From: Kutzneria viridogrisea
GTDB taxonomy: Bacteria; Actinomycetota; Actinomycetes; Mycobacteriales; Pseudonocardiaceae
Length of the DNA: 64,000 bases
Direction: 5' to 3'
NCBI GenBank assembly: GCA_014138725.1
Contig: JACJID010000007.1
Span: 186,001-250,000 of the forward strand
Positions 1 to 64,000 of this stretch are shown here, piece after piece. The stretch's first letter is position 1, and every line of letters starts with the position of its first letter. Position numbers and translations under genes: made by a program. The notes beneath the pieces were generated by a model that saw only the letters and a program-made list of their open reading frames with translations, did no database searches and had not been told where the DNA came from.

Positions 1-2343
1 ACCCACTGATTGGTCGATCAAGTCCTGAGCGGCGGTCCGCACCGCCTGTGCGAGCCGGGGCCCGTCCACACCGGGTGCGGTGGTGAAGCAGAAGTGCAGC
101 TGATCTCCCCAGCACAGGGCGCCCCAGGACAGACCGCTGCCCGGGGCCAGCGGGAGCACGGGGTGGGCCTGGCCGATCCTGCTGCCATTGAGACGGATCT
201 CGTGTCGCGGACCGGGCAGCACGGTACCGATGGCGTTGAACCAGGGCGGCCGGTACATCGCCCTGGCGAGGGCACGATGAGCCAGCGGCGGCAGCCAGCC
301 CACCGCGTGCAGCACGGCACGAGCCACCTCGGCCAGGTCGGTGCTTTTGGCCTCGCGCAACGCCTCGGCCACCGCGTGCAGCCGGGTGGCCACGTCCATC
401 GGCCCAATCGGAAGATCGACCGGGACGGCACCCGTCCAGTTGCCGGCGGCGCGCATTGACGTCGGTTGGCGCAGTGACACAGGCATCACCATGCGGATGG
501 CCGAGGTGCCGTGCCCTGCGTCTGGCAGCGCGCGGTGCAGCGCCTCGGCGACCACGGTGTACACGGCATCGGCAAGTCCGCACCCGGCACTGCGAGCCGC
601 GGCCCGCAGCCGGTCGCCCGGGATCGTCACGAACTCGTGGCGTCGCGGGGTCCCGGCGCGGTCGAGGGCACTGGCCGGGGCGCGTCCGCCAGCTGCCAGC
701 CGGCGCAGGCCGCGAGCCAGCCGGGACAGCGAGGGCAGCGCGGCGGTGCCCATGCGGGCGGTCGGCGGCGCCGCCCAGGCGCGGGTCGCAGTGCCGGTCG
801 CCGACAGCAGCGCCTGCAACACCATCACTCCGTCGCCCAGCGCGTGATGTGCCTTGATCAGTACGGCCATCCGGTCCGGGTCAGCTCGCGGCTCGACCAA
901 AGCCGCCGCGACGGGCCGGTCGAGGTCCAGCGGCGCGCTGAAGAACTCGTCGGCGATCGTCCGCCAGTCACCCGCCCGGCGAACGACCAGGTCAGCTGGA
1001 TCCACCGCGTGGTCCCGCACCCATCTGCCGCGACGCAGGGCGGTCGGCGGGACGAGCCGCCCGAACACACCGGGCACGGTCGACACCAAGCGGACCACCT
1101 CCTCCCAGGTGGGCCCTGTGTCCTCGAAGATCAGTACGGCGCCGACCTGCTGGGGCGCGTCCGCCGTCTGGGCGTGCAGGAACAGCGCATCAGCGGCGGG
1201 CAGGACCCGACCGACCGGGTAGCTCGGACCGGCGGCGACCAGGTGGCGCAGCCCGTCCTCGATCCTGTGGTCGGCCGTGTAGCGCAACGCCCGCTCCTCC
1301 TGCTCCCGCAGTCGATCCGGATCCGCGCGCACGGCGTGCAGCCACGCCGTCAGCTCACCGGGCTGGTCGCACACCGTCGCCAACCCGGCGTCGGCCATCA
1401 GCGCCGCGTTCGCGCGGCCGTGCCCGGCGATGGGCTCGTGCAGGACCACGGCACGACCGCAGGCCAGCGCTTCCAGACCAGTGGCGCCACCGGCGTTGGT
1501 CACCACCACGTCGGCGGCCACCATCAGCGAGGCCATGTCCGTTACCCAGCCGAGCACCACCACCCTGTTGTCGGCGAACCGCGCGGTGAGTTCCCGCCGC
1601 AGTTGGTCGTTGCGGCCGGCCACGACGAGCACGACACCCTGGCTGTCACCCGCCAACAGTTCGGTCACCGTACGGCCGGTGCTGCCGAATCCCAGCGATC
1701 CACAGGACACCAGCGCCACGAACCGGTCGGTGGGCAGACCGAGCCGCCTCCGTGCCCGCTCGCGGTCTCCTGGGACGAACCGCTCAGCCACCGGCGGCGC
1801 GGACACCTCGACCACCGCGCCTGGTTCGTCTCGCGTGGCCACCTCGGCGGCCACGGGGTGCATCACCAGGTTCAGATCGACTCCGGTGTGCACCCAGGAC
1901 GGATGCGGAGCGAAGTCGGACACCCAGGCGCCGACCGGCGTGGTCAGCCCACGATGGTGCCGAAGCCACTCCAGCCCGGTGCTGGCCATCGGGTAGGTCG
2001 ACAGCACCAGGTCCGGGCCGATCCGGTCCAGCACCGACGCCAGCTTCCGTCCCGCCCACGCGCCGATGACCCGCTTGGCGGATCTGGCGAACCAGCGGTG
2101 ACGCCACACCGCGCCGTAGAACACCTCGTAGAGCCACGGCAGGCGCTGCACGCTGGTGCGGTACACGCGCCGGAAGAATGGCCCGACCCCAGCGCCCATC
2201 TCGGTGAGCACGTCCGACCAGTGCACCTGGGCGTGCGGCCACAACCGGTTGACGGCCGCGTGCAGGGCACGTCCGGTCGCGTTGTGCCCCTCCCCCATGT
2301 CCGCGGACACGATGAGTACTCGCTTTGGCGGGTTCGAGGCCAT
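1..2343 (-). CDS. Fused MGDG-synthase-type glycosyltransferase / wax ester-diacylglycerol acyltransferase (3' end beyond window)
   Basis: An open reverse-strand frame runs from the ATG at 2343 to base 1 with no stop, so the C-terminus lies outside the window (at least 781 residues). Residues 1-370 resemble GT28 glycosyltransferases of the MGDG synthase/UGT type: an N-terminal GEGHN glycine loop at 17-21 and a C-terminal half with a donor-site TNAGG motif. From about residue 379 the protein switches to a WS/DGAT acyltransferase, with the N-terminal start signature (PAADALFL) and the catalytic HHALGDG motif at 499-505 (H500, D504). Known family roles: the first half glycosylates a lipid acceptor, the second transfers acyl groups from acyl-CoA to an alcohol. 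Inferred role: making an acylated glycolipid or storage lipid in one polypeptide. It is divergent from dxs with a 121-base gap. The domain calls are firm; the product is unknown. Confidence 0.85.
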
Positions 2344-2464
2344 GCCCTCCTGTACCCACCATCGCGCACGGAAACCCTGTTCCGCAGAAAGGGGCACAGC
2401 ACAGCGTTTCACGCGTCGGTTGTCGGCAACCCCGCAGGAACGCCCCGGACGCAGTGGAGTCTTC

Positions 2465-4300
2465 ATGGCCTTGCTCGACCAGATCACCGGACCGGCCGAC
2501 GTACGTGACCTGCCTGCCGACCAACTTCCCGCACTCGCCAACGAGATCCGGCAGTTCCTGGTGCTCACGGTGCGGGCGACGGGAGGCCATCTGGGGCCGA
2601 ATCTCGGGGTCGTGGAACTGACCATCGCACTGCACCGGGTCTTCGACTCGCCGCACGACCCGATCATCTGGGACACCGGCCACCAGGCGTACGTGCACAA
2701 GCTGCTCACCGGCCGGGGGAAGGACTTCCCCACGCTGCGCCAGCGCAACGGACTGTCAGGCTATCCGTGTCGCGCCGAGTCCCCACACGACCTGGTGGAG
2801 AACTCGCATGCCTCCACCGCGCTGTCCCACGCCGACGGACTGTCCAAGGCGGCGGCCTTGACCTGCCGCCAAGCGAACACAGTGGTGGCCGTGGTTGGCG
2901 ACGGAGCGATGACGGGCGGGATGTGCTGGGAGGCCCTGCAGAACCTGGGCGCGCGGCGGAACGCTCCTGTCGTGATCGTCCTCAACGACAACGGCCGCTC
3001 CTACTCCCCCACCTGTGGCGGATTCGCTCGTCACCTGGCCCGCCTGCGTGCGGGCGAGTCTCCCGGCGAGTCGCTGTTCGAACTGCTGGGGCTGGACTAC
3101 CTCGGTCCGGTGGACGGCCACGACGTGGAGGCGGTGCAGACAGCACTGGAGAAGGCACGCCGCTGCCGGTCACCGGTGGTCGTGCACTGCGTGACCGACA
3201 AGGGACACGGCTACCCGCCCGCGGAGCAGGACGAGGCCGACCACCTGCACGCCATCGCACCCGCGGCCCCGCCGAGCCATTCGGGCCAGCCGACCCCACC
3301 GAGCTGGACGTCGATCTTCGGGCGGCAACTCTGCCAACTGGCCGCACGACGACCGGACCTGGTCGCGGTGACCGCGGCGATGCCCGGGCCCACCGGTCTG
3401 GCAGCACTGTCCCAGCGATACCCGGACCGGGTCTTCGACGTCGGCATCGCAGAACAGCACGCGGTGACCTCGGCGGCGGGCCTGGCGCTGGGCGGCATGC
3501 ACCCCGTTGTAGCGGTGTACTCGACCTTCCTGTGTCGCGCGTTCGACCAGGCACTCATGGACGTCGCGCTGCACCGGCTTCCGGTGACCTTCGTGCTCGA
3601 CCGGGCGGGTGTCACCGGTCCCGACGGATCCAGCCACCACGGCGTGTGGGACCTCGCGCTGCTGCGCGTCGTGCCGGGCATCAGGATCGCCGCCCCGCGC
3701 GACGGCACAACCCTGGTGGACACGCTCACCACCGCCGTCGAGACCGACACGGGCCCGACGGTGGTCCGGTTCCCCAAGGGGACGCCGGGGACGGACCTGG
3801 TCCCGGCATGTCGGCGGCCAGGGTTCGACCTGCTGCGAGAAGGCGAGGACGTGCTGATCGTGTCCGTGGGCCCGATGGCACGGCGTGCCCTCGCCGCGGC
3901 TGAGGAACTCCAGGCCCACCAGCTCGCCGTGGCGGTCGTAGACCCGGTGTGGGTGCTACCGGTGTGCCGTGAGGTCCTCGCCCTGGCACGGCGCTATCCA
4001 CTGGTCGTGGTGGTGGAGGACGGGAATCGGGCCAGCGGGGTTGGTAGCGCACTGGCCGAGGCACTCGGCGTCGGCACAGGGGTGAGAGTCCTGTTACTCG
4101 GTGTCCCTGGCGAGTTCGCGCCAGCTGGCGCTCGCGAGCAGGTGCTGGACGGGTTCGGGCTGTCCCCGCACAGCATCGCCACCACGGTACTGGCCTCGTT
4201 GGCGTCGATCGGATCGTCTGGGCCCTGCCTTAACACCGCCAGGGCCGGACGAACTGGTGCAGCGTCTGCCTGGCAACTGGGGCGAGGATCTGTTCGTTGA
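2465..4300 (+). CDS. dxs: 1-deoxy-D-xylulose-5-phosphate synthase
   Basis: Condenses pyruvate and glyceraldehyde 3-phosphate to DXP, the first step of the MEP isoprenoid pathway, using thiamine diphosphate. The 611-residue protein has the expected order of motifs: GGHLGPNLG (40-48), TGHQAY (72-77), SHASTALS near 114, the ThDP-binding GDGAMTGG at 145-152 followed by LNDN about 28 residues later, then the transketolase pyrimidine-domain GIAEQHAV and the DRAGVTG.DGSSHHG motif. The ATG at 2465 follows GGAG with good spacing and matches the conserved N-terminus. It is slightly shorter than E. coli Dxs (620). Its location beside a lipid glycosyl/acyltransferase and away from other MEP genes suggests a secondary copy (inference). 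Confidence 0.93.
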
Positions 4301-4432
4301 CGGGGCCGCAGCGGAAGTCCCCACCCACGCCCTGGATGCACTGCAAACCGATGTGGGCACGTCACAGCCACACCGCCCGTGTTTTCCCTCGTGTCATGGG
4401 TAACCAAGTGGTCCGCACGAGAGGAGAACCTC

Positions 4433-4738
4433 ATGTTGCTCATCACCCCGGACGCCGGGCTGGCCATCCAGGCGCTGACCGAACAGGCCGGTGTCGCCGT
4501 GGATGGCGGCCTGCGCATCGACACGCTGTCGGCCAACGGCAGCGTTCCGAATTTCGCGCTGTCGATCGCGGCCCTGCCCGACGAGGCCGACCAGGTCGTC
4601 ACCGAGGAGACCACCGGCTCACGGGTACTGCTCGACTCGCTGACCGCGAGCTACCTGGCGGACCAGGAACTGGATGTGAGCAGCGACGCGGAAGGAGCCT
4701 TCCGGTTCCGCTTCACCCCCACCGCGCAAGCGGACTGA
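4433..4738 (+). CDS. HesB/IscA-like small protein
   Basis: A 101-residue acidic protein with the N-terminal pattern of the actinobacterial HesB-like family (L-x-I-T-P-x-A...IQAL, then GLRID near residues 26-30). No cysteine is present, so the three-cysteine iron-sulfur site of true A-type carriers is missing and a scaffold role is doubtful. The ATG follows GAGGAG at a suitable distance. It lies 132 bases after dxs and 15 bases before the HhH-GPD gene, probably co-transcribed with the latter. Confidence 0.7.
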   Translation: MLLITPDAGLAIQALTEQAGVAVDGGLRIDTLSANGSVPNFALSIAALPDEADQVVTEETTGSRVLLDSLTASYLADQELDVSSDAEGAFRFRFTPTAQAD

Positions 4739-4753
4739 CTCCGCGGAGGCAGG

Positions 4754-5341
4754 ATGTCCGTCGAGGAACTGCTTGACCAGTACGGCACGACCTACGCCGA
4801 GCAAGCCGGTATCCGCTTGCGGGACAAGCCTGCCCCGCTCTACCAACTGCTCGTGCTGAGCACCCTGCTCTCCGCGCCGATCCGCGCGGAGACCGCCACC
4901 AAGGCCGCCCGGGAACTGTTCCACGCCGGGTACCGGACTCCCGCGCACATGAAGGACGCCACCTGGCAGCAGCGCGTCGACGCCCTCGGTCGCGGCGGCT
5001 ACGTCCGGTACGACGAGACCACCGCGACCCGACTCGGTGACGGCGCCGAACTGCTGCTCACGCGGTGGAGCGGGGACCTGCGCCGGATCCGCGACAACAA
5101 GAGTCGCGTGCGCGCCCACCTACAGGAGTTCCCCGGCATCGGCGAGGTGGGCGCCGACATCTTCTGCCGCGAGGCCCAGGCCGTGTGGCCGGAGCTGCGC
5201 CCCTGCTTCGACAAGCGGGCACTCGACAGCGCCCGCCAGCGAGGTTTGCCCCACAACGCAGACGAACTCGCCGGGCTCGTGCGCGACGACCGCGTCGCAG
5301 TGCTCGCCGCCGCACTGATCCGCGCCGATCTGGACGAGTAG
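4754..5341 (+). CDS. HhH-GPD family endonuclease-like protein
   Basis: A 195-residue protein of the endonuclease III-like fold used in base excision repair. The visible signature is the helix-hairpin-helix FPGIGEVGADIF near residues 123-134, followed by an acidic/basic helix containing CFDKRALD. The four-cysteine iron-sulfur loop of Nth is absent, as in shorter actinobacterial relatives. The start is supported by GGAGGCAGG about seven bases upstream. It follows the HesB-like gene closely in the same direction. DNA repair is the family role; the substrate is unknown. Confidence 0.75.
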   Translation: MSVEELLDQYGTTYAEQAGIRLRDKPAPLYQLLVLSTLLSAPIRAETATKAARELFHAGYRTPAHMKDATWQQRVDALGRGGYVRYDETTATRLGDGAELLLTRWSGDLRRIRDNKSRVRAHLQEFPGIGEVGADIFCREAQAVWPELRPCFDKRALDSARQRGLPHNADELAGLVRDDRVAVLAAALIRADLDE

Positions 5342-5471
5342 ACCAGGTGCCAGGGCAACGAAGTCGGGCACATTCCACCGACCTGCGGTAGCACGAGAAC
5401 GTTGTGGACATCGGCATCCACCACGAAAATGGGGTGAGGAGCGGACGGTCGCGGGCGTAGCGTCGGCGGCC

Positions 5472-6251
5472 GTGATCGGTGAGACGAAAGCGGGGGATGA
5501 CCCGGCGGACGGCTGGTTCCCCGAGAGCGTGGCCGCGGGCTACGACGCCCCGGGCGGCGCGAACTTGCCCGAGGTGGTCACGCCCGCGGTGGACGTCCTC
5601 GAAGACCTGGCGGACGGCCCGGTACTCGAGTTCGCCGTCGGGACCGGGCGGATCGCCGTGCCGCTGGCCGCTCGCGGCGTGCCGGTGAGCGGCATCGAGC
5701 TGAGCCGGGCGATGGCGGCGCGGATCGCGAGCAAGCCAGGCGGCGACGCGGTCGAAGTCACGATCGGCGATATGACGAGGACGCGGGTGGTCGGTCAGTT
5801 CTCGATGGTCTATCTGGTGTTCAACACGATCAGCAACGTGACCACACAGGACGGGCAGGTCGACGTCTTCCGCAATGCGGCCGCGCACCTGCGGCCGGGC
5901 GGGTTGTTCCTCGTCGAGGTGGGCCTGCCGGACCTGCGTCGCCTACCACCCGGACAGGACATCGTCCCGTTCGCGGTAGCGCCCGGCGCCGACGGCGGCG
6001 GCTATGTCGGATTCGACCAGTACGACGTCGTCACGCAGAAGTTCACGTCGAACCACGTCACCGTGTCACCGGACGGGACGGGGCAGTTCCGCCGTATTCC
6101 CTTCCGGTATGCCTGGCCGGCCGAGATGGACCTCATGGCGCGCATCGCCGGGATGCGCCTGAAGTACCGCTGGGCGGACTGGGACCGCTCGGAGCTCACT
6201 GCTGAGAGCACCAAACACGTGTCGATCTGGGAGAGGGACCCGAGCACGTGA
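5472..6251 (+). CDS. Class I SAM-dependent methyltransferase
   Basis: A 259-residue protein with a Rossmann-type methyltransferase core. Motif I is EFAVGTGRIAVPLA near residues 53-66, with GIELS as the acidic strand-2 residue that binds the SAM ribose and an LRPGG motif near 142-146. The GTG start at 5472 gives the normal N-terminal leader (YDAPGG region) of the family. The substrate is not predictable. It stands alone after a 130-base gap and converges with the nucleotidyltransferase gene. Confidence 0.85.
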   Translation: MIGETKAGDDPADGWFPESVAAGYDAPGGANLPEVVTPAVDVLEDLADGPVLEFAVGTGRIAVPLAARGVPVSGIELSRAMAARIASKPGGDAVEVTIGDMTRTRVVGQFSMVYLVFNTISNVTTQDGQVDVFRNAAAHLRPGGLFLVEVGLPDLRRLPPGQDIVPFAVAPGADGGGYVGFDQYDVVTQKFTSNHVTVSPDGTGQFRRIPFRYAWPAEMDLMARIAGMRLKYRWADWDRSELTAESTKHVSIWERDPST

Positions 6252-6403
6252 TGCTGCGCCACAGCCAACCTGGCCCGACCTCTGGATGCGGTTGTTGGGC
6301 CGGTGGCTGGGAGTCGACCTCCTGATCGGGGGCGAGGACGCGCGACCGGAGGCAACTGAGCACGTTCGCCTGCCCATGCAGACTGGTCCGGGGCGTCCTG
6401 CGG

Positions 6404-7261
6404 TCAGGATGCGGCCGGCAGCGCGAGCGCGGCATCGATCGTAGTGTCCAGGAAGGCGAGGGTGTCGCGGCGACGGGCCAGCGGGTTGCGGTAACCCCGG
6501 CGGCCTTCGGTGCCCTCGGTGCGCAGGCTCAGGCATTCTGCGATGATGCGCTGCCAGCGCGGGTCGAACTCTTTCTGGGCGTACCGGCCGGCACCGCATT
6601 TGGAGGTCATCGTTCCGGTGGCGAGCAGGTGGTGCAGCCGGCTCACACCGAGAACTGCCCACACGGGGAACCATGCACTGAGCCCGATGGCGAGAGACAG
6701 AGCACTGCGCTGTCGTTTCTGCTGCCACCACGGCCGCCAGTAGGTGCGGAGGTTGTCGACGGTGAACGCGCGCAAGGCATCCTGGTCGGCCCACAGGTCC
6801 ACCTCGGCCGGGTGCGGCCCGCGCACCGCGATCCCGTGCCAGGCCAGCTCGCAGAACATCACAGGGTTGACGCCGGACCGTCCGGCCTGTGTGAACCGGC
6901 TCTCCTGCGCACAGGGAACGTCGGGACAACCATCCGGCCCGGCGGCAAGGTCGCTCCAGGTAAGCACAGCACCATCAAAGTGTGGCCGGGGGAAGCGGGC
7001 CACGGTGTGGGCGTGCGCCTTGGCCAACGCTGCCATCTCTGGAGACTCGGGCTCCAGGCGGTGGTCGGTCACCGCGACGAAGTCGATGTCGCTGGCTGTG
7101 CTGAGCCGACCGCGACCAGCGCCGCGGGGATGAAAATCGCCCAAGGCTACCGATCCAACCAGGTAGAAGCCGGTGACCAAACCCGGCGCCACCCTGTCCA
7201 CGGCCATCAGGAAGAGGTCCACACTCCGACCGACCTCGCCCGGAAGATCGTTGCTAGGCAT
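6404..7261 (-). CDS. Nucleotidyltransferase domain protein (aminoglycoside adenylyltransferase-like)
   Basis: A 285-residue protein with the polymerase-beta nucleotidyltransferase signature: GS at 36-37 and the metal-binding DID at 58-60. A long helical C-terminal half follows, like ANT(9)/aadA-type enzymes and their DUF4111-type relatives. The ATG at 7261 is preferred over an upstream TTG. Such proteins transfer AMP to a small molecule or protein; antibiotic resistance is possible but unproven. It converges with the methyltransferase. Confidence 0.75.
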   Translation of the reverse strand: MPSNDLPGEVGRSVDLFLMAVDRVAPGLVTGFYLVGSVALGDFHPRGAGRGRLSTASDIDFVAVTDHRLEPESPEMAALAKAHAHTVARFPRPHFDGAVLTWSDLAAGPDGCPDVPCAQESRFTQAGRSGVNPVMFCELAWHGIAVRGPHPAEVDLWADQDALRAFTVDNLRTYWRPWWQQKRQRSALSLAIGLSAWFPVWAVLGVSRLHHLLATGTMTSKCGAGRYAQKEFDPRWQRIIAECLSLRTEGTEGRRGYRNPLARRRDTLAFLDTTIDAALALPAAS

Positions 7262-7343
7262 GCCAGGCAACCTAGCGGCTCACCTCGGAACCTTGACCGT
7301 GCCTCGCCGGCGACCACCGGGTCACGCCCGCCGGCGCGGGCCG

Positions 7344-7398
7344 TGTCATGAAAGTGCCGTTCAGGACATCCGGTGTCCCAAACGGCACTTTCATGACA
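7344..7398. repeat. 55-bp near-perfect intergenic palindrome
   Basis: Arms at 7344-7361 and 7381-7398 (TGTCATGAAAGTGCCGTT and its exact complement) flank an inner GGACA/TGTCC stem around TCCGG, with only a two-base bulge on each side. It sits about 80 bases upstream of the nucleotidyltransferase start and downstream of the MFS gene. It could fold as a terminator-like hairpin or be a dispersed REP-type element; there is no T-tract. Confidence 0.8.
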
Positions 7399-7638
7399 CC
7401 GCAGCCTCGGCCCGCACCGGATACCAGGTCAACGATGCGCGACGCGCCACTAATAGCGGATCGCGTCGATCACTACCCGGCGGCGGTGCTTCTCCGGCCG
7501 CCCGCCCCGCCACTCGCGGCCACCACACCAGTCCGCACGACGCTGCGACACCCACGACAGGCACGCTGACCGGCAAGGAACACTGGACCCGGGCTCCTGC
7601 TGCGAGAGAACTGGCTTCAGCAACCGCAACTGTTGCGT
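7399..7638. other. Gene-free stretch downstream of the MFS exporter
   Basis: 240 bases between the palindrome and the MFS stop codon. The open frames here lack a ribosome site and have mixed third-position bases, so no gene is called. No further repeat was seen. Confidence 0.5.
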
Positions 7639-9147
7639 CTATGCGGCTGTCGCATCGGGCGTGGACGGTGCGGGTGTGTCGTTCTTGGGATGAGGGCCGC
7701 GGACAATGCCCCATCCCACAAGGGTCGCGGACAACAGGGTGAGGGCAAGGCCGGCGTAGGTGATCGCCTCTCGAAACTCGGCGGTCTGCTGCGCACTCCA
7801 GGTGGCTGTCGTCAGCGCGTTGGGCAAGAGCGTCGCTAGGATGGTGCCGCTGAGGGCGATGCCGATCCCGGTGGTGACTTCGCTGGCGGTATCGATGAGC
7901 GCGGCCCCGATGGTGGTGCGGTTGTCTGGCAGGCCACGCATCACGTTGTTGCCGGCCACGACACCGACCACGCGCATGCCCGTCGCGACGAGGACGAGAG
8001 CAAGGGCGATCCAGACGTAGCCGAATCCGCCGAGTGCGGTGTAGACGGCGAGTCCGCACACGACTGTGCTGGCGCTGAGCCGGGCGGCCGTGGTGAGGCC
8101 GACACGTGTGATCAGCGGGCTGATGAGAGCACCGCCGGCGATCAGGACGATGACCTGGGGCAGCATCCCGATGGCCGCTTGGGCGGGTGTCCATCCCAGA
8201 TCGAGCTGGAGTTGCAGTGTCACGAGGTAGCTGAGCCCGGCGGTTGCCAGTCCTGTCGCGGCTTTGAGCGCCAGGCCGCTGGACACGAGGGGGCGGGCGA
8301 TGAGTGTCAGGTCGAGCAGTGGGTGCCGGGCGGTCTTCTCGCGGATGACGAAGCAGGTTCCGAGGATGAGGGCTGCCGCGGTGGCGACCCAGGGCAGAGC
8401 CGAGGCGGTGCCTGCTTCGATGAACAGCGTGGGGGCGAGAAGCGCGAGGACGATCGTCGCGGTTCCCAGGACAGCACCCGCGAGGTCGATCGGATCGTGG
8501 TGCAGGTCGGCGGGGTCATCGGCGGGGATGCCGGCTCGGATGCCGATGAACGCGAGCGCGGCGACCGGCACGTTCACCAGCAGCAGTGCCTGCCACGGCG
8601 CGAAGGTGAGCACGAGCCCTCCGACGGTGGGGCCGATGGCGAGGCCGACCAAGCCCACTGTCGAGATCAGCGTGGTCGCGCGCACACGCAGCCCGTCGTT
8701 GGTGAACAGACGGAACGTGAGAGCGAGCGACCCCGGTGTCGTCATCGCAGCCGCGACACCCATGACAGCCCGGACGGCGATGAGCTGCCACGCGACAGTG
8801 ACGAACATCGTGGCCAAGCTCGCCACGCCGAGCAGCACGAGCCCGAGGAGCATGATCTTTCGTCGACCAGCACGGTCGGCCAACGCCCCGAGCGCCAGCA
8901 TCAGCCCGCCGAACACGACGGAATACGCCCCAGTCACCCATTGCAGGGTGGTCGTCGAGGCGGAGAGCTCGCGGCCGATGGTCGGCAACGCGACAGTGAG
9001 GATCGAGTTGTCGAGCATCTCGAACAGGAACACGGCCGAGAGCCCGGCCAGAGCCGGCCACACCTCAACCAGCGACCGAGGGGGCTGGGACGGACTGGGC
9101 CTCGTGCGAGGACTCGCGCCAGATCGGCTGTGAACGCGGGCAGGCAT
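7639..9147 (-). CDS. MFS multidrug exporter, DHA2 (EmrB/QacA) type
   Basis: A 502-residue integral membrane protein with about 14 predicted hydrophobic helices, the DHA2 arrangement. Visible signatures are the helix-1 motif with MLDNSILTVALPTIG (residues about 37-51), the loop 2-3 motif LADRAGRRKI, and a GPTVGG helix-5 antiporter motif. It probably exports drugs or metabolites by proton antiport. The ATG at 9147 follows GAAGGAG at seven bases; that ribosome site lies inside an inverted repeat (9152-9174), so expression may be controlled at that element. No regulator is adjacent. Confidence 0.92.
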   Translation of the reverse strand: MPARVHSRSGASPRTRPSPSQPPRSLVEVWPALAGLSAVFLFEMLDNSILTVALPTIGRELSASTTTLQWVTGAYSVVFGGLMLALGALADRAGRRKIMLLGLVLLGVASLATMFVTVAWQLIAVRAVMGVAAAMTTPGSLALTFRLFTNDGLRVRATTLISTVGLVGLAIGPTVGGLVLTFAPWQALLLVNVPVAALAFIGIRAGIPADDPADLHHDPIDLAGAVLGTATIVLALLAPTLFIEAGTASALPWVATAAALILGTCFVIREKTARHPLLDLTLIARPLVSSGLALKAATGLATAGLSYLVTLQLQLDLGWTPAQAAIGMLPQVIVLIAGGALISPLITRVGLTTAARLSASTVVCGLAVYTALGGFGYVWIALALVLVATGMRVVGVVAGNNVMRGLPDNRTTIGAALIDTASEVTTGIGIALSGTILATLLPNALTTATWSAQQTAEFREAITYAGLALTLLSATLVGWGIVRGPHPKNDTPAPSTPDATAA

Positions 9148-9151
9148 TGCA

Positions 9152-9174
9152 CACTCCTTCGAGGTGAAGGAGTG
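9152..9174 (-). promoter_or_regulatory. Inverted repeat covering the exporter ribosome-binding site
   Basis: CACTCCTTC (9152-9160) and GAAGGAGTG (9166-9174) are perfect 9-base arms around a 5-base loop. On the coding strand the GAAGGAG ribosome site is one arm. This could be a repressor operator or an mRNA hairpin hiding the ribosome site. Confidence 0.6.
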
Positions 9175-9473
9175 ACGGATCGTCCGATACCGCGTACACG
9201 CGCGCTCCCGTCCTGACTGAACGCAGAGCACGTTTCTACCCCGATACCTCGACTTTACAACTTCTCGGCGTTCATTGCTACTTCAGGTTCAGGAGCAACC
9301 TCTGACACAGGGCCAACGGCCTTGCCCGGCTGCCTGGACAGGGTCGGCCCTGAATTCGTTTCGCCCGTGCTCGCCTCGTCCGGTACGGTCGCGGGACTGT
9401 TTTCACTGCTGGCAGCCCACGAGGTTCGCGTGTGGCCTCCCCAGCAGTTCCCAGGCTGAGAGCAGGTTTCGTC

Positions 9474-9854
9474 ATGGCATGTCGTATCGGTGAGCTCGTG
9501 CTCGGTTGCCGCGAGCCTGAGGTGCTGGCGCGGTTCTGGTGCGAGGTCCTGGACTTCGTCGTGCTCGGTCGTGAGGAGGACGGCTCGATGGAGATCGGGC
9601 CGCGCGAAGGGTTCGGCGGCCCGCAGCCGACGCTCTTCCTCAGTCGCCGGGATGAGCCGGAGAAGGGGAAATCCCGGCTGCACATCGACGTCAACGCCAC
9701 CGACCGCGATCAGGACGCCGAGCTCGAACGCCTTCTCAAGCTCGGTGCGCGCCCGGCCGACATCGGCCAGACAGGGCAGGAGCAGTGGCATGTCCTGGCG
9801 GACCCCGAAGGCAATGAGTTCTGCCTGCTCAAGGCCCGCCTCAACCCACTCTGA
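9474..9854 (+). CDS. VOC family protein (glyoxalase/bleomycin-resistance fold)
   Basis: A 126-residue single-domain VOC protein of the actinobacterial glyoxalase-like subgroup: CREPEVLARFWCEVL near the N-terminus, a central HIDVNA strand and a terminal WHVLADPEGNEFCLL signature. The ATG at 9474 is preferred over a GTG 42 bases upstream because the fold begins directly after it. Family members bind or detoxify small molecules, often with a metal; the substrate is unknown. Confidence 0.85.
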   Translation: MACRIGELVLGCREPEVLARFWCEVLDFVVLGREEDGSMEIGPREGFGGPQPTLFLSRRDEPEKGKSRLHIDVNATDRDQDAELERLLKLGARPADIGQTGQEQWHVLADPEGNEFCLLKARLNPL

Positions 9855-9893
9855 TGCTCATCGGTCACGCCTGGGACGGGATCGGATTGCTGG

Positions 9894-10283
9894 TTACCGG
9901 GTCGTCCTGGCGACCTGTTCGCGGAACAGCTGCTGGTCCGCGTCGCGTTCCTCGTTGAGGCCCTGGTGGTGCTGTTCGTCCTCGGCCAGCGCGGGATAGC
10001 CCATGACGGCCTCCCAGCCGTGCGGGCCGTCGCCGCGCAGGGCGAACTTCCAGTCCGCGGCCAGGCTGCCGTCGACCACCTCGAAGAAGTCCATCGAGCA
10101 CCACAACGGTTCCGCGTCGTCATCGGCGACAAGGACGACCACACCGCCGTTGAAGTACCCGACGCCCTGGGCCGGGTAGTCCCTGTCCGGCGTGAGCTGG
10201 AAGACGGTGTGCTCGGAGTAGTGGAGCCCCCGGTAGTCCTCGGGCAGGGTGCTGCCCCGATTCGTGCGGCAACGCAGGATCAT
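9894..10283 (-). CDS. Hypothetical protein, candidate immunity protein
   Basis: A 129-residue soluble acidic protein of no family I recognise. Its ATG at 10283 overlaps the stop of the preceding secreted toxin-like gene by one base (TGATG), so the two are translationally coupled. A small cytosolic protein encoded directly after a polymorphic toxin is the usual layout of toxin and cognate immunity, which is the basis of this call. Nothing in the sequence itself proves immunity. Confidence 0.6.
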   Translation of the reverse strand: MILRCRTNRGSTLPEDYRGLHYSEHTVFQLTPDRDYPAQGVGYFNGGVVVLVADDDAEPLWCSMDFFEVVDGSLAADWKFALRGDGPHGWEAVMGYPALAEDEQHHQGLNEERDADQQLFREQVARTTR

Positions 10284-11578
10284 CAGCCTTGCTCATCCTT
10301 GAACTTGAAGTCGTCGACCTCGCCGGTCCGGGTGTTGCGCACGTAGTGCACATCGACCTTGCGGCCCGACGCGCCCTTGAGCTGCTGGCTCATCTTGACC
10401 CAGCCGTCCTCGGCGGGCCACCGGGCGTCGTTCATCTTGATCGGCAGAACCTTACCCGCCTCCGGGTGGGCCAGAGCCTGGTCCATGGCAAGCTGCTCGT
10501 GCAGGTTGTCAGCCCTGGTCCGGCCGGTCGAGCCCCGGCCAAGCGGGGTCGCCTTCGCCGTCTTGGCTGCCTCCTCAGCGCCGGTGACCAGCTTCTTCAG
10601 CGGGCCGCCGACCACGGGGACGGCGGCCAGGCCACGCAGGGACCGGTCGAACCCATCCAGCTCGCCCTGGGTGAACACGTCCTTGCCGATCACCGCCTCG
10701 ACCAGGTTCTTCGCCGTGCCGACCCCCGGCACGAAGTCGGTCAGTACCGACAGTGACTTGGCCAGGTCGGGGTCCATCGTGTTGGGGTTGGTGGAGATCG
10801 GCTGGCCGAACGCGCGGTCGAAGTCGAAGTGGATGCCCTTGAGGCTCAGGTCACCGACGCGGAACCACGGCGAGTTCTGGAACACGCGCATCGACTCCCG
10901 CATTTCGGCGAGGGAGCCGTTCATCGCGGCCATGGTCGCCGGAACCTGGTCCAGGCTGGCGTTCATCCGCGCGAAGGAAGCGTTGGCCTGCTCGAACGCT
11001 TCGTCCATGCCCGCGAAGGACACCGACAGCCTGCCCAGTGACGCGGCCATCTCGCGGTTGTTGGCCTCCAACGCGGCGACGTCGACGTGGATGTCCAGGT
11101 CGGGAATTGCCTTCACCTGGTCCACGAACCGCTTGACGCTGTCGGTCACCACGGGCAGTGCCCCGCGGAGTACATCGACCACGATCTTGAGCTTGTCGAG
11201 CGTGTCCACAGCGTGCTTGAGGCGCTCGACGAGCTGGGCGACCCGCGCGGCATCCTGCGCGGCTGGCGTGGTCCGCACCAGCTCGGCGATCTCGGCCGCG
11301 TCCCGCAACTCGGCGTCCACGACGGCGAGCACGCCCTCGCGCAGGTGGGCGGAAACCAATCCGCTCAGCAGCGCGCGAGCACCCATGCGCGCCCGCTGCA
11401 GGGCGGCCACCGGGTCCTCTTTGACCTTGTCGACGACCTTGCACAACTCCAGTTCGGGGTGCCGGTCGCACAACAGCGCCTGTGCCGCCGGAGCGGGCAC
11501 CACCAGAAGAGTCGCGACAATCGCGGCGACGAAACCCGCCACGCCCAGCCGTCTTACCGCTCGAAGTCGAGCAAACAT
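10283..11578 (-). CDS. Secreted polymorphic toxin-like protein
   Basis: A 431-residue protein with an N-terminal signal peptide (basic RLRAVRR, a hydrophobic stretch at about 10-30, cleavage near APAAQA). A long helical middle is rich in Ala and Met repeats that look coiled-coil. A pre-toxin-like segment follows at about 290-345 (FVPGVGTAKNLVEAVIGKD then a DR and PVVGGP motif). The last 75 residues form a compact domain with WPAEDGWVKM and HYVRNTRTGEVDDFKFK, charged motifs of the kind seen in nuclease toxin tips. The ATG at 11578 has GAGGGGG upstream; an in-frame extension to 11749 lacks the signal peptide at its N-terminus. Its activity is unknown; the coupled downstream gene is the candidate antidote. 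Confidence 0.7.
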   Translation of the reverse strand: MFARLRAVRRLGVAGFVAAIVATLLVVPAPAAQALLCDRHPELELCKVVDKVKEDPVAALQRARMGARALLSGLVSAHLREGVLAVVDAELRDAAEIAELVRTTPAAQDAARVAQLVERLKHAVDTLDKLKIVVDVLRGALPVVTDSVKRFVDQVKAIPDLDIHVDVAALEANNREMAASLGRLSVSFAGMDEAFEQANASFARMNASLDQVPATMAAMNGSLAEMRESMRVFQNSPWFRVGDLSLKGIHFDFDRAFGQPISTNPNTMDPDLAKSLSVLTDFVPGVGTAKNLVEAVIGKDVFTQGELDGFDRSLRGLAAVPVVGGPLKKLVTGAEEAAKTAKATPLGRGSTGRTRADNLHEQLAMDQALAHPEAGKVLPIKMNDARWPAEDGWVKMSQQLKGASGRKVDVHYVRNTRTGEVDDFKFKDEQG

Positions 11579-11724
11579 CACTTTATCCCCCTCTTCGGGC
11601 ACACAACCTAACCGAGAGGGAAGGATGGTGAAGAACCGCCGGATCCAGATGCGGCATACATCACAGAGCGTAACCGTCGAGTGTGGACTGCTCGGTGACG
11701 CGCTGCCGGGTCGCCGCGAACGGC

Positions 11725-11751
11725 GGGTGGCGCCCGGTGTGGGCGCCACCC
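11725..11751 (-). terminator. Hairpin after the VOC/AraC pair
   Basis: Perfect 10-base stem GGGTGGCGCC / GGCGCCACCC with a 7-base loop, seven bases after the VOC stop codon at 11758. No U-tract, as is common in high-GC actinomycetes. Confidence 0.65.
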
Positions 11752-11757
11752 TGGCCG

Positions 11758-12174
11758 TCAGGCGCCGGACAGCGGCTGGCTGAACCGGATGCTGTTGCCG
11801 AAGGGGTCACGCAGGCCGCAGTCGATTCCGTACGGGCGTTCGGTGGGCTCGTCGGTGAACTCGACCCCCTTGGCCAGCAGCGTCTCGTACGTCTTGCGGC
11901 AGTCCTCGGTGGTGAGGAACAGCGAGCCGCCCATGGCACCCTTGGTCAGCAGGTCCCGGACCTGCTCCGCCGTCGCCTCGTCCATCCTGGGCGGCCCCGG
12001 CTTCTCCAGCAGGATCTCGCGGTCTGACTGACCGGGCACGTTGATCGTCAGCCACCGCATGAAGCCGAGGTCGGCGTCGGTGTTGACCTCCAGGCCGAGC
12101 TTGCCGACGTAGAAGTCGAGCGCCTCGTCCTGGTCGAGCACGAAGATCTGGGAAATCTTGATGGCGTTGAACAC
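11758..12174 (-). CDS. VOC family protein
   Basis: A 138-residue glyoxalase-like protein starting at GTG 12174 (reading FNAIKISQIF). Its pattern is typical of the family: DEALDFYVGKLG near the N-terminus, a central RWLTINVP strand and the C-terminal GIDCGLRDPFGNSIRFSQ. It lies 56 bases after the AraC-type regulator in the same direction, a common pair in actinomycetes in which the regulator controls a VOC protein. The substrate is unknown. Confidence 0.85.
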   Translation of the reverse strand: MFNAIKISQIFVLDQDEALDFYVGKLGLEVNTDADLGFMRWLTINVPGQSDREILLEKPGPPRMDEATAEQVRDLLTKGAMGGSLFLTTEDCRKTYETLLAKGVEFTDEPTERPYGIDCGLRDPFGNSIRFSQPLSGA

Positions 12175-12230
12175 GTGACCGACGATAGTGCCGGCCCCAC
12201 CGCGACGCTTATCCAAAACTGCTGTGCTGA

Positions 12231-12623
12231 TCAGCCGCGGGGACGCATCCAGGCCATCGCGAAGCAGGTCGGCACGTCGGCCAGCGGCCCACGCCGCCGG
12301 TACGCCGACGGCGACTCGCCGACGATGTCCCGGAACGTCCGGCTGAAGGTCCCGAGGCTGGTGAAGCCGACCTCCATGCAGATGTCGGTGACGTCCCGGT
12401 CGCACGAGCGCAGCAGGAACATGGCCCGCTCCACCCGACGGCGTTGCAGGTAGCGGTGCGGTGTCTCACCGAAGGTGGCGCGGAAGGTCCGACTGAAGTG
12501 CGCCGGCGAGACGTGCGCGACCCGGGCCAGCGTGGGCACGTCCAACGGCTTGGCGTAGTCCCGGTCCATGGTGTCGCGGGCCCGCAACATGCGGCGGTTG
12601 ATCTCCTCCACGACACGGCTCAC
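12231..12623 (-). CDS. AraC family transcriptional regulator
   Basis: A 130-residue regulator consisting almost only of the two-helix-turn-helix AraC DNA-binding domain. The first HTH contains PTLARVAHVSPAHFSRTFR (about 29-47). The second contains TDICMEVGFTSLGTFSRTFR (about 79-98), ending in SPSAYRRR. There is no sensor domain. It precedes the VOC gene and probably controls it or itself. Confidence 0.88.
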   Translation of the reverse strand: MSRVVEEINRRMLRARDTMDRDYAKPLDVPTLARVAHVSPAHFSRTFRATFGETPHRYLQRRRVERAMFLLRSCDRDVTDICMEVGFTSLGTFSRTFRDIVGESPSAYRRRGPLADVPTCFAMAWMRPRG

Positions 12624-13094
12624 GTCCAGATGACATCACACGATGCGAAGGACCGCGGCCACCACCGTGCCACCGGCCACTCCCCCTGCCGAGCACCCGG
12701 CGACTCGGGGCGCTGGGTGCGCGGACAGGCACAGTCGGTGACAACACGGCATTTCGACCGTCATCCCACACCGAAATCATTCCGTCTTTCGCAGCAACGA
12801 ACGGGCCAAACCTTCAACTGTCAACTGTGAACTAATTTTTTTGACGACCCCCGCCGCTAGCCTGAAAATTGTTCGCACAGACACTTTTGACCGACTCTCA
12901 CACAAGGGGCACTCTGCCATGGGGGGCTTTCGTATGCCGTCGATCGACGACCTATCTGTTCCGGCCACAAGACTGTGCCCCTCCTGACCTTGACAACCAC
13001 CTACCCCAGGTGAGCGCTATACCGATGACCCGGCGCAGCGGCGCGCCAGGCGCAGGTCACCGTGAACAACCATGGAAAGTTCTTCGAGGTCTTG
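12624..13094. promoter_or_regulatory. Leader/promoter region of the polyketide locus
   Basis: 470 bases between the AraC start and the first acyltransferase. It contains an unusually AT-rich patch near 12810-12875 (TCAACTGTCAACTGTGAACT, then a run of T ending in TTGACG), a plausible -35 region. Short frames here have atypical codon use and no good ribosome site, so no gene is called. Confidence 0.4.
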
Positions 13095-14201
13095 ATGCGC
13101 ACCCTTTTACTTTTCGACGGTCTTGGCGGGAGCAACGACACCGTGGTCGCCGCACTCCGCACGCTTTACGCGAGACCTGAGAACCACGCCTACTTCGAGC
13201 GCGTTTTCGCCGTTGTCGACGAGGTCCTGACTTATATCGGCACCGAGGCCCGCAATGCCCTGCTGCCCGCCGGGCTCGCAATGAAGCGATGGCTGGAGCC
13301 GTCCGCTGATTCACCGCCGGGCCCGCTGGACAACTCGATCGTGGCCGGTGTGTGCGTCCACGCGTACCAGGTCTGCCACCTCCAGCCGACCGGGAACAGT
13401 GCGGACGGTGCGGTGGCGGCTCTCGGGCACAGCATCGGCTTGCAAGCGGCGGTCGTCGCCGGGATGCGACTGCGCCGGATGGACGAGTTCCTCGCGCTGG
13501 CAGCCAGTTCGCTCAAGCTGGTCGCCGTGAGCCTGGTCCGCGCCCAGCAACTGGCCGCAGGCAACGGCGCCGACCCCGACCTGGTGCGGCGCTACCTGGC
13601 GCTGGGCCGCCGGAACCGGCCGCCCAGCCCAATGGCCTCGCTGTCCGGGATGTCCCGCCACGAACTGCACGGCGCCGTACACCGCTACAACCAGGACGGT
13701 GGACGAACGCTGTCGCTGGGCCTGGTCAACTCCCCCACCACCCAGGTGCTCAGCGGATCCACCGAGGACCTGCTCGGCTTCTACTTCGCCAACGAGTCCC
13801 GCTTCGTGCAGTCCCAGGCGAGCTGGGCGTTCCTGCCCGGCACCATCCCGTTCCACAGTGCCCAGCTCGCACCGGCGGCGCAGCGGGTCCGCGAGGACCT
13901 CGGGTTCATCGGGCCGCTGCCCCGTGCCGACCAGCTGGAGCTCCCGGTGTACGCCACCGACGGGCCCCGCAACCTCCAGCGGGCGACCGACCTGGTGGAC
14001 GAGTTCCTGAACCAGGTGCTGGTGCGGCCGATCGAGTGGGAGCTCGCGGCCGGGCACGCGGTCAGCGACGCACGGGTCGAACGCGTGGTGGACTGCGGCC
14101 CCGGCCCCGGCGCGCGCCGGTTCACCCGCGAATGCCTCGGTGCTGGCGCCCAGGCCGTGCGCTTCGAGTCGGTCCATCAATCCCCGCGCCGAGCTCGGTA
14201 G
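13095..14201 (+). CDS. Discrete acyltransferase resembling the AT/SAT domain of type I fatty acid synthase
   Basis: A 368-residue stand-alone acyltransferase. Catalytic features are the GHSIG nucleophile elbow with Ser113 and His254 in IPFHSAQL. The segment between them (SPMASLSGMSRHEL..., then SLGLVNSPTTQVLSGS) has the order and spacing of the AT domain of fungal/mycobacterial type I FAS and fungal starter-unit transacylases, rather than of FabD. Predicted role: loading a starter or extender acyl group onto the ACP of the downstream AT-less synthase. The ATG at 13095 is chosen because LLLFDGLGG aligns with the family N-terminus and GAGG lies seven bases upstream; a GTG at 13062 is the alternative. 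It is ten bases from the next gene. Confidence 0.75.
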   Translation: MRTLLLFDGLGGSNDTVVAALRTLYARPENHAYFERVFAVVDEVLTYIGTEARNALLPAGLAMKRWLEPSADSPPGPLDNSIVAGVCVHAYQVCHLQPTGNSADGAVAALGHSIGLQAAVVAGMRLRRMDEFLALAASSLKLVAVSLVRAQQLAAGNGADPDLVRRYLALGRRNRPPSPMASLSGMSRHELHGAVHRYNQDGGRTLSLGLVNSPTTQVLSGSTEDLLGFYFANESRFVQSQASWAFLPGTIPFHSAQLAPAAQRVREDLGFIGPLPRADQLELPVYATDGPRNLQRATDLVDEFLNQVLVRPIEWELAAGHAVSDARVERVVDCGPGPGARRFTRECLGAGAQAVRFESVHQSPRRAR

Positions 14202-14211
14202 GAGAACAGCC

Positions 14212-15063
14212 ATGCATTGTTTACTTTTCCCTGGTCAAGGTGTGCAGCGCAGAGGGATGGGCGCGGAACTGTTCGGCCGCTTCCCCGAGGCCACGGCACT
14301 GGCCGACGAGGTCCTCGGCTACTCGATCGAGCAGCTGTGCACCCGCGACCCGGACCGGCGCCTGCGCGACACCCGGCACGCCCAACCGGCCGTGTTCTTC
14401 GTCAACGCGCTGCTGGGCCAGCAACAGCTCACCGAGCACCCCGGCCGCTACCGGTACTTCGCCGGGCACAGCCTCGGTGAGTACAACGCGCTGGTCGCCG
14501 GTGGCGTGCTCGACCTGGCCACGGGGCTGCGGCTGGTCAAGCGGCGCGCGGAGCTGATGGCCGAGATCACCGGCGGCGGCATGTCGGCCGTGCAGGGCGT
14601 GCCCGCGGCCTTCGTCCGGCGCGCGCTGGCCGAGACGGGGCTGGGCAAGGTGTTCGTGGCCAACCTCAACGCCGACACCCAGACCACCATCGCCGGTGAC
14701 CGCGCGGAGATCGCCGTGGCCGCCAAGGCGATCGGCGCCCTGCCCGGCGCCCGGGTGACCCCGATCAACGTCAGCGGCCCGTTCCACACCCCGCTGATGG
14801 ACCCGGCCGCGCAGCGGTTCCGGGCCGTGCTGGCCGAGTACCGGTTCGCGGAGCCCCACACCCCCGTGGTCTCCAGCATCACCGGCGAGCTGTTCGACCC
14901 CGCCAGCGGCCCGGACCTGCTGGCGCGCCAACTGTCTGCGCCCGTGGAGTGGACGCGCGCCGTGTCGGCACTGCGCGCCGCGGGCGTCACCGACTTCGAC
15001 GAGGTCAACGGCCAGACCTTGAGTTCGCTCGTACGCGGGACCACTGGGAGATGGGTGAGATGA
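14212..15063 (+). CDS. Trans-acting malonyl-CoA:ACP acyltransferase (FabD-like)
   Basis: A 283-residue FabD-type transacylase. It has the N-terminal LFPGQGVQ oxyanion loop, the GHSLGEY motif with nucleophile Ser87, an Arg in the KRRAELM helix expected to bind the malonyl carboxylate, and the catalytic His192 in GPFHTPLM. It should load malonyl (or another dicarboxylic) extender units in trans onto the ACP of the next protein, which has no AT domain. TAGGAG precedes the ATG. Its stop overlaps the synthase start (ATGA), implying coupled translation. Confidence 0.9.
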   Translation: MHCLLFPGQGVQRRGMGAELFGRFPEATALADEVLGYSIEQLCTRDPDRRLRDTRHAQPAVFFVNALLGQQQLTEHPGRYRYFAGHSLGEYNALVAGGVLDLATGLRLVKRRAELMAEITGGGMSAVQGVPAAFVRRALAETGLGKVFVANLNADTQTTIAGDRAEIAVAAKAIGALPGARVTPINVSGPFHTPLMDPAAQRFRAVLAEYRFAEPHTPVVSSITGELFDPASGPDLLARQLSAPVEWTRAVSALRAAGVTDFDEVNGQTLSSLVRGTTGRWVR

Positions 15064-18000
15064 GCAAGGACATCGCGATCGTCGGTCTGTCGGTGGACGT
15101 TCCCGGGGCCCGCGACCTGGACGCCTTCTGGCAGATCATCAGCTCGGGCACCAGCGTGCACCGGCCGTTCCCGCAGGACCGGCGGCACAAGCTCGACGAG
15201 TACATCCGCTACCTGCGCGCCACCAGCGTCGAGCCGGTGCCCGACCCGGACATCGACTACCACAACGGCTGCTTCCTCGACACCGTCGACACCTTCGACT
15301 ACGCCGCCTTCGGGATGAACCCGAGGCAGGCCACGCTGACCGACCCGCACCACCGGATGGTCCTGCGCGCCATGGTGCTGGCCTTCGAGGACGCGGGCTA
15401 CTCCGCCGACCGGTTGCGCGGCAGCAGGACCGGCGTGTTCGTCGGCTTCGCGGTCAACCCGGGATCGACGTACCTGGACTACCTCTGCCGGATCGACCCG
15501 ACCATCAGCCAGCAGGCGATCACCGGGAACATCCCGACGATGCTGGCCAACCGGATCTCGCACCTGATGGACCTGCGCGGCCCGAGCCTGGTCGTGGACT
15601 CGGCCTGCTCGGCGACCCTGGTCGCGGTGCACCAGGCCAAGAACGCCCTGCTGGCAGGCGACTGCGACATGGCCGTGGTGGGTGGTGCCCGCATCGTGTT
15701 CGCCCCGGTCAAGCACCCGCACTCCGCCATCGGCATCGAGTCCTCCGACGGGGTCACCCGCACCTTCGACGAGGCCGCCGACGGCACCGGATTCGGCGAG
15801 GGCTCCGGCGCGGTCGTGCTCAAGCGGCTGGAGCGGGCGGTGGCCGACGGCGACCAGGTCTACGCGGTGATCAAGGGCAGTGCGGTCAACCACGACGGCA
15901 ACACCGAGGGCATCACCACCCCGGACTCCGACTCGCAGTCCGAGCTGCTGCTGTCGGCCTGGCGCAACGCGGACATCGACCCCCGCACCCTCGGCTACCT
16001 GGAGGCGCACGGCACGGCGACCCGGGTGGGCGACCCGATCGAGCACGAGGGCATCAAGCGCGCCTTCGCCCAGCACACCTCGGACAAGGGCTTCTGCGCC
16101 GTGGGCACGGTCAAGGCCAACGTCGGGCACCTGTTCGAGGGCTCCGGGGTGATCGGGCTGATCAAGGCGGTCGCGGTGCTGCGCAACCGGATGATCCCGC
16201 CGCAGGCGAACTTCACCAACCCCAACCCGAAGCTCGACTTCGCCTCGGGACCGTTGTACGTCTCCACCAGCCTGAGCCCGTGGGACTCGCCTGAGGGCCC
16301 CCGCCGCTGCGGTGTGAGCGCCTTCGGCCTGGGCGGTACGAACGCGCATGTCGTTGTGGAGGAGTACATCGACACGACGGTGCGCCCCTGCGCACCTCAG
16401 GGCGAGTTCCTGTTCACCCTGAGCGCGGCCACCCCGCGCTCGCTGACGTGGCTGGTCGAGCGGTACATCCGCTTCATCGACGGCGCCGGCCTGGAGGGTG
16501 CCGACATCGCTGACGTCTGCTACACCAGCCAGGTCTCGCGCAGTTCGCACCGGCACCGGATCGCCTTGGTGGTCACCGACGTGGCCAACCTGCGCGGGCA
16601 GTTGGCCGACCTCCTGACGACCGAGCCCGGGCCACTCGGTGACGGTCCGCTGGCGGTCGAGGCCAAGTCCTACCTGCGGGGCGCCCCCGTGGACTGGGAG
16701 CGGCTGGTGGGCGATCACCGCCCCCGCGTGGTGCGGCTGCCCGGCTACGCCTTCGACGAGACGCTCGCGTGGATGCAGTTCCCCGAGACCTGGCGGGAGC
16801 AGATGTCCCTGACGACCGTGGACGAGCGGCACCCGGTGACCCACGACGTCGAGTTCCAGCCCACCGCGGCGCTCCCCGAAACCGAGATTCCCGTTGGTGC
16901 GAGCGTGGTGGCCCTGGTCGACCCGGACACCGAGGCCGAGGCGTTCCTGGCGGCCGCCGAACTGGGCGAGGTGCGGGTCCTGCGCCTGGGCGAGCCGATC
17001 GAGCCCGGCGGTGACCCCTTCACCGCCGACAGCACCGCTTCGTTCGAGCACATCGCCCGGTTGGTCGGTGAGGGCGGCGTCACGCACATCGTGCACGCCC
17101 TCGCCTTCGAGCAGGCCCCGGCCACCGATGTCGACGAGGTCGAGCGGCGGACGGGCAAGAACCTGCACAGCCTGTTCCTGTTGTCCAAGGCCCTCATGGC
17201 GGCCGGGGCCAAGGTGGACCTGACGGTGCTGACCCGCACCGCGCTCAGCGTCGAGGAGGGGGACGGCACCGTCGTCACCGAGAACTCCGCACTGGTCGGC
17301 TTCGGCAAGGTGATCGGCCGGGAGTACCCGTACATCAAGGTCAAGCACGTGGACGTGGACCTGGCGGCGGCGTCGGCCCTGCGGGCGGAGGTCTTCTCCG
17401 ACCAGCACGGGCTGTTCCTGCTGCGGGGTGAGCAGCGGATGCGCGAGGTGTTCGTGGAGGTCACCGAGGTCGCCGCCGACGGCCCGCAGACCTACCTCAA
17501 GCCCGGTGGGACCTACCTGATCACCGGCGGCACCGGAGCGCTCGGCCTGGCGGTGGCCAAGTCGTTCGCCACCAAACAACCCGACATCACCCTGGTGCTG
17601 CTCAGCCGCTCCGGTGTGCCGCCGCGCGAGCAGTGGGACGAACTGCTCGCCACACCAACGGATTCGGCCGCGGCCGTCCGGATCCGGGCGGTCAGGGAGC
17701 TGGAGGAGCTGGGCGCCGCGGTCGTGGTCAGCAAGGCCGATGCCGGGGACCCGGCCTCGCTCACCGAGGCGGTCACCGCAATCCAGCGCGAGCACGGGCG
17801 GATCGACGGCATCGTGCACGCCGCGGGCCTGCCCGGTGGCAGCACGGTGATGTTCCGCGAACTGGACGAGTTCGACGCGGTGGTCCGGGTGAAGCTGCAC
17901 GCGGCGTTCCTGCTCGACCAGCTCACCGCGGCCGACCGGCCCGACTTCCTCGTGCACTTCTCCTCGGTGGCCTCGGTCTTCCCGGCCCCCGGCCAGGCCG

Positions 18001-18656
18001 ACTACGCGGCGGGCAACTACTACCTGGACAACCTCGCCCGGTCCCAGGCGGGCGGCCCGTGCCACGTGATCGCGCTGGACTGGGTCGCCTGGAAGGAGAT
18101 CGGGATGGCCGTGGACCACGGGACCAACGGGGACACCATGTTCAAGGCACTGCCGACGGCGGCGGCACTGGACGTGCTGGACGCGGGCCTGCGGTCGCGG
18201 CGGTCCCGGTTGTTCGCCGGTGAGCTGCACTACCGCGGCGAGCTGATCCACCTGCTGCGCTCCTACGACGTCACCCTCTCGCCCGAGATCGGGACCAAGG
18301 TCGAGCACGAGATGCAGGCGCTGGAGGCCCGGCTGCTCAAGGAGCAGGAGAAGACCAAGGTCACCATCGCCGCGGTGCAGGTCGAGTTGACGGGCCGCGC
18401 GGACGGTGAGTACAGCGAGGTCGAGCGGTCGGTCGCGCAGTGCCTGGCGCTGGCCTTCGGCTACCCCGCACTGGACGTGGAGGCCGACTTCTTCGACCTG
18501 GGTGGCGACTCGATCATGGCCGCCTCGGTGGCGGGCAACATCGCGGTGTACCACGACGTGCAGTACGACGTCGCGGACCTGCTCGCCGACCGGACGATCG
18601 CCGAGATCGCCTACCACGTCGAGGACCTGGCCGAGTTCGCGGCGGACGCCGCCTGA
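15060..18656 (+). CDS. AT-less polyketide synthase, KS-KR-ACP
   Basis: 1198 residues. The ketosynthase (about 1-430) has the full triad: Cys183 in DSACSATL, His317 in HGTATRVGDP and His357 in NVGHLFEG. A post-KS linker of trans-AT style (LSAATPRSL...VCYTSQVSRSSHRHR) follows. The ketoreductase has GGTGALG near 823-829, Ser969 and Tyr982 at the standard 13-residue spacing. The carrier domain near 1110-1198 has LGGDSI with Ser1151 as phosphopantetheine site, a GGDS form shared with peptidyl carriers. There is no AT, DH, ER, MT or thioesterase, so acyl loading must come from the two upstream acyltransferases and release from another protein. The product is probably a short beta-hydroxyacyl chain, or a longer one if the enzyme iterates (inference). 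Confidence 0.92.
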   Translation: MSKDIAIVGLSVDVPGARDLDAFWQIISSGTSVHRPFPQDRRHKLDEYIRYLRATSVEPVPDPDIDYHNGCFLDTVDTFDYAAFGMNPRQATLTDPHHRMVLRAMVLAFEDAGYSADRLRGSRTGVFVGFAVNPGSTYLDYLCRIDPTISQQAITGNIPTMLANRISHLMDLRGPSLVVDSACSATLVAVHQAKNALLAGDCDMAVVGGARIVFAPVKHPHSAIGIESSDGVTRTFDEAADGTGFGEGSGAVVLKRLERAVADGDQVYAVIKGSAVNHDGNTEGITTPDSDSQSELLLSAWRNADIDPRTLGYLEAHGTATRVGDPIEHEGIKRAFAQHTSDKGFCAVGTVKANVGHLFEGSGVIGLIKAVAVLRNRMIPPQANFTNPNPKLDFASGPLYVSTSLSPWDSPEGPRRCGVSAFGLGGTNAHVVVEEYIDTTVRPCAPQGEFLFTLSAATPRSLTWLVERYIRFIDGAGLEGADIADVCYTSQVSRSSHRHRIALVVTDVANLRGQLADLLTTEPGPLGDGPLAVEAKSYLRGAPVDWERLVGDHRPRVVRLPGYAFDETLAWMQFPETWREQMSLTTVDERHPVTHDVEFQPTAALPETEIPVGASVVALVDPDTEAEAFLAAAELGEVRVLRLGEPIEPGGDPFTADSTASFEHIARLVGEGGVTHIVHALAFEQAPATDVDEVERRTGKNLHSLFLLSKALMAAGAKVDLTVLTRTALSVEEGDGTVVTENSALVGFGKVIGREYPYIKVKHVDVDLAAASALRAEVFSDQHGLFLLRGEQRMREVFVEVTEVAADGPQTYLKPGGTYLITGGTGALGLAVAKSFATKQPDITLVLLSRSGVPPREQWDELLATPTDSAAAVRIRAVRELEELGAAVVVSKADAGDPASLTEAVTAIQREHGRIDGIVHAAGLPGGSTVMFRELDEFDAVVRVKLHAAFLLDQLTAADRPDFLVHFSSVASVFPAPGQADYAAGNYYLDNLARSQAGGPCHVIALDWVAWKEIGMAVDHGTNGDTMFKALPTAAALDVLDAGLRSRRSRLFAGELHYRGELIHLLRSYDVTLSPEIGTKVEHEMQALEARLLKEQEKTKVTIAAVQVELTGRADGEYSEVERSVAQCLALAFGYPALDVEADFFDLGGDSIMAASVAGNIAVYHDVQYDVADLLADRTIAEIAYHVEDLAEFAADAA

Positions 18657-18680
18657 GCCGCGAGCGGATCGGGAAACGTC

Positions 18681-20018
18681 ATGACGGACATGACCACCGG
18701 GCCCGCGCTGCGCCGCATCGTGGGTTTCGCACTGCCCCTCACCGCGGCCAACCTGCTCCAGCAGGGCTACCTGCTGGTCGACAGCGTCGTCGTCGGGCAC
18801 TACCTCGGCGTGGAGGGGCTGGCCGTGGTGGGGACCTGCGGGCCGCTGTTCTACCTGCTGAACTCGATGTTCATCGGGCTGGGCACGGCGTTCACCATCC
18901 GGCTGGCCCACCTGCGGGGCGCCGGGCAGGAAGGGCAGCGGCGCGGCGTGGTGCTCTCGCTGGCCCTGCTGGCGGCCGTCTGGTCGGCGGGCTGCGTCCT
19001 GCTGGCCACTACGCTGGCTGGTCCCGCCTTCGCCCTGATGGGGATCCACGGTCCGCTTGCGGTCTCCTGCGCCCAGTTCTTCGCGACGTTGTCGATCGGC
19101 TTCCCGGGCATGTTCGGCACGGCCGCCGTCAGCGCCTACCTGCGCGGCCTGGGCAACTCACGGTCGGCGATGTGGGTGCAGGCGGTGGGCAGCGTGGCCA
19201 ACATCGCTCTGGTCTGGCTGTTCGTGGCGGTGCTGGACGGAGGGGTCCGCGGTGCGGCGCTGGCCACGGTGGTGTCCAGCACCGCGGCGCTGGTCGTGGG
19301 CCTGGTCTACTCGGCCAAGGTCTACCCGGTGCCGCGGACCGGGTCCGCACCGGCCGTGCGGCGTGAGCTCGTCGACGCCATACGATTGGGATTCCCCTTG
19401 GCCAGTCAGCACATCATCCTCTCGGTGGGGATCATGGTGCTGGTCTGGATCATCCAGTCCTACGGCGCGGTGGTGCTCGCCGCCTTCACGGTCGCCTCCC
19501 GGCTGGAACTGTTCACCTGCATGCTGTTCCTGGACTTCTCCGGTGGCGTGACCACGTTCGCGGCCCAGAACCTGGGCACCGGGGACAGTGCGCGGGCCAG
19601 GCGGGGCCTGCTGCACACGATCGCGCTGACCATCGGGTTGTCGGCACTGGTCGCCGGGGTGGTGCTGCTGGCGCGCTCACCCATCGCCGGGCTGTTCACC
19701 GACGACCTGGCCACGCAGGCGCTCACCGAGCACTACATCCTGATCGTCTACCCGTTCCTGGTGCTCTACACCGTGATGGTGGTCGCCCACGGCTACCTCA
19801 ACGGTGCGCGCCGCACCACCGCGCCGTTGATCTGCACGATCATCGCCTTCGTGCTGGTGCAGATCCCGTTCGCCTACCTGCTGCACGGGCCCGTTGGCGT
19901 CGACGCCGTCATGTGGGCGGTGGTCGCGGGCTGGTCGGCGGGGCTGACCTACAGCCTGTTCTGCCTGCGCCGCGTGCTGTTCGCGCGCCCGGAACCGGTG
20001 CTGAGCACAGCGCCGTGA
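18681..20018 (+). CDS. MATE family efflux transporter
   Basis: A 445-residue membrane protein with about 12 helices in two similar halves. The MATE N-terminal signature reads PLTAANLLQQGYLLVDSVVVGHYLG, with AYLRGLGNSRSAM in the loop after helix 4-5 and AAQNLGTGD at the start of the second half. MATE proteins export cationic or amphipathic compounds using Na+ or H+. It lies 24 bases after the synthase, so export of or self-protection from its product is likely. Confidence 0.92.
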   Translation: MTDMTTGPALRRIVGFALPLTAANLLQQGYLLVDSVVVGHYLGVEGLAVVGTCGPLFYLLNSMFIGLGTAFTIRLAHLRGAGQEGQRRGVVLSLALLAAVWSAGCVLLATTLAGPAFALMGIHGPLAVSCAQFFATLSIGFPGMFGTAAVSAYLRGLGNSRSAMWVQAVGSVANIALVWLFVAVLDGGVRGAALATVVSSTAALVVGLVYSAKVYPVPRTGSAPAVRRELVDAIRLGFPLASQHIILSVGIMVLVWIIQSYGAVVLAAFTVASRLELFTCMLFLDFSGGVTTFAAQNLGTGDSARARRGLLHTIALTIGLSALVAGVVLLARSPIAGLFTDDLATQALTEHYILIVYPFLVLYTVMVVAHGYLNGARRTTAPLICTIIAFVLVQIPFAYLLHGPVGVDAVMWAVVAGWSAGLTYSLFCLRRVLFARPEPVLSTAP

Positions 20019-20049
20019 CCGGCGAGTTACTGGACATGAAGGGTTCATC

Positions 20050-21483
20050 GTGATCACCAAGAGCACAGCCACGGCCGAGTTCCACGGCGGGCGGTCCCGG
20101 GTCGCCGCCCTGGCCTGGGGGCAGCAGGCCACCTGGGACGTCATGCGGGGCTGGCCGCACGAGGACCGGTCGTTCTTCACCCTCACCCGGTGGCTGCCGG
20201 TTCCGCTGCTGCTCGGGCTGGGCGAGGTGCTGGAGCAGATCAGCGAACTGGTGCTGCGCCACGAATCGCTGCGCACCCTGTACCACCCGTCCCACCGGGG
20301 TGAGGCGACCCAGGAGGTGCTGGCCTCGGGCGCGGTCACCGTCGAGGTCTTCGACAGGCCCGCCGAGGACCCGGTGGACTTCGCCACGATCGTCAACGAC
20401 TGCATCGCACGCATGAAGGCAACGGGGTTCGACCACGACAAGGAGCTCCCCGTCCGGTTCTCCGTCGCCACCCACGAGGGGATCCCCGTACTGCTGATGT
20501 TCGGGGTCTCCCACCTGTCCGCCGACCACATGAGCACGGACCTGCTCTCGGCCGAACTCACCGCTCTCCTGAAGGCCCGCGCGGACGGCACGGCCGCACC
20601 GGCGGCCAGGCAGGCCCTGCAACCGGTGGACCTGGCCACGATGGAGCACTCGCCGGAGGGACAGCTGTGCAACGTCGAGGCGATGCGCTACCTGCGGCAG
20701 CAACTGGACCGGCTGGCGCCCGGCCTGGTGCCCGTGCGGGCGGTCCCCTCCTCGCCGCGCTTCTTCCGAGCCGAACTCGAATCCGACGCCATCCCGGTGG
20801 CCGTGCGCGCGGCGGCCCGCCGGTACCGGAGCACCACTTCCGTCGTACTGCTGTCGATCACCACGGCACTGGTCCGCTGCTTCTGCCCGGGACCGGTGTA
20901 CCCGCTGGACATCATGCAGAGCAACCGGGTCGCGCCCGAGCTGTTCGCCACCGTGTCGAGCTTGAACCAGGCCGTGCGGACGGCGGTGGACCTGACCGCG
21001 GGGTCCTTCGGCGAGGTGCTGCATCAGTCCGAGTCGGTGATGGCCGCGGCCCGGCGCCGCTCCAGGTACGACGGCCGCGCCGCGAAGGAGGTGGTCCGCA
21101 CCGTCGCCAGCTCGCGCGGCACCGAATTCGAACCCGGTTTCCAGTTCAACGACATGTGGTCGACAGTGGCGAAGTCGGCGGCCAGGCCCGCCGGGGGCTT
21201 GGCCGAACTGGACCGGCTGACCGAGACCACGACCTTCGACTGGCCGCAGAAGACGGACTCCGAGGGCATGGCGATCTTCCTGGACACCCGTGGCACGCCC
21301 GAGCGGATCAACCTGTCACTGATGGCCGACACCGCGTTGCTGCCACCCGAGGACATCCGCGCGTTCCTCTTCGCGTTCGAGCGGATCGCGATCGTGCTGG
21401 CCACCAGCGACATCACGTTCACCCAGATCGAGGAGTTGTTCGCCGAACACCGGACCCACGCGGGGAACCGCAGCGGGAGTTGA
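20050..21483 (+). CDS. Free-standing condensation-domain-like acyltransferase
   Basis: A 477-residue protein of the chloramphenicol-acetyltransferase/condensation superfamily (NRPS C domains, Pap acyltransferases). The catalytic HHxxxDG motif appears as SHLSADH with His155 and Asp159: the second His and the Asp are kept, the first His and the Gly are replaced. The upstream VLRHESLRTLY strand is typical of the fold, and the C-terminal half has a FNDMWS loop. Being last in the operon, it probably transfers the carrier-bound acyl chain to an amine or alcohol and so releases the product. The acceptor is unknown. GTG start at 20050, 31 bases after the MATE gene. Confidence 0.82.
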   Translation: MITKSTATAEFHGGRSRVAALAWGQQATWDVMRGWPHEDRSFFTLTRWLPVPLLLGLGEVLEQISELVLRHESLRTLYHPSHRGEATQEVLASGAVTVEVFDRPAEDPVDFATIVNDCIARMKATGFDHDKELPVRFSVATHEGIPVLLMFGVSHLSADHMSTDLLSAELTALLKARADGTAAPAARQALQPVDLATMEHSPEGQLCNVEAMRYLRQQLDRLAPGLVPVRAVPSSPRFFRAELESDAIPVAVRAAARRYRSTTSVVLLSITTALVRCFCPGPVYPLDIMQSNRVAPELFATVSSLNQAVRTAVDLTAGSFGEVLHQSESVMAAARRRSRYDGRAAKEVVRTVASSRGTEFEPGFQFNDMWSTVAKSAARPAGGLAELDRLTETTTFDWPQKTDSEGMAIFLDTRGTPERINLSLMADTALLPPEDIRAFLFAFERIAIVLATSDITFTQIEELFAEHRTHAGNRSGS

Positions 21484-21609
21484 CGGCCCGAGGTTCACCG
21501 CCCCGGTCATATCACCCGAACGCGACATTACTTTCCGCGATTTTCGGTATACGGTAAGTCAACATGGTGGTTAGGTTCGGCTCTCGACTGCGGCGAGCCG
21601 AGGACAGCC

Positions 21610-22851
21610 ATGGTGACGATGGCGCAACTGCGGGACGTCAACCTTACATCGTGGCGCGACGCCGCCCGAGGATGGCTCACCTTGTCCCAGCACACGAGAC
21701 AGGCCGCACTCGACATCCGCGACCAGGGAGCCGGGCCGGTCTCCGACGCATGGCGCGACGAGGTCGGCCAAACCGCCTACGACGTACTCAACAAACTCGC
21801 CATCGAGTACGACATGGCCGCTGACGTGGTCAAGGGCGCCCAACTGGTCCTCGACGGCCTGGCCGACGCCGTCGAGATCGCCCAGAGGGAACTGACCTCC
21901 GCGCTCTCGCTGGTCGCGCGGCCGATCTCCGTGACCGAGGACGGCACCGTGCACGTCGACCTCGCCATGACGCTCGCCCCCGCGGAAGTCGAGCAGGTCA
22001 CCAAGCGAGCCGCCACGATCGAGAAGATGATCTGTGACGCCGTCGAAGCCGCCAGCCAAGCCGACCAGACCGCCGCCCAGGCACTGGACAAACTGCGACA
22101 TGGCACCGAGCTAGCGATCACCGGAGACCGCGACCACGACATCGACCAAGCCCTGGCACTGCAAGAAGACGCCTCCCTGGCCCAGGTCAACGCCCTGCAC
22201 TTCACGCTGCCCCACGGGCAGGGCCCCGACGTGGTCGCCGCGTGGTGGAACGGCCTGACCGAGCGCGAACGCCAGGAACTCCAGCTCGCGCTGCCCACCG
22301 AACTGTGCGACCTGGACGGCATCCCCGACACGGTGAAAGCCGACCTGCGCGGTCACGACGGCTACGACCGCATGGCCGTGGTGAAGTACGCCCTCGACCA
22401 CGTCGAGGACACCAGCATCGACAAGTGGCCGTCCAACTGCACCCAGTTCGTCTCCACCGCCCTGTCCGCCGGAGGCATTCCCGCAGCCGGGCCCTATCCC
22501 CTGCTCGGACCGCAGTGGCACGACGGCGGCGACTGGCCGTTCACCAACCCCTCCCGCGCCTGGGTCAACTCCCAGGCCTCCCACGACTTCATGCTCGACC
22601 ACGGCGGCACCGAAGTCCCCCGCGGTGAGGCGAAACCCGGGGACGTCATCTACTTCCGCAACGGCAAGGGCGAGGTCTACCACGCCGCGATGGTCACCGC
22701 GGTCACCCCCGACGGCGACATCAAGTACACCCAACACACACCCGGCCGCACCGACAGCACCCTCGACGGCCGAGCCAGCTCCATCCGCGACGACCAAGGC
22801 TCCAACGACATCGCCATCGTCCGCGTCAAACCAGATTGGGCGGCATCGTGA
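21610..22851 (+). CDS. WXG100-like protein with C-terminal amidase domain
   Basis: A 413-residue protein. The first ~200 residues are helical and contain a WXG-type layout (SWRDAARGWLTLSQHTRQAA, then SDAWRD), as in proteins passed to type VII secretion. Residues about 275-410 match the actinobacterial putative amidase fold, with NCTQFVSTAL (catalytic Cys candidate near 277) and a VYHAAMVTAV strand carrying the His. It has no Sec signal. Predicted role: a secreted amidase acting on cell wall or peptide, or an effector. ATG at 21610 with GAGG upstream. Its stop overlaps the next start (GTGA). Confidence 0.78.
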   Translation: MVTMAQLRDVNLTSWRDAARGWLTLSQHTRQAALDIRDQGAGPVSDAWRDEVGQTAYDVLNKLAIEYDMAADVVKGAQLVLDGLADAVEIAQRELTSALSLVARPISVTEDGTVHVDLAMTLAPAEVEQVTKRAATIEKMICDAVEAASQADQTAAQALDKLRHGTELAITGDRDHDIDQALALQEDASLAQVNALHFTLPHGQGPDVVAAWWNGLTERERQELQLALPTELCDLDGIPDTVKADLRGHDGYDRMAVVKYALDHVEDTSIDKWPSNCTQFVSTALSAGGIPAAGPYPLLGPQWHDGGDWPFTNPSRAWVNSQASHDFMLDHGGTEVPRGEAKPGDVIYFRNGKGEVYHAAMVTAVTPDGDIKYTQHTPGRTDSTLDGRASSIRDDQGSNDIAIVRVKPDWAAS

Positions 22852-23246
22852 GCCGAACGCGAGGATGGATCCTGGCCGTCGTGGCCGTGACCGCGTTGGC
22901 GTCGGTGGCCATGGCGGTGATCACCGACATCCGGGCGCTGCACGCCGACATCGACTTCCTCGGCCCCCAGGGCCCCAGCTGCACGACGATCCGCGCCACG
23001 AACTGCCTGCCCTGCGAGCTGTCCACCCAGGCCACCGTCTGGGCGGTCGCCGCACTGGTACTCACCTGCGTCACCGTGGCGCTGGCCTGGCCGCGTCGCC
23101 GCACCCGCGCTGCGATCGCTGTGCTGGTGGCTCCCGTGCTGCTACTCGGGCCGCTCGCGGTCACCGCGACCGCGACCGCCGCCGCCGATCTGTCCGCCTA
23201 CACCACGCAGATCACCGACCTGGGGGCCCTGTGCCAGCACCGGTAG
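22848..23246 (+). CDS. Small membrane protein with external cysteines
   Basis: 132 residues, three predicted membrane helices (about 8-28, 62-82 and 88-112). A loop between helices 1 and 2 holds three cysteines (SCTTIRATNCLPC). GTG start overlapping the amidase stop. No family recognised. The position inside a WXG/amidase operon suggests a membrane partner, anchor or protective protein for the amidase. Confidence 0.65.
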   Translation: MSRTRGWILAVVAVTALASVAMAVITDIRALHADIDFLGPQGPSCTTIRATNCLPCELSTQATVWAVAALVLTCVTVALAWPRRRTRAAIAVLVAPVLLLGPLAVTATATAAADLSAYTTQITDLGALCQHR

Positions 23247-23635
23247 ACACCCAGCCCGCGCTGCGCCACCCGACGACCTGGCCCGCATCGCGGCTGCTCG
23301 CCGCGGCGCTCGTCGGCGACGCCATCACGATCGGCCTGGTCCAGGCAGCCATGCCCGCCTACCAGCAGTGGGTACACCAGATCGCCACCAACTGCGCCCG
23401 CTGGGCGTTCGCGACCGTGCCGACCGAGGTGTACCTCGCCTACTGGATCGCCCTGCTGGTCGCCGGCGGGACGGCGTGGTTGACCTGGCTCGCCCTCACC
23501 ACGCCCGGCCACCCAGCCGTCCGGATCTGCGCGGTCGTCCAGGCGGTCCTCGTCGTCCTGCTGCTCAGCCAAGTCGCGCTGCTGGCCTACGACCTGCACA
23601 CGGGGTCGCTGCCGCTGTACAAGCACTGCAACTGA
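23231..23635 (+). CDS. Small membrane protein
   Basis: 134 residues starting at GTG 23231, overlapping the previous gene by 16 bases. Three hydrophobic stretches (about 16-36, 62-84 and 93-117), one Cys in an external-looking loop (NCAR) and a Cys at the C-terminus (KHCN). It resembles its upstream neighbour in size and topology, possibly a diverged pair. Function unknown; coupled expression with the amidase is clear from the overlaps. Confidence 0.6.
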   Translation: MPAPVDTQPALRHPTTWPASRLLAAALVGDAITIGLVQAAMPAYQQWVHQIATNCARWAFATVPTEVYLAYWIALLVAGGTAWLTWLALTTPGHPAVRICAVVQAVLVVLLLSQVALLAYDLHTGSLPLYKHCN

Positions 23636-23652
23636 CCCGTGGGAAGGGAACC

Positions 23653-23952
23653 GTGGCCATCGACATGCAACCCGGTGAGGTCAAGCGCATCGCCGGCACG
23701 CTTCACAATGCCACCGACCAGGCCGACCGTGGCGTCACCACCTCACTCGCCCCCAGCCTCACCACGGCCACCGCCACCGCCCCCTGGCAGAGCGCGTCGG
23801 CACTGCGCGACTGTGCCACCGCCTGGCAGAACCACCTGAGCGAGCTCATCGGCCGCACCCACCAAGCCGCCGACCGGCTGCGCACCACCAGCGACCACTA
23901 CGCGCAGGTCGACCAGCGCCTCACCAAGGTCTTCACCGACCTGCACCCCTGA
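23653..23952 (+). CDS. WXG100/ESAT-6-like small protein
   Basis: A 99-residue, mostly helical acidic protein, GTG start with GGGAAGGGAA upstream. It has a turn with a central Trp (TAPWQSASALRD, residues about 44-55) between two helices, the hallmark layout of ESX-type secretion substrates and their partners. It is the last gene of the amidase operon, so it may be a co-secreted partner or chaperone of the amidase. Confidence 0.65.
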   Translation: MAIDMQPGEVKRIAGTLHNATDQADRGVTTSLAPSLTTATATAPWQSASALRDCATAWQNHLSELIGRTHQAADRLRTTSDHYAQVDQRLTKVFTDLHP

Positions 23953-24341
23953 CCCCGAGCCTCCTGTGCCGCCCCGATCCGTTGGCCAGCAACGATTTCA
24001 GGAACTCCGAACACCACAGCGTGCCCTGACGAGACCGATCAACGACCATCGCTCGTCGGAGCACAGCCGAAACCGCGCGATGCTGCGGCCCGCGCTGGGG
24101 TGCTGGTATTGCTGTCGCGTGCCGACCCGTTGTTCAGGTCGCGTTGTTCAGTTCGGCTCGATCGACACTGAACAAGCCTGTGCGGTGTAAGCCAGTACCT
24201 GGGCGGTGATCGCGAGCCTGACCACGTCGCAGACGGCCAACCGAGGTCGACATCGCCCACCACGAGCCATCGACGCAACCGCACATCGGTACAGCCGCGA
24301 ACAGACACAGCGTACCGAGGCAGTGAACAGGGGGAATCGCT
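23953..24341. other. Gene-free interval before the SH3-like secreted protein
   Basis: 389 bases with no frame of convincing codon bias. The start of the next gene is preceded by GAACAGGGGGAATCGCT, a good ribosome site. No clear terminator for the WXG operon was found. Confidence 0.5.
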
Positions 24342-24695
24342 ATGCGCGCAACGATCGCCACCGCCGTCGTTCTGGCGGCCACAGCGCTGACAGTGGCGGG
24401 CGGCCAAGCGCTCGCCGCCGCCAAGCCCACGGCCGTCGCCAGTCCAGCCAACTGCGGATGGCAGCCTGCGAACAACGACAACAACACCTCTGGCCGATTC
24501 GCCGATGATGGCGTGAACATCCGCAGCGGCGACTCGACCTCTTGTGCCGTTCTGGGGCTCGGGTACAAGAGCCACACGATTACCCTGCGCTGCTTCTGGA
24601 ATGGGTTTGTCTACCTCACCGACAACACCACTGGCGTGACGGGCTGGAGCGCTGTCGACTACGTGAACTGGCCTGGTGGCCTCAACGACTGCTGA
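24342..24695 (+). CDS. Secreted SH3-like domain protein
   Basis: 117 residues with a Sec signal peptide (MRATIATAVVLAATALTVAGG, cleavage near ALAAAK). The mature part carries a bacterial SH3-like pattern (DGVNIRSGDSTSCAVLGLGYKS then the VTGWSAVDYV strand) and four cysteines that could form two disulfides. Such proteins bind cell-wall peptide or act as small extracellular modulators. It stands alone. Confidence 0.75.
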   Translation: MRATIATAVVLAATALTVAGGQALAAAKPTAVASPANCGWQPANNDNNTSGRFADDGVNIRSGDSTSCAVLGLGYKSHTITLRCFWNGFVYLTDNTTGVTGWSAVDYVNWPGGLNDC

Positions 24696-24760
24696 CTCGG
24701 TGACGGGTGTCGCTGGCCGACTGGTGGTGCCGCGGCCAGCGGTACGGCCCGTACCCGCTA

Positions 24761-26200
24761 TCAGCGGGGCTCACCGAGCCAGCGGCCGAGCGCAGGTTCC
24801 AGGTCATCCGCGCTGCCGGCCCAGCACACGTAGCCGTCCGGCCGGATGAGCATCGGCTCGGTGTCGGCGCCCTGACCCGCGCGGTCCACCCTGTCCGACC
24901 AGAGGTCGGCGACCTTGGCGAACGTGTCGGCCGGGTCGAGCAGGACACTTCGCCCGGACCGCAGCAGTTCGTGCACCCGGACCGCGCCGAGGTCCAGATC
25001 CGGCGAAGGACGGCCGACGAGCGGATGGGCCTCGGCACCCGGCATCGGGTAGCGAATGGCCATCCCGGACAACATGTCGGCGAGATGGTGCTGGACCTCC
25101 GGCAGCTGCGTCATGGCCGTGAAGATCTCCCTGGTAGCCGCCACGTCCGGGTTGCGGGTGCCCTCCCAGTCCATCAGCAGGCTCTGCGCCTGGACGTTGC
25201 GCAGCACGGCGGCCCCGACCGGGTGGCGTTCCGTGTGATACGTGTCGAGCAGGTTCTCCGGTGCCCAGCCGTGCACGGCGGCGCCAAGCTTCCACCCGAG
25301 ATTGAGCGCGTCCTGCATCCCGGTGTTCATGCCCTGCGCGCCGAGCGGAAGGTGCACGTGGGCGGCATCGCCAGCCAGGAACACCCGCCCGTGCCGGTAC
25401 CGCGTGACCTGCCGGGCCGCGTTGGTGATGCGGCGGGCGTAGCGCAGTTCGAGCAGTCGCACCCGCGCTCCGAACACGGTGCGCAGGCCGTCGCGGATCT
25501 CGTCCTCGGTGACCGGGACCTCCCTGGGCAGCGACCGGTCCGGCCCGCCCAGGACGAGCCTGCGCAGCTCCCTGCCCTGCGGATCGGTGCCGAGCGGGAA
25601 CAGTGCGGCGAAGTGCCCGTCGTCGTTCCAGGTGTGCGACATCAACTGATCAACGCCGCTCAACCGCACGTCGGAGGCGATCATGGTCGAGGTGCCCGGC
25701 CGACCGGGGAACTCGGCCCGCAGCAACGAACGCACCATGCTGTGGGCACCGTCGGCGGCGACGAGGTACCGGGAACGGACGGTGACCCCGTTGGCGAAGG
25801 TCGCGGTGACCCGATCCCCGTCCTGGACGAGGCCGACCAGTTCGTGGTCGCGCCGAATGTGAATGCCTTGTGCGGCAAGGTGTTTCTCGAAGAACCCCTC
25901 GATCACCACCTGCGGCACGAACCGCCATGGCAGGCGGTGCCGAACGAGGTTGGGCGGCAGCGCGATACCGGCGAAGTGGCCGGTGCCGATCGGGTGGTTT
26001 CCGGTGGCCAGCAACGGTTCCAGCAAGCCGCGCTGGTCGAGTGCCTCCAGCGTGCGGGACTGCACGCCGCCTGCCTTGGACAGGTCGCTGCGCTGGGACA
26101 GCTTGTCGACCACCACGGTCGACACCCCCGCCACCAGCAGTTCGTTGGCCAGTGTCATACCGGTCGGGCCCGCGCCGACGATGAGCACCTCGGTGTCCAT
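24761..26200 (-). CDS. FAD-dependent aromatic-ring monooxygenase
   Basis: A 479-residue group A flavoprotein monooxygenase of the PHBH fold. The N-terminal dinucleotide motif is VGAGPTGMTLA (about 7-17). A middle ADGAHSMVR is the DG motif, and GRVFLAGDAAHVHLPLGAQGMN (GD motif) binds the FAD ribose. The C-terminal thioredoxin-like part is present. It hydroxylates an aromatic or polyketide-like substrate using NAD(P)H and O2. It is divergent from an Lrp/AsnC regulator 116 bases away, which probably controls it. Similar enzymes act in polyketide tailoring or rifamycin-type inactivation. Confidence 0.87.
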   Translation of the reverse strand: MDTEVLIVGAGPTGMTLANELLVAGVSTVVVDKLSQRSDLSKAGGVQSRTLEALDQRGLLEPLLATGNHPIGTGHFAGIALPPNLVRHRLPWRFVPQVVIEGFFEKHLAAQGIHIRRDHELVGLVQDGDRVTATFANGVTVRSRYLVAADGAHSMVRSLLRAEFPGRPGTSTMIASDVRLSGVDQLMSHTWNDDGHFAALFPLGTDPQGRELRRLVLGGPDRSLPREVPVTEDEIRDGLRTVFGARVRLLELRYARRITNAARQVTRYRHGRVFLAGDAAHVHLPLGAQGMNTGMQDALNLGWKLGAAVHGWAPENLLDTYHTERHPVGAAVLRNVQAQSLLMDWEGTRNPDVAATREIFTAMTQLPEVQHHLADMLSGMAIRYPMPGAEAHPLVGRPSPDLDLGAVRVHELLRSGRSVLLDPADTFAKVADLWSDRVDRAGQGADTEPMLIRPDGYVCWAGSADDLEPALGRWLGEPR

Positions 26201-26315
26201 GGATTCTCCCCTGGTTGTGTCGATCAGGACAGGGGCAACGCTCCGCCCGCCAACACGCCTGGGCCAGAAACCGGCTTGATTGCGTTGGTATCCGTCGCTG
26301 ATTACCCTCGGATCG

Positions 26316-27281
26316 GTGGAATCCGACTACGATGAGCTGGATCGTCGGCTCGTGCACGCCCTGCAGATCGACGGTCGGGCCGCGTTCAGCACTATCGCCG
26401 AGGTTCTTGGCGTGTCGGATCGCACCATCGCCCGCCGCTACGCCAGATTGCGGTCGGCCGGAGCGGTGCGAGTGGTCGGCGGAGTCGACCCGACCGCGTT
26501 GGGCGCGGTGCTGTGGTTCCTGCGGGTGCGATGCGCGCCCGCCGCATCGGTCCCGGTCGCCGAGGCGCTGGCCAGACGCCCGGACACGTCCTGGGTGAGC
26601 CTCACCTCCGGCGGCACCGAGATCACCTGCACGGTCCGCACCGAGAGTGAGGCCGACAGCGAGACGCTGCTGCTGGCCAAGCTCCCCCGCACCCAACGCG
26701 TGGAGGGGGTGACCGCGCACTCCGTGCTGCACGCCTTCTACGGCGGCCCGGACAACCTGATCGCCAAGCTCGGCTCGCTGGACGAGAAGGCGATCGAGCG
26801 ACTGCGCCCACCCCCGGTGCCGCACCGACCGGGACCGGTGCGGCTCGATGACAGCGACCGGAAGCTACTCGCCACGCTCGCCACCGACGGTCGGACCGGG
26901 TTGGAGCAGTTGGCCGCGGTGACCGGCTGGTCACCGACGACGGTCCGGCGCCGGATGCGGGAGCTACGCGAACGCGGGGTGCTGTACCTGGACATCGACG
27001 TCGACCCGCGCCTGTTCGCCCTCGGTACCCGAACCCTGCTCTGGCTCTCGGTCGCACCCACGCATCTGGCGGAGGCCGGTGCGGCGCTGGCCGAGCATCC
27101 CGAGGTCGCGTTCGCCGCCGCCACGACCGGGCCGACGAACCTGTGCGCGAGCGTGGTGTGCGCGGACCAGCGCGAGCTGTACCGGTACCTGACCACCCGG
27201 GTGGCCGCACTGCCCGCCATCACGCACGTCGAGACGGCACCAGTGATCAGGACCGTCAAGCGGGCCGCGAACGAACCGTGA
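26316..27281 (+). CDS. Lrp/AsnC family regulator with two tandem modules
   Basis: 321 residues, about twice the usual Lrp length, built of two HTH-AsnC plus ligand-binding units. HTH 1 is at about 5-50 (LDRRLVHALQIDGRAAFSTIAEVLGVSDRTIARR), HTH 2 at about 178-225 (DRKLLATLATDGRTGLEQLAAVTGWSPTTVRRR). GTG start at 26316, matching where the first HTH begins. It is divergent from the FAD monooxygenase and is its likely regulator. Confidence 0.88.
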   Translation: MESDYDELDRRLVHALQIDGRAAFSTIAEVLGVSDRTIARRYARLRSAGAVRVVGGVDPTALGAVLWFLRVRCAPAASVPVAEALARRPDTSWVSLTSGGTEITCTVRTESEADSETLLLAKLPRTQRVEGVTAHSVLHAFYGGPDNLIAKLGSLDEKAIERLRPPPVPHRPGPVRLDDSDRKLLATLATDGRTGLEQLAAVTGWSPTTVRRRMRELRERGVLYLDIDVDPRLFALGTRTLLWLSVAPTHLAEAGAALAEHPEVAFAAATTGPTNLCASVVCADQRELYRYLTTRVAALPAITHVETAPVIRTVKRAANEP

Positions 27282-27359
27282 GGACCGGGCAACCTGTGGA
27301 TGCAGCGGTCATCTTCGGGCGTGCGGTGAACGGTCCTGCTCCACCCACAGCGAGGCGGA

Positions 27360-28523
27360 TCAGGCAGTCCCCGGGTTGAGCAGACGTTCGTTGAGGAACT
27401 GCCGCGCGGTGCTGACGTTGTGGACCGGGTCCTCGTCCATCAGCGCGGACACCTCAGAGTCGGCGTGGGCGGCGGCGGTCGAGCGCGGCAGCATGACGTT
27501 CTCGTAGGCGCGGGCGGCCTCATCAAGATCGGCGTGGGTGGCGACGGCCGTGGCCAGATCGCTGCCGTCGATCAGGGCGAGGTTGGCGCCAATGCCGTGG
27601 GGCGGCAGGAGGTGGGCGGCGTCGCCGAGCAGCGTGACGCCGGGGACGTGGTCCCAGGTGTGGCCCACCGGCAGCACGTGGATGGGGCGGTTGACGAATC
27701 CGCCGTCGCTGCGGCGGATGAGGTCGAGCAGGCTGTCGTGCCAACCGTCGAACCGGGCCAGGAGGTGTTCGCGCACGGCCTCGGTGTCGGCGAGGTCGAT
27801 GCCAGCGGTCACATGCCAGTCGATGGGGATGTCCTCGAAGGAGGCGTACACGCGGACGTGCCCGCCGCTGTTGCGCTGGGCGCCCAGCATCGAGGGACCC
27901 GCTCCTGCGACCATGCTGCCGGAGCCGATCAGGTTCGCGAGCGCGGGGTGGCGGGTGTCGACGTCATCGAGGAACGTTTCCACCAGAGTGTTGCCCGTGT
28001 AGGTAGGAGTGGCGGCGGACACGGCCGGGCGGGTGCGCGACCAAGCGCCGTCAGCGCCGACCACGAGATCGAAGACTTCCGTTGTGCCGTCACCGAAATG
28101 CACGCGGGCGGTGCCGTCGTCCTGTGCGGTGACCCCGTCAACCGAGTGTCCCCAGTGGACAGTTCCGGGGGTGAGGGAATCCAGTAGCAGCTCGCGTAGT
28201 TGGCCGCGATCGACCTCGGGTGCGAAGTACTCGTCCTCGGCGGGTTGCTCGTGGTGCACCATCGCGGCGGTGACCGGGTCCAGCATGCGCAGTTCCTGCG
28301 CTTCGGGGCGGGCCACCACGCGGAACTGCTCGGACAGGCCGACGGCGCGCAGCGCGGCCTGACCGGTCGGGGCGTGCAGGTCGAGCATGCCGCCCTGCCA
28401 GCGGGCGGCCGCGGAGGCCTCCCGCTCGAACACGGTCACCGGGTGGCCGTGGACTTGAAGGCCGCGAGCGCAGGCCAGGCCGCCGACACCAGCGCCGATG
28501 ACCGCGATGCGGGGCGAGCTCAT
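27360..28523 (-). CDS. FAD-dependent monooxygenase (TetX-like)
   Basis: 387 residues, group A flavoprotein monooxygenase. The N-terminus shows VIGAGVGGLACARGL (about 7-21), then VGADGAWSRTR (DG motif) and VTLLGDAAHLLPPHGIGAN (GD motif). Its overall pattern resembles the TetX/FAD hydroxylase group that oxidises tetracycline-like polyphenols; the substrate here is unproven. ATG at 28523, preceded by GGAAGGACC. It is divergent from a TetR regulator, a typical resistance or tailoring pair. Confidence 0.86.
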   Translation of the reverse strand: MSSPRIAVIGAGVGGLACARGLQVHGHPVTVFEREASAAARWQGGMLDLHAPTGQAALRAVGLSEQFRVVARPEAQELRMLDPVTAAMVHHEQPAEDEYFAPEVDRGQLRELLLDSLTPGTVHWGHSVDGVTAQDDGTARVHFGDGTTEVFDLVVGADGAWSRTRPAVSAATPTYTGNTLVETFLDDVDTRHPALANLIGSGSMVAGAGPSMLGAQRNSGGHVRVYASFEDIPIDWHVTAGIDLADTEAVREHLLARFDGWHDSLLDLIRRSDGGFVNRPIHVLPVGHTWDHVPGVTLLGDAAHLLPPHGIGANLALIDGSDLATAVATHADLDEAARAYENVMLPRSTAAAHADSEVSALMDEDPVHNVSTARQFLNERLLNPGTA

Positions 28524-28586
28524 GGATGGGTCCTTCCAGATCGAGGTTCCCCGCCAGAAAAGCACAGCAACTACAAACGTGCAACG

Positions 28587-28602
28587 ACTTAACTATTTGA
28601 GT
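28587..28602. promoter_or_regulatory. Candidate TetR operator
   Basis: ACTTAACTATTTGAGT is an imperfect palindrome (6-base arms, one mismatch). It lies in an unusually AT-rich patch between the divergent monooxygenase and TetR genes, the normal position for an autoregulating TetR operator. Confidence 0.5.
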
Positions 28603-28631
28603 ACTACACCTTTGTTGGGTACCGTGCCGAG

Positions 28632-29249
28632 GTGGACGAACAGCTCGGGCGCCGTGAGCGCAAGAAGGCACAGACCCGCAAGGCGCTGGCCGATGCCGCG
28701 CTGGACCTGTTCCTCGCCCGCGGCTACGACCAGGTGGGGGTCAAGGAGGTGGCCGACGCGGCGGACGTGTCGGTGACCACGTTGTTCAAGTACTTCCCCA
28801 GCAAGGAAACCCTGGTCTTCGACCTCGACGAGGACGTCGAGACGGCGCTGGTGGCCGCGGTGCGCGACCGTGCCGCCGGCCAGTCCATCCCGCAAGCCCT
28901 CCGCGAGCACCTCGCGACGCGGCTGGCCGACCGCCCCGACTACCCGCACATCGAGGCGTTCCGACGCCTGGTCGAGCAGACCCCGGCGCTGCGCGACTAC
29001 GCCAGCCGCATGTGGCTACGCCACGAAACCGCGCTGGCACAGGCAATTGCCGCCGAGGTCGGCGTTCAGGAGGACGACGTCAAGTGCGCCGCCCTCGCCC
29101 GGTTCGCCCTCGAAGCGGTCCAGCTGGCGCGCAGGTACGCCGATGCACCCCAGATGATCGACCCGATCTTCGATCTGCTCGAACGCGGCTGGTCGGCCAC
29201 CCACAAGTGCCGCGTGGCTCGAATCGTCAGCGACACCGCCGGGCGTTGA
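28632..29249 (+). CDS. TetR family transcriptional regulator
   Basis: 205 residues, GTG start. The N-terminal HTH is canonical (RKALADAALDLFLARGYDQVGVKEVADAADVSVTTLFKYFPSKE region, residues about 15-58), with a helical ligand-binding C-terminal domain. It is divergent from the TetX-like monooxygenase and probably represses it until a substrate binds. Its 3' end overlaps the convergent sigma factor gene by 23 bases. Confidence 0.9.
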   Translation: MDEQLGRRERKKAQTRKALADAALDLFLARGYDQVGVKEVADAADVSVTTLFKYFPSKETLVFDLDEDVETALVAAVRDRAAGQSIPQALREHLATRLADRPDYPHIEAFRRLVEQTPALRDYASRMWLRHETALAQAIAAEVGVQEDDVKCAALARFALEAVQLARRYADAPQMIDPIFDLLERGWSATHKCRVARIVSDTAGR

Positions 29250-30384
29250 GCCGGGCGGCCTGGCGGGTCAGGTGGTCGCGCTCGGCGAGGTTGGGGGCCT
29301 TGTGGGCCGCCTCGGCGTACAGCTGTGCCGCCTTCGCCAGGTCCCCGTCGCGCTCGTGGAGGTACGCCGCCACCGCGGTATGGCGGGGCAGTGAGTCGTC
29401 CAGCGCCGCGAGTGCCGCCAGACCGGCGCGCGGTCCATCGGCCTCGCCGACCGCCACCGCGCGGTTGAGCCGGACGACCGGGCTGTCGGTCAGGCGCGCG
29501 AGCTCGTCGTACCACTCGACGATCTGCACCCAGTCGGTCTCCTCGGCGGTGGGCGCGTCAGCGTGCAGTGCCGCGATGGCGGCCTGGGCCTGGAACTCGC
29601 CCAGCCGGTCGCGGGCGAGGGCCGCCTGCAGGATCTGGACGCCCTCGGCGATCGACTCGGTGTCCCACCGGCCGCGGTCCTGCTCGGCGAGCGGCACCAG
29701 GCTGCCGTCGGGCGCGGTCCGGGCGGCGCGCCGGGCGTGGTGGAGCAGCATGAGGGCGAGCAGCCCCGCCACCTCGGGGTGGTCGATCGCGGCCGCGAGC
29801 TGCCGGGTGAGCCGGATGGCCTCGGCGGCGAGGTCGAGGTCACCGGAGTAGCCCTCGTTGAAGACCAGGTAGAGGACGCGCAGCACGGTTGCGACCTCGC
29901 CGGGCTGGTCGAACCGCACGCCGGAGACGGTGCGCTTGGCCCGGCTGATGCGCTGCGCCATGGTCGCCTCGGGCACCAAATAGGCCTGGGCGATCTGGCG
30001 GGTGGTCAGCCCGCCGACGGCGCGCAGCGTGAGCGCGACCGCGGAGGACGGCGTCAGCGACGGGTGGGCGCACAGGAAGTACAGCTGGAGCGTGTCGTCC
30101 ACCGCGGGCGCGGGCCCGGGCACCGGCTCCTCCTCGACGAGGTCCTCACGCCGACGGCGGGCGGCGTCGGCCCGTGCCGAGTCGAGGAACCGGCGCCAGG
30201 CCACGGTGACCAGCCAGCCCTTCGGGTCCCGCGGCGGGTCCGCCGGCCAGACGCGGATCGCCTCGACCAGCGCGTCCTGCACGGCGTCCTCGGCCGCCGC
30301 GAAGTCAGCTCCGCGGCGGACGAGGACGGCGAGCACACTCGGGGTGAGGCTGCGGAGCAGGGCCTCGTTCATCTGGGAGGTCAC
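29227..30384 (-). CDS. ECF42-type RNA polymerase sigma factor
   Basis: 385 residues: sigma-2 (AAEDAVQDALVEAIRVWP, about 29-46), sigma-4 (TLRAVGGLTTRQIAQAYLVPEATMAQRISRAK region, about 132-163) and a ~200-residue TPR-like C-terminal extension typical of ECF42. It directs polymerase to its own target promoters; no anti-sigma factor is expected for this group. The start is taken at GTG 30384, overlapping the DGPF stop by GTGA; an ATG at 30372 is equally possible. Partner gene is the DGPF protein upstream. Confidence 0.87.
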   Translation of the reverse strand: MTSQMNEALLRSLTPSVLAVLVRRGADFAAAEDAVQDALVEAIRVWPADPPRDPKGWLVTVAWRRFLDSARADAARRRREDLVEEEPVPGPAPAVDDTLQLYFLCAHPSLTPSSAVALTLRAVGGLTTRQIAQAYLVPEATMAQRISRAKRTVSGVRFDQPGEVATVLRVLYLVFNEGYSGDLDLAAEAIRLTRQLAAAIDHPEVAGLLALMLLHHARRAARTAPDGSLVPLAEQDRGRWDTESIAEGVQILQAALARDRLGEFQAQAAIAALHADAPTAEETDWVQIVEWYDELARLTDSPVVRLNRAVAVGEADGPRAGLAALAALDDSLPRHTAVAAYLHERDGDLAKAAQLYAEAAHKAPNLAERDHLTRQAARLNARRCR

Positions 30385-30788
30385 TCCGTGGTGGTGTGCT
30401 GCGAGCCCAGGAACGGGCGCAGCTCGAGCCACTCGTGGATCGGCTCCCCGCCCGCCCCAGGGGCGGCCGACAGTTCCCCGGCCAGCTCGACGGCGCGCTC
30501 GTAGCTGTCGACGTCGATCACCATCCAGCCGGCGATGAGGTCCTTGGTCTCGGCGAACGGGCCGTCGGTGACCGGCGGGCGCCCCGCACCGTCGGAGCGG
30601 ACGAACCTGCCCTCGGGGGCGAGCGCCTGGCTGTCGACGAACTCGCCGGTCCCCTCCAGCCGGGCCGCGAAGTCGCGCATGTACTGCATGTGTGCCGAGA
30701 TCTCCTCCGGGGTCCACTGGTCCATCGGCACGTTGTTGACCGAAGCCGGAGCGCCGCGGTAGTGCTTGAGCAGCAGGTACTTGGCCAT
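30381..30788 (-). CDS. YciI/DGPF domain protein
   Basis: 135 residues with the family-defining TDGPFAETKDLIAGW motif (about 73-87) and the N-terminal MAKYLLL strand. DGPF genes regularly sit next to ECF42 sigma factors and are among their targets; biochemical function is unsettled. Its stop overlaps the sigma start. Confidence 0.9.
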   Translation of the reverse strand: MAKYLLLKHYRGAPASVNNVPMDQWTPEEISAHMQYMRDFAARLEGTGEFVDSQALAPEGRFVRSDGAGRPPVTDGPFAETKDLIAGWMVIDVDSYERAVELAGELSAAPGAGGEPIHEWLELRPFLGSQHTTTE

Positions 30789-30981
30789 CGGGTGTCTCCT
30801 CGGTACTGGTGCGACCCGTTCTGGTCGCGTTCACCCCTGGGACGGAGCCAGCCACGGGTTCTCGACATCGCCGTCCGAAAATTTTTTTGGCTCTCGCGGA
30901 TGAACCGGATGAGCCGTCTCGGGGTGTCCGGGTCCAGCTGGCCACACCCTACACACAGTGACCCCTTACGACTGAAGGTGT

Positions 30982-31021
30982 GCCATGAGGACACCCCTGC
31001 CCCACGGGGTGCCCTCATGGC
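30982..31021 (-). terminator. Hairpin after the S1 protease gene
   Basis: A 16-base stem with one mismatch (GCCATGAGGACACCCC / GGGGTGCCCTCATGGC) and an 8-base loop, six bases past the stop codon of the reverse-strand protease. Confidence 0.7.
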
Positions 31022-31026
31022 GGCGG

Positions 31027-32484
31027 TCAAGCCACGGTGAGCACGTACTCGGCAGTGCCGGACTTGCCAGCGCTGTCGGTGCCCGTGACTGTGATCTTGT
31101 AGGTGCCCGCCTGGAACGGCGCCGAGACGTGCATCGTGGAGCTGCCTGACCCCGACACGTTCGGCGGGCTGAAGAACGGCGCAAACGGCAGGCCGGAACC
31201 GTTGGCCGACAACGTGACCGTCCCACTGCCACCGCTCACACCGACGGTGGCCTGGGCGAACCCGCCGGGACGGGTGCTGCCCGAACCCGGTGACACGGTC
31301 AGCTTCAGATCACCCGGCTGCGGACCGCCGTCGCCGACGGTGAGCGTGAGGGTGGCCGTCTTGGTGCCCGAGGTTCCCTTGCCCGTCACGGTGATCTTGT
31401 AGTCACCGTCCGGTGTGGACGATCCCGTGGAGATCGTGAGCTTGGCGTTGTCCCCGGAGTTGACCGTGGTCGGCTGGAACGTCGCGGTCGCCCCGGCGGG
31501 CAGCCCCGAGGCGGACAGCTCGACCTTCTCCGTGCCCTGGTCACCGGCCGTGCTGGTGACGGTGGTGGACACCGAGGAGCCTGCCTTGACCTTCGCCGCC
31601 GACGGGCTCACCCCGATGGCGAACTTGCCGTCGGTCGGCGGCGGGCCGTCGTCCACCTGCTGATGGGCCCAGTCGCCCATCTCGTTGGTGAGCCTGCCGT
31701 AGATGCTGAACCGCTCGCACTGACCGGCGCCCCAGGAGGTCACGCCGACGACGATCCCGTCGACCAGCAGCGGGCCGCCGCTGTCCCCTGAGCAGGTGCC
31801 GGTGTGGCCGTCGTTGTACCCGGCGCACACCATCAGGTCCGGGTTGACCCTGATGTTGAAGACCTGGCAGACCTTGTCGGCGTCGTTGATCGGCAGCTTC
31901 GTCGTCTTCAGCACACCGGAGGCCGACCCGGTGCCGGTGCTCTTGCCGTATCCGACCGCGGTGCCCTCCTTGCCGGGCGCGGTCAGTGCGCTGTCCTTGG
32001 AGGAGGCGAACTTGGCCCACTTGTCCTGCGGCACCGGCAGGTCGTCGGCGACGGTCACCACGGCCACGTCGTAGCCGGTCTGCCAGCCGCCCTCGCCAGC
32101 GTACTTGGGATGGACCTTGTAGTCGGTGACCTTGGTACGGAACTTCTCGCTGCCCACGACGTTCAGGTCGTCGCTGCCGTACCAGTAGCTCTTGGCGCCC
32201 TTGGCGTCGATCATGCAGTGCGCGGCGGTCAGGATCTTGCGCTTGCCGACGACGGAGGCGGTGCAGGACTGCCCCTGCGGGCCGCCGCCACCCTCACGCA
32301 TGCCCGCGATGACGAACGGGAACGCGTTCACGGTGGTCTTCTCACCGCCGATGATGTTGGGCTGGGCCGCCTGCTCGGGCAGGGCCGCGGCGGCGGAGGG
32401 CTCGGCGTGGGCGAGCCCGCCGAGCGAGAGCGAGGACGCCGCCAACGCCAGCAGGAGCGCCACCACCGAACGTGGTGTCTTCAT
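31027..32484 (-). CDS. Secreted trypsin-like serine protease with Ig-like C-terminal repeats
   Basis: 485 residues. Signal peptide (1 to about 27), short propeptide, and the activation site before IIGG (44-47). The chymotrypsin-type triad is complete: His89 in LTAAHC, Asp139 in YDVAVV, Ser235 in GDSGGP. Residues about 270-485 form two beta-sandwich-like repeats, each with a conserved GxYKITVTG element. These probably bind substrate or cell surface. It is followed by a clear hairpin; the subtilase gene lies 40 bases upstream in the same direction and may share a transcript. Confidence 0.92.
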   Translation of the reverse strand: MKTPRSVVALLLALAASSLSLGGLAHAEPSAAAALPEQAAQPNIIGGEKTTVNAFPFVIAGMREGGGGPQGQSCTASVVGKRKILTAAHCMIDAKGAKSYWYGSDDLNVVGSEKFRTKVTDYKVHPKYAGEGGWQTGYDVAVVTVADDLPVPQDKWAKFASSKDSALTAPGKEGTAVGYGKSTGTGSASGVLKTTKLPINDADKVCQVFNIRVNPDLMVCAGYNDGHTGTCSGDSGGPLLVDGIVVGVTSWGAGQCERFSIYGRLTNEMGDWAHQQVDDGPPPTDGKFAIGVSPSAAKVKAGSSVSTTVTSTAGDQGTEKVELSASGLPAGATATFQPTTVNSGDNAKLTISTGSSTPDGDYKITVTGKGTSGTKTATLTLTVGDGGPQPGDLKLTVSPGSGSTRPGGFAQATVGVSGGSGTVTLSANGSGLPFAPFFSPPNVSGSGSSTMHVSAPFQAGTYKITVTGTDSAGKSGTAEYVLTVA

Positions 32485-32524
32485 GGTCGTGTTTCCTTTC
32501 CGGAGTGCAGGGATCCGGGAACGG

Positions 32525-34087
32525 TCAGAAGGTCAGGGTCCACGCCGTGAGCGTGCCGGTGTCGAACTTGTAGACGTCCTGGACCGCGAGCTTCCAGGTG
32601 CCGTTGGCGTTCTCGGCGGCGGCGTTGACGGTGTAGCTGGTGTGCACACCGGCGGCCGAACCGATGTCACCGGACTTCTTGAGCACGTAGCTGGTTCCGC
32701 TGGGACCGATCAGGCTGATGGCGAGGTCGCCGGTGTAGGTGTGGTCGATGTCGACCTTCACCGACAGGGTGGCCGGCGCCCTGCCCTCGCAGCCGGACTG
32801 CTGCACCTCGTTGCTCACCACGGCACCGGCGTCGGGGATGTCCAGCCTGGTGGAGTTGGTCTTCGGACCACACTTCGTCGGCTGGCCGCCGCCGACGAAA
32901 CCGGTGTACAGCAGCTTGTTCGGGGATCCGCTGCCCGGGTTCTTGACCGCGCCGTCGGTGGCGTTGTTCACCAGTGCGTCCCGGACCTGCTGCGGGGTGG
33001 CGCCCTTGTTCGCCGACAGGTAGAGCGCCGCCGAGCCCGTCACGTGCGGGGTCGCCATCGAGGTGCCGGACATGTTCGAGGTGCTGCCGTTGGACAGCCC
33101 GAGCGAGGTGACGTTGACCCCAGGGGCGAAGATGTCCACACAGGACCCGTAGTTGGAGAACGACGCCCTGGTGTCACCGCTGTCGGTGGCACCGGCGGTG
33201 ATCGCCTCGGGCACCCGGGCCGGGCTGGTGTTGCAGGCGTCCGCGCCGCTGTTGCCCGCGGCGACCGCGTAGGTGAACCCGGCGGCCACGGACTTCTTCA
33301 GCGCCTCGTCACCGACTCCGACCTGGTCCATGCCCAGGCTCATGTTGGCCACCGCGGGCTTCACGCCGTTGCCGGTCACCCAGTCCATCGCGTCGACCGC
33401 GGCCGAGTCCGGGCCGTTGCCAGTGCAGTCGTTGCCCAGCACCTTCAACGCGACGATCTTGACCTTCTTGGCAACGCCGTAGGTCGTGCTGCCGATGGTG
33501 CCCGCGGTGTGCGTGCCGTGCCCGTTGCAGTCCACGCCCTGGCCGCCGACGAAGTCCTTGCCGATGCTGGCGCGGCCCCCGTACTCGGGGTTGTCGGTCT
33601 TGATGCCGGTGTCCAGGTCGTAGGCGGTGACGCCCTCCCCGGCGTTGTTGTAGGTGTACTTCTTGTCCAGCGGCAGGTTCTTCTGGTCGATCCGGTCCAG
33701 CCCCCAGGTCGGGTTGTCCTGGGTTTCGCTCGCCTTCGCGGTGCCGTCCTGGTACACCGTGCGCACGGTCGGGTCCCCGGCGAGACGGCGGGCCTGCTGC
33801 TCGCTCATCGCCCTGACCGAGAAGCCGTGGATGGTGTTGACGTAGGTCGAGCGGACCTCACCGCCGTACCGCTGGGTGAGCGAGGTCGCCGCCTGGCCGA
33901 CGGCACTCGCGGCCAGCTGCGTGTCCTCCTTCAACACCACGATGTACTGGTCGCCCCAGTGCTGCTTCGCCTGCACCACAACGCCTTCCGGCTGCGCTGC
34001 GGAGGCCGGGACCGCTCCGGCGAGTCCGACCGCGGTGGCCACCGCGACACCGATCGCGAGGCCGATCGTTCGTATCCTGTTGTGCAT
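32525..34087 (-). CDS. Secreted subtilisin-family (S8) protease with P domain
   Basis: 520 residues: signal peptide (1 to about 31), I9-type inhibitor prodomain (about 45-113) and the subtilase core with triad Asp159 (DLDTG), His190 (GHGTH) and Ser343 (GTSMATPH), plus Asn279 for the oxyanion hole. The C-terminal ~120 residues are a P/proprotein-convertase domain (VDIDHTYTGDLAISLIGPSG). It degrades extracellular protein. CTCCAAGGAG lies ahead of the start. It is clustered with the S1 protease. Confidence 0.93.
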   Translation of the reverse strand: MHNRIRTIGLAIGVAVATAVGLAGAVPASAAQPEGVVVQAKQHWGDQYIVVLKEDTQLAASAVGQAATSLTQRYGGEVRSTYVNTIHGFSVRAMSEQQARRLAGDPTVRTVYQDGTAKASETQDNPTWGLDRIDQKNLPLDKKYTYNNAGEGVTAYDLDTGIKTDNPEYGGRASIGKDFVGGQGVDCNGHGTHTAGTIGSTTYGVAKKVKIVALKVLGNDCTGNGPDSAAVDAMDWVTGNGVKPAVANMSLGMDQVGVGDEALKKSVAAGFTYAVAAGNSGADACNTSPARVPEAITAGATDSGDTRASFSNYGSCVDIFAPGVNVTSLGLSNGSTSNMSGTSMATPHVTGSAALYLSANKGATPQQVRDALVNNATDGAVKNPGSGSPNKLLYTGFVGGGQPTKCGPKTNSTRLDIPDAGAVVSNEVQQSGCEGRAPATLSVKVDIDHTYTGDLAISLIGPSGTSYVLKKSGDIGSAAGVHTSYTVNAAAENANGTWKLAVQDVYKFDTGTLTAWTLTF

Positions 34088-34196
34088 GGTCGTCTACCTC
34101 CAAGGAGTGGGATGAAAAGGACAGCCACTCGTTGGTCTACCTTGGGGCAGCCATACGGACCGAACAATCGAGGCGGTGGTCCGTAAGTGTACGCAT

Positions 34197-37007
34197 CTAT
34201 TGCAGTTCCCGGCGTGAGCGCAGGCCGAGTTTGCGCAGCACCTTGGCCACGTGCTGCTCGACGGTTCGCCGGGACAGGAACAGCACCTCGGCGATCTCAC
34301 GATTGGTGTGCCCCCGCGCGAGCAGACCGGCCACGGCCTGCTCCCGTGGCGAGAGATCGTTGCCGTAGCCTCGTCTTCCCCGTTTCGAGGGGCAGCGCGT
34401 GCCAAGGCCGCGCAGCACGTGTCGGCACCGCGCGGCGTCCCTGGACGCACCCAACTCGTCCAGGGTCTGCGCGAGTTCCACCAGGGTGTCGGCCGCGTCC
34501 TCCTCATGCAGTCGCAGGCGGCACAACGCGATCCGCTCGGTGAGCAGATGAGCTGGGTAGATCAGCCCAAGCTGGTCGTAACGCTGACGGGAGCGGATGA
34601 AGGCATCCCTCGCGACGAGGTGGTCTCCGTTGTGCTCGGCGACCAGGCCCACGGCGACACCGATCGCCGCGGTGGCCAGCGGGGTGTCCAGTCCCTCGAC
34701 CGCCACGCGGAGCTCGTCGATCGCCCGCTCGGCATCGGCCACTCGCCCGCCGGCGCAGTACGCGGCAACGGCGGCCGGAACCAGTTCACCGCCCCACGAC
34801 CAGACCCCCTTACGCCGCAACATGGCGAGGCCGGTGTCCACGGCAGCGCACGCCGGGCTGATCTCGTTGCGTGCCAGCAACATCGAGACCATCGCCGCCT
34901 GCGCGGCGATCACCACTGGCGTGAACGCGTTTTCCGGGGCGGCCAGCCCCGTCCTGGCCAGGTGCTCCTCGGCGCTGCTCCACTCTCCCCTGGCCACTGC
35001 GAGCCAACCGAGCACCAGCGCGAGTTCGGTGGTCACCGGGAAGAGTTCCCGGTTGGCGTGCAGCAACTCCGCCGCGCGTTCGTCGAGGCCCGCCCACTTC
35101 CCGGTGTACCAGTCCAGCCTGACCTGGGTGGCCTGGCCCGAGCTGACGATGAACGTCGCGCCGGTGTCCGCGGCCAGCCGGTACCCCTTCCACAGGTGGG
35201 TGAGCGCCTTGTCGTAGTGGCCGGTCCACGAGCAGGCGTCCGCCACGTTCAAGTGCGTCCTGGCCAGCTCGCGGCGCTCCTCGATGCTGTCGGACGTGCC
35301 GGGCAGCAGCGCGATGCGGGCCCACACCTCCGGGTCGCCGGTGTGCACCGTGGCACCGAGGTGGTTGGCCAGCAGCGTCGTCCGCAGGATCTTGTCCTGT
35401 GTGTGGTCGATGGCCTGGTCCACCCTGCGCATCCACCGGACGTGCTCGCTCAGCGGCACCGTGCCGTTCAGCGGCGTGGCCAGCACGGACATGCCCTTCG
35501 CCGCCAGCCTCGGCCGCTCGTGCAGTTCGGCGACGGCCTGTTCCAGTTCGGTGCGCGCGGCCTCTATCCCGTCGGCCTGCCGCAGCAGAAACAGTCCCAG
35601 GGTCAGCCGGATCTCACCCCGCACCGGGTCGGACAGCCTGCCGTCGCCCAGCAGCCGTTGCAGCAGCGCGGTCACATCCAGTTGCGCGTGCCCCACCACC
35701 GCGATGCGGCTGAACTTGGTGGCCAGCCGGTCCACATCGGCCGCGGGAAGCCCTGGTGCGGCGAGCAGTTCCTGGAGCAGCCCGATCGCGGCCGAGGAGT
35801 CGGCGGACTCGATCGCCCTGTCCACGGCTGCCTCACCGTAACGCAGCCAGTCCCCGAACAGCCCCGCCTTCCTGCTGTGCCGAGCAATCCGTGACAACGG
35901 TATCGGCTCGATCTCGCGCAACGCGTGCACCGCGCGCACGTGGAACTCGGTTCGCTCGGGGCCCGGTAGCGTGTCGTGCACCGCGCGCCGCGCGAACACG
36001 TGCCTGAAGCCATAGCGATTCTCCGCCACCTCGACCAGCACGTTGCCAACGAGCGCCTCGACGACAGCGGCACGGTCCACCGCGGCCACCTCGCCCAGCA
36101 GCTCCACCGAGGCCGCCACCTCCAGCACCGCCGCTGCCTGGGCGATGCGCCTGCCTTCGTCGGAAAGCGCACTGAGCCGTTCCACGGTGGATTCACGCAC
36201 TGGCACCGGCACGTCGGAGCCCTCGGTCCGCAGCACCTCCTCCACCACGAACGGGATTCCCGCCGTGTCCTGGTGCAACTGCTCCGCCAGGCCAAGGGAC
36301 ACCTGCCCGCCGGTCAGATCGGTCGCGAGCTCCCGGACCTCGGACACGTCGAGTGCGGTCAGCCGGATCCGCACGGTGGAGATCGCGGCCGAGGGCCGCC
36401 AGGCACCCCCCAGCGGCCCGGCCCGGTCCCCCAGGTCCTCCTGCCGGTAGGTCAGCACCAGCCCCAGCCCGGCGGGCGGTTCGGACAGCAGGAAACGCAG
36501 CAACTGCGCGGTGTCCTCGTCGACCCAGTGCAGGTCCTCGATCACCAGCACCACCGGCCCGATCGCCGACAGCACCGCGCGCACCGCACGGAAGATCCGA
36601 TGCCGCTCGAGGTTCGGGTCAGCCGATGCCGGTGGCGGTGGCGGTGGCGGCAACACGGCCGCGAGCTCGGGCAGGTAACCGGCCAGCACACCGGCGACCG
36701 GGCTCAGGTCGGCCGCCTTGGCCAGCCGACCGGCCAGTGCGCACAGGCAGTCGAACACCGGACCGTACGGGAACGGCTCGCGCAGCGGCTGGCAACGACC
36801 GACCGTGAACCGGTACTTGCTCGGATTGGTGGCCCGCATGAGCTCGGCCACCAGCCTCGTCTTGCCGATTCCAGCCTCGCCCGCCACGAACAGCACCGAG
36901 GGCGGACGGGCCAGGACGGCCACCATCGTGCGCAGTTCCGCAGCCCTGCCGACCAGTGCCGTTGCGCGGTCGCGAATCGAAACAACGCTTCGACTATCCG
37001 GCGCCAT
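34197..37007 (-). CDS. Large ATP-binding LuxR family regulator (LAL/MalT-like)
   Basis: 936 residues. N-terminal AAA-type ATPase with Walker A GEAGIGKT (43-50) and a Walker B-like VVLVIEDLHWVDED. A long TPR-like helical middle follows, then a C-terminal LuxR HTH (LSPREQAVAGLLARGHTNREIA region) in the last 56 residues. LAL regulators activate transcription in response to small ligands, often for secondary metabolism or polymer breakdown. The ATG at 37007 starts just before the ATPase. It sits upstream of two secreted proteases in the same direction, so it may regulate them (inference). Confidence 0.9.
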   Translation of the reverse strand: MAPDSRSVVSIRDRATALVGRAAELRTMVAVLARPPSVLFVAGEAGIGKTRLVAELMRATNPSKYRFTVGRCQPLREPFPYGPVFDCLCALAGRLAKAADLSPVAGVLAGYLPELAAVLPPPPPPPASADPNLERHRIFRAVRAVLSAIGPVVLVIEDLHWVDEDTAQLLRFLLSEPPAGLGLVLTYRQEDLGDRAGPLGGAWRPSAAISTVRIRLTALDVSEVRELATDLTGGQVSLGLAEQLHQDTAGIPFVVEEVLRTEGSDVPVPVRESTVERLSALSDEGRRIAQAAAVLEVAASVELLGEVAAVDRAAVVEALVGNVLVEVAENRYGFRHVFARRAVHDTLPGPERTEFHVRAVHALREIEPIPLSRIARHSRKAGLFGDWLRYGEAAVDRAIESADSSAAIGLLQELLAAPGLPAADVDRLATKFSRIAVVGHAQLDVTALLQRLLGDGRLSDPVRGEIRLTLGLFLLRQADGIEAARTELEQAVAELHERPRLAAKGMSVLATPLNGTVPLSEHVRWMRRVDQAIDHTQDKILRTTLLANHLGATVHTGDPEVWARIALLPGTSDSIEERRELARTHLNVADACSWTGHYDKALTHLWKGYRLAADTGATFIVSSGQATQVRLDWYTGKWAGLDERAAELLHANRELFPVTTELALVLGWLAVARGEWSSAEEHLARTGLAAPENAFTPVVIAAQAAMVSMLLARNEISPACAAVDTGLAMLRRKGVWSWGGELVPAAVAAYCAGGRVADAERAIDELRVAVEGLDTPLATAAIGVAVGLVAEHNGDHLVARDAFIRSRQRYDQLGLIYPAHLLTERIALCRLRLHEEDAADTLVELAQTLDELGASRDAARCRHVLRGLGTRCPSKRGRRGYGNDLSPREQAVAGLLARGHTNREIAEVLFLSRRTVEQHVAKVLRKLGLRSRRELQ

Positions 37008-37169
37008 GACATTCCGTGTCTTTCGTGCGGAGAATTTCCAGCATAGCGCCGGAAACCCGGACACGGCACCACTATTCAATTGCCGAATCGCCGTACCTAT
37101 CGCAACGAACAAGCACCCGCATCGTTCGCGGGGCAGCCCGGACCTTTCGCCTGGGTTGTGGTCTGACGC

Positions 37170-38816
37170 CTAGTCGGCCACGTCGACGAAGATCGGGTTC
37201 GTGTAGAACCACAGGTCGCTCCAGGGGTCGCCCTGGCCGGGACCGTGCCGCTGCGGCCCGCAGGGGTCGATCGCGGCACCCAACGGTCCAACACCGGTGC
37301 GGTTGCCGTCGCTGCCTCGTAGCCGCACGTAGAACGGCGCGTCCACCCGCCCCAACGGGATCCGCAGCGTGAAGGTGCCGCGCCGGTGCGAGACGTCGAT
37401 GTGTTCGACCACTCGGGTGTTCGGCGCCCGCCACGAGTCACGGTCGGCGACCGGACCGGTCACCGCGCCTCGGATCACGTCCACGGTGGCCAGTCTGGGC
37501 AGGTCGCCGCGCGGGTTGCGGCGGGAGGCAGGCGTGATCGTCACCTCCAGGCTGACGTGGCGCCCGCGCCGGACGCGCAGCCGCTGCCCCAGCGTCACCC
37601 CCGACGGGTCGAAACCGTCGCGGCGCAGCCGAACCTCGATGCCGTCGAGCAGGTGCCCGTGGTCCACCCACACCCGGCCCGCCCGCAGCCCGGCCATCAC
37701 CTCCCGATAGCCGAAGTGGGTCACGCCGACGTGGGTGCGGCTGAACTGGCCGGGCCAGAAGTCGCTGCCGTTCTGCGGAGTCCCGGTGTCGTACGGATCG
37801 GGCTTGTGCCCCAACGAGTCGAAGTCCGTCCCTGGCGGGAAGTCGCCGTCGTGCCAGGTGTCGAGCACCGTGCGGTGGTTGTCGGAGTTGGAGGTGATCC
37901 AGAACGGCTTGCCTTCGGCCAGCATCGCGTCCCACATGCCGCCGACGGTGGCCGTCATCCAGTCGAACCCGCCGAAGGTCCGGTACGCCTCGGCCGGGTA
38001 ACCCGGCCAGGACTGGTCCGATGGCGAGTTCTGGTACTCGCCACGGACGCTGTCCGGCGTGCTGTTGGTGGCGATCGCGGCGGCCTGCGCCCCGGGCGCG
38101 CCCTCCATCCCGATGAAGATCTCCGGCGCGGCGTCGCGCCAGGCGCGCAGTTCGTGCGGGGAGTCGATACCCAGCCGTGACGGGTGGTTGGCCAGCACCA
38201 GCACGTCGGGCACGGAGCCCTCGCGGCGTTGCCGGGCCAGCCACTGGATGGCGGCGATGGCGGCCCGTTCGTTGTCCGGGGTGGACTTGTCGCGCTTGGT
38301 GAGCTTGCCGTCGTGAGCCAGTTCGAAGCGGGTGAGCAGATCCACCTCGTGCCTGCCGGGTGGGGACATCACCGTGGCGTGTTCCGCGGCCGGGATGTAC
38401 CACTCCAGGCCCTGGAAGACCAGCAGTCGCGGCTGGGCGGCGCGCACCCGCAGGATCTCCTCGTGCTCCCGCGCGGCACCACCGGCGGTGGCGTGCCCGA
38501 AGTTCGAGTGCTCGGTCAGCACCATCCAGTCCAGACCGAACTGAACAGCGTGCTCGGTCTGTTGCAGCAGCCGGTACTTCGCGTCGTGGCTGTAGAGGCT
38601 GTGCACGTGGTGGTCGCCGACGAGGTAGCCGTACCGCCGTGCGCCGCCGCAGTCCGCGGTCGATTCGGCAGCCCTCGCGGTGCCGGCGCCCAGCGTCGTG
38701 GTGGCCAGGAAGCCAGCACCGAACAGGCCCGCCCCACGCAGCAACGCCCGCCGGGAGACACCCTGCGCGTCCAGCCTGTCCTGTGCGACCTCGGGGTCGG
38801 CCCACCGGGGAAGCAT
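37170..38816 (-). CDS. Tat-exported PHP-domain phosphoesterase/CehA-like metallohydrolase
   Basis: 548 residues with a twin-arginine signal (SRRALLRGAG then a hydrophobic segment ending AGTARA). The PHP fold is shown by DHHVHSLYSHDAKY (first HxH site), LTEHSNFGH, NHPSRLG, and SNSDNH near residues 310-320, giving the expected metal ligands. A beta-rich C-terminal part follows. It probably hydrolyses phosphate or carbamate esters outside the membrane. The ATG at 38816 is chosen over a GTG 18 bases upstream. Confidence 0.83.
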   Translation of the reverse strand: MLPRWADPEVAQDRLDAQGVSRRALLRGAGLFGAGFLATTTLGAGTARAAESTADCGGARRYGYLVGDHHVHSLYSHDAKYRLLQQTEHAVQFGLDWMVLTEHSNFGHATAGGAAREHEEILRVRAAQPRLLVFQGLEWYIPAAEHATVMSPPGRHEVDLLTRFELAHDGKLTKRDKSTPDNERAAIAAIQWLARQRREGSVPDVLVLANHPSRLGIDSPHELRAWRDAAPEIFIGMEGAPGAQAAAIATNSTPDSVRGEYQNSPSDQSWPGYPAEAYRTFGGFDWMTATVGGMWDAMLAEGKPFWITSNSDNHRTVLDTWHDGDFPPGTDFDSLGHKPDPYDTGTPQNGSDFWPGQFSRTHVGVTHFGYREVMAGLRAGRVWVDHGHLLDGIEVRLRRDGFDPSGVTLGQRLRVRRGRHVSLEVTITPASRRNPRGDLPRLATVDVIRGAVTGPVADRDSWRAPNTRVVEHIDVSHRRGTFTLRIPLGRVDAPFYVRLRGSDGNRTGVGPLGAAIDPCGPQRHGPGQGDPWSDLWFYTNPIFVDVAD

Positions 38817-38922
38817 TCTCTCGTCGTCAGCCACGGGGCCGGACGCTACGACGCGTAGCAAGCGGGTTTACGACAAACGGGTGACAACTGCCTGTACGGC
38901 ACGTTACAGGTCCGACCAATGA

Positions 38923-38972
38923 CCTGACGGCGCCCACCGCGGCCAAGCAATGCCGCGGTGGGCGCCGTCAGG
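38923..38972 (-). terminator. Strong hairpin after the SDR gene
   Basis: A perfect 20-base stem (38923-38942 with 38953-38972) and a 10-base loop, ending four bases from the stop of the reverse-strand SDR gene. It isolates this operon from the PHP gene downstream. Confidence 0.8.
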
Positions 38973-38976
38973 CCCG

Positions 38977-39675
38977 CTACCAGGGCACGACCTCCCCCTG
39001 GTAGTCGAGGAAGTGCAGACCCGGCTTGCCGCTGTGGCCTTCGATCGTGCGCGCCACACCGGGAATGCTCTGGTCGATGCTGAGGTCGGCGTCCGGCCCG
39101 CCCAGTTCGGTCCGCACCCAGCCAGGGTCGATGAGCAGCAGCGTCCGCGTGTCCTCGACGTACCGAGCGGCGTAGCAGCGCATCAGCTGGTTCAGGGCGG
39201 ACTTGCTGGCGCGGTAGGTGTCCTGGCCGCCATCGGTGTTCAGGGAAACGCTGCCCTGGCTCGAGGACATGACCCCGATGGTCCCGGTCGGCGCGACCAG
39301 CGACCGGAAGGACTCGACCACGCGCATCGGACTGAGCGCGTTGGTGACCATGACCTCGACGAACATCTCGGTCGGCACCTCGCCGATCGGGATGTCGCCC
39401 TTCGCGATGGCTGCGTTGACGAACAGCAGGTCGAGCGTGCGCCCGGCCAGCCGTTCGCGCAGTGCCGAGACCTCCTCGGGCTTGGTCATGTCCACCGACT
39501 CGACGAGGAGTCGGCCTTCGGCGGATTCGGCCAGCTCGTGCAGGCCCGTGCGTTGGCTACCGCGAACAGTCGCGATGACCTCCCACCCGCGCTGCACGTA
39601 CTCGGCGGCGAGGGCGAGCCCCAGGGCGCGGGACGCACCGATGATGAGGGCGGTCTTGCGAGTGCTGCCGGTCAT
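38977..39675 (-). CDS. Short-chain dehydrogenase/reductase
   Basis: 232 residues. Cofactor motif GASRALGLAL near residues 13-22 (a variant of TGxxxGxG), NAAIA, and the catalytic YRASK motif with Ser in MSSSQGS before it. NAD(P)-dependent oxidoreductase of unknown substrate. ATG at 39675. It follows the NmrA-like gene by 80 bases and shares its LysR-facing promoter. Confidence 0.87.
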   Translation of the reverse strand: MTGSTRKTALIIGASRALGLALAAEYVQRGWEVIATVRGSQRTGLHELAESAEGRLLVESVDMTKPEEVSALRERLAGRTLDLLFVNAAIAKGDIPIGEVPTEMFVEVMVTNALSPMRVVESFRSLVAPTGTIGVMSSSQGSVSLNTDGGQDTYRASKSALNQLMRCYAARYVEDTRTLLLIDPGWVRTELGGPDADLSIDQSIPGVARTIEGHSGKPGLHFLDYQGEVVPW

Positions 39676-39755
39676 GTTGCTCCTATTGTGGATCAAGCTT
39701 CGAGAGAGGCCGCCAGGCGACTGACCGCCGTCTGGCGACGCTGGGCTACTTGTGT

Positions 39756-40652
39756 TCAGGCGAGCACGGCAGGCTTGAGCACCTGCTCGCACCATTGACC
39801 GAAGGTCGTCGGGCTCGCGGTCTGCGCGGTGCGCGGCACACCGTCGTCCAGGCCCTCGTCCTTGGCCCGCTTCATGTCGACCATGCCCTGCACGAACGCC
39901 GCACCGATGCCGTGGCCGGTGAGCGCGGCGCCGAGGTCCTCGAGCGACTGCCGTTCGTAGCGCACCGGCCGGCCGAGCACCTCGGACATGATGCGCGCCA
40001 TGTCGTTCGGCGAGAGGTCCTCGGGGCCCAGCACTGGGACGCTGCCCGTCCCCGTCCAGGACCGGTCGAGCAGCAGGCCGGCCGCGGTCGCGGCGATGTC
40101 CCGGGTGGCGGCCGACGGCGCCTTCCGGTCGGCGGCCACGGAGTCGGTGAACACGCCGTTGTCGCGAATCGAGCCCACCTCGCGCAGCAGGTTGTCCATG
40201 AACGACGGGAGGGCGAGCGCCCGGTAGGCCACGCCCGTGCCCGCGATGAGGTCGTCCATGGCCAGCGAGGCCGTGACGAGCCCGGCGCGGTCGGCGAGGG
40301 CGGTGCCGCGGCCGAGCGCGGAGACACCGACCACGTGTCCGACGCCGTGGGCCGTGAACGCCTGCGCGGCGGCGCGGGTGAACCCGGAGTACGCGATCTC
40401 CAGGCTCGGCGCCTGGGCGTCCAGCGGGACGACCCAGAAGACGGCGTCCGCACCGGCGAAGGCCCGGTCGACGATCTCGGGGTCACCGTGCGAGCCGGAC
40501 ACGACCTCGACGCGCTCGCGGACCGAGTCGGCGAGCTTGGCGGGTTCGCGCACGACGACGCGGAGTTCCTCGCCGTGTTGAGGGGCCCCCTCGAGCAGGA
40601 CACGCAGCACCTGGCTGCCGATGTTGCCCGTGGGTGTCGTGATGACGATCAT
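39756..40652 (-). CDS. NmrA-like NAD(P)-binding protein
   Basis: 298 residues. N-terminal Rossmann motif TTPTGNIGSQVLRVLL (about 5-20), an atypical SDR without the YxxxK dyad, as in NmrA/NAD(P)H:quinone-binding proteins that sense redox state or reduce quinones and azo compounds. It is divergent from LysR by 69 bases and leads the operon with the SDR gene, so LysR control is likely. Confidence 0.85.
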   Translation of the reverse strand: MIVITTPTGNIGSQVLRVLLEGAPQHGEELRVVVREPAKLADSVRERVEVVSGSHGDPEIVDRAFAGADAVFWVVPLDAQAPSLEIAYSGFTRAAAQAFTAHGVGHVVGVSALGRGTALADRAGLVTASLAMDDLIAGTGVAYRALALPSFMDNLLREVGSIRDNGVFTDSVAADRKAPSAATRDIAATAAGLLLDRSWTGTGSVPVLGPEDLSPNDMARIMSEVLGRPVRYERQSLEDLGAALTGHGIGAAFVQGMVDMKRAKDEGLDDGVPRTAQTASPTTFGQWCEQVLKPAVLA

Positions 40653-40721
40653 GATTCGAGTCTCCGGGGCGGCCCGGCTGGACGTCCAATACCCTTCCCC
40701 GAGGATTGATACCCTGAGGGC

Positions 40722-41555
40722 ATGGATCTCGATCTGCGCAAGCTCCGCTACTTCGTCGCGGTGGCCGATCACCGGCACTTCGGTCGAGCGGCGGAACAGC
40801 TCTACATCGCGCAGCCGGTTCTCAGTCGACAGATCCGGGCTTTCGAGCAGGAACTGGGGTGCGCGCTCCTGCTCCGGACCACCCGCAGCGTGGAGCTGAC
40901 CCCCGCGGGCAAGCAGCTCCACGAGGAGGCGCAGGGGATCCTCAAGGCCGTGGACGCGGCGGTTCGGCGGGTGCACGACGTCGATCAGAGCGTCGAACGG
41001 CTCGTCGTCGCCTTCTCCCCCGGTCTGCACGTGTCGGAGGCGATCCGCGCGTTCACGGCGCGCCACCCGGAGGTGGAGATCGACCTCGTCCCGTTGCACT
41101 GGTGGGAGCGGGACGCTCCGCTGCGAGACGGGCGGATCCAGGTCGGATACCTCCGGCGACCGTTCAACGACTCGGGGCTGCGGACCATCCACATCGGCCA
41201 CGAGCCCAAGGTCGTGTGCCTGTCGGTGACCCACCCGCTGGCTCGCCGTCACGCGCTCACGTTGGCCGACCTCGACGGTGAGCCGCTCCTCGACGCGCAG
41301 GCGCGGCGGACCTCCTCGATCGAGGAGAAACTCGAACTCGTCGCCTCCGGGCACAACATCGCGCTCGTCCCGCAGAGTGTTGCGCGGTCCTACTCCCGCC
41401 CCGACATCGTCTACCTCCACGTCACGGACGCGATGCCCGTCGAGACCTGCCTGGTCGTGGCCGAGGACAGGCGCGAAAGGCGACTGCTCGACTTCCTGGA
41501 GATCGCCACCACCACGCTGCTCCAGCACTCGGCGAGGACAACAGCCGTCAACTGA
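40722..41555 (+). CDS. LysR family transcriptional regulator
   Basis: 277 residues. Canonical N-terminal winged HTH (LRKLRYFVAVADHRHFGRAAEQLYIAQPVLSRQIR region, residues 5-39) followed by a LysR substrate-binding domain. It is divergent from the NmrA/SDR operon. The short intergenic region has ATACCC repeated about 20 bases apart and CCCTGAGGG beside the start, possible binding sites. Confidence 0.92.
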   Translation: MDLDLRKLRYFVAVADHRHFGRAAEQLYIAQPVLSRQIRAFEQELGCALLLRTTRSVELTPAGKQLHEEAQGILKAVDAAVRRVHDVDQSVERLVVAFSPGLHVSEAIRAFTARHPEVEIDLVPLHWWERDAPLRDGRIQVGYLRRPFNDSGLRTIHIGHEPKVVCLSVTHPLARRHALTLADLDGEPLLDAQARRTSSIEEKLELVASGHNIALVPQSVARSYSRPDIVYLHVTDAMPVETCLVVAEDRRERRLLDFLEIATTTLLQHSARTTAVN

Positions 41556-41877
41556 ACCGGTCCCGCTTCACCGCCGAGCGCCGCTCGGTTGCGGCGACTT
41601 CTTCGGGGTGATCACTCCTCACAATCCCGCATGCGCGATCGTGGATGCCTTGGAGCACAACGATCCCCGTCGCGAGCGCCCGCAGAACGCCCTCTTCGAA
41701 CTCTTGAGAGTCAACCCCCCGATCGTCGGGTGACGCGCACCCGCGCCCTCGCTATATTCCGGTATATCCGAGGTTAAAACCAAGTGAGGTAAACAGTTTT
41801 CCCTTCTCCTCGGACAAGTCCACTGTGGATCATCCCTGTCATCGCAGTCCTGCCATCCCTGCACAGGAGGACAGCTC
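41556..41877. other. Leader region of the streptogrisin-like protease
   Basis: 320 bases without a credible gene. Includes an AT-rich patch near 41750-41795 with the near-palindrome ATATTCCGGTATAT. ACAGGAGGACAGCTC precedes the protease ATG, a near-consensus ribosome site. Confidence 0.5.
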
Positions 41878-42888
41878 ATGATCAGCAAGAAGGCACTCGT
41901 CGGCGTCGCGGCACTGGCCGTCTCGGCGCTCGGCGTCCCCGCCGCCAACGCCGCCCAGCCCGGCACGGCCGAGTTCGCCCAGGCCCAGAACTCCGCGATC
42001 GCCCAAGCCGAGCAGGTCTCGGGAACGCTCGGTGCGGCCACCGGCGGCTACTACCTCGACGGCACCACCGCGGTGGTCACCGTGCTGGACTCGGCCGCGG
42101 CCAAGGTCGTGCGGTCCCACGGCCTGGTCGCCCGGACCGTCAAGCACAGCTTCGCCGCGCTGACCAGCGCCAAGAACAGCATGGACTCGGTCACCGGCGT
42201 GCCGCAGACCACCTGGGGCATCGACACCGCGAGCAACCAGGTGGTCGTCACGATCTACGACGCCGCCAGCAAGTCCAGCAGCGACAAGGTGACCGCCGCG
42301 GCCCAGCGCCTGGGCGACGCCGCGCGCATCGAGCACAAGGCGGGGCGGCTGGACCTGCACATCGCCGACGGGGACGCCATCCGCAACGGCGGGAGCCGCT
42401 GCTCGCTGGGCTTCAACGTCGAGCAGAACGGCACCCCGTACATGCTCACCGCAGGGCACTGCACCAATTTGGGCGGCACCTGGTCCGGTGGGGACGTCAG
42501 CGGGGCGGAGGTCGTGCACAGCGACTGCCCCGGGGCCGACTCCGGGGTGCTGACCCGGCCCAACGGCACCGGCCCCGGCCAGATCAACACCGGCCAGGCG
42601 ATCACCAGCGCCGGCTCGCCCACCGTGGGCCAGCGCATGCAGAAGCAGGGCTCGACCACCGGCGGCGGCAGCGGCCAGATCACCTCGGTGGACCAGACGG
42701 TCAACTTCGACGTGGGCGTGCTGGAGCACGAGTTCGGCACCACGGCGCACACCGACCACGGTGACTCCGGCGGCCCGGCCTACAGCGGCTCGGTCGGCCT
42801 GGGCACGCTTTCCGGCGGGGACACCCAGACCAGCTACTTCTACCCGCTCGAGTTGGAGTTGCAGTCCTACGGCCTGACCCTGGCCTGA
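41878..42888 (+). CDS. Streptogrisin/alpha-lytic-type secreted serine protease
   Basis: 336 residues: signal peptide (to about 26), a ~135-residue prodomain that acts as folding chaperone in this family, and a mature part beginning near IADGDAIRNG (about 162). The S1E triad is visible: His194 in TAGHC, Asp221 in GADSGVL, Ser297 in GDSGGP. It degrades extracellular protein. A strong hairpin directly follows. Confidence 0.93.
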   Translation: MISKKALVGVAALAVSALGVPAANAAQPGTAEFAQAQNSAIAQAEQVSGTLGAATGGYYLDGTTAVVTVLDSAAAKVVRSHGLVARTVKHSFAALTSAKNSMDSVTGVPQTTWGIDTASNQVVVTIYDAASKSSSDKVTAAAQRLGDAARIEHKAGRLDLHIADGDAIRNGGSRCSLGFNVEQNGTPYMLTAGHCTNLGGTWSGGDVSGAEVVHSDCPGADSGVLTRPNGTGPGQINTGQAITSAGSPTVGQRMQKQGSTTGGGSGQITSVDQTVNFDVGVLEHEFGTTAHTDHGDSGGPAYSGSVGLGTLSGGDTQTSYFYPLELELQSYGLTLA

Positions 42889-42896
42889 TCCACAAG

Positions 42897-42950
42897 ACGA
42901 CGAGACCGCCCCGTTCGGCCGACTCAGGCCGGGCGGGGCGGTCTCGTCGT
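42897..42950 (+). terminator. Strong hairpin terminator after the protease
   Basis: 17-base perfect stem (42897-42913 with 42934-42950) and a 20-base loop that can itself pair (CGGCC/GGCCG). It starts nine bases after the stop codon. Confidence 0.85.
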
Positions 42951-43241
42951 AAACAACTGGACCTGTTGGCTCCGATGGAAATGCCCGCGCCCGAGCGGAC
43001 GCGACCACTACTCCGGCCGTATTGCAGTCGCCACAGATGTGCAACAGTGCTTTCCGGTATTCGTCACCCCCTCTGACGACTGCTGTTAGTCACTTTTTCC
43101 GAGTACTTCTCACTCGACTGGACGCCAGCCGGAACGGCTATTGACGGCACGAAGAGCGCTTGCTTACATACGATCAGATTACTTTCTTTGCAAACATCTG
43201 GTTAATCCTTTGCATTGTGCTGTTCGCACCGAGGAGGGTCC
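42951..43241. promoter_or_regulatory. AT-rich leader of the FAD-enzyme/MFS operon
   Basis: 290 bases without a gene. The last 100 are unusually AT-rich for this genome (TTACTTTCTTTGCAAAC), likely holding the promoter. GAGGAGGG immediately precedes the GTG at 43242. Confidence 0.45.
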
Positions 43242-44756
43242 GTGTTCACTGGGGGAACCGGCCGCGAGCGTGTGGCTGTAGTCGGAATGGGCGCTACCGG
43301 CGTCATGACAACCATTCACCTGATCAACGAACTGCTGCGGCGAGGCATGCCCGAGGCGGTGGAACTGCACCTGATCGAACGCGACACACGCTTGGGCGCG
43401 GGGGTCGCCTACGGCACGACGCTGCCCGAGCATCTCCTGAACATGCAGGCCGGGACGATGAGCCTGGTGCCGGAGCGGCCCGATCACTTCGTCGACTGGC
43501 TCGGGGGCTGCCGATCCGCCTACGTGTCGCGTTCGGACTACAGCCACTACCTGTCGCACTGCCTGGAGGACAAGCTCGTCGAGGCCGCGCGGGCCGGTGT
43601 CGAGGTGGTGCGCACCCGCACCGAGGTGGCCGACTGCGAGGTCGACGAGACCCACCTCGAACTGGTCGCCGACACCACACTACCCCGGTTCGACCGGGTG
43701 GTGCTGTGCCTGGGCGATCTGACTTCCACCTCCTACCAAGGGTTTCGGGGACACCCCAGCTACGTCCACTCGCCGTGGCGAGCGGCCGGGCTGTCCTCGA
43801 TCCCCACGGGGGCGCGGGTCGGTGTGCTGGGTACCAGTCTCACCGCGATCGACGTGCTGCTGTCGCTGCGGGCACAGGGACACCAGGGCGAGATCGTCTG
43901 CCTTGCCCGGCAACGGGGTCTGCCCGCCGTGCAACCGGAAGTGCTGCAACCGCACCGACTGCGGCACCTCACCCACGACGCGGTGCGCGCGATGACCCAC
44001 GACCACCGCAGGAAACTGAGTCTGCGCGAGGTCGCGGGGCTGTTCGCGCGCGAGTTGGACGGGCTGGGCGCGGTCGACCTGGCCACCGCGCACGCGCACG
44101 GTGCGACCGACGCGCTGGAGCTGCTGGCCGAGGACGTTCACCGCGCACGGACCGGGCAGGTGCGCTGGTACTCGGCGCTGGACGCGACCTCCGAGCTGAC
44201 GCCCACGCTGTGGCGGCACCTGGATGACGAGGCCAAGGCGGAGTTCCTGGACAAGCACATGTCGGTGTGGAGCCGGTTCCGCCACCCCATGCCGCTGGTC
44301 AACGCGCAACGGGTGGCCGCCATCGCCGAGACCGGTCGCCTGGCGGTGCTCACCGGACTGCGCGCCATCCACGCCACCACCTCCGGCGGTTTCGACGTGC
44401 AGCACGGCAGCGCCTCGGCCCCGTCGGTGCGCACCGTGGACCACTTGGTCAACGCCACCGGCACGGGCGCGAACCCGTGGCTGGTGGACTCCCCGCTGCT
44501 GCGTTCGCTGTTGCGCCGCAACCACCTCAGCGCGCATCCCTTCGGCGGCGTGGACGTCGACTTCGACACCATGGCCGCGCGCGGACCGGACGGCACCTGC
44601 TCGAACCGGTTGTTCTTCATCGGCCCGCTGACCAGGGGCGTGCACTTCTACACCAACTCGATCGAGACGAACCTGGCCAACTCGGTGCGGCTGAGCGCGC
44701 ACCTTGCCGACCGGATCGCCGAACCGGCGCAGCTGGTGGCCGGAGGCGCCCGGTGA
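43242..44756 (+). CDS. FAD/NAD(P)-binding oxidoreductase (NAD_binding_9-type)
   Basis: 504 residues. N-terminal VAVVGMGATGVMTTIHL dinucleotide motif, then the family's GAGVAYGTTLPEHLLNMQAG signature and an internal VGVLGTSLTAIDVL second nucleotide site, and a C-terminal NATGTGANPW. The family is flavin-dependent and poorly characterised; members occur in siderophore, toxin and antibiotic clusters. GTG at 43242 with GGAGGG. Its stop overlaps the MFS start (GTGA), so the two proteins are made together. Confidence 0.8.
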   Translation: MFTGGTGRERVAVVGMGATGVMTTIHLINELLRRGMPEAVELHLIERDTRLGAGVAYGTTLPEHLLNMQAGTMSLVPERPDHFVDWLGGCRSAYVSRSDYSHYLSHCLEDKLVEAARAGVEVVRTRTEVADCEVDETHLELVADTTLPRFDRVVLCLGDLTSTSYQGFRGHPSYVHSPWRAAGLSSIPTGARVGVLGTSLTAIDVLLSLRAQGHQGEIVCLARQRGLPAVQPEVLQPHRLRHLTHDAVRAMTHDHRRKLSLREVAGLFARELDGLGAVDLATAHAHGATDALELLAEDVHRARTGQVRWYSALDATSELTPTLWRHLDDEAKAEFLDKHMSVWSRFRHPMPLVNAQRVAAIAETGRLAVLTGLRAIHATTSGGFDVQHGSASAPSVRTVDHLVNATGTGANPWLVDSPLLRSLLRRNHLSAHPFGGVDVDFDTMAARGPDGTCSNRLFFIGPLTRGVHFYTNSIETNLANSVRLSAHLADRIAEPAQLVAGGAR

Positions 44757-45991
44757 CCGCGACCCGGGCCGGGCAGACCACCGAGACGGCCCAGTCGGTG
44801 GCGCGCTGGGTCACCGTGCTTCTCGCGACCGCCAGCGCGATCGTCTCGTCCAACATCTACTGCAACCAACCCCTGCTGGGCACGGCCGCGGCGGCGCTGG
44901 GGGTGCCCCCGGGCGTGCTCGGCCTGGTGCCGACGGCCGTGCAGTTCGGGTGTGCCGCCGGAATCCTGGTGTGGGTCCCCGCCGGGGACCTGCTGTCGCG
45001 CCGTCGGCTGATCCTCGCACTGACCTCGGTGTCCGCGCTGGCGCTGGTCGCCGCCGGACTCGCCCAGAACGTGCCGTGGCTGGTGGCCGCCAGCTTCGCG
45101 ATTGGCGCGCTGTCACCGATCCCGCAACTGGTCGTGCCGCTGGCGGTCGCGCTGGACGGCGGGGTCCGGCGAGGTCGGGTCGTGGGCACCATCCAGGCCG
45201 GGTTGCTGGTGGGTGTGCTGGTCTCGCGCACCGGATCGGGCTGGCTGGCGGAATGGGCCGGGTGGCACACGGTGTACTGGGTTTCCTGCGTGCTGACGAT
45301 CGCGCTGGCCGTGGTCCTGTGGCGGGCGCTGCCGGCCGATCCGGCCCCCAAGGGCGCACCGGGTGGGTACCGGGCGGTGATGGCTTCGCTGCCCCGGTTG
45401 CTGGCCAGGCCGCTGGTGTGGCGGATCACGGTGTCCGGTGCGCTGGTGGGCATCTCGCTGGGCGCGTTCTGGACCACGCTGACGTTCCTGCTCGAACAGG
45501 ACTACGGCCTCGGCGCGGGCGTGGTCGGTCTGTTCGGCCTGGTCTCGGCGGTCACGGCGGTGGCCTCCCCGGCGTCAGGGCGACTGGCCGACCGGGTCGG
45601 ACACCGGCGCGCACTGGCCGCGCTGGTCGGGCTGGTGCTGGCCGGGTGGCTGGTGTTGTGGCCGGGCGGGCAGGTGCTGCCCTGGCTGCTGGTGGGTGTG
45701 GTGCTGTTGGACGTGGGGATGTGGGGCAGCCAGGTGATCTGCCAGGCGGCGCTGTTCACCCTGGAACGGGCCACGCACAACCGCTTGAACGCGCTGTACT
45801 TCGTGCTGCGCTTCTCCGGCATCGCGGCCGGTTCCTCGATCGGGTCACTGGCCTGGAGCACCGGTGGCTGGACGGCGGTGGTGCTGACCGGCCTGCTCAC
45901 CGGTGTGGCCGCACTGGTGATCGGGGTCAGTGCGCGCACGGGTGCGGCGCCGTCCGGGACTCAGCTGGCGGTGGCCGCCGGGCGGGACTGA
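44753..45991 (+). CDS. MFS transporter
   Basis: 412 residues, about 12 hydrophobic helices, with PAGDLLSRRRLILAL in the loop 2-3 position and LADRVGHRRALAAL at the matching place in the second half. The SSNIYCNQPLLG helix-1 end is typical of the YnfM/arabinose-efflux subgroup of exporters. Translation is coupled to the FAD enzyme, suggesting export of its product or a related toxin. Confidence 0.88.
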   Translation: MTATRAGQTTETAQSVARWVTVLLATASAIVSSNIYCNQPLLGTAAAALGVPPGVLGLVPTAVQFGCAAGILVWVPAGDLLSRRRLILALTSVSALALVAAGLAQNVPWLVAASFAIGALSPIPQLVVPLAVALDGGVRRGRVVGTIQAGLLVGVLVSRTGSGWLAEWAGWHTVYWVSCVLTIALAVVLWRALPADPAPKGAPGGYRAVMASLPRLLARPLVWRITVSGALVGISLGAFWTTLTFLLEQDYGLGAGVVGLFGLVSAVTAVASPASGRLADRVGHRRALAALVGLVLAGWLVLWPGGQVLPWLLVGVVLLDVGMWGSQVICQAALFTLERATHNRLNALYFVLRFSGIAAGSSIGSLAWSTGGWTAVVLTGLLTGVAALVIGVSARTGAAPSGTQLAVAAGRD

Positions 45992-46131
45992 TCGGCGCGC
46001 GGTGGTGGGAGCAGGACCGCCTGCTCCCACCACCACGCCGCAGATCACGGCCAGATTGTGCTACAAAGTTGCCGCCCTGCGTTCCGCACTGGGAGGATGC
46101 GGCCCAGGCAGACAGGGGGCGCGAGCATCAG

Positions 46132-46827
46132 ATGGCACTGGCACCGTCGCGAACGAACGGACTGTCGACCGCGCCCGAGCGGGTCGCCGCCGCCCTGCGG
46201 GACGAACTGCTCGACGGTGCCCACCCGGTGGGCACCCGGCTGCGCGAGGAGGAACTGGCCGAACGCTTCGACGTCGGCCGACACACCATCCGCGCGGCGC
46301 TGCGACTGCTCGTCGAGAACAGCCTTGTCGTGCACGAACGCCACCGAGGGGCCGTCGTCGCGCCACTGACCAAACGCCGCATCGACGAGGTGTTCGACTA
46401 CCGCAAGATCCTCGAACTGGGCGCGCTCCGCGTGGCACTGGCAGCGGGAGCGGACCTGACCCCGGTGCGCGCGGCGGTGCAGCGCTTGGAAGAGCTGGCA
46501 CGGCGGTCGCCAAACCCCTCGTGGCGTGACCTCACGGCAGCGCACAGCGCCGTCCACCGCGCGATCGTCGCCGCAGCGGGCAACTCCCACGTGCTCAGCG
46601 CCTACCACCGCTGCGAGGACGAGGTTCGGCTGCTACTCACCTTCGTCCGGCCGGACTTCGACGCCGTGCGCCTGGCAGCCCTGCACCGCGAGCTCGTCGA
46701 ACGCCTTGAACTGGGCGGTGAGGCCGCGGTCGAGGCGCTGGACGAGGACATCGAACACGGGGGACGCGCGGCCCTGCTGGCAGCCCTGCGCCGCGCCGAG
46801 GACGCCGCACGCATGTTGGGGCGGTGA
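46132..46827 (+). CDS. GntR family regulator (FadR/FCD type)
   Basis: 231 residues. N-terminal winged HTH (LREEELAERFDVGRHTIRAALRLL, about 38-61), then an all-helical FCD domain with Asp/His positions (HSAVHRAIVAAAGN) that bind metal and carboxylate ligand in this group. It lies 140 bases after the MFS gene and may regulate the FAD/MFS pair. Confidence 0.88.
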   Translation: MALAPSRTNGLSTAPERVAAALRDELLDGAHPVGTRLREEELAERFDVGRHTIRAALRLLVENSLVVHERHRGAVVAPLTKRRIDEVFDYRKILELGALRVALAAGADLTPVRAAVQRLEELARRSPNPSWRDLTAAHSAVHRAIVAAAGNSHVLSAYHRCEDEVRLLLTFVRPDFDAVRLAALHRELVERLELGGEAAVEALDEDIEHGGRAALLAALRRAEDAARMLGR

Positions 46828-46835
46828 TCCGCTCC

Positions 46836-46982
46836 TCACCCCACGCAGTTGTCCGCGACCGTGCTGTTCGTGCTCGGCACAAGCGCCGGGCCGACCGGGT
46901 TGCCCACCCAGGACACCTCCGGCAGGACCGGCATGACGTCGGCCCCGTCCGACTCCGCAAGTGCGGAACGGGCGGCGACCAT
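46836..46982 (-). CDS. Possible 48-residue peptide gene
   Basis: A reverse-strand frame between GntR and the P5C-reductase-like gene, not overlapping either. ATG at 46982 is preceded by GGAG at six bases, and 44 of 48 codons end in G or C, like the real genes around it. The peptide is acidic at the start and ends in a Ser/Thr/Asn-rich tail with a single Cys (ADNCVG). No homologue recognised. It could be a small protein, a modified-peptide precursor, or chance. Confidence 0.35.
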   Translation of the reverse strand: MVAARSALAESDGADVMPVLPEVSWVGNPVGPALVPSTNSTVADNCVG

Positions 46983-47050
46983 CCCGGACTCCGCTGACAC
47001 AGACCCGGGCCAACACGGGCCACGACCACCACGCACCACGGAGGAACACA

Positions 47051-47815
47051 GTGCAGCGCATCGGCATCATCGGGGTAGGCGAGATCGGCCGGGCCATCGT
47101 GGCCGGTCTGTGCGAGGGAGACGACCAGTCGACCGAGGTGTTCCTCTCCCCACGGGGAGCCCGCATTGCCTCAGAGCTGTCCGAGCGCTACGAGGGTGTG
47201 CAGGTGTGCGCCGACAACCAGGAGGTGGTGGACCGCTCCGAGCTGGTGATCATCGCCGTGCGCCGCCAGGACCGGCACGATGCCCTGGCCAGCTTGCGGG
47301 TGGACGATGACAAGATCGTGGTCAACGTCATGGCTGGCGTCGGCAACGACGACCTGCGTCAGACACTGGCCACCGACGCCCCGCTGGTCCGGGCCATCCC
47401 CCTGCCGGCCGTACGCGAACGCCGCTCCGTCACGGTGGTGTACCCGTCGCAACCGGCGGTGAACTCCCTCTTCGAGCACCTGGGCGGGGTGCTGCCGGTC
47501 GCGGACGAGGCGGCCTTCAACGTCTTCTCCGCGCTGACGGGGACGCTGACCGCCCACTACTGGTATCTCGCCACGCTCACCTCGTGGGCCGCCGGCCAGG
47601 GCATCGCCTTCCAGGACGCCGACCGCTACGTCCGCAGCCTCTTCCAGGGCCTCGGCCGCTCCCTGAACGACGAGACCCGCAGTCTGCGTCAACTCGCGGC
47701 CGACCACGAGACCCCCAACGGAAGCAACGAACGCATCCGCACCACCTGGTTCGACCAGGCCAACTCCGAAGCTCTCCAGAAGGCGCTCGACGACCTCCTC
47801 GCCGATCTCCAGTAG
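47051..47815 (+). CDS. Pyrroline-5-carboxylate reductase-like NAD(P)-binding protein
   Basis: 254 residues. Starts with GIIGVGEIGRAIVAGL (dinucleotide site). It has the P5CR/F420-oxidoreductase pattern VVNVMAGVGNDDLR then RAIPLPAVRERRSVT, and a C-terminal helical dimerisation domain. True ProC makes proline from P5C; this copy lacks the usual C-terminal TxPGG consensus and so may act on another imine. GTG start after GGAGGAACACA. Confidence 0.78.
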   Translation: MQRIGIIGVGEIGRAIVAGLCEGDDQSTEVFLSPRGARIASELSERYEGVQVCADNQEVVDRSELVIIAVRRQDRHDALASLRVDDDKIVVNVMAGVGNDDLRQTLATDAPLVRAIPLPAVRERRSVTVVYPSQPAVNSLFEHLGGVLPVADEAAFNVFSALTGTLTAHYWYLATLTSWAAGQGIAFQDADRYVRSLFQGLGRSLNDETRSLRQLAADHETPNGSNERIRTTWFDQANSEALQKALDDLLADLQ

Positions 47816-47843
47816 CCCGGGTCAAGGGCTCGCGCCCGAAGCC

Positions 47844-47874
47844 GCCCCGTGAGCTGACCGCGGACCCACGGGGC
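47844..47874 (+). terminator. Hairpin after the P5CR-like gene
   Basis: 8-base arms GCCCCGTG / CACGGGGC with a 15-base loop, 28 bases after the stop codon. Confidence 0.45.
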
Positions 47875-48011
47875 GATTCCGCCGTGCTCAGGTCTCGGAC
47901 CGCTTGTCCCGCAAGCACTGGAGGGTCCGGTCGACCTGCTCATGCGGACAATCCGTCCGGATGTTCACACGCCGGAACAGCCGTCGCTCGCCGCTTGCTG
48001 GGCGCCCCCAC

Positions 48012-48053
48012 TACTCTGTGATACCGTATAGTGGTACTCGGTGCCACAGAGTA
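48012..48053. promoter_or_regulatory. Inverted repeat upstream of padR-like gene
   Basis: TACTCTGTG (48012-48020) and CACAGAGTA (48045-48053) are exact inverted arms around an AT-rich core (ACCGTATAGTGGT) that may be the promoter. It ends 23 bases before the PadR start. PadR proteins usually bind such repeats at their own promoter. Confidence 0.55.
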
Positions 48054-48076
48054 CTAGCACAGCCAGGAGGGCCGGG

Positions 48077-48403
48077 ATGGACGACCTGACGGAGATGCTG
48101 AAGGGCACGCTCGAGGGCTGTGTGCTTGAGATCATCGGCAGCGAGGAGATCTACGGGTACGCCATCACGCGTCGACTGAACGAACTCGGCTTCGTCGACG
48201 TCATCGAGGGCACGGTGTACACCATCCTGCTGCGATTGGAGAAGAACGGGCTCGTCCAGGTCACGAAACGACCGTCCGAGGTAGGGCCGCCGCGCAAGTT
48301 CTATGCACTCAATGACGCGGGGCGCGCAGAACTCGCGACGTTCTGGGCGAAATGGGAGTACATCTCATCACGGATCAACAAGCTCAGGGAGGGCGGGGAA
48401 TGA
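48077..48403 (+). CDS. PadR family transcriptional regulator
   Basis: 108 residues: winged HTH of PadR type (LKGTLEGCVLEIIGSEEIYGYAITRRL then GTVYTILLRLEKNGLV). ATG at 48077 with CCAGGAGGGCC. Its stop overlaps the first DUF1048 gene (ATGA). PadR-DUF1048 operons are widespread stress- or drug-responsive units; the effector is unknown. Confidence 0.92.
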   Translation: MDDLTEMLKGTLEGCVLEIIGSEEIYGYAITRRLNELGFVDVIEGTVYTILLRLEKNGLVQVTKRPSEVGPPRKFYALNDAGRAELATFWAKWEYISSRINKLREGGE

Positions 48404-48756
48404 ACTTCTGGGAGACCATCACGGGCAGCGATATCACCAGGGAATGGAAGACGTTCGAAACCCGGGCCGCGGCATTACCGGCCGACTACCAGGCGGCGTG
48501 GGAGAAGATCAAGGTTCATCTTTCCTCCTACTCGGACTTCACTGGCCGCAACCTGGTGCCGATTCTCGACGGCGCTCTGGGACTACTCCAAGAGACGGCG
48601 TCCGAGGGGCAGAGCGTTCACGAGGTGCTGGGTGACGACATCGAGGGCTTCTGCGCGGCGTTGGCCGGCGGCGAAGGAGCCCCGAGCTATCGCGACCGGT
48701 GGCGCGAGCAGTTGAACAGGAACGTCGCAAGAAAACTGGGCCAGCTAGGAGGTTGA
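48400..48756 (+). CDS. DUF1048 protein
   Basis: 118 residues, all-helical, with the DUF1048 pattern (WKTFETRAAALPADYQAAWEKIK, then GDDIEGFCAAL). Function unknown; the family is nearly always encoded with PadR regulators. Its sequence is clearly related to the next gene, so the pair arose by duplication. Confidence 0.85.
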   Translation: MNFWETITGSDITREWKTFETRAAALPADYQAAWEKIKVHLSSYSDFTGRNLVPILDGALGLLQETASEGQSVHEVLGDDIEGFCAALAGGEGAPSYRDRWREQLNRNVARKLGQLGG

Positions 48757-48757
48757 C

Positions 48758-49084
48758 GTGGGTATCCAGGACATCATCGAGGGCAAGAAGCAGTGGCGGG
48801 CGCACATGGCCCGGGTCAAGGCGCTCCCGCGGGACTACCAGATCGTCTACAGGGAGATGCAGAGGTACTTCTTCAAGGTCGGGCCGGTCGGGCTGGCTGA
48901 CGGGTCCCTGCTCTCGGGGATCCTCGATTTCTTCGAGGAGGGCGTTGTGGCCGGCAAGGGAGTCCTGGAGCTCATTGGCAACGACGTCGCGGCCTTCTGC
49001 GACGACCTGGTGAAAGACTCGCGCACCTACGCGGACATCTATCAGGAATCCATCAGCGGGGAACCCGGCACGGCCGAGAAGTAG
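48758..49084 (+). CDS. DUF1048 protein (second copy)
   Basis: 108 residues, GTG start one base after the previous stop, with TAGGAGG upstream. Same layout as its neighbour (ARVKALPRDYQIVYREMQRYFFK, then GNDVAAFCDDL). Function unknown. Confidence 0.85.
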   Translation: MGIQDIIEGKKQWRAHMARVKALPRDYQIVYREMQRYFFKVGPVGLADGSLLSGILDFFEEGVVAGKGVLELIGNDVAAFCDDLVKDSRTYADIYQESISGEPGTAEK

Positions 49085-49288
49085 CACCTGTCGACCCAAG
49101 GCACTGGCGGGCGCTCCCTAACCACCGGGTTGCCCCTTTCTCCCGCATCCCGGCCGGGCCCGTTGATCGGGTGCACGCTCATACCGCTCACCAGCAGGAA
49201 TTGGTGCAGTCAACCGAACAGCGGCACCGGGGCTCCGGTACCGACCTCTTCGCGTGTCCCGCCTTGGCTTTCTGGGACAATCGCCGTC

Positions 49289-50230
49289 ATGGTCATCCAT
49301 CGCGAGGTGTCAGTCAACGGACTCACCATGCACATCGCCGAGCAGGGCACGGGCCCGTTGGTCCTGCTGCTGCACGGCTTCCCGGAGAGCTGGTACTCCT
49401 GGCGGCACCAGTTCCAGCCGCTGGTCGAGGCGGGCTACCGCGTGGTCGCCCCCGACCAGCGCGGCTACGGCGGCACCGACGCACCCAGCGCGGTTGATCA
49501 GTACACGATCATGCACCTGGTCGGCGACGTGATCGGGCTGATCGACGCCCTGGGCGAACAGCAGGCGGTCGTCGTCGGGCACGACTGGGGTGCGCCCATC
49601 GCGTGGAACACCGCACTGATGCGGCCGGACCTCGTGCGCGGCGTGGTCGGCCTGAGCGTGCCGCCCGCTCGTCGTGCTCCCGCGCCGCCGCTGGGACTGC
49701 TGGAGAAGCGGTTCGGGCCGGATTTCTACCAGATCTACTTCCAGCGTCCCGGGGTCGCCGACGCCGAACTGGAACGGGACCGGCACGACACCTTCCGCCG
49801 TTTCCTCGTCGCCGCCTCCGGTACCGGTCAGGTCTCGGCATCGGCCGCGGAGGGCGGCGGGTTCCTGGAACGGATGCCCGCGGTGGAGACGCTGCCGAAC
49901 TGGCTGACCGAACAGGACATCGACGCCTTCGCGGAGCAGTACGCGCGCAACGGCTTCACCGGTCCGCTGAACTGGTACCGCAACATCGACCGGAACTGGG
50001 AGCTGACCGCCCCCTGGGCGACCGCGAAGATCACCGTGCCCTCGTACTACATCACCGGCGAGCGGGACGTGGTGCGCACCTTCGGCGCCCCCGACTTCCT
50101 GGATCACCTGCCCTCGATGCTCACCGATCTGCGCGGTGTGCGCGACATCGCGGGCAGCGGGCACTGGATGCAGCAGGAGTACCCGGCCGAGGTGAACGCG
50201 GGTCTGCTGGAGTTCCTCAAGGGGCTCTGA
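49289..50230 (+). CDS. Alpha/beta hydrolase, epoxide-hydrolase-like
   Basis: 313 residues. HGFPESW (29-35) forms the oxyanion hole, VGHDWGAP contains the nucleophile Asp99 (an Asp, as in epoxide hydrolases and haloalkane dehalogenases), GERDVV carries the acid and GSGHWMQ the base His. A cap domain lies in the middle. The Asp nucleophile with HGFPESW favours epoxide hydrolysis. ATG at 49289. Confidence 0.87.
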   Translation: MVIHREVSVNGLTMHIAEQGTGPLVLLLHGFPESWYSWRHQFQPLVEAGYRVVAPDQRGYGGTDAPSAVDQYTIMHLVGDVIGLIDALGEQQAVVVGHDWGAPIAWNTALMRPDLVRGVVGLSVPPARRAPAPPLGLLEKRFGPDFYQIYFQRPGVADAELERDRHDTFRRFLVAASGTGQVSASAAEGGGFLERMPAVETLPNWLTEQDIDAFAEQYARNGFTGPLNWYRNIDRNWELTAPWATAKITVPSYYITGERDVVRTFGAPDFLDHLPSMLTDLRGVRDIAGSGHWMQQEYPAEVNAGLLEFLKGL

Positions 50231-50244
50231 ACTGATCGCCGGTG

Positions 50245-50282
50245 CAGGTGGGTTCCGCCTCGGTGCGGGCGGAACCCACCTG
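50245..50282. terminator. Bidirectional hairpin between convergent genes
   Basis: 15-base perfect stem CAGGTGGGTTCCGCC with its complement and an 8-base loop, placed between the hydrolase and the glycosyltransferase stops, so it can serve both. Confidence 0.8.
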
Positions 50283-50308
50283 TCGGTAATCCAGGTGTGC
50301 CAGGCGGA

Positions 50309-51532
50309 TCAGGCCGCCAGCCAGGACTCCACCAGTTCCACGGCGCGCGGCACGCCACCGGCCTGTGCGATGTGGTCGCGCATGGTCTCGGCCGAGTTCC
50401 GGTACCGCGCGTCGGAGGCCACCTCGGAGATCTCCGCGCGAATGGTCTCGGCACCAGCCCGCGACCGGTCCACCATGCGACCAAGGCCCAGGCGGACCAC
50501 CTGCTCGGCGGCGACGACCTGATCAGCGTGGTGCGGGACGCACATCATCGGGACGCCCGCGCTCAGCGACTCCATCACGCTCCCGATCCCGCAGTGCGTC
50601 ACGAACACGCTGGCGTGCCGGAGGACGGACGAGTTCGGCAACCAGCGGTGGACCTCCACGTTCTCCGGAAGCTCCCCCAGGACCTCCGCGTCGAGCCGGC
50701 CCCCCAACGTGATCACCACGTGCCACGGGGTGTCGGCCAGGGCCTCGACGCAGCGGGCGAGGAACTCAACCCGGTCGGGGCTGTGCGAGGTGCCGAGCGA
50801 AACCAGCGCCACCTGGTCCTTGCCCTGCGGGGGCGACCACTCCGGGGACGAGGTCGGCGCGGCACAGGGCCCGACGAACCCGAAGCGCTCCGGGAACTGT
50901 TCGCCATTGACCTGGAACTGTCGGGGCAGGAACACGAGATTGGGCGCGCTGTTGCCCCCGAACCCCTCGATGTCGACCTCGGCCAGGCCCAGTTCCTCGA
51001 TCAACCTGGTCTGCGCGGCGAAGAATTCCAGCACCTCGGGGTCGGACACCTCGATGTGCGCATGGGGCTGCTCGGCCTGGGACTCGTTGAGCGAGAAGGT
51101 GTCGCTCGACGCCAGGTTCGGACAGCTCTGCGCGATTGGCCTGTCCCAGTGCTTGGCGAGTATTCGAGCCGTCTCCGAGGCGGCCAGGTCGTGCACGAAG
51201 AGGTCCGGGACGTCGTCCGCGAAGTGGGCCAGCGCCTTTTCCAGCGGTGCGAGCCCCTCGCGCACGAAGCTGAAGACCGTCTGCTTCATCCCCTGCTGCG
51301 TCTGCCCGGACGGCAGGCCGTCCTCCCACCGCACGGCGGATTCGTAGGCCAGGACCTCGGCACCGGTCCGGACCACCGTCGCGGCGTGGTGGTCGGCGAC
51401 GACGTAGGTCACCCGGTGACCTCGTTCGACCAAGCCGGTGACCACAGGCAGCGTCGGCGCGATGTGCGAGTAAACAGGGAAACTGAAGAACGCGATGTGA
51501 CCAGTCAATCGAACCACCCCAGTGTCAATCAC
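50309..51532 (-). CDS. Macrolide-type (MGT/GT1) glycosyltransferase
   Basis: 407 residues, GT-B fold. N-terminal acceptor half (HIAFFSFPVYSHIAPTLPVVTGL) and the C-terminal NDP-sugar signature (FVTHCGIGSVMESLSAGVPM, then PHHADQ). MGT enzymes glycosylate macrolides and other metabolites for tailoring or inactivation. The GTG at 51532 is chosen because GGGGAG lies six bases upstream; TTG/GTG codons 15-24 bases further in are alternatives. It stands alone. Confidence 0.87.
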   Translation of the reverse strand: MIDTGVVRLTGHIAFFSFPVYSHIAPTLPVVTGLVERGHRVTYVVADHHAATVVRTGAEVLAYESAVRWEDGLPSGQTQQGMKQTVFSFVREGLAPLEKALAHFADDVPDLFVHDLAASETARILAKHWDRPIAQSCPNLASSDTFSLNESQAEQPHAHIEVSDPEVLEFFAAQTRLIEELGLAEVDIEGFGGNSAPNLVFLPRQFQVNGEQFPERFGFVGPCAAPTSSPEWSPPQGKDQVALVSLGTSHSPDRVEFLARCVEALADTPWHVVITLGGRLDAEVLGELPENVEVHRWLPNSSVLRHASVFVTHCGIGSVMESLSAGVPMMCVPHHADQVVAAEQVVRLGLGRMVDRSRAGAETIRAEISEVASDARYRNSAETMRDHIAQAGGVPRAVELVESWLAA

Positions 51533-51997
51533 ACTCCGCTCCCCGCACGCCCCGGGCACCAGCAAGCCCGCGGAGTGGAGGAGCAACAATTTCTCAGGTT
51601 CTGACGATTGCTCACATGTGAGCACAACACGCGTTCCCAACCAGCACAAGCGGCGTAGTCGAGTTCTGCCTGTGATCTGCGCCGCCCGCCATGCATCCCA
51701 TACCACCACACCGAAGTCCCATTACCAACCCGCACAAGTACTCCTGCGTGAGCGGTCGACCTCCGCGCCAAAGATCAAGCCGAAGGAAACTCAGGGGCAG
51801 ACTTTCGGACCGCGCCGTTTCCGATCAACGGTCCGATGGGCTATCCATTCCGGAAACCGATTCCGGACCCGCGCCCTCCTCGGTTCCCGACCGTCCAGTC
51901 GACTCGCCGGAACGAGCGGAGCCCGGCGCCTCAGGATTGTGACACAAAGTATCTACCTATTGTGTACCATGACCGCACGCGGGTGAGAGGGGACGTT
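51533..51997. promoter_or_regulatory. Divergent promoter region with inverted repeat
   Basis: 465 bases between the glycosyltransferase and the FMN oxidase, no gene. ACACAA (51942-51947) and TTGTGT (51960-51965) are inverted arms in an AT-rich patch about 35 bases before the oxidase start, a possible operator. Confidence 0.4.
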
Positions 51998-53263
51998 GTG
52001 CCAGTGTCAGAGCCGAGCGCGAACTGGACGAAGAAGCCGTCGACGACCCGGCGGCGGCTGCCCCGGTGGTCGGAGATCAGTCCCCTGCTCAACCCCAGAC
52101 TGCCCGAGACCAACCCGGTGCGGCGGCGGCTGAACAACGCCCACACCATCGCCGACCTGCGGCTGATCGCACGCCAACGCACCCCGCGATCGGTGTTCGA
52201 CTACGTGGACGGCGCCGCCGAGGGTGAGGACAGCCTCCGGGCGGCGCGCAAGGCGTTCCGCGAGTTGGTGTTCCACCCCCGTGCACTGCGCGACGTGTCC
52301 ACTGTGGACATGCAACGGCGGATCCTGGGCCGCCCGGCCCAGCTGCCGCTGGTGCTGGCGCCCACCGGGTTCACGCGGTTGATGCACCACGAGGGCGAAG
52401 CCGCCGTCGCGCGCGCCGCGGCCCGGGCGGGTATCCCCTACACGCTGTCCACGATGGGGACCACCTCGATCGAGGACCTCGCCGCGGCCGCGCCGCAGGG
52501 CCGCCGCTGGTTCCAGCTCTACCTGTGGCGGGATCGCGCGGCCGGTCAGGACCTGATCGACCGTGCCCGTGCGGCCGGGTACGACACGCTGGTGCTCACC
52601 GTGGACACGCCGGTCGCGGGCGCCCGGCTGCGCGACGCCCGCAACGGCCTGACCATTCCGCCGAAGCTGGGCCTGCGCACCCTGGCCGACATGGCACGCC
52701 ACCCGGCGTGGTGGATGAACCTGCTGACCACCGAGCCACTCGAGTTCGCCTCACTCAGGCACTGGCAAGGCACCGTCGCCGAGCTGGTCAACCACATGTT
52801 CGACCCCTCGGTCACGCTGGCGGACCTGCGGCGGCTGCGGGAGAACTGGGAGGGCAACCTGGTCGTGAAGGGGATCCAGCACGTCGAGGACGCGCGGGCC
52901 GTGGTGGCTGCGGGCGCGGACGGTGTAGTGGTGTCCAACCACGGTGGCCGCCAACTCGACCGGGCCCCCTTGCCACTCGCGCTGCTGCCCGAGGTCCTCG
53001 ACGCCGTCGGCGACCGGGCCGAGGTGTTCCTGGACACCGGGGTGCTCAGCGGGGCCGACGTGGTGGCCGCCGTCGCACTGGGCGCCAGCGCCGTGCTGGT
53101 CGGGCGCTGCTACCTGTACGGGCTCATGGCGGGCGGTGAGCGCGGCGTGGACCACGCGCTGGGCATCCTCGCGGCCGAGACCAGGCGCACCCTGCAACTG
53201 CTCGGCGTGCCCTCGGTGAACGATCTCGGCCCCGAGCACGTGACGCGGGCGCCCAGCAGGTAG
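51998..53263 (+). CDS. FMN-dependent alpha-hydroxy acid oxidase/dehydrogenase
   Basis: 421 residues, TIM-barrel FMN enzyme of the lactate oxidase/mandelate dehydrogenase family. Visible motifs: FDYVDGAAEGEDSLR, LAPTGFTRLMHHEGE, YTLSTMGTTSIE, FQLYLWRD, GNLVVKGIQ (Lys on FMN) and the active-site SNHGGRQLD with catalytic His and Arg. It oxidises an L-2-hydroxy acid to the 2-oxo acid. GTG at 51998 with GAGAGGGGAC upstream. The exact substrate is unknown. Confidence 0.9.
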   Translation: MPVSEPSANWTKKPSTTRRRLPRWSEISPLLNPRLPETNPVRRRLNNAHTIADLRLIARQRTPRSVFDYVDGAAEGEDSLRAARKAFRELVFHPRALRDVSTVDMQRRILGRPAQLPLVLAPTGFTRLMHHEGEAAVARAAARAGIPYTLSTMGTTSIEDLAAAAPQGRRWFQLYLWRDRAAGQDLIDRARAAGYDTLVLTVDTPVAGARLRDARNGLTIPPKLGLRTLADMARHPAWWMNLLTTEPLEFASLRHWQGTVAELVNHMFDPSVTLADLRRLRENWEGNLVVKGIQHVEDARAVVAAGADGVVVSNHGGRQLDRAPLPLALLPEVLDAVGDRAEVFLDTGVLSGADVVAAVALGASAVLVGRCYLYGLMAGGERGVDHALGILAAETRRTLQLLGVPSVNDLGPEHVTRAPSR

Positions 53264-53337
53264 GCGCGCCTGGTCACGGCCTTGGCCGCCCGGTCGTGAC
53301 CCGGATGACGCCCCGCATCGGTGCCAGAATGGGCTAT

Positions 53338-54531
53338 GTGACCGACGCCGCGATCACGGCCCGCCGCCTCCGGGCGCTGCGCGAGGCGCGCGGCTGGTCC
53401 CCTGCCGCGGCCGTTGAGCAGTTGCGCGCACACGTGGCCGAGGAGCTGCCCGCCGCGGCCGAACTGCTTGGTGCCTGGCAGGCCTGGGAGTCCGGCGGCA
53501 CCCGACCACCCAGCCACTACCAGTCGGCCATCGCCACCGCGCTGGGCACCGTCACGGCCGCCCTGTTCCCACCGGACCGACCGGAGCACGAACTCACCTC
53601 CGCCGACCTCGACCAGGTGCGGGCCCGGCTGGCCCGGCGCGCGGTCGACGAGGCCACCCTGGACGGCGTGCGGCTGGTCGTGGAGCGGCTGTGCACCGAC
53701 TACGGCCGTGCGCCCGCCGAACAGCTGATCGGCCCGAGCAGGCAGTGGCTGCACCGGGTGCTGGCAGCCCGGGACACGGCCCGCCGGGTCGAGGTGCTCG
53801 ACCTGGCGGGGCGACTGGCACTGCTGGTCGGCTGCCTGGAGTACGACCTCGGCGATCGGGTGTCGGCCGAGGCGAGCCGCCGGGCAGCTGCGGACATCGG
53901 CCGCGAGATCGGCAGCGGCGAGATCCAGGGGTGGGCCTACGAGATGCTGGCGTGGTTCGCGCTGACCTCGGGCGACCACCTGGGCGTGCTGGCCGCCACC
54001 GAGGCGGGGCAGGCCGTGGCCGGACAGCACTCGGTCGCGGCACAGTTGCTCGCGCAGCGGGCGAAGGCGCTGGCCCGGCTGGGCCGCGGGCGGGACATGG
54101 AGACGGCGCTGGAACAGGGTCGGCGGTTGCTGGACCACCTGCCGTACCCGGCGAACCCCCGCAACCACTTCGTGGTCGATCCGGCGAAGTACGACTTCTT
54201 CGTGATGGACTGCTACCGGCGGGTCGGCGTCGACCGGCGGGCGGCCGCGCTGGCCGGTGAGGTGATCGCCACCGACGCCGGGGCGGGGCGGTCACCGATG
54301 CGGCTGGCCGAGGCACACCTCACGCTCGGCGTGGCCGCGGCACGGGCCGGTGACCTGGAGCAGGCGCTCGCCCACGGCCGAACCGCCCTCGGGTTCGAGC
54401 GCAGGTCACTGCCCTCGCTGTCGATGGTCGCCCAGGACCTGGTCGCCGTGCTGGCTCAGCGCTACCCCGGAGAAGAGGCGGCCGCCGCGTACCTGGCCGA
54501 ACTCTCCAGGTGCACGGCGGCCGGTGCCTAG
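53338..54531 (+). CDS. XRE-type HTH regulator with TPR-like C-terminus
   Basis: 397 residues. N-terminal helix-turn-helix (ARRLRALREARGWSPAAAVEQL), then a long Ala/Leu-rich helical domain with TPR-like periodicity. Large regulators of this class are abundant in actinomycetes and often respond to peptides or small signals. GTG at 53338; it converges with the small gene of the Prim-Pol pair. Confidence 0.75.
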   Translation: MTDAAITARRLRALREARGWSPAAAVEQLRAHVAEELPAAAELLGAWQAWESGGTRPPSHYQSAIATALGTVTAALFPPDRPEHELTSADLDQVRARLARRAVDEATLDGVRLVVERLCTDYGRAPAEQLIGPSRQWLHRVLAARDTARRVEVLDLAGRLALLVGCLEYDLGDRVSAEASRRAAADIGREIGSGEIQGWAYEMLAWFALTSGDHLGVLAATEAGQAVAGQHSVAAQLLAQRAKALARLGRGRDMETALEQGRRLLDHLPYPANPRNHFVVDPAKYDFFVMDCYRRVGVDRRAAALAGEVIATDAGAGRSPMRLAEAHLTLGVAAARAGDLEQALAHGRTALGFERRSLPSLSMVAQDLVAVLAQRYPGEEAAAAYLAELSRCTAAGA

Positions 54532-54538
54532 GCGCCGC

Positions 54539-54784
54539 TCAGCTGTGCTCCGCCATCCCCTCGGTGGCGGAGCTCTCCAACGCCTTGGCGCGCAACACGG
54601 CCCGCAGCCGGCCGACGCCCTCCAGTGGGTCGAGCTCGTAGAGCTCCCCGGTGGGCAGCCGCAGGGTGACGCGCCCGCCCCCGGTCGCGTGCACCTCGAT
54701 CTGCGTGCGCCTGCCCTGTTCGTCCCGGCACGCCACCTGTTCCGGACCGGTGTCGCGCCTGGTCAACCGCCACCACCGGGTCAC
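54539..54784 (-). CDS. Small hypothetical protein coupled to the Prim-Pol gene
   Basis: 81 residues, GTG start overlapping the Prim-Pol stop (GTGA). Mostly beta then helix (QIEVHATGGGRVTLRLPTGELYEL, then a helical tail). No family recognised; coupled translation suggests it works with the upstream protein. Confidence 0.65.
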   Translation of the reverse strand: MTRWWRLTRRDTGPEQVACRDEQGRRTQIEVHATGGGRVTLRLPTGELYELDPLEGVGRLRAVLRAKALESSATEGMAEHS

Positions 54785-55449
54785 GAACAGATCCGCCGTG
54801 CCTGGTGCTGGGTGAAGGAGAAGGCCCGCACCGTGTCGTCACCGTGCCGCGAGCTGGCGGCACGCACCAGCACGGGCAGCAGGGTCAACGCGTCGGGCAG
54901 TTCGCGCAGGGCCAGGTCCGGTTCGACCACCCAGCGCACGCTCTGGTCGGGCAGCATGGACGGCGGCGCGACCAGCAGGTCCCCGAGGCCCAGGTAGCGC
55001 AGCTTGAGCTGGGGCGCGGACTGGCCCAACGCCTTGAGCGCGCCGTACACCGAGATCGACGCCCCCGGCTTGACCAGGAACTGGTAGCGGTCGGCCAGGC
55101 CCAGCACCGGCCCCAGCGCGACACCCTCGGTCCGCAGGGAACGCAGCACGGCGGCGCCGGCCTCCGCGGAGACCTCCAGCGCGTCCACGAACTGGCCGGT
55201 GGGCAGGCCGAGGTTGTACGGGGCTCTGGACCACCACTCCGACAGGGTGTCGGCCTCTCTGCTGGCTCCGACGTCGACCGGGTGGCTGCTGGGCCGCGCG
55301 CACGTGATCTGACCGCACGAGCACCCGGTTACCAGGGAGTGCCGCAGCACGAGGTGGGTCAGCGGGATCACCGGCCACCCCATACCGCGGGCGTAGAACA
55401 GCGCCGCACCCAGGAGGGTGGACCGGCTGTACTCAGGCCGCTGGAGCAT
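54781..55449 (-). CDS. Prim-Pol (bifunctional primase/polymerase N-terminal) domain protein
   Basis: 222 residues. Matches the start of the Prim-Pol family: ALFYARGMGWPVIPL, the GCSCGQITC...SSHPVDV cysteine/His element, and the LGLPTGQFVDALEVSA acidic strand. No helicase domain is attached and there is no replicon nearby, so it is a stand-alone, probably chromosomal protein of unknown function. ATG at 55449; an upstream GTG at 55518 would add 23 residues. Confidence 0.7.
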   Translation of the reverse strand: MLQRPEYSRSTLLGAALFYARGMGWPVIPLTHLVLRHSLVTGCSCGQITCARPSSHPVDVGASREADTLSEWWSRAPYNLGLPTGQFVDALEVSAEAGAAVLRSLRTEGVALGPVLGLADRYQFLVKPGASISVYGALKALGQSAPQLKLRYLGLGDLLVAPPSMLPDQSVRWVVEPDLALRELPDALTLLPVLVRAASSRHGDDTVRAFSFTQHQARRICS

Positions 55450-55669
55450 TGCCCCAGGTTGGCCCTTGTGCCCGAATCGGCAAACCTCCAGTTCCCCGCC
55501 CCGGATTCCCACCGTCACCCCAGCTCTGAACTGCGCAAATGCCCTTCGGTGCGCGCTGGATTACCCCAGCTGTCCACGCTGGGTAACCCAACCTGGCGTG
55601 TCCGGGCGACTACGGAGGAGAATGTCCGCAGCCCGTAGGACAGTCCGAATCAGTTGGGGGCAGTACCGG

Positions 55670-57298
55670 ATGGCCACAGATGGCCACAGCGGCGACGCGG
55701 CATGGTGCCACAACCGGGCGCGCGAGCTCCGCGCGAAGGGGTTCACCTGGGCTCAGGTCGTGGACGTGCTCGCACTGGACCGCAAGGCCAGCCCGCTGCG
55801 GCTGCACCGGCTCGCGCACAACCGCAGTGGCACCGACGTGGTGGACGAGATCAACCAGCGCGATCCGGCCAACACCGCGGCCCTGCGCGTGCAGCGCCTC
55901 TACGACTACGAGATGTGGCCGGACGGCGGGCGCAGGCCCTCGGTGTGGACCCTGCCGGTGCTGGCCAGGATCTACCAGACCTCGGCCCGCAGGCTGATCA
56001 CCGACGCCGTCTACGCCAGCTACGGCCCCGCCGACCAGGGCAACCTGGACGCCGCCGACTTCAGCCACCTCGACGCCAACCACCCGCGCCGGGCCGCCGC
56101 CCCGCCCGCGGAGCCCGCCAGGCAGGGCGGCGAGGACGAGTCGGCCCGGCGGCCGTGGCTGGGCCCGGGGCAGGCGGCCGAGTCCGACGAGGTCACCCGG
56201 CTGGCCAGCTCGACCAGCGAGGACTCGGTCGCACTGTTCCGCGCGGTCGTCCAGCTGGAGACCGAGCCGCAGCGGCAGGAGACGCTGTTCCGGCTCGCCC
56301 TGGGCATGGGCGGCGTCTCGGGGCTGCCGCTGGTGCACAAGCTCAGCCCGGAGGAACGGGACCGGCTGGCCGGGGTGACCCTGGATCCGAGGCGGGCCGA
56401 CGCGAGCACCGTGCAGATCTTCAAGAAGCTCACCGAGATGTGCCGCCACCTCGACGACGCGCGCGGGCCGGAGACGGTGATCAGGGCCATGCTGCACTAC
56501 CGGGCGCTGGTCGCGGAGATGCTGCGTGACGCGGCCCGCACCAGCCTGTGGCAGAGCCTGGTGCGGGTCTACGCGGAGCTGTCCCAGTTCACCGGGTGGC
56601 TGCTCTACGACGTCGGGCACTACGCCGCCGCCAACCGGCACTTCCAGGAGGGACTGGCTGCCGCGCAGGAGGTGCGCGACATCGGCACGGTCACCTACAT
56701 CCACTGCTGCCTGACCCACATGGCCTGCTTCCGAGGCGAGATCCCGACCGCGCTGGACCACGCCTTCGCCGCGCGCGGGTGGGCGAGCCAGTCGGGCAGC
56801 CCGCTGCTGGCCTCCTACACCGAGCAGATGGCGGCGTGGGCCTACTCCCTGGAGGGCTGGGAAGTGCCCACCGCGAAGGCCATGCTGCGGGCGCAGAAGC
56901 TGCTGCCCGACACCCTGGGCGAGGCCGACCCGCCCTACCTGTACTTCGTCGACCGTGGGTTCACCGTCGGGTTCGGCGTGGGCTGCTGGCTGCGCCTGGA
57001 CCGGACCAAGCGGGCGCTGGTGGAGTCGGCGGACGCCATCGCGCTGACCGACCCGCTGCTGGCCCGCAACCGCGGGTTCCGGCTGCTGGACCGGGCGGGC
57101 GCGCTGATCGCTCAGCGGGAGCTCCCGGAGGCGGCCACGGTGGCCCTGGAGATCGCCGACCTCGCGGCCCGGCACAGTTCGGCCCGGCTGAGCAGGTGGC
57201 TGCGGAACCTGCGCGACCAGATGCAGCCGTGGGCGACCCTGCCGGAGGTGCAGCTGCTCGACGAGCACATCGCCGCACAGCGCCAGGCGGCCTGGTGA
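55670..57298 (+). CDS. Large XRE/TPR-type regulator
   Basis: 542 residues. The N-terminal ~110 residues are HTH-like (ARELRAKGFTWAQVVDVLALD, later LPVLARIYQTSARRLI), followed by a long helical region with TPR-like repeats. It probably senses a ligand or peptide and regulates the operon that starts at its own stop: the amidohydrolase GTG overlaps its TGA. ATG at 55670, GGGGGCAG upstream. Confidence 0.75.
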   Translation: MATDGHSGDAAWCHNRARELRAKGFTWAQVVDVLALDRKASPLRLHRLAHNRSGTDVVDEINQRDPANTAALRVQRLYDYEMWPDGGRRPSVWTLPVLARIYQTSARRLITDAVYASYGPADQGNLDAADFSHLDANHPRRAAAPPAEPARQGGEDESARRPWLGPGQAAESDEVTRLASSTSEDSVALFRAVVQLETEPQRQETLFRLALGMGGVSGLPLVHKLSPEERDRLAGVTLDPRRADASTVQIFKKLTEMCRHLDDARGPETVIRAMLHYRALVAEMLRDAARTSLWQSLVRVYAELSQFTGWLLYDVGHYAAANRHFQEGLAAAQEVRDIGTVTYIHCCLTHMACFRGEIPTALDHAFAARGWASQSGSPLLASYTEQMAAWAYSLEGWEVPTAKAMLRAQKLLPDTLGEADPPYLYFVDRGFTVGFGVGCWLRLDRTKRALVESADAIALTDPLLARNRGFRLLDRAGALIAQRELPEAATVALEIADLAARHSSARLSRWLRNLRDQMQPWATLPEVQLLDEHIAAQRQAAW

Positions 57299-58554
57299 GC
57301 GCGGGGGCACTGCTGCTCAGCGGGGCGCGGCTGGCCGGTGGGGCGTTGGGTGACGTGCTGCTTACCGACGGCCGGATCGCGGCGGTGGGCGAACCGGGCA
57401 GCCTGCCCGCGACCGCCCAGCGGCTGGATCTGAGCGGCTACCTGCTGCTGCCCGCCCCGGCCGAGCCGCACGCCCACCTGGACAAGGCGTTGACCCTGAC
57501 CGCGGCGCCCAATCCGAGCGGGGACCTGGCCGGGGCCATCGAGGCGTGGCAGCGCTACAGCCCGACGATGCGGCACGAGGACATCGTGGCCAGGGCGACC
57601 GAGGCCGTGCTGCTGTCGCTGTCGCACGGGGCCACGGCGGTGCGCAGCCACGTGGACGTCAACTCCGGGGTCGGGCTGAAGTGCCTGGAAGCGCTGCTGG
57701 CCGTGCGCGAGGCGGTGCGCGGGCAACTGGACCTGCAACTGGTCGCGCTCACCGGGATACCGATGACCGGCGCTGCCGGGGCGGACAACCTCGCCCTGCT
57801 GCGCGGTGCGCTGGAACTGGGCGCCGACGTGGTCGGTGCGTGCCCCTACCTGGACCCGGACCCCGAGCAGTGCCACCGGATCTGCCTTGAGCTGGCGGCC
57901 GAGTTCGGCGTCCCGATCGACCTGCACACCGACGAGACGATCGACCCGCAGGTGCTGACCCTGCCCTACTTCGCCGAGCTCGTGGCCCGCACCGGGTTCC
58001 CGCACGGCGCGACCGCAAGCCACTGCGTGAGCCTGGGTGTGCAGCCTCCGGAGGTCGCCCAGGACGTGGCCGAACGGGTGGCCGCCGCCGGGATCGCCGT
58101 GGTGTGCCTGCCGCAGACCAACCTGTACCTGCAGGCGCGGGCGTGTCCGTCGGCTCCACCGCGCGGGCTGACCGCGCTGCGCGCGCTGCTGGCCGCCGGG
58201 GCGACCGTGGCCGGTGGCGGGGACAACGTGCAGGACCCGTTCAACCAGGCCGGTCGCGGGGATCCACTGGAGACGGCCTCCCTGCTGGTCACGGCCGGGC
58301 ATCTGCTCCCGGAACAGGCCTACGCGGCGATCAGCACGGCGGCGCGGGCGGCGATGGGCCTGCCGGAGGTGCGGGTGGCCGCCGGGTTCCCGGCCGAGCT
58401 GATGGCGATCCGGGCCAGCACGGTCGGCGAGGCGGTGGCCGGGGCGAGCCCGGACCGGATCGTGCTGCACCGGGGCCGGGTGGTCGGCCGGACCTCGGTA
58501 CGGCGGGAATTCCCCCTGCTCAGGACAGACGAACTGTTGGCGGAGAACGGATGA
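57295..58554 (+). CDS. Amidohydrolase, cytosine-deaminase-like
   Basis: 419 residues, metal-dependent amidohydrolase fold. An N-terminal beta part leads to PAPAEPHAHLDKAL (HxH metal site at about 61-63), a DLHTDE motif (His), SHCVSLG (second His) and GGGDNVQDPF (Asp). This matches the cytosine deaminase/N-isopropylammelide amidohydrolase group that removes amino groups from heterocycles. It is coupled with the regulator upstream and the ABC genes downstream, so it likely processes the imported compound. Confidence 0.83.
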   Translation: MSAGALLLSGARLAGGALGDVLLTDGRIAAVGEPGSLPATAQRLDLSGYLLLPAPAEPHAHLDKALTLTAAPNPSGDLAGAIEAWQRYSPTMRHEDIVARATEAVLLSLSHGATAVRSHVDVNSGVGLKCLEALLAVREAVRGQLDLQLVALTGIPMTGAAGADNLALLRGALELGADVVGACPYLDPDPEQCHRICLELAAEFGVPIDLHTDETIDPQVLTLPYFAELVARTGFPHGATASHCVSLGVQPPEVAQDVAERVAAAGIAVVCLPQTNLYLQARACPSAPPRGLTALRALLAAGATVAGGGDNVQDPFNQAGRGDPLETASLLVTAGHLLPEQAYAAISTAARAAMGLPEVRVAAGFPAELMAIRASTVGEAVAGASPDRIVLHRGRVVGRTSVRREFPLLRTDELLAENG

Positions 58555-59291
58555 CGGCCGAACCGCTGCTGCGGCTTGCCGAGGTCGGGATGCGGTTCGC
58601 GGACGGCACGGCGGCACTGCACGAGGTGGACCTCGAGGTCTCGGCGGGCCAGTTCCTCGCCGTGGTCGGCCCCTCCGGCTGCGGCAAGAGCACGCTGCTG
58701 CGGCTGGCGGCCGGGCTGGCCAAACCGTCCTCCGGCGCGGTGCTGCGGCGTACCGACGAGGTGGCCTACGTCTTCCAGGACCCGGCGCTGCTGCCGTGGC
58801 GCACGGTGCGCGCCAACGTGGAACTGGCCGCCGAGTTGCGCGGCCTGCCCAAGCCGGAGCGCCGCCGTCTCGCCGCGCAGGCAATCGAACTGGTTGGACT
58901 GGAACAGTTCGCCGGGCACCGGCCTGGCGCGCTGTCGGGCGGCATGCGGATGCGGGTGTCGCTGGCCCGGTCGCTGACCCTGCGCCCGGAGCTGTTCCTG
59001 TTCGACGAGCCCTTCGGCGCGCTCGACGAGATCAGCCGGGAACGGTTGGGCGACGAGGTGGCCAAGCTGTTCGGCGCCCGCGGGTTCGGCGCGGTGTTCG
59101 TCACGCACTCGGTGACCGAGGCGGTGTTCCTGTCCACCAGGGTCATCGTGCTCTCGGGCAGGCCCGGCCGGGTGGTCGGCGACTTCCCGGTGCCCTTCGA
59201 CTACCCCAGGCCGCCCGAACTGCGCTTCGACGAGCGGTTCGCACACCTGGCCGGTGCGGTCTCGGCCTGCCTGCGCGGGGAGGCGGCATGA
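58551..59291 (+). CDS. ABC transporter ATP-binding protein (nitrate/sulfonate/taurine type)
   Basis: 246 residues. Walker A GPSGCGKST (41-49), Q-loop FQDPALLPWRT, signature LSGGMRMRVSLARSL (the usual Gln is Met) and Walker B LFLFDEPFGALD. It powers the permease encoded next. ATGA overlap with the amidohydrolase and with the permease. Confidence 0.93.
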   Translation: MTAEPLLRLAEVGMRFADGTAALHEVDLEVSAGQFLAVVGPSGCGKSTLLRLAAGLAKPSSGAVLRRTDEVAYVFQDPALLPWRTVRANVELAAELRGLPKPERRRLAAQAIELVGLEQFAGHRPGALSGGMRMRVSLARSLTLRPELFLFDEPFGALDEISRERLGDEVAKLFGARGFGAVFVTHSVTEAVFLSTRVIVLSGRPGRVVGDFPVPFDYPRPPELRFDERFAHLAGAVSACLRGEAA

Positions 59292-60082
59292 GCCGGGTGC
59301 GCAGGTACGCCCCGCCACTGGTGGTGCTCCTGCTCGTGCTCGCGGCCTGGTACGCCGTCAGCTACCTCGGGCTGAGCCCGGAGCGCCGGTTCCTGCTGCC
59401 ACCTCCGGACGAGGTGCTGCGGGTGGGACTGCTGGACCCGGACAACCTGGCGCCGCTGCTGGACGGCCTGGCGCTGTCGGCCGAGGTGGCCATGATCGGG
59501 CTGGTGCTGGCCTTCGTGCTCGGCGTGGCGGCGGCGGTGGCGATGAGCCAGGCGCGCTGGGTGGAGCGGTCGCTGTACCCGTACGCCGTGGTGTTGCAGA
59601 CGATCCCGATCCTGGCCCTGGTGCCGCTGTTCGGCTTCTGGTTCGGTTTCGGCCTGCCCAGCCGGATCCTGGTGTGCGTGCTGATCGCGCTGTTCCCGCT
59701 GATCGCCAACACGCTGCACGGCCTGCGGTCGGCCGAGCGCGTGCACCACGACCTGTTCACCCTCTACGGCGCTGGTCGGCTGACCCGGCTGTGGAAACTG
59801 CAACTGCCCGGCGCGCTGCCCTCGATCTTCACCGGGCTGCGGGTGTCGGCCGGGCTGTCGGTGGTCGGCGCCGTGGTCGGGGACTTCTTCTTCAAACAGG
59901 GCGAGCCCGGTATCGGGATGCTCATCGACCTGTACCGGGCCAACCTCCAGTCCGAGCAGATGTTCGCCGCGGTGCTGCTGGCCTCAGGGTTCGGCGTCCT
60001 GGTGTTCTGGGCGTTCGGCCTGCTGGCCCGGCGGGTGGCGGGCAGCTGGCACGAATCGGTCGCGGACTCGCCGGACAGGTGA
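59288..60082 (+). CDS. ABC transporter permease (SsuC/TauC-like)
   Basis: 264 residues, about six helices, with the inner-membrane EAA-type loop (LYGAGRLTRLWKLQLPGALPSIFTGLR, near 160-186) that contacts the ATPase. Forms the channel of the importer with the preceding ATPase and the following binding lipoprotein. Confidence 0.93.
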   Translation: MSRVRRYAPPLVVLLLVLAAWYAVSYLGLSPERRFLLPPPDEVLRVGLLDPDNLAPLLDGLALSAEVAMIGLVLAFVLGVAAAVAMSQARWVERSLYPYAVVLQTIPILALVPLFGFWFGFGLPSRILVCVLIALFPLIANTLHGLRSAERVHHDLFTLYGAGRLTRLWKLQLPGALPSIFTGLRVSAGLSVVGAVVGDFFFKQGEPGIGMLIDLYRANLQSEQMFAAVLLASGFGVLVFWAFGLLARRVAGSWHESVADSPDR

Positions 60083-60100
60083 CCACAGACAAGGAGATCG

Positions 60101-61279
60101 ATGTTCAACGCTCACCGCGGTAGCCGGCTGGCCCTGGCCACGGTCGGCGCCGTGGCCGCGCTGGCCCTGGGTGCCTGTGGCGGCGGCGGCGCCACCGGCA
60201 CCGCCACCGCGTTACCGGCGGCCCCGGACGGGCCGTTACGGCTCAAGGGGGCCTGCCCGGACACGGTGGTCATCCAGACCGACTGGTCGCCGGAGGCCGA
60301 GCACGGCGGCCTCTACCAGTTGCTGGGACCGGACCCGACCGTGGACTCCGAGCACAAGCGGGTCACCGGCACGTTGGCCGCGCAGGGCCAGGACACCGGG
60401 GTCCGGGTGCAGATCCGCGCGGGTGGCCCGGCGATCGGGTTCCAGACCGTCAGCTCGCAGCTGTACCTGGACCAGTCCATCACCCTCGGCCAGGTGGTCA
60501 CCGACGAGTCGGTCAGCCTGTCGGCAGGACAGCCGACCACCGCCGTGCTCGCCACGCTGGACCTGTCCCCGCAGATGATCATGTGGGATCCGGCCGCGCA
60601 CCCGGACTGGCACAGCATCGCCGACATCGGCCGCACCGACACCAAGGTGCTGTACTTCCAGACCTCCACCTACATGCAGTACCTGCTCGGCGCGGGCGTC
60701 CTGCGCCGAGGTCAGGTCGACGGCAGCTACGACGGCTCGCCCTCGACCTTCGTGGCCGAGGGCGGCAAGATCGCCCAGCAGGGCTTCGCCACCAACGAGC
60801 CGTACCTCTACCAGGAGAAGCTGGCGCAGTGGCACAAGCCGGTGAAGTTCCAGCTGGTCAGTGAAACCGGCTACCCGGTCTACCCGGCGCTGTCGATCCG
60901 GTCGGCGCAGAAGGCGGCGCAGGCGCCCTGCCTGCGCAAGCTGGTACCGATCATCCAGCGCGCCCAGGTGGACTACCTGCGCTCACCCGAGGCCGCCAAC
61001 AAGCTGATCACCAGCCTGTCCGCCAAGTACAACCTCGGGCAGAGCTACACCGCGGCGCAGGCCAAGTTCAGCGTCGAACAGCAACTCGCGCTGCACATCG
61101 CGGGCAACCAGCCGGGCACCAGGACGCTCGGCGGGTTCGACCAGGCCCGCCTGCAACGGGTCATCGACATCCTGCGGCCGATCCTGGCCGCGCAGGGCAA
61201 GGCGCTCGGACCGGGTCTGGGCCCCGCCGAGATCGCGACATCCGAGTTCATCGATCCGAGTATCGGGCTGGCTCCGTGA
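60101..61279 (+). CDS. Substrate-binding lipoprotein of the ABC importer
   Basis: 392 residues. Lipoprotein signal ending in ALGAC (Cys near 25), then the nitrate/sulfonate-type binding fold starting VVIQTDWSPEAEHGG. In this operon it would catch a nitrogen-containing small molecule; the ligand cannot be read from the sequence. GAGAT precedes the ATG. Confidence 0.88.
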   Translation: MFNAHRGSRLALATVGAVAALALGACGGGGATGTATALPAAPDGPLRLKGACPDTVVIQTDWSPEAEHGGLYQLLGPDPTVDSEHKRVTGTLAAQGQDTGVRVQIRAGGPAIGFQTVSSQLYLDQSITLGQVVTDESVSLSAGQPTTAVLATLDLSPQMIMWDPAAHPDWHSIADIGRTDTKVLYFQTSTYMQYLLGAGVLRRGQVDGSYDGSPSTFVAEGGKIAQQGFATNEPYLYQEKLAQWHKPVKFQLVSETGYPVYPALSIRSAQKAAQAPCLRKLVPIIQRAQVDYLRSPEAANKLITSLSAKYNLGQSYTAAQAKFSVEQQLALHIAGNQPGTRTLGGFDQARLQRVIDILRPILAAQGKALGPGLGPAEIATSEFIDPSIGLAP

Positions 61280-61287
61280 GGCGTGCC

Positions 61288-62607
61288 ATGACAGAAGAAG
61301 CCGTGCGGACCTCCTCCGCGCTGACCGCACTGGTCGCGGACCTGACGAGCGCGCTGGGCGCCGAGGCCGTGACCGAGGAACCGGCCGCCCGCAAGGTGGC
61401 CTCGACCGACTGGGCGCACATGTCGCCCATCCTGGCCGCCCGGCTGCCCGCCGGTCTGGCCGACGTGGTGGCCTATCCGGCCGACCCCGAGCAGATCGCC
61501 ACCGCCGTGCACCTGGCCCACCAGCACGGGATCCCGGTGACCCCGCGGGGCCAGGGCACCGGCAACTACGGGCAGGGCATCCCGCTGTGCGACGGGCTGG
61601 TTGTGGACACCAGCCGGTGCAACCGGGTGCTGGAGGTGGGCGAGGGCTGGGTGCACGCCGAGGCGGGCACCTCGTTCGTCGCCATCGAGTCCGCCGCCCG
61701 CAAGCAGGACCAGGAGATCGCTATCCTGCCGTCCACTGTGGGCAGTGCGATCGGCGGCTTCCTGGCCGGTGGGTCCGGCGGCACCGGGTCGATCGAGAAC
61801 GGCTTCATCTGGGACGACTACGTGAGCGAGCTGCGGATCGCGGCCTGCACCGACCGTCCCGAGCTGGTCACCGTGCGGGGCGCCGACTGCCGACCGCACC
61901 TGCACGCCTACGGGGTGACCGGGGTGATCGCCACCGCCACCGTGCGCCTGGTGCCCCGGCGGGACTGGATCGGGCTGCTCGCCTCGTTCGGGGACGAGGC
62001 GAGCGCGGTGGCCGCGGGCCGTGAGCTGATGCGGCTGGATCCGTTGCCCCGCATCCTCTCGGTGGACGAACCGGCTGTGGTGGCCACCTTCCCGGCCGAT
62101 CCGGCGATCCCGCTCGGCCGGTTCAGCGTGCGCGCGGTGATCGACCGGCCCACCGAGACGGCCGCCCGCGCCGCCGTCACCGCGCACGGCGGGGTCGTCG
62201 AGGACGTGCGCGGCAACGGTGCCGCCTACCTGGCCTCGTTGTCGTTCAACCACATCACGCACCGGGCACGCAAGGCCCGGCCGGAGCTGTGCCACCTGCA
62301 GATCGCCGGGGACGCCATGATCACCCGCGGCGAGGAGCTGCGCGCGCTGCTGCCGGACACCATGGTGCACCTGGACGGGTTCACCATGGACCGGGCCGAG
62401 GGGCCGACCTTCGCGGGCATGCTGCTGTGCCGGTTCGAGAGCGCCGAGAAGCTGTACGCGGGCATCGAGCGGATGCGCGAACTCGGTGTGCAGGTCGACG
62501 ACCCGCACACCTGGCTGCTGGGCGGGGACCTGACCGCCACCAGGGCGGCTGCCCGCCGCTTCGATCCGGCCGGCCTGCTCAACCCCGGCAAACTGCCGTC
62601 GGAGTAG
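61288..62607 (+). CDS. FAD-linked oxidase (GlcD/VAO type)
   Basis: 439 residues. PCMH-type FAD domain: PRGQGTGNYGQGIPLCDGLVVDT (about 85-107), an STVGSAIGGFLAGGSGGTGS loop, and a C-terminal cap ending FDPAGLLNPGKL. Oxidises a hydroxy acid, or a ring, to its oxo form. ATG at 61288 with GAGG upstream; GTG at 61276 overlapping the lipoprotein stop is also possible. Last gene of the operon, likely acting on the amidohydrolase product. Confidence 0.86.
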   Translation: MTEEAVRTSSALTALVADLTSALGAEAVTEEPAARKVASTDWAHMSPILAARLPAGLADVVAYPADPEQIATAVHLAHQHGIPVTPRGQGTGNYGQGIPLCDGLVVDTSRCNRVLEVGEGWVHAEAGTSFVAIESAARKQDQEIAILPSTVGSAIGGFLAGGSGGTGSIENGFIWDDYVSELRIAACTDRPELVTVRGADCRPHLHAYGVTGVIATATVRLVPRRDWIGLLASFGDEASAVAAGRELMRLDPLPRILSVDEPAVVATFPADPAIPLGRFSVRAVIDRPTETAARAAVTAHGGVVEDVRGNGAAYLASLSFNHITHRARKARPELCHLQIAGDAMITRGEELRALLPDTMVHLDGFTMDRAEGPTFAGMLLCRFESAEKLYAGIERMRELGVQVDDPHTWLLGGDLTATRAAARRFDPAGLLNPGKLPSE

Positions 62608-62647
62608 CAGACCGCGAGGTGCGGACCGGCGGGCAGCCGGGCCTGGG

Positions 62648-64000
<1,353 letters not shown>

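Follow-up and report, generated by a model that had tools for sequence, protein, structure and literature searches.

A compact locus of Kutzneria viridogrisea pairing an AT-less KS-KR-ACP polyketide synthase with two discrete acyltransferases: a candidate trans-AT mini-pathway

In trans-AT polyketide synthases (PKSs), whose discrete acyltransferases (ATs) of solved structure include DisD, PksC and PksE, AT-less KS modules are combined with discrete malonyltransferases. The locus described here has both features, an AT-less KS module and a nearby malonyl-AT of the trans-AT type, but differs from those systems in having a single module and a second, FAS-beta-like AT, in a KS that forms its own clade within the small reference set used here, and in that its loci share no tailoring gene, be it a TE, a DH or another. 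The second AT (AT1) is like the acetyltransferase of the fungal FAS beta subunit and fungal SAT domains in sequence profile and predicted fold, but it is a separate bacterial protein adjoining an AT-less PKS, and its substrate is putative. The last protein (C) shares its fold and a catalytic His and Asp with condensation-fold enzymes, among them SgcC5 (4znm), CmnI (9uay) and 6cgo, a C domain that, going partly by its PDB title, releases the chain when enacyloxin is made; some enzymes of this kind act free-standing. C differs from these enzymes in carrying SHxxAD and in its low identity (14-21% in the fold matches listed). Searches of an open-access collection of papers for the five-gene set or its parts did not bring up the set. 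A report on Rickettsia buchneri presents a putative AT-less PKS in a different setting, with NRPS and TE genes (PMC6300072); a review on N-N bonds (PMC11705231) and a C-domain paper (PMC8097023) were also consulted.

The window analysed is a stretch of 64,000 nucleotides of the Kutzneria viridogrisea genome, in which the locus spans positions 13095-21483 and is preceded by an intergenic region:

12660..13094, no strand: 5' intergenic region
13095..14201, + strand: AT1, discrete acyltransferase of the fungal FAS-beta acetyltransferase/SAT type (start ATG 13095)
14212..15063, + strand: AT2, discrete malonyltransferase of the trans-AT type (start ATG 14212)
15060..18656, + strand: AT-less type I PKS, KS-KR-ACP (start ATG 15060)
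18681..20018, + strand: MATE family exporter (start ATG 18681)
20050..21483, + strand: C, free-standing condensation-fold acyltransferase (start GTG 20050)

A preliminary description had reported five closely spaced genes in the same direction, and this is what the locus contains: all five open reading frames lie on the + strand, tightly packed, with successive spacings of 10, -4, 24 and 31 bases and a GC content at the third codon position of 0.87-0.95. Starts were refined from the window sequence and the starts of relatives. For the PKS, the ATG at 15060, which forms an ATGA overlap with the AT2 stop (15061-15063), was preferred to the automatic pick, an upstream GTG at 14949.

The order AT1-AT2-PKS-MATE is kept in all 18 close relatives fetched, which represent four actinobacterial families, and indicates that the five-gene set is more than a chance arrangement. 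Gaps within this core are at most 88 bases in the 18 loci or the genes overlap, and overlaps of 1 or 4 bases are recurrent. An orthologous C follows MATE in 16 of the 18 loci; the other two have a diverged C-type protein nearby, a divergent gene at L051 and one about 1.25 kb downstream at L052. Because of the position and divergence of the C-type gene in these two loci, the AT1-AT2-PKS-MATE core may be independent of this particular C. Pairwise identities of the five proteins are correlated (r 0.80-0.96; 120 pairs from 16 loci, with L051, L052 and L055 left out). Within the same 16 loci C diverges fast, with a mean identity of 57% compared with 76% for the PKS and about 85% for KS, and the fastest-evolving proteins are C and AT1, at the two ends of the operon. 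Antisense frames aside, no further gene family recurs in more than 4 of the 19 loci. A lack of co-conservation had been named beforehand as one finding that would refute the original proposal; the five genes are co-conserved in loci from four actinobacterial families. The carriers belong to several families of soil bacteria.

The two ATs proved to be of different ancestry, as had been proposed. AT1 matches Pfam SAT at 27.9 bits (cut-off 22.8), though among its orthologues the L043 protein falls below the cut-off and the L039 protein has no reported match. In a profile search of solved structures the best matches to AT1 were FAS beta chains (3.3e-31), whereas the best malonyltransferase scored 3.4e-12. 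The predicted fold agrees: fungal FAS chains hold ranks 1-20 with TM scores (normalised by the model) of 0.75-0.83, whereas the FabD-type chains listed reach about 0.60-0.66. Identities of AT1 to the FAS chains are only about 20-25%. The catalytic Ser113 and His254 are present in 19 of 19 loci. The position of the Arg that holds malonyl in malonyltransferases is Ser, Thr, Gly or Ala in all 19, and the His of the GxSxG motif is replaced in two (L054 and L055). Profile, fold, GxSxG nucleophile and His are thus all those of a FAS-beta/SAT-type starter acyltransferase, and by analogy AT1 is the proposed loader, which would take the acyl group of the starter from CoA and place it on ACP or KS. AT2 matches Pfam Acyl_transf_1, has DisD, PksC and PksE as its closest solved relatives, and matches DisD with a higher score (205 bits) than E. 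coli FabD (138 bits). Its GHSLG motif and presumed malonyl Arg are conserved in 19 of 19 loci, and in each of them this trans-AT-type malonyl-AT gene adjoins.

The synthase consists of KS (about 15066-16214), a linker, KR (about 17508-18098) and ACP (about 18432-18617), with Pfam matches to ketoacyl-synt, KR and PP-binding. Profile searches for AT, DH, ER and TE in the PKS gave no match, and a GxSxG AT motif is absent from the 420 residues after KS in 19 of 19 family members. The catalytic motifs are in place (Cys-His-His in KS, Ser-Tyr-Asn in KR, GGDS in ACP), so that profile matches and motifs agree with the earlier picture of a synthase with intact KS and KR residues that has no AT, DH or thioesterase. 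In a KS tree built on a small, uncurated reference set and split by midpoint, all 19 members group in a single clade (100 SH-aLRT). It is joined (99 SH-aLRT) by both KSs of an AT-less PKS from Alkalihalophilus, whose long branches were flagged by the program. The clade lies apart from seven cis-AT KSs of the K. viridogrisea genome; four other cis-AT KSs fall on its side of the midpoint split.

MATE scores above the curated cut-offs for both PF01554 (146.8 bits, cut-off 24.9) and TIGR00797 (211.2 bits, cut-off 147.4), and a function in export is suggested by its family. The Pfam Condensation match of C is weak (31.8 bits, cut-off 30.6). The canonical HHxxxDG motif is replaced by SHxxAD in all 17 aligned orthologues, the first His being Ser, whereas the second His (His155) and Asp159 are invariant in all 17; C was filed for this reason as a condensation-fold protein and not as a canonical C domain. 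A structure model built from 17 sequences has a mean pLDDT of 86.5 and contains a CAT-like double fold. It has 240 PDB matches at E <= 0.001. Of these, 50 were listed, every one a condensation or related NRPS chain, and 6cgo and 4znm are among them. With this support for the fold, and no TE match, C stands, as first described, as the only visible release enzyme; we propose that it would release the chain of the PKS, with putative donor and acceptor. Among distant C homologues (about 25-33%), one was examined in its surroundings, on a Streptomyces plasmid where an NRPS-type gene lies in the region, and gave no clue to the acceptor. For each enzyme in the locus, residues and predicted folds support the class assigned.

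Taken together, these observations are best accommodated by a self-contained, patchily distributed trans-AT mini-pathway in which one short beta-hydroxyacyl unit is conjugated and exported, a model to which we assign a probability of about 0.6. AT1 would load a simple monocarboxylic acyl starter onto the PKS (acetyl, if the FAS-beta acetyltransferase is a guide), and AT2 would load malonyl onto the KS-KR-ACP protein. Decarboxylative condensation by KS and a beta-keto reduction by KR, in a single round of extension, would give one beta-hydroxyacyl-ACP; C would then transfer the beta-hydroxyacyl group from ACP to a soluble acceptor, an amine or alcohol, and the conjugate would be exported by MATE. 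The product is predicted, as in the preliminary description, to be a beta-hydroxyacyl group joined to an amine or alcohol.

One hint at an acceptor came from the neighbourhood of L051, the divergent member, which is adjoined by a MetRS-like gene (recognised by eye), a cupin gene and a Lys/Orn N-monooxygenase match, a gene set comparable to that of hydrazine synthetase clusters (MetRS-like, cupin and N-hydroxylase). No such set was recognised beside the operon in the window. In a sample of 297 genomes of the family of K. viridogrisea, a MetRS-like gene of this kind is present in 9 of 15 operon carriers versus 43 of 282 genomes without the operon (p 0.0002). When the comparison is confined to the four genera with carriers, the figures are 9 of 15 carriers versus 22 of 35 non-carriers (p 1.0), the 35 being the non-carriers among the genomes listed, which leave out some genomes without a match. 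The gene occurs without the operon in five of the six other Kutzneria genomes; the genome studied has a weaker copy (41%), which lies on a different contig from the operon, and in other carrier genomes the matches lie away from the operon, as judged by contig numbers. Since there is no association within genera, a hydrazine acceptor was rejected as a general clue and stays a lead for L051 alone.

The five genes might instead be a cassette whose acyl side chain C would attach to the product of genes located elsewhere in the genome. The host is rich in PKS sequence (121 places match the whole PKS protein, single domains included), the two ends of the operon, C and AT1, evolve fastest, and a hydrazine-synthetase-like set adjoins the L051 core. 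We nonetheless regard this as improbable: no partner gene family lies beside the operon in more than four loci, the unit includes its own exporter, and the co-occurrence with hydrazine synthetase is gone within genera. That the genes are chance neighbours is scarcely credible; their parts do differ in ancestry, and nothing further was found in its favour, against a gene order kept in 18 of 18 loci, the correlated identities, and the fact that the one other AT1 match in 396 sampled genomes of the phylum adjoins AT2 and the start of a PKS.

Two further alternatives concern single steps. A second AT-fold protein, one that clears stalled acyl groups by hydrolysis, is common in trans-AT clusters, and AT1 could be such an editing hydrolase, with KS primed otherwise, for example by malonyl decarboxylation or from a host acyl-ACP; the missing malonyl Arg would fit a hydrolase too. 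We consider this rather unlikely, because, of the two groups directly compared, FabD-like chains and FAS-beta acetyltransferase/SAT loaders, AT1 is nearer to the loaders, and a one-module synthase would have little to proofread. Single-module type I PKSs can also be iterative, and with reuse of the module here, the chain finally released would be polyhydroxylated or longer. This has a slim chance in our estimation, the argument against it being an indirect one: repeated rounds with KR but neither DH nor ER would yield a polyol.

DNA similarity to five same-genus genomes (five fetched pieces of 19.9 kb) stops at 12638-12658, to the left of the operon. The matches consist of a block of about 880 bases and one other stretch (in one genome, at 65% identity), and an empty site is unproven. 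A glyoxalase gene and an AraC-like frame (the latter recognised by eye) in the left flank were rejected as operon members or regulator because they are conserved in the genus in genomes that do not have the operon. A shared upstream motif, sought by eye, was not seen.

Related PKS and MATE sequence is carried outside the actinomycetes by a fragment from a rumen Treponema. Searches with its MATE protein in 145 other genomes of its genus and with its PKS fragment in 197 other genomes of its phylum gave no genome other than the one they started from. Clostridial sequences related to the Treponema protein, present in 6 of 391 genomes (E <= 1e-60, 28-32%), were rejected as family members, since from the tree and the length of their open frames they are apparently modules of larger PKSs.

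The conservation of the locus and its spread across families suggest a product that is under selection and that may escape routine genome mining, given how small the cluster is. If the model is true, the locus would be among the smallest complete trans-AT pathways known to us, its five genes movable and reconstitutable as a whole, and FAS-beta-like discrete AT loading, single-module extension and C-type off-loading could be tested in one tube. More tentatively, and as a possibility that we rate below even, the loci may represent a family of minimal trans-AT pathways that is mobile and has not been described before. In it, a near-constant generator of beta-hydroxyacyl-ACP with a FAS-beta-type loader would be coupled to fast-diverging C-type transferases. 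The products would be small acyl conjugates for export, perhaps signals or compounds that bind metals, made in actinomycetes and, as the Treponema fragment hints, beyond.

Five genes, all on the forward strand and spanning positions 13095-21483 of the window, form the operon, which lies in a host genome of 10.25 Mb.

13095-14201, +, AT1, acyltransferase resembling fungal FAS beta chains and SAT domains (Pfam SAT)
14212-15063, +, AT2, DisD/PksC-like acyltransferase (Pfam Acyl_transf_1)
15060-18656, +, KS-KR-ACP polyketide synthase, PKS (Pfam ketoacyl-synt, KR and PP-binding)
18681-20018, +, MATE (Pfam MatE)
20050-21483, +, C, free-standing condensation-fold protein (Pfam Condensation)

The Pfam search gave no AT, DH or TE match in the PKS protein. 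With the PKS as query, a pattern-based, non-exhaustive scan of genome contigs returned 28 loci: 18 close relatives (L039-L056; PKS identity 56-79%), nine remoter PKS loci (28-39%), and a fragment from a rumen Treponema (L057). The close relatives belong to Umezawaea (L039, U. tangerina), Saccharothrix, Actinokineospora, Micromonospora, Actinoplanes, Streptomyces, Kitasatospora and Sanguibacter. The order AT1-AT2-PKS-MATE is found in all 18, with genes overlapping or separated by at most 88 bases. An orthologous C follows MATE in 16 of them (at 35% identity in L055), and the MATE frame, as picked, enters C by 64-511 bases in L040, L041, L042 and L047. L052 carries a C-type protein about 1.25 kb past MATE on the same strand, and L051 has one upstream in divergent orientation; a C-type protein is therefore nearby in 18 of 18 close relatives, or 19 loci counting the window. 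A MetRS-like gene recognized by eye and matches to cupin and Lys/Orn N-monooxygenase, together resembling a hydrazine-synthetase set, lie beside the divergent operon copy of L051 (2-7532), as do a GNAT protein and a LuxR regulator.

Frames chosen by codon composition were clustered across the 19 loci, using the first 36 kb of the window and 17-24 kb from each relative, some ended by contig ends. Besides the five operon genes, the only family present in more than four loci was a set of antisense frames lying over C (7 loci). C at 50% identity or more occurs in 15 of the 297 genomes of the own-family sample, own genome counted, a sample that overlaps the genomes of the 18 loci, so that the two counts are not additive. 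MATE adjoins C in all 14 of the other C-bearing genomes, and the PKS tail lies inside the short flank in 13. AT1 matches (E <= 1e-10) were found in two of the 396 genomes of the phylum sample, our own and one other, where AT1 is followed by AT2 and then the start of the PKS.

Pairwise identity in any one of the five proteins correlates with that in the others (r of 0.80-0.96 across 16 loci; L051, L052 and L055 omitted), as expected of a unit moved or inherited together, though vertical descent alone would give the same. The scatter of Micromonosporaceae in the PKS tree, a quick tree in which L051, L052 and L055 are flagged as long branches, requires at least three changes on the starred branches and suggests, short of proof, transfer of the operon. 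C at 50% identity or more is absent from all six other same-genus members of the own-family sample; five have distant C matches only and one has none. DNA similarity to five of these six genomes breaks off immediately left of the operon, at 12638-12658; with only some 880 bases in common, this does not demonstrate an empty site. At the left border of the operon lie a glyoxalase-family protein and, by eye, an AraC-like frame (11758-12623, -), which are conserved in the genus. Farther left is a Pre-toxin TG domain protein (10283-11749, -), possibly part of a polymorphic toxin system. Directly after the operon (21610-23950, +) come an Amidase_6/CHAP protein, matched in only one of the six other genomes of the genus, and three proteins recognized by eye: two small membrane-like ones and a short helical one of WXG-like type.

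The KS tree holds 62 domains, with an uncurated reference set of sequences brought in by the searches. The 62 were drawn from a collection of 77, which already excluded short matches and loci L009-L025, by removing 3 duplicates and 12 domains with too little downstream sequence to show whether an AT follows; one such row, from locus L026, was retained in the tree, where its AT-less label has no basis. The 19 family KSs form a single clade (100 SH-aLRT), separate from seven cis-AT KSs of the host genome and joined at 99 SH-aLRT, over long branches, to the KS pair of an AT-less PKS from Alkalihalophilus. Four other cis-AT KSs fall on the same side of the midpoint split as the family, so the KS does not demonstrate descent from a trans-AT line. 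The Treponema fragment groups with the family (100 SH-aLRT) in a 40-row tree of KR-ACP sequences that holds 11 of the family's 19 members. Positions 3-3404 of this 3.7-kb contig from an uncultured metagenome bin, whose host is uncertain, encode the KR-ACP end of a PKS and then MATE; upstream sequence is lost at the contig end, and no KS or AT part is seen.

The nearest relatives of AT2 are the trans-AT malonyltransferases DisD, PksC and PksE. The Arg aligning with that of DisD, which we take to be the residue holding the malonyl carboxylate, is present at 19 of 19 loci. Both profile (from 18 of the 19 loci, L050 omitted) and predicted fold place AT1 nearest to the acetyltransferase region of fungal FAS beta chains. 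In a by-eye alignment made via the FAS alignment, Ser, Thr, Gly or Ala occupies the malonyl-Arg position of AT1 at all 19 loci, and a dicarboxylic substrate is therefore unlikely.

Catalytic residues are conserved: KS Cys-His-His at 19 of 19 loci, and KR Ser-Tyr-Asn at the same 19 and in the Treponema fragment. LDD and Trp are markers of KR stereochemistry; neither is seen here, so that they assign no configuration. C has a predicted condensation fold with the motif SHxxAD; its His155 and Asp159 do not vary among the 17 aligned orthologues (L051 and L052 omitted), and SHxxxD also occurs in the C-type proteins of those two loci. One study reports that C domains tolerate active-site changes, but the change it studied concerns the final residue of the motif and not its first His (PMC8097023).

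Among the matches listed, the titles and abstract openings of open-access literature on the five-gene set, its parts and neighbouring questions did not contain the set. We call the operon undescribed in that sense, most subscription papers being outside that scope. From the enzyme families and residues observed we infer an order of events, in which AT1 would supply a starter and AT2 malonyl, KS would carry out one condensation and KR one reduction in a single use of the module, C would release the acyl group onto a soluble nucleophile, and MATE would export the product. This is the best-supported model, with a probability of about 0.6. Mean identities over 120 pairs from the same 16 loci are 85% for KS, 80% for ACP, 78% for AT2, 77% for KR, 74% for MATE, 57% for C and 55% for AT1, which we read as an extender core that stays constant while starter loading and release vary more.
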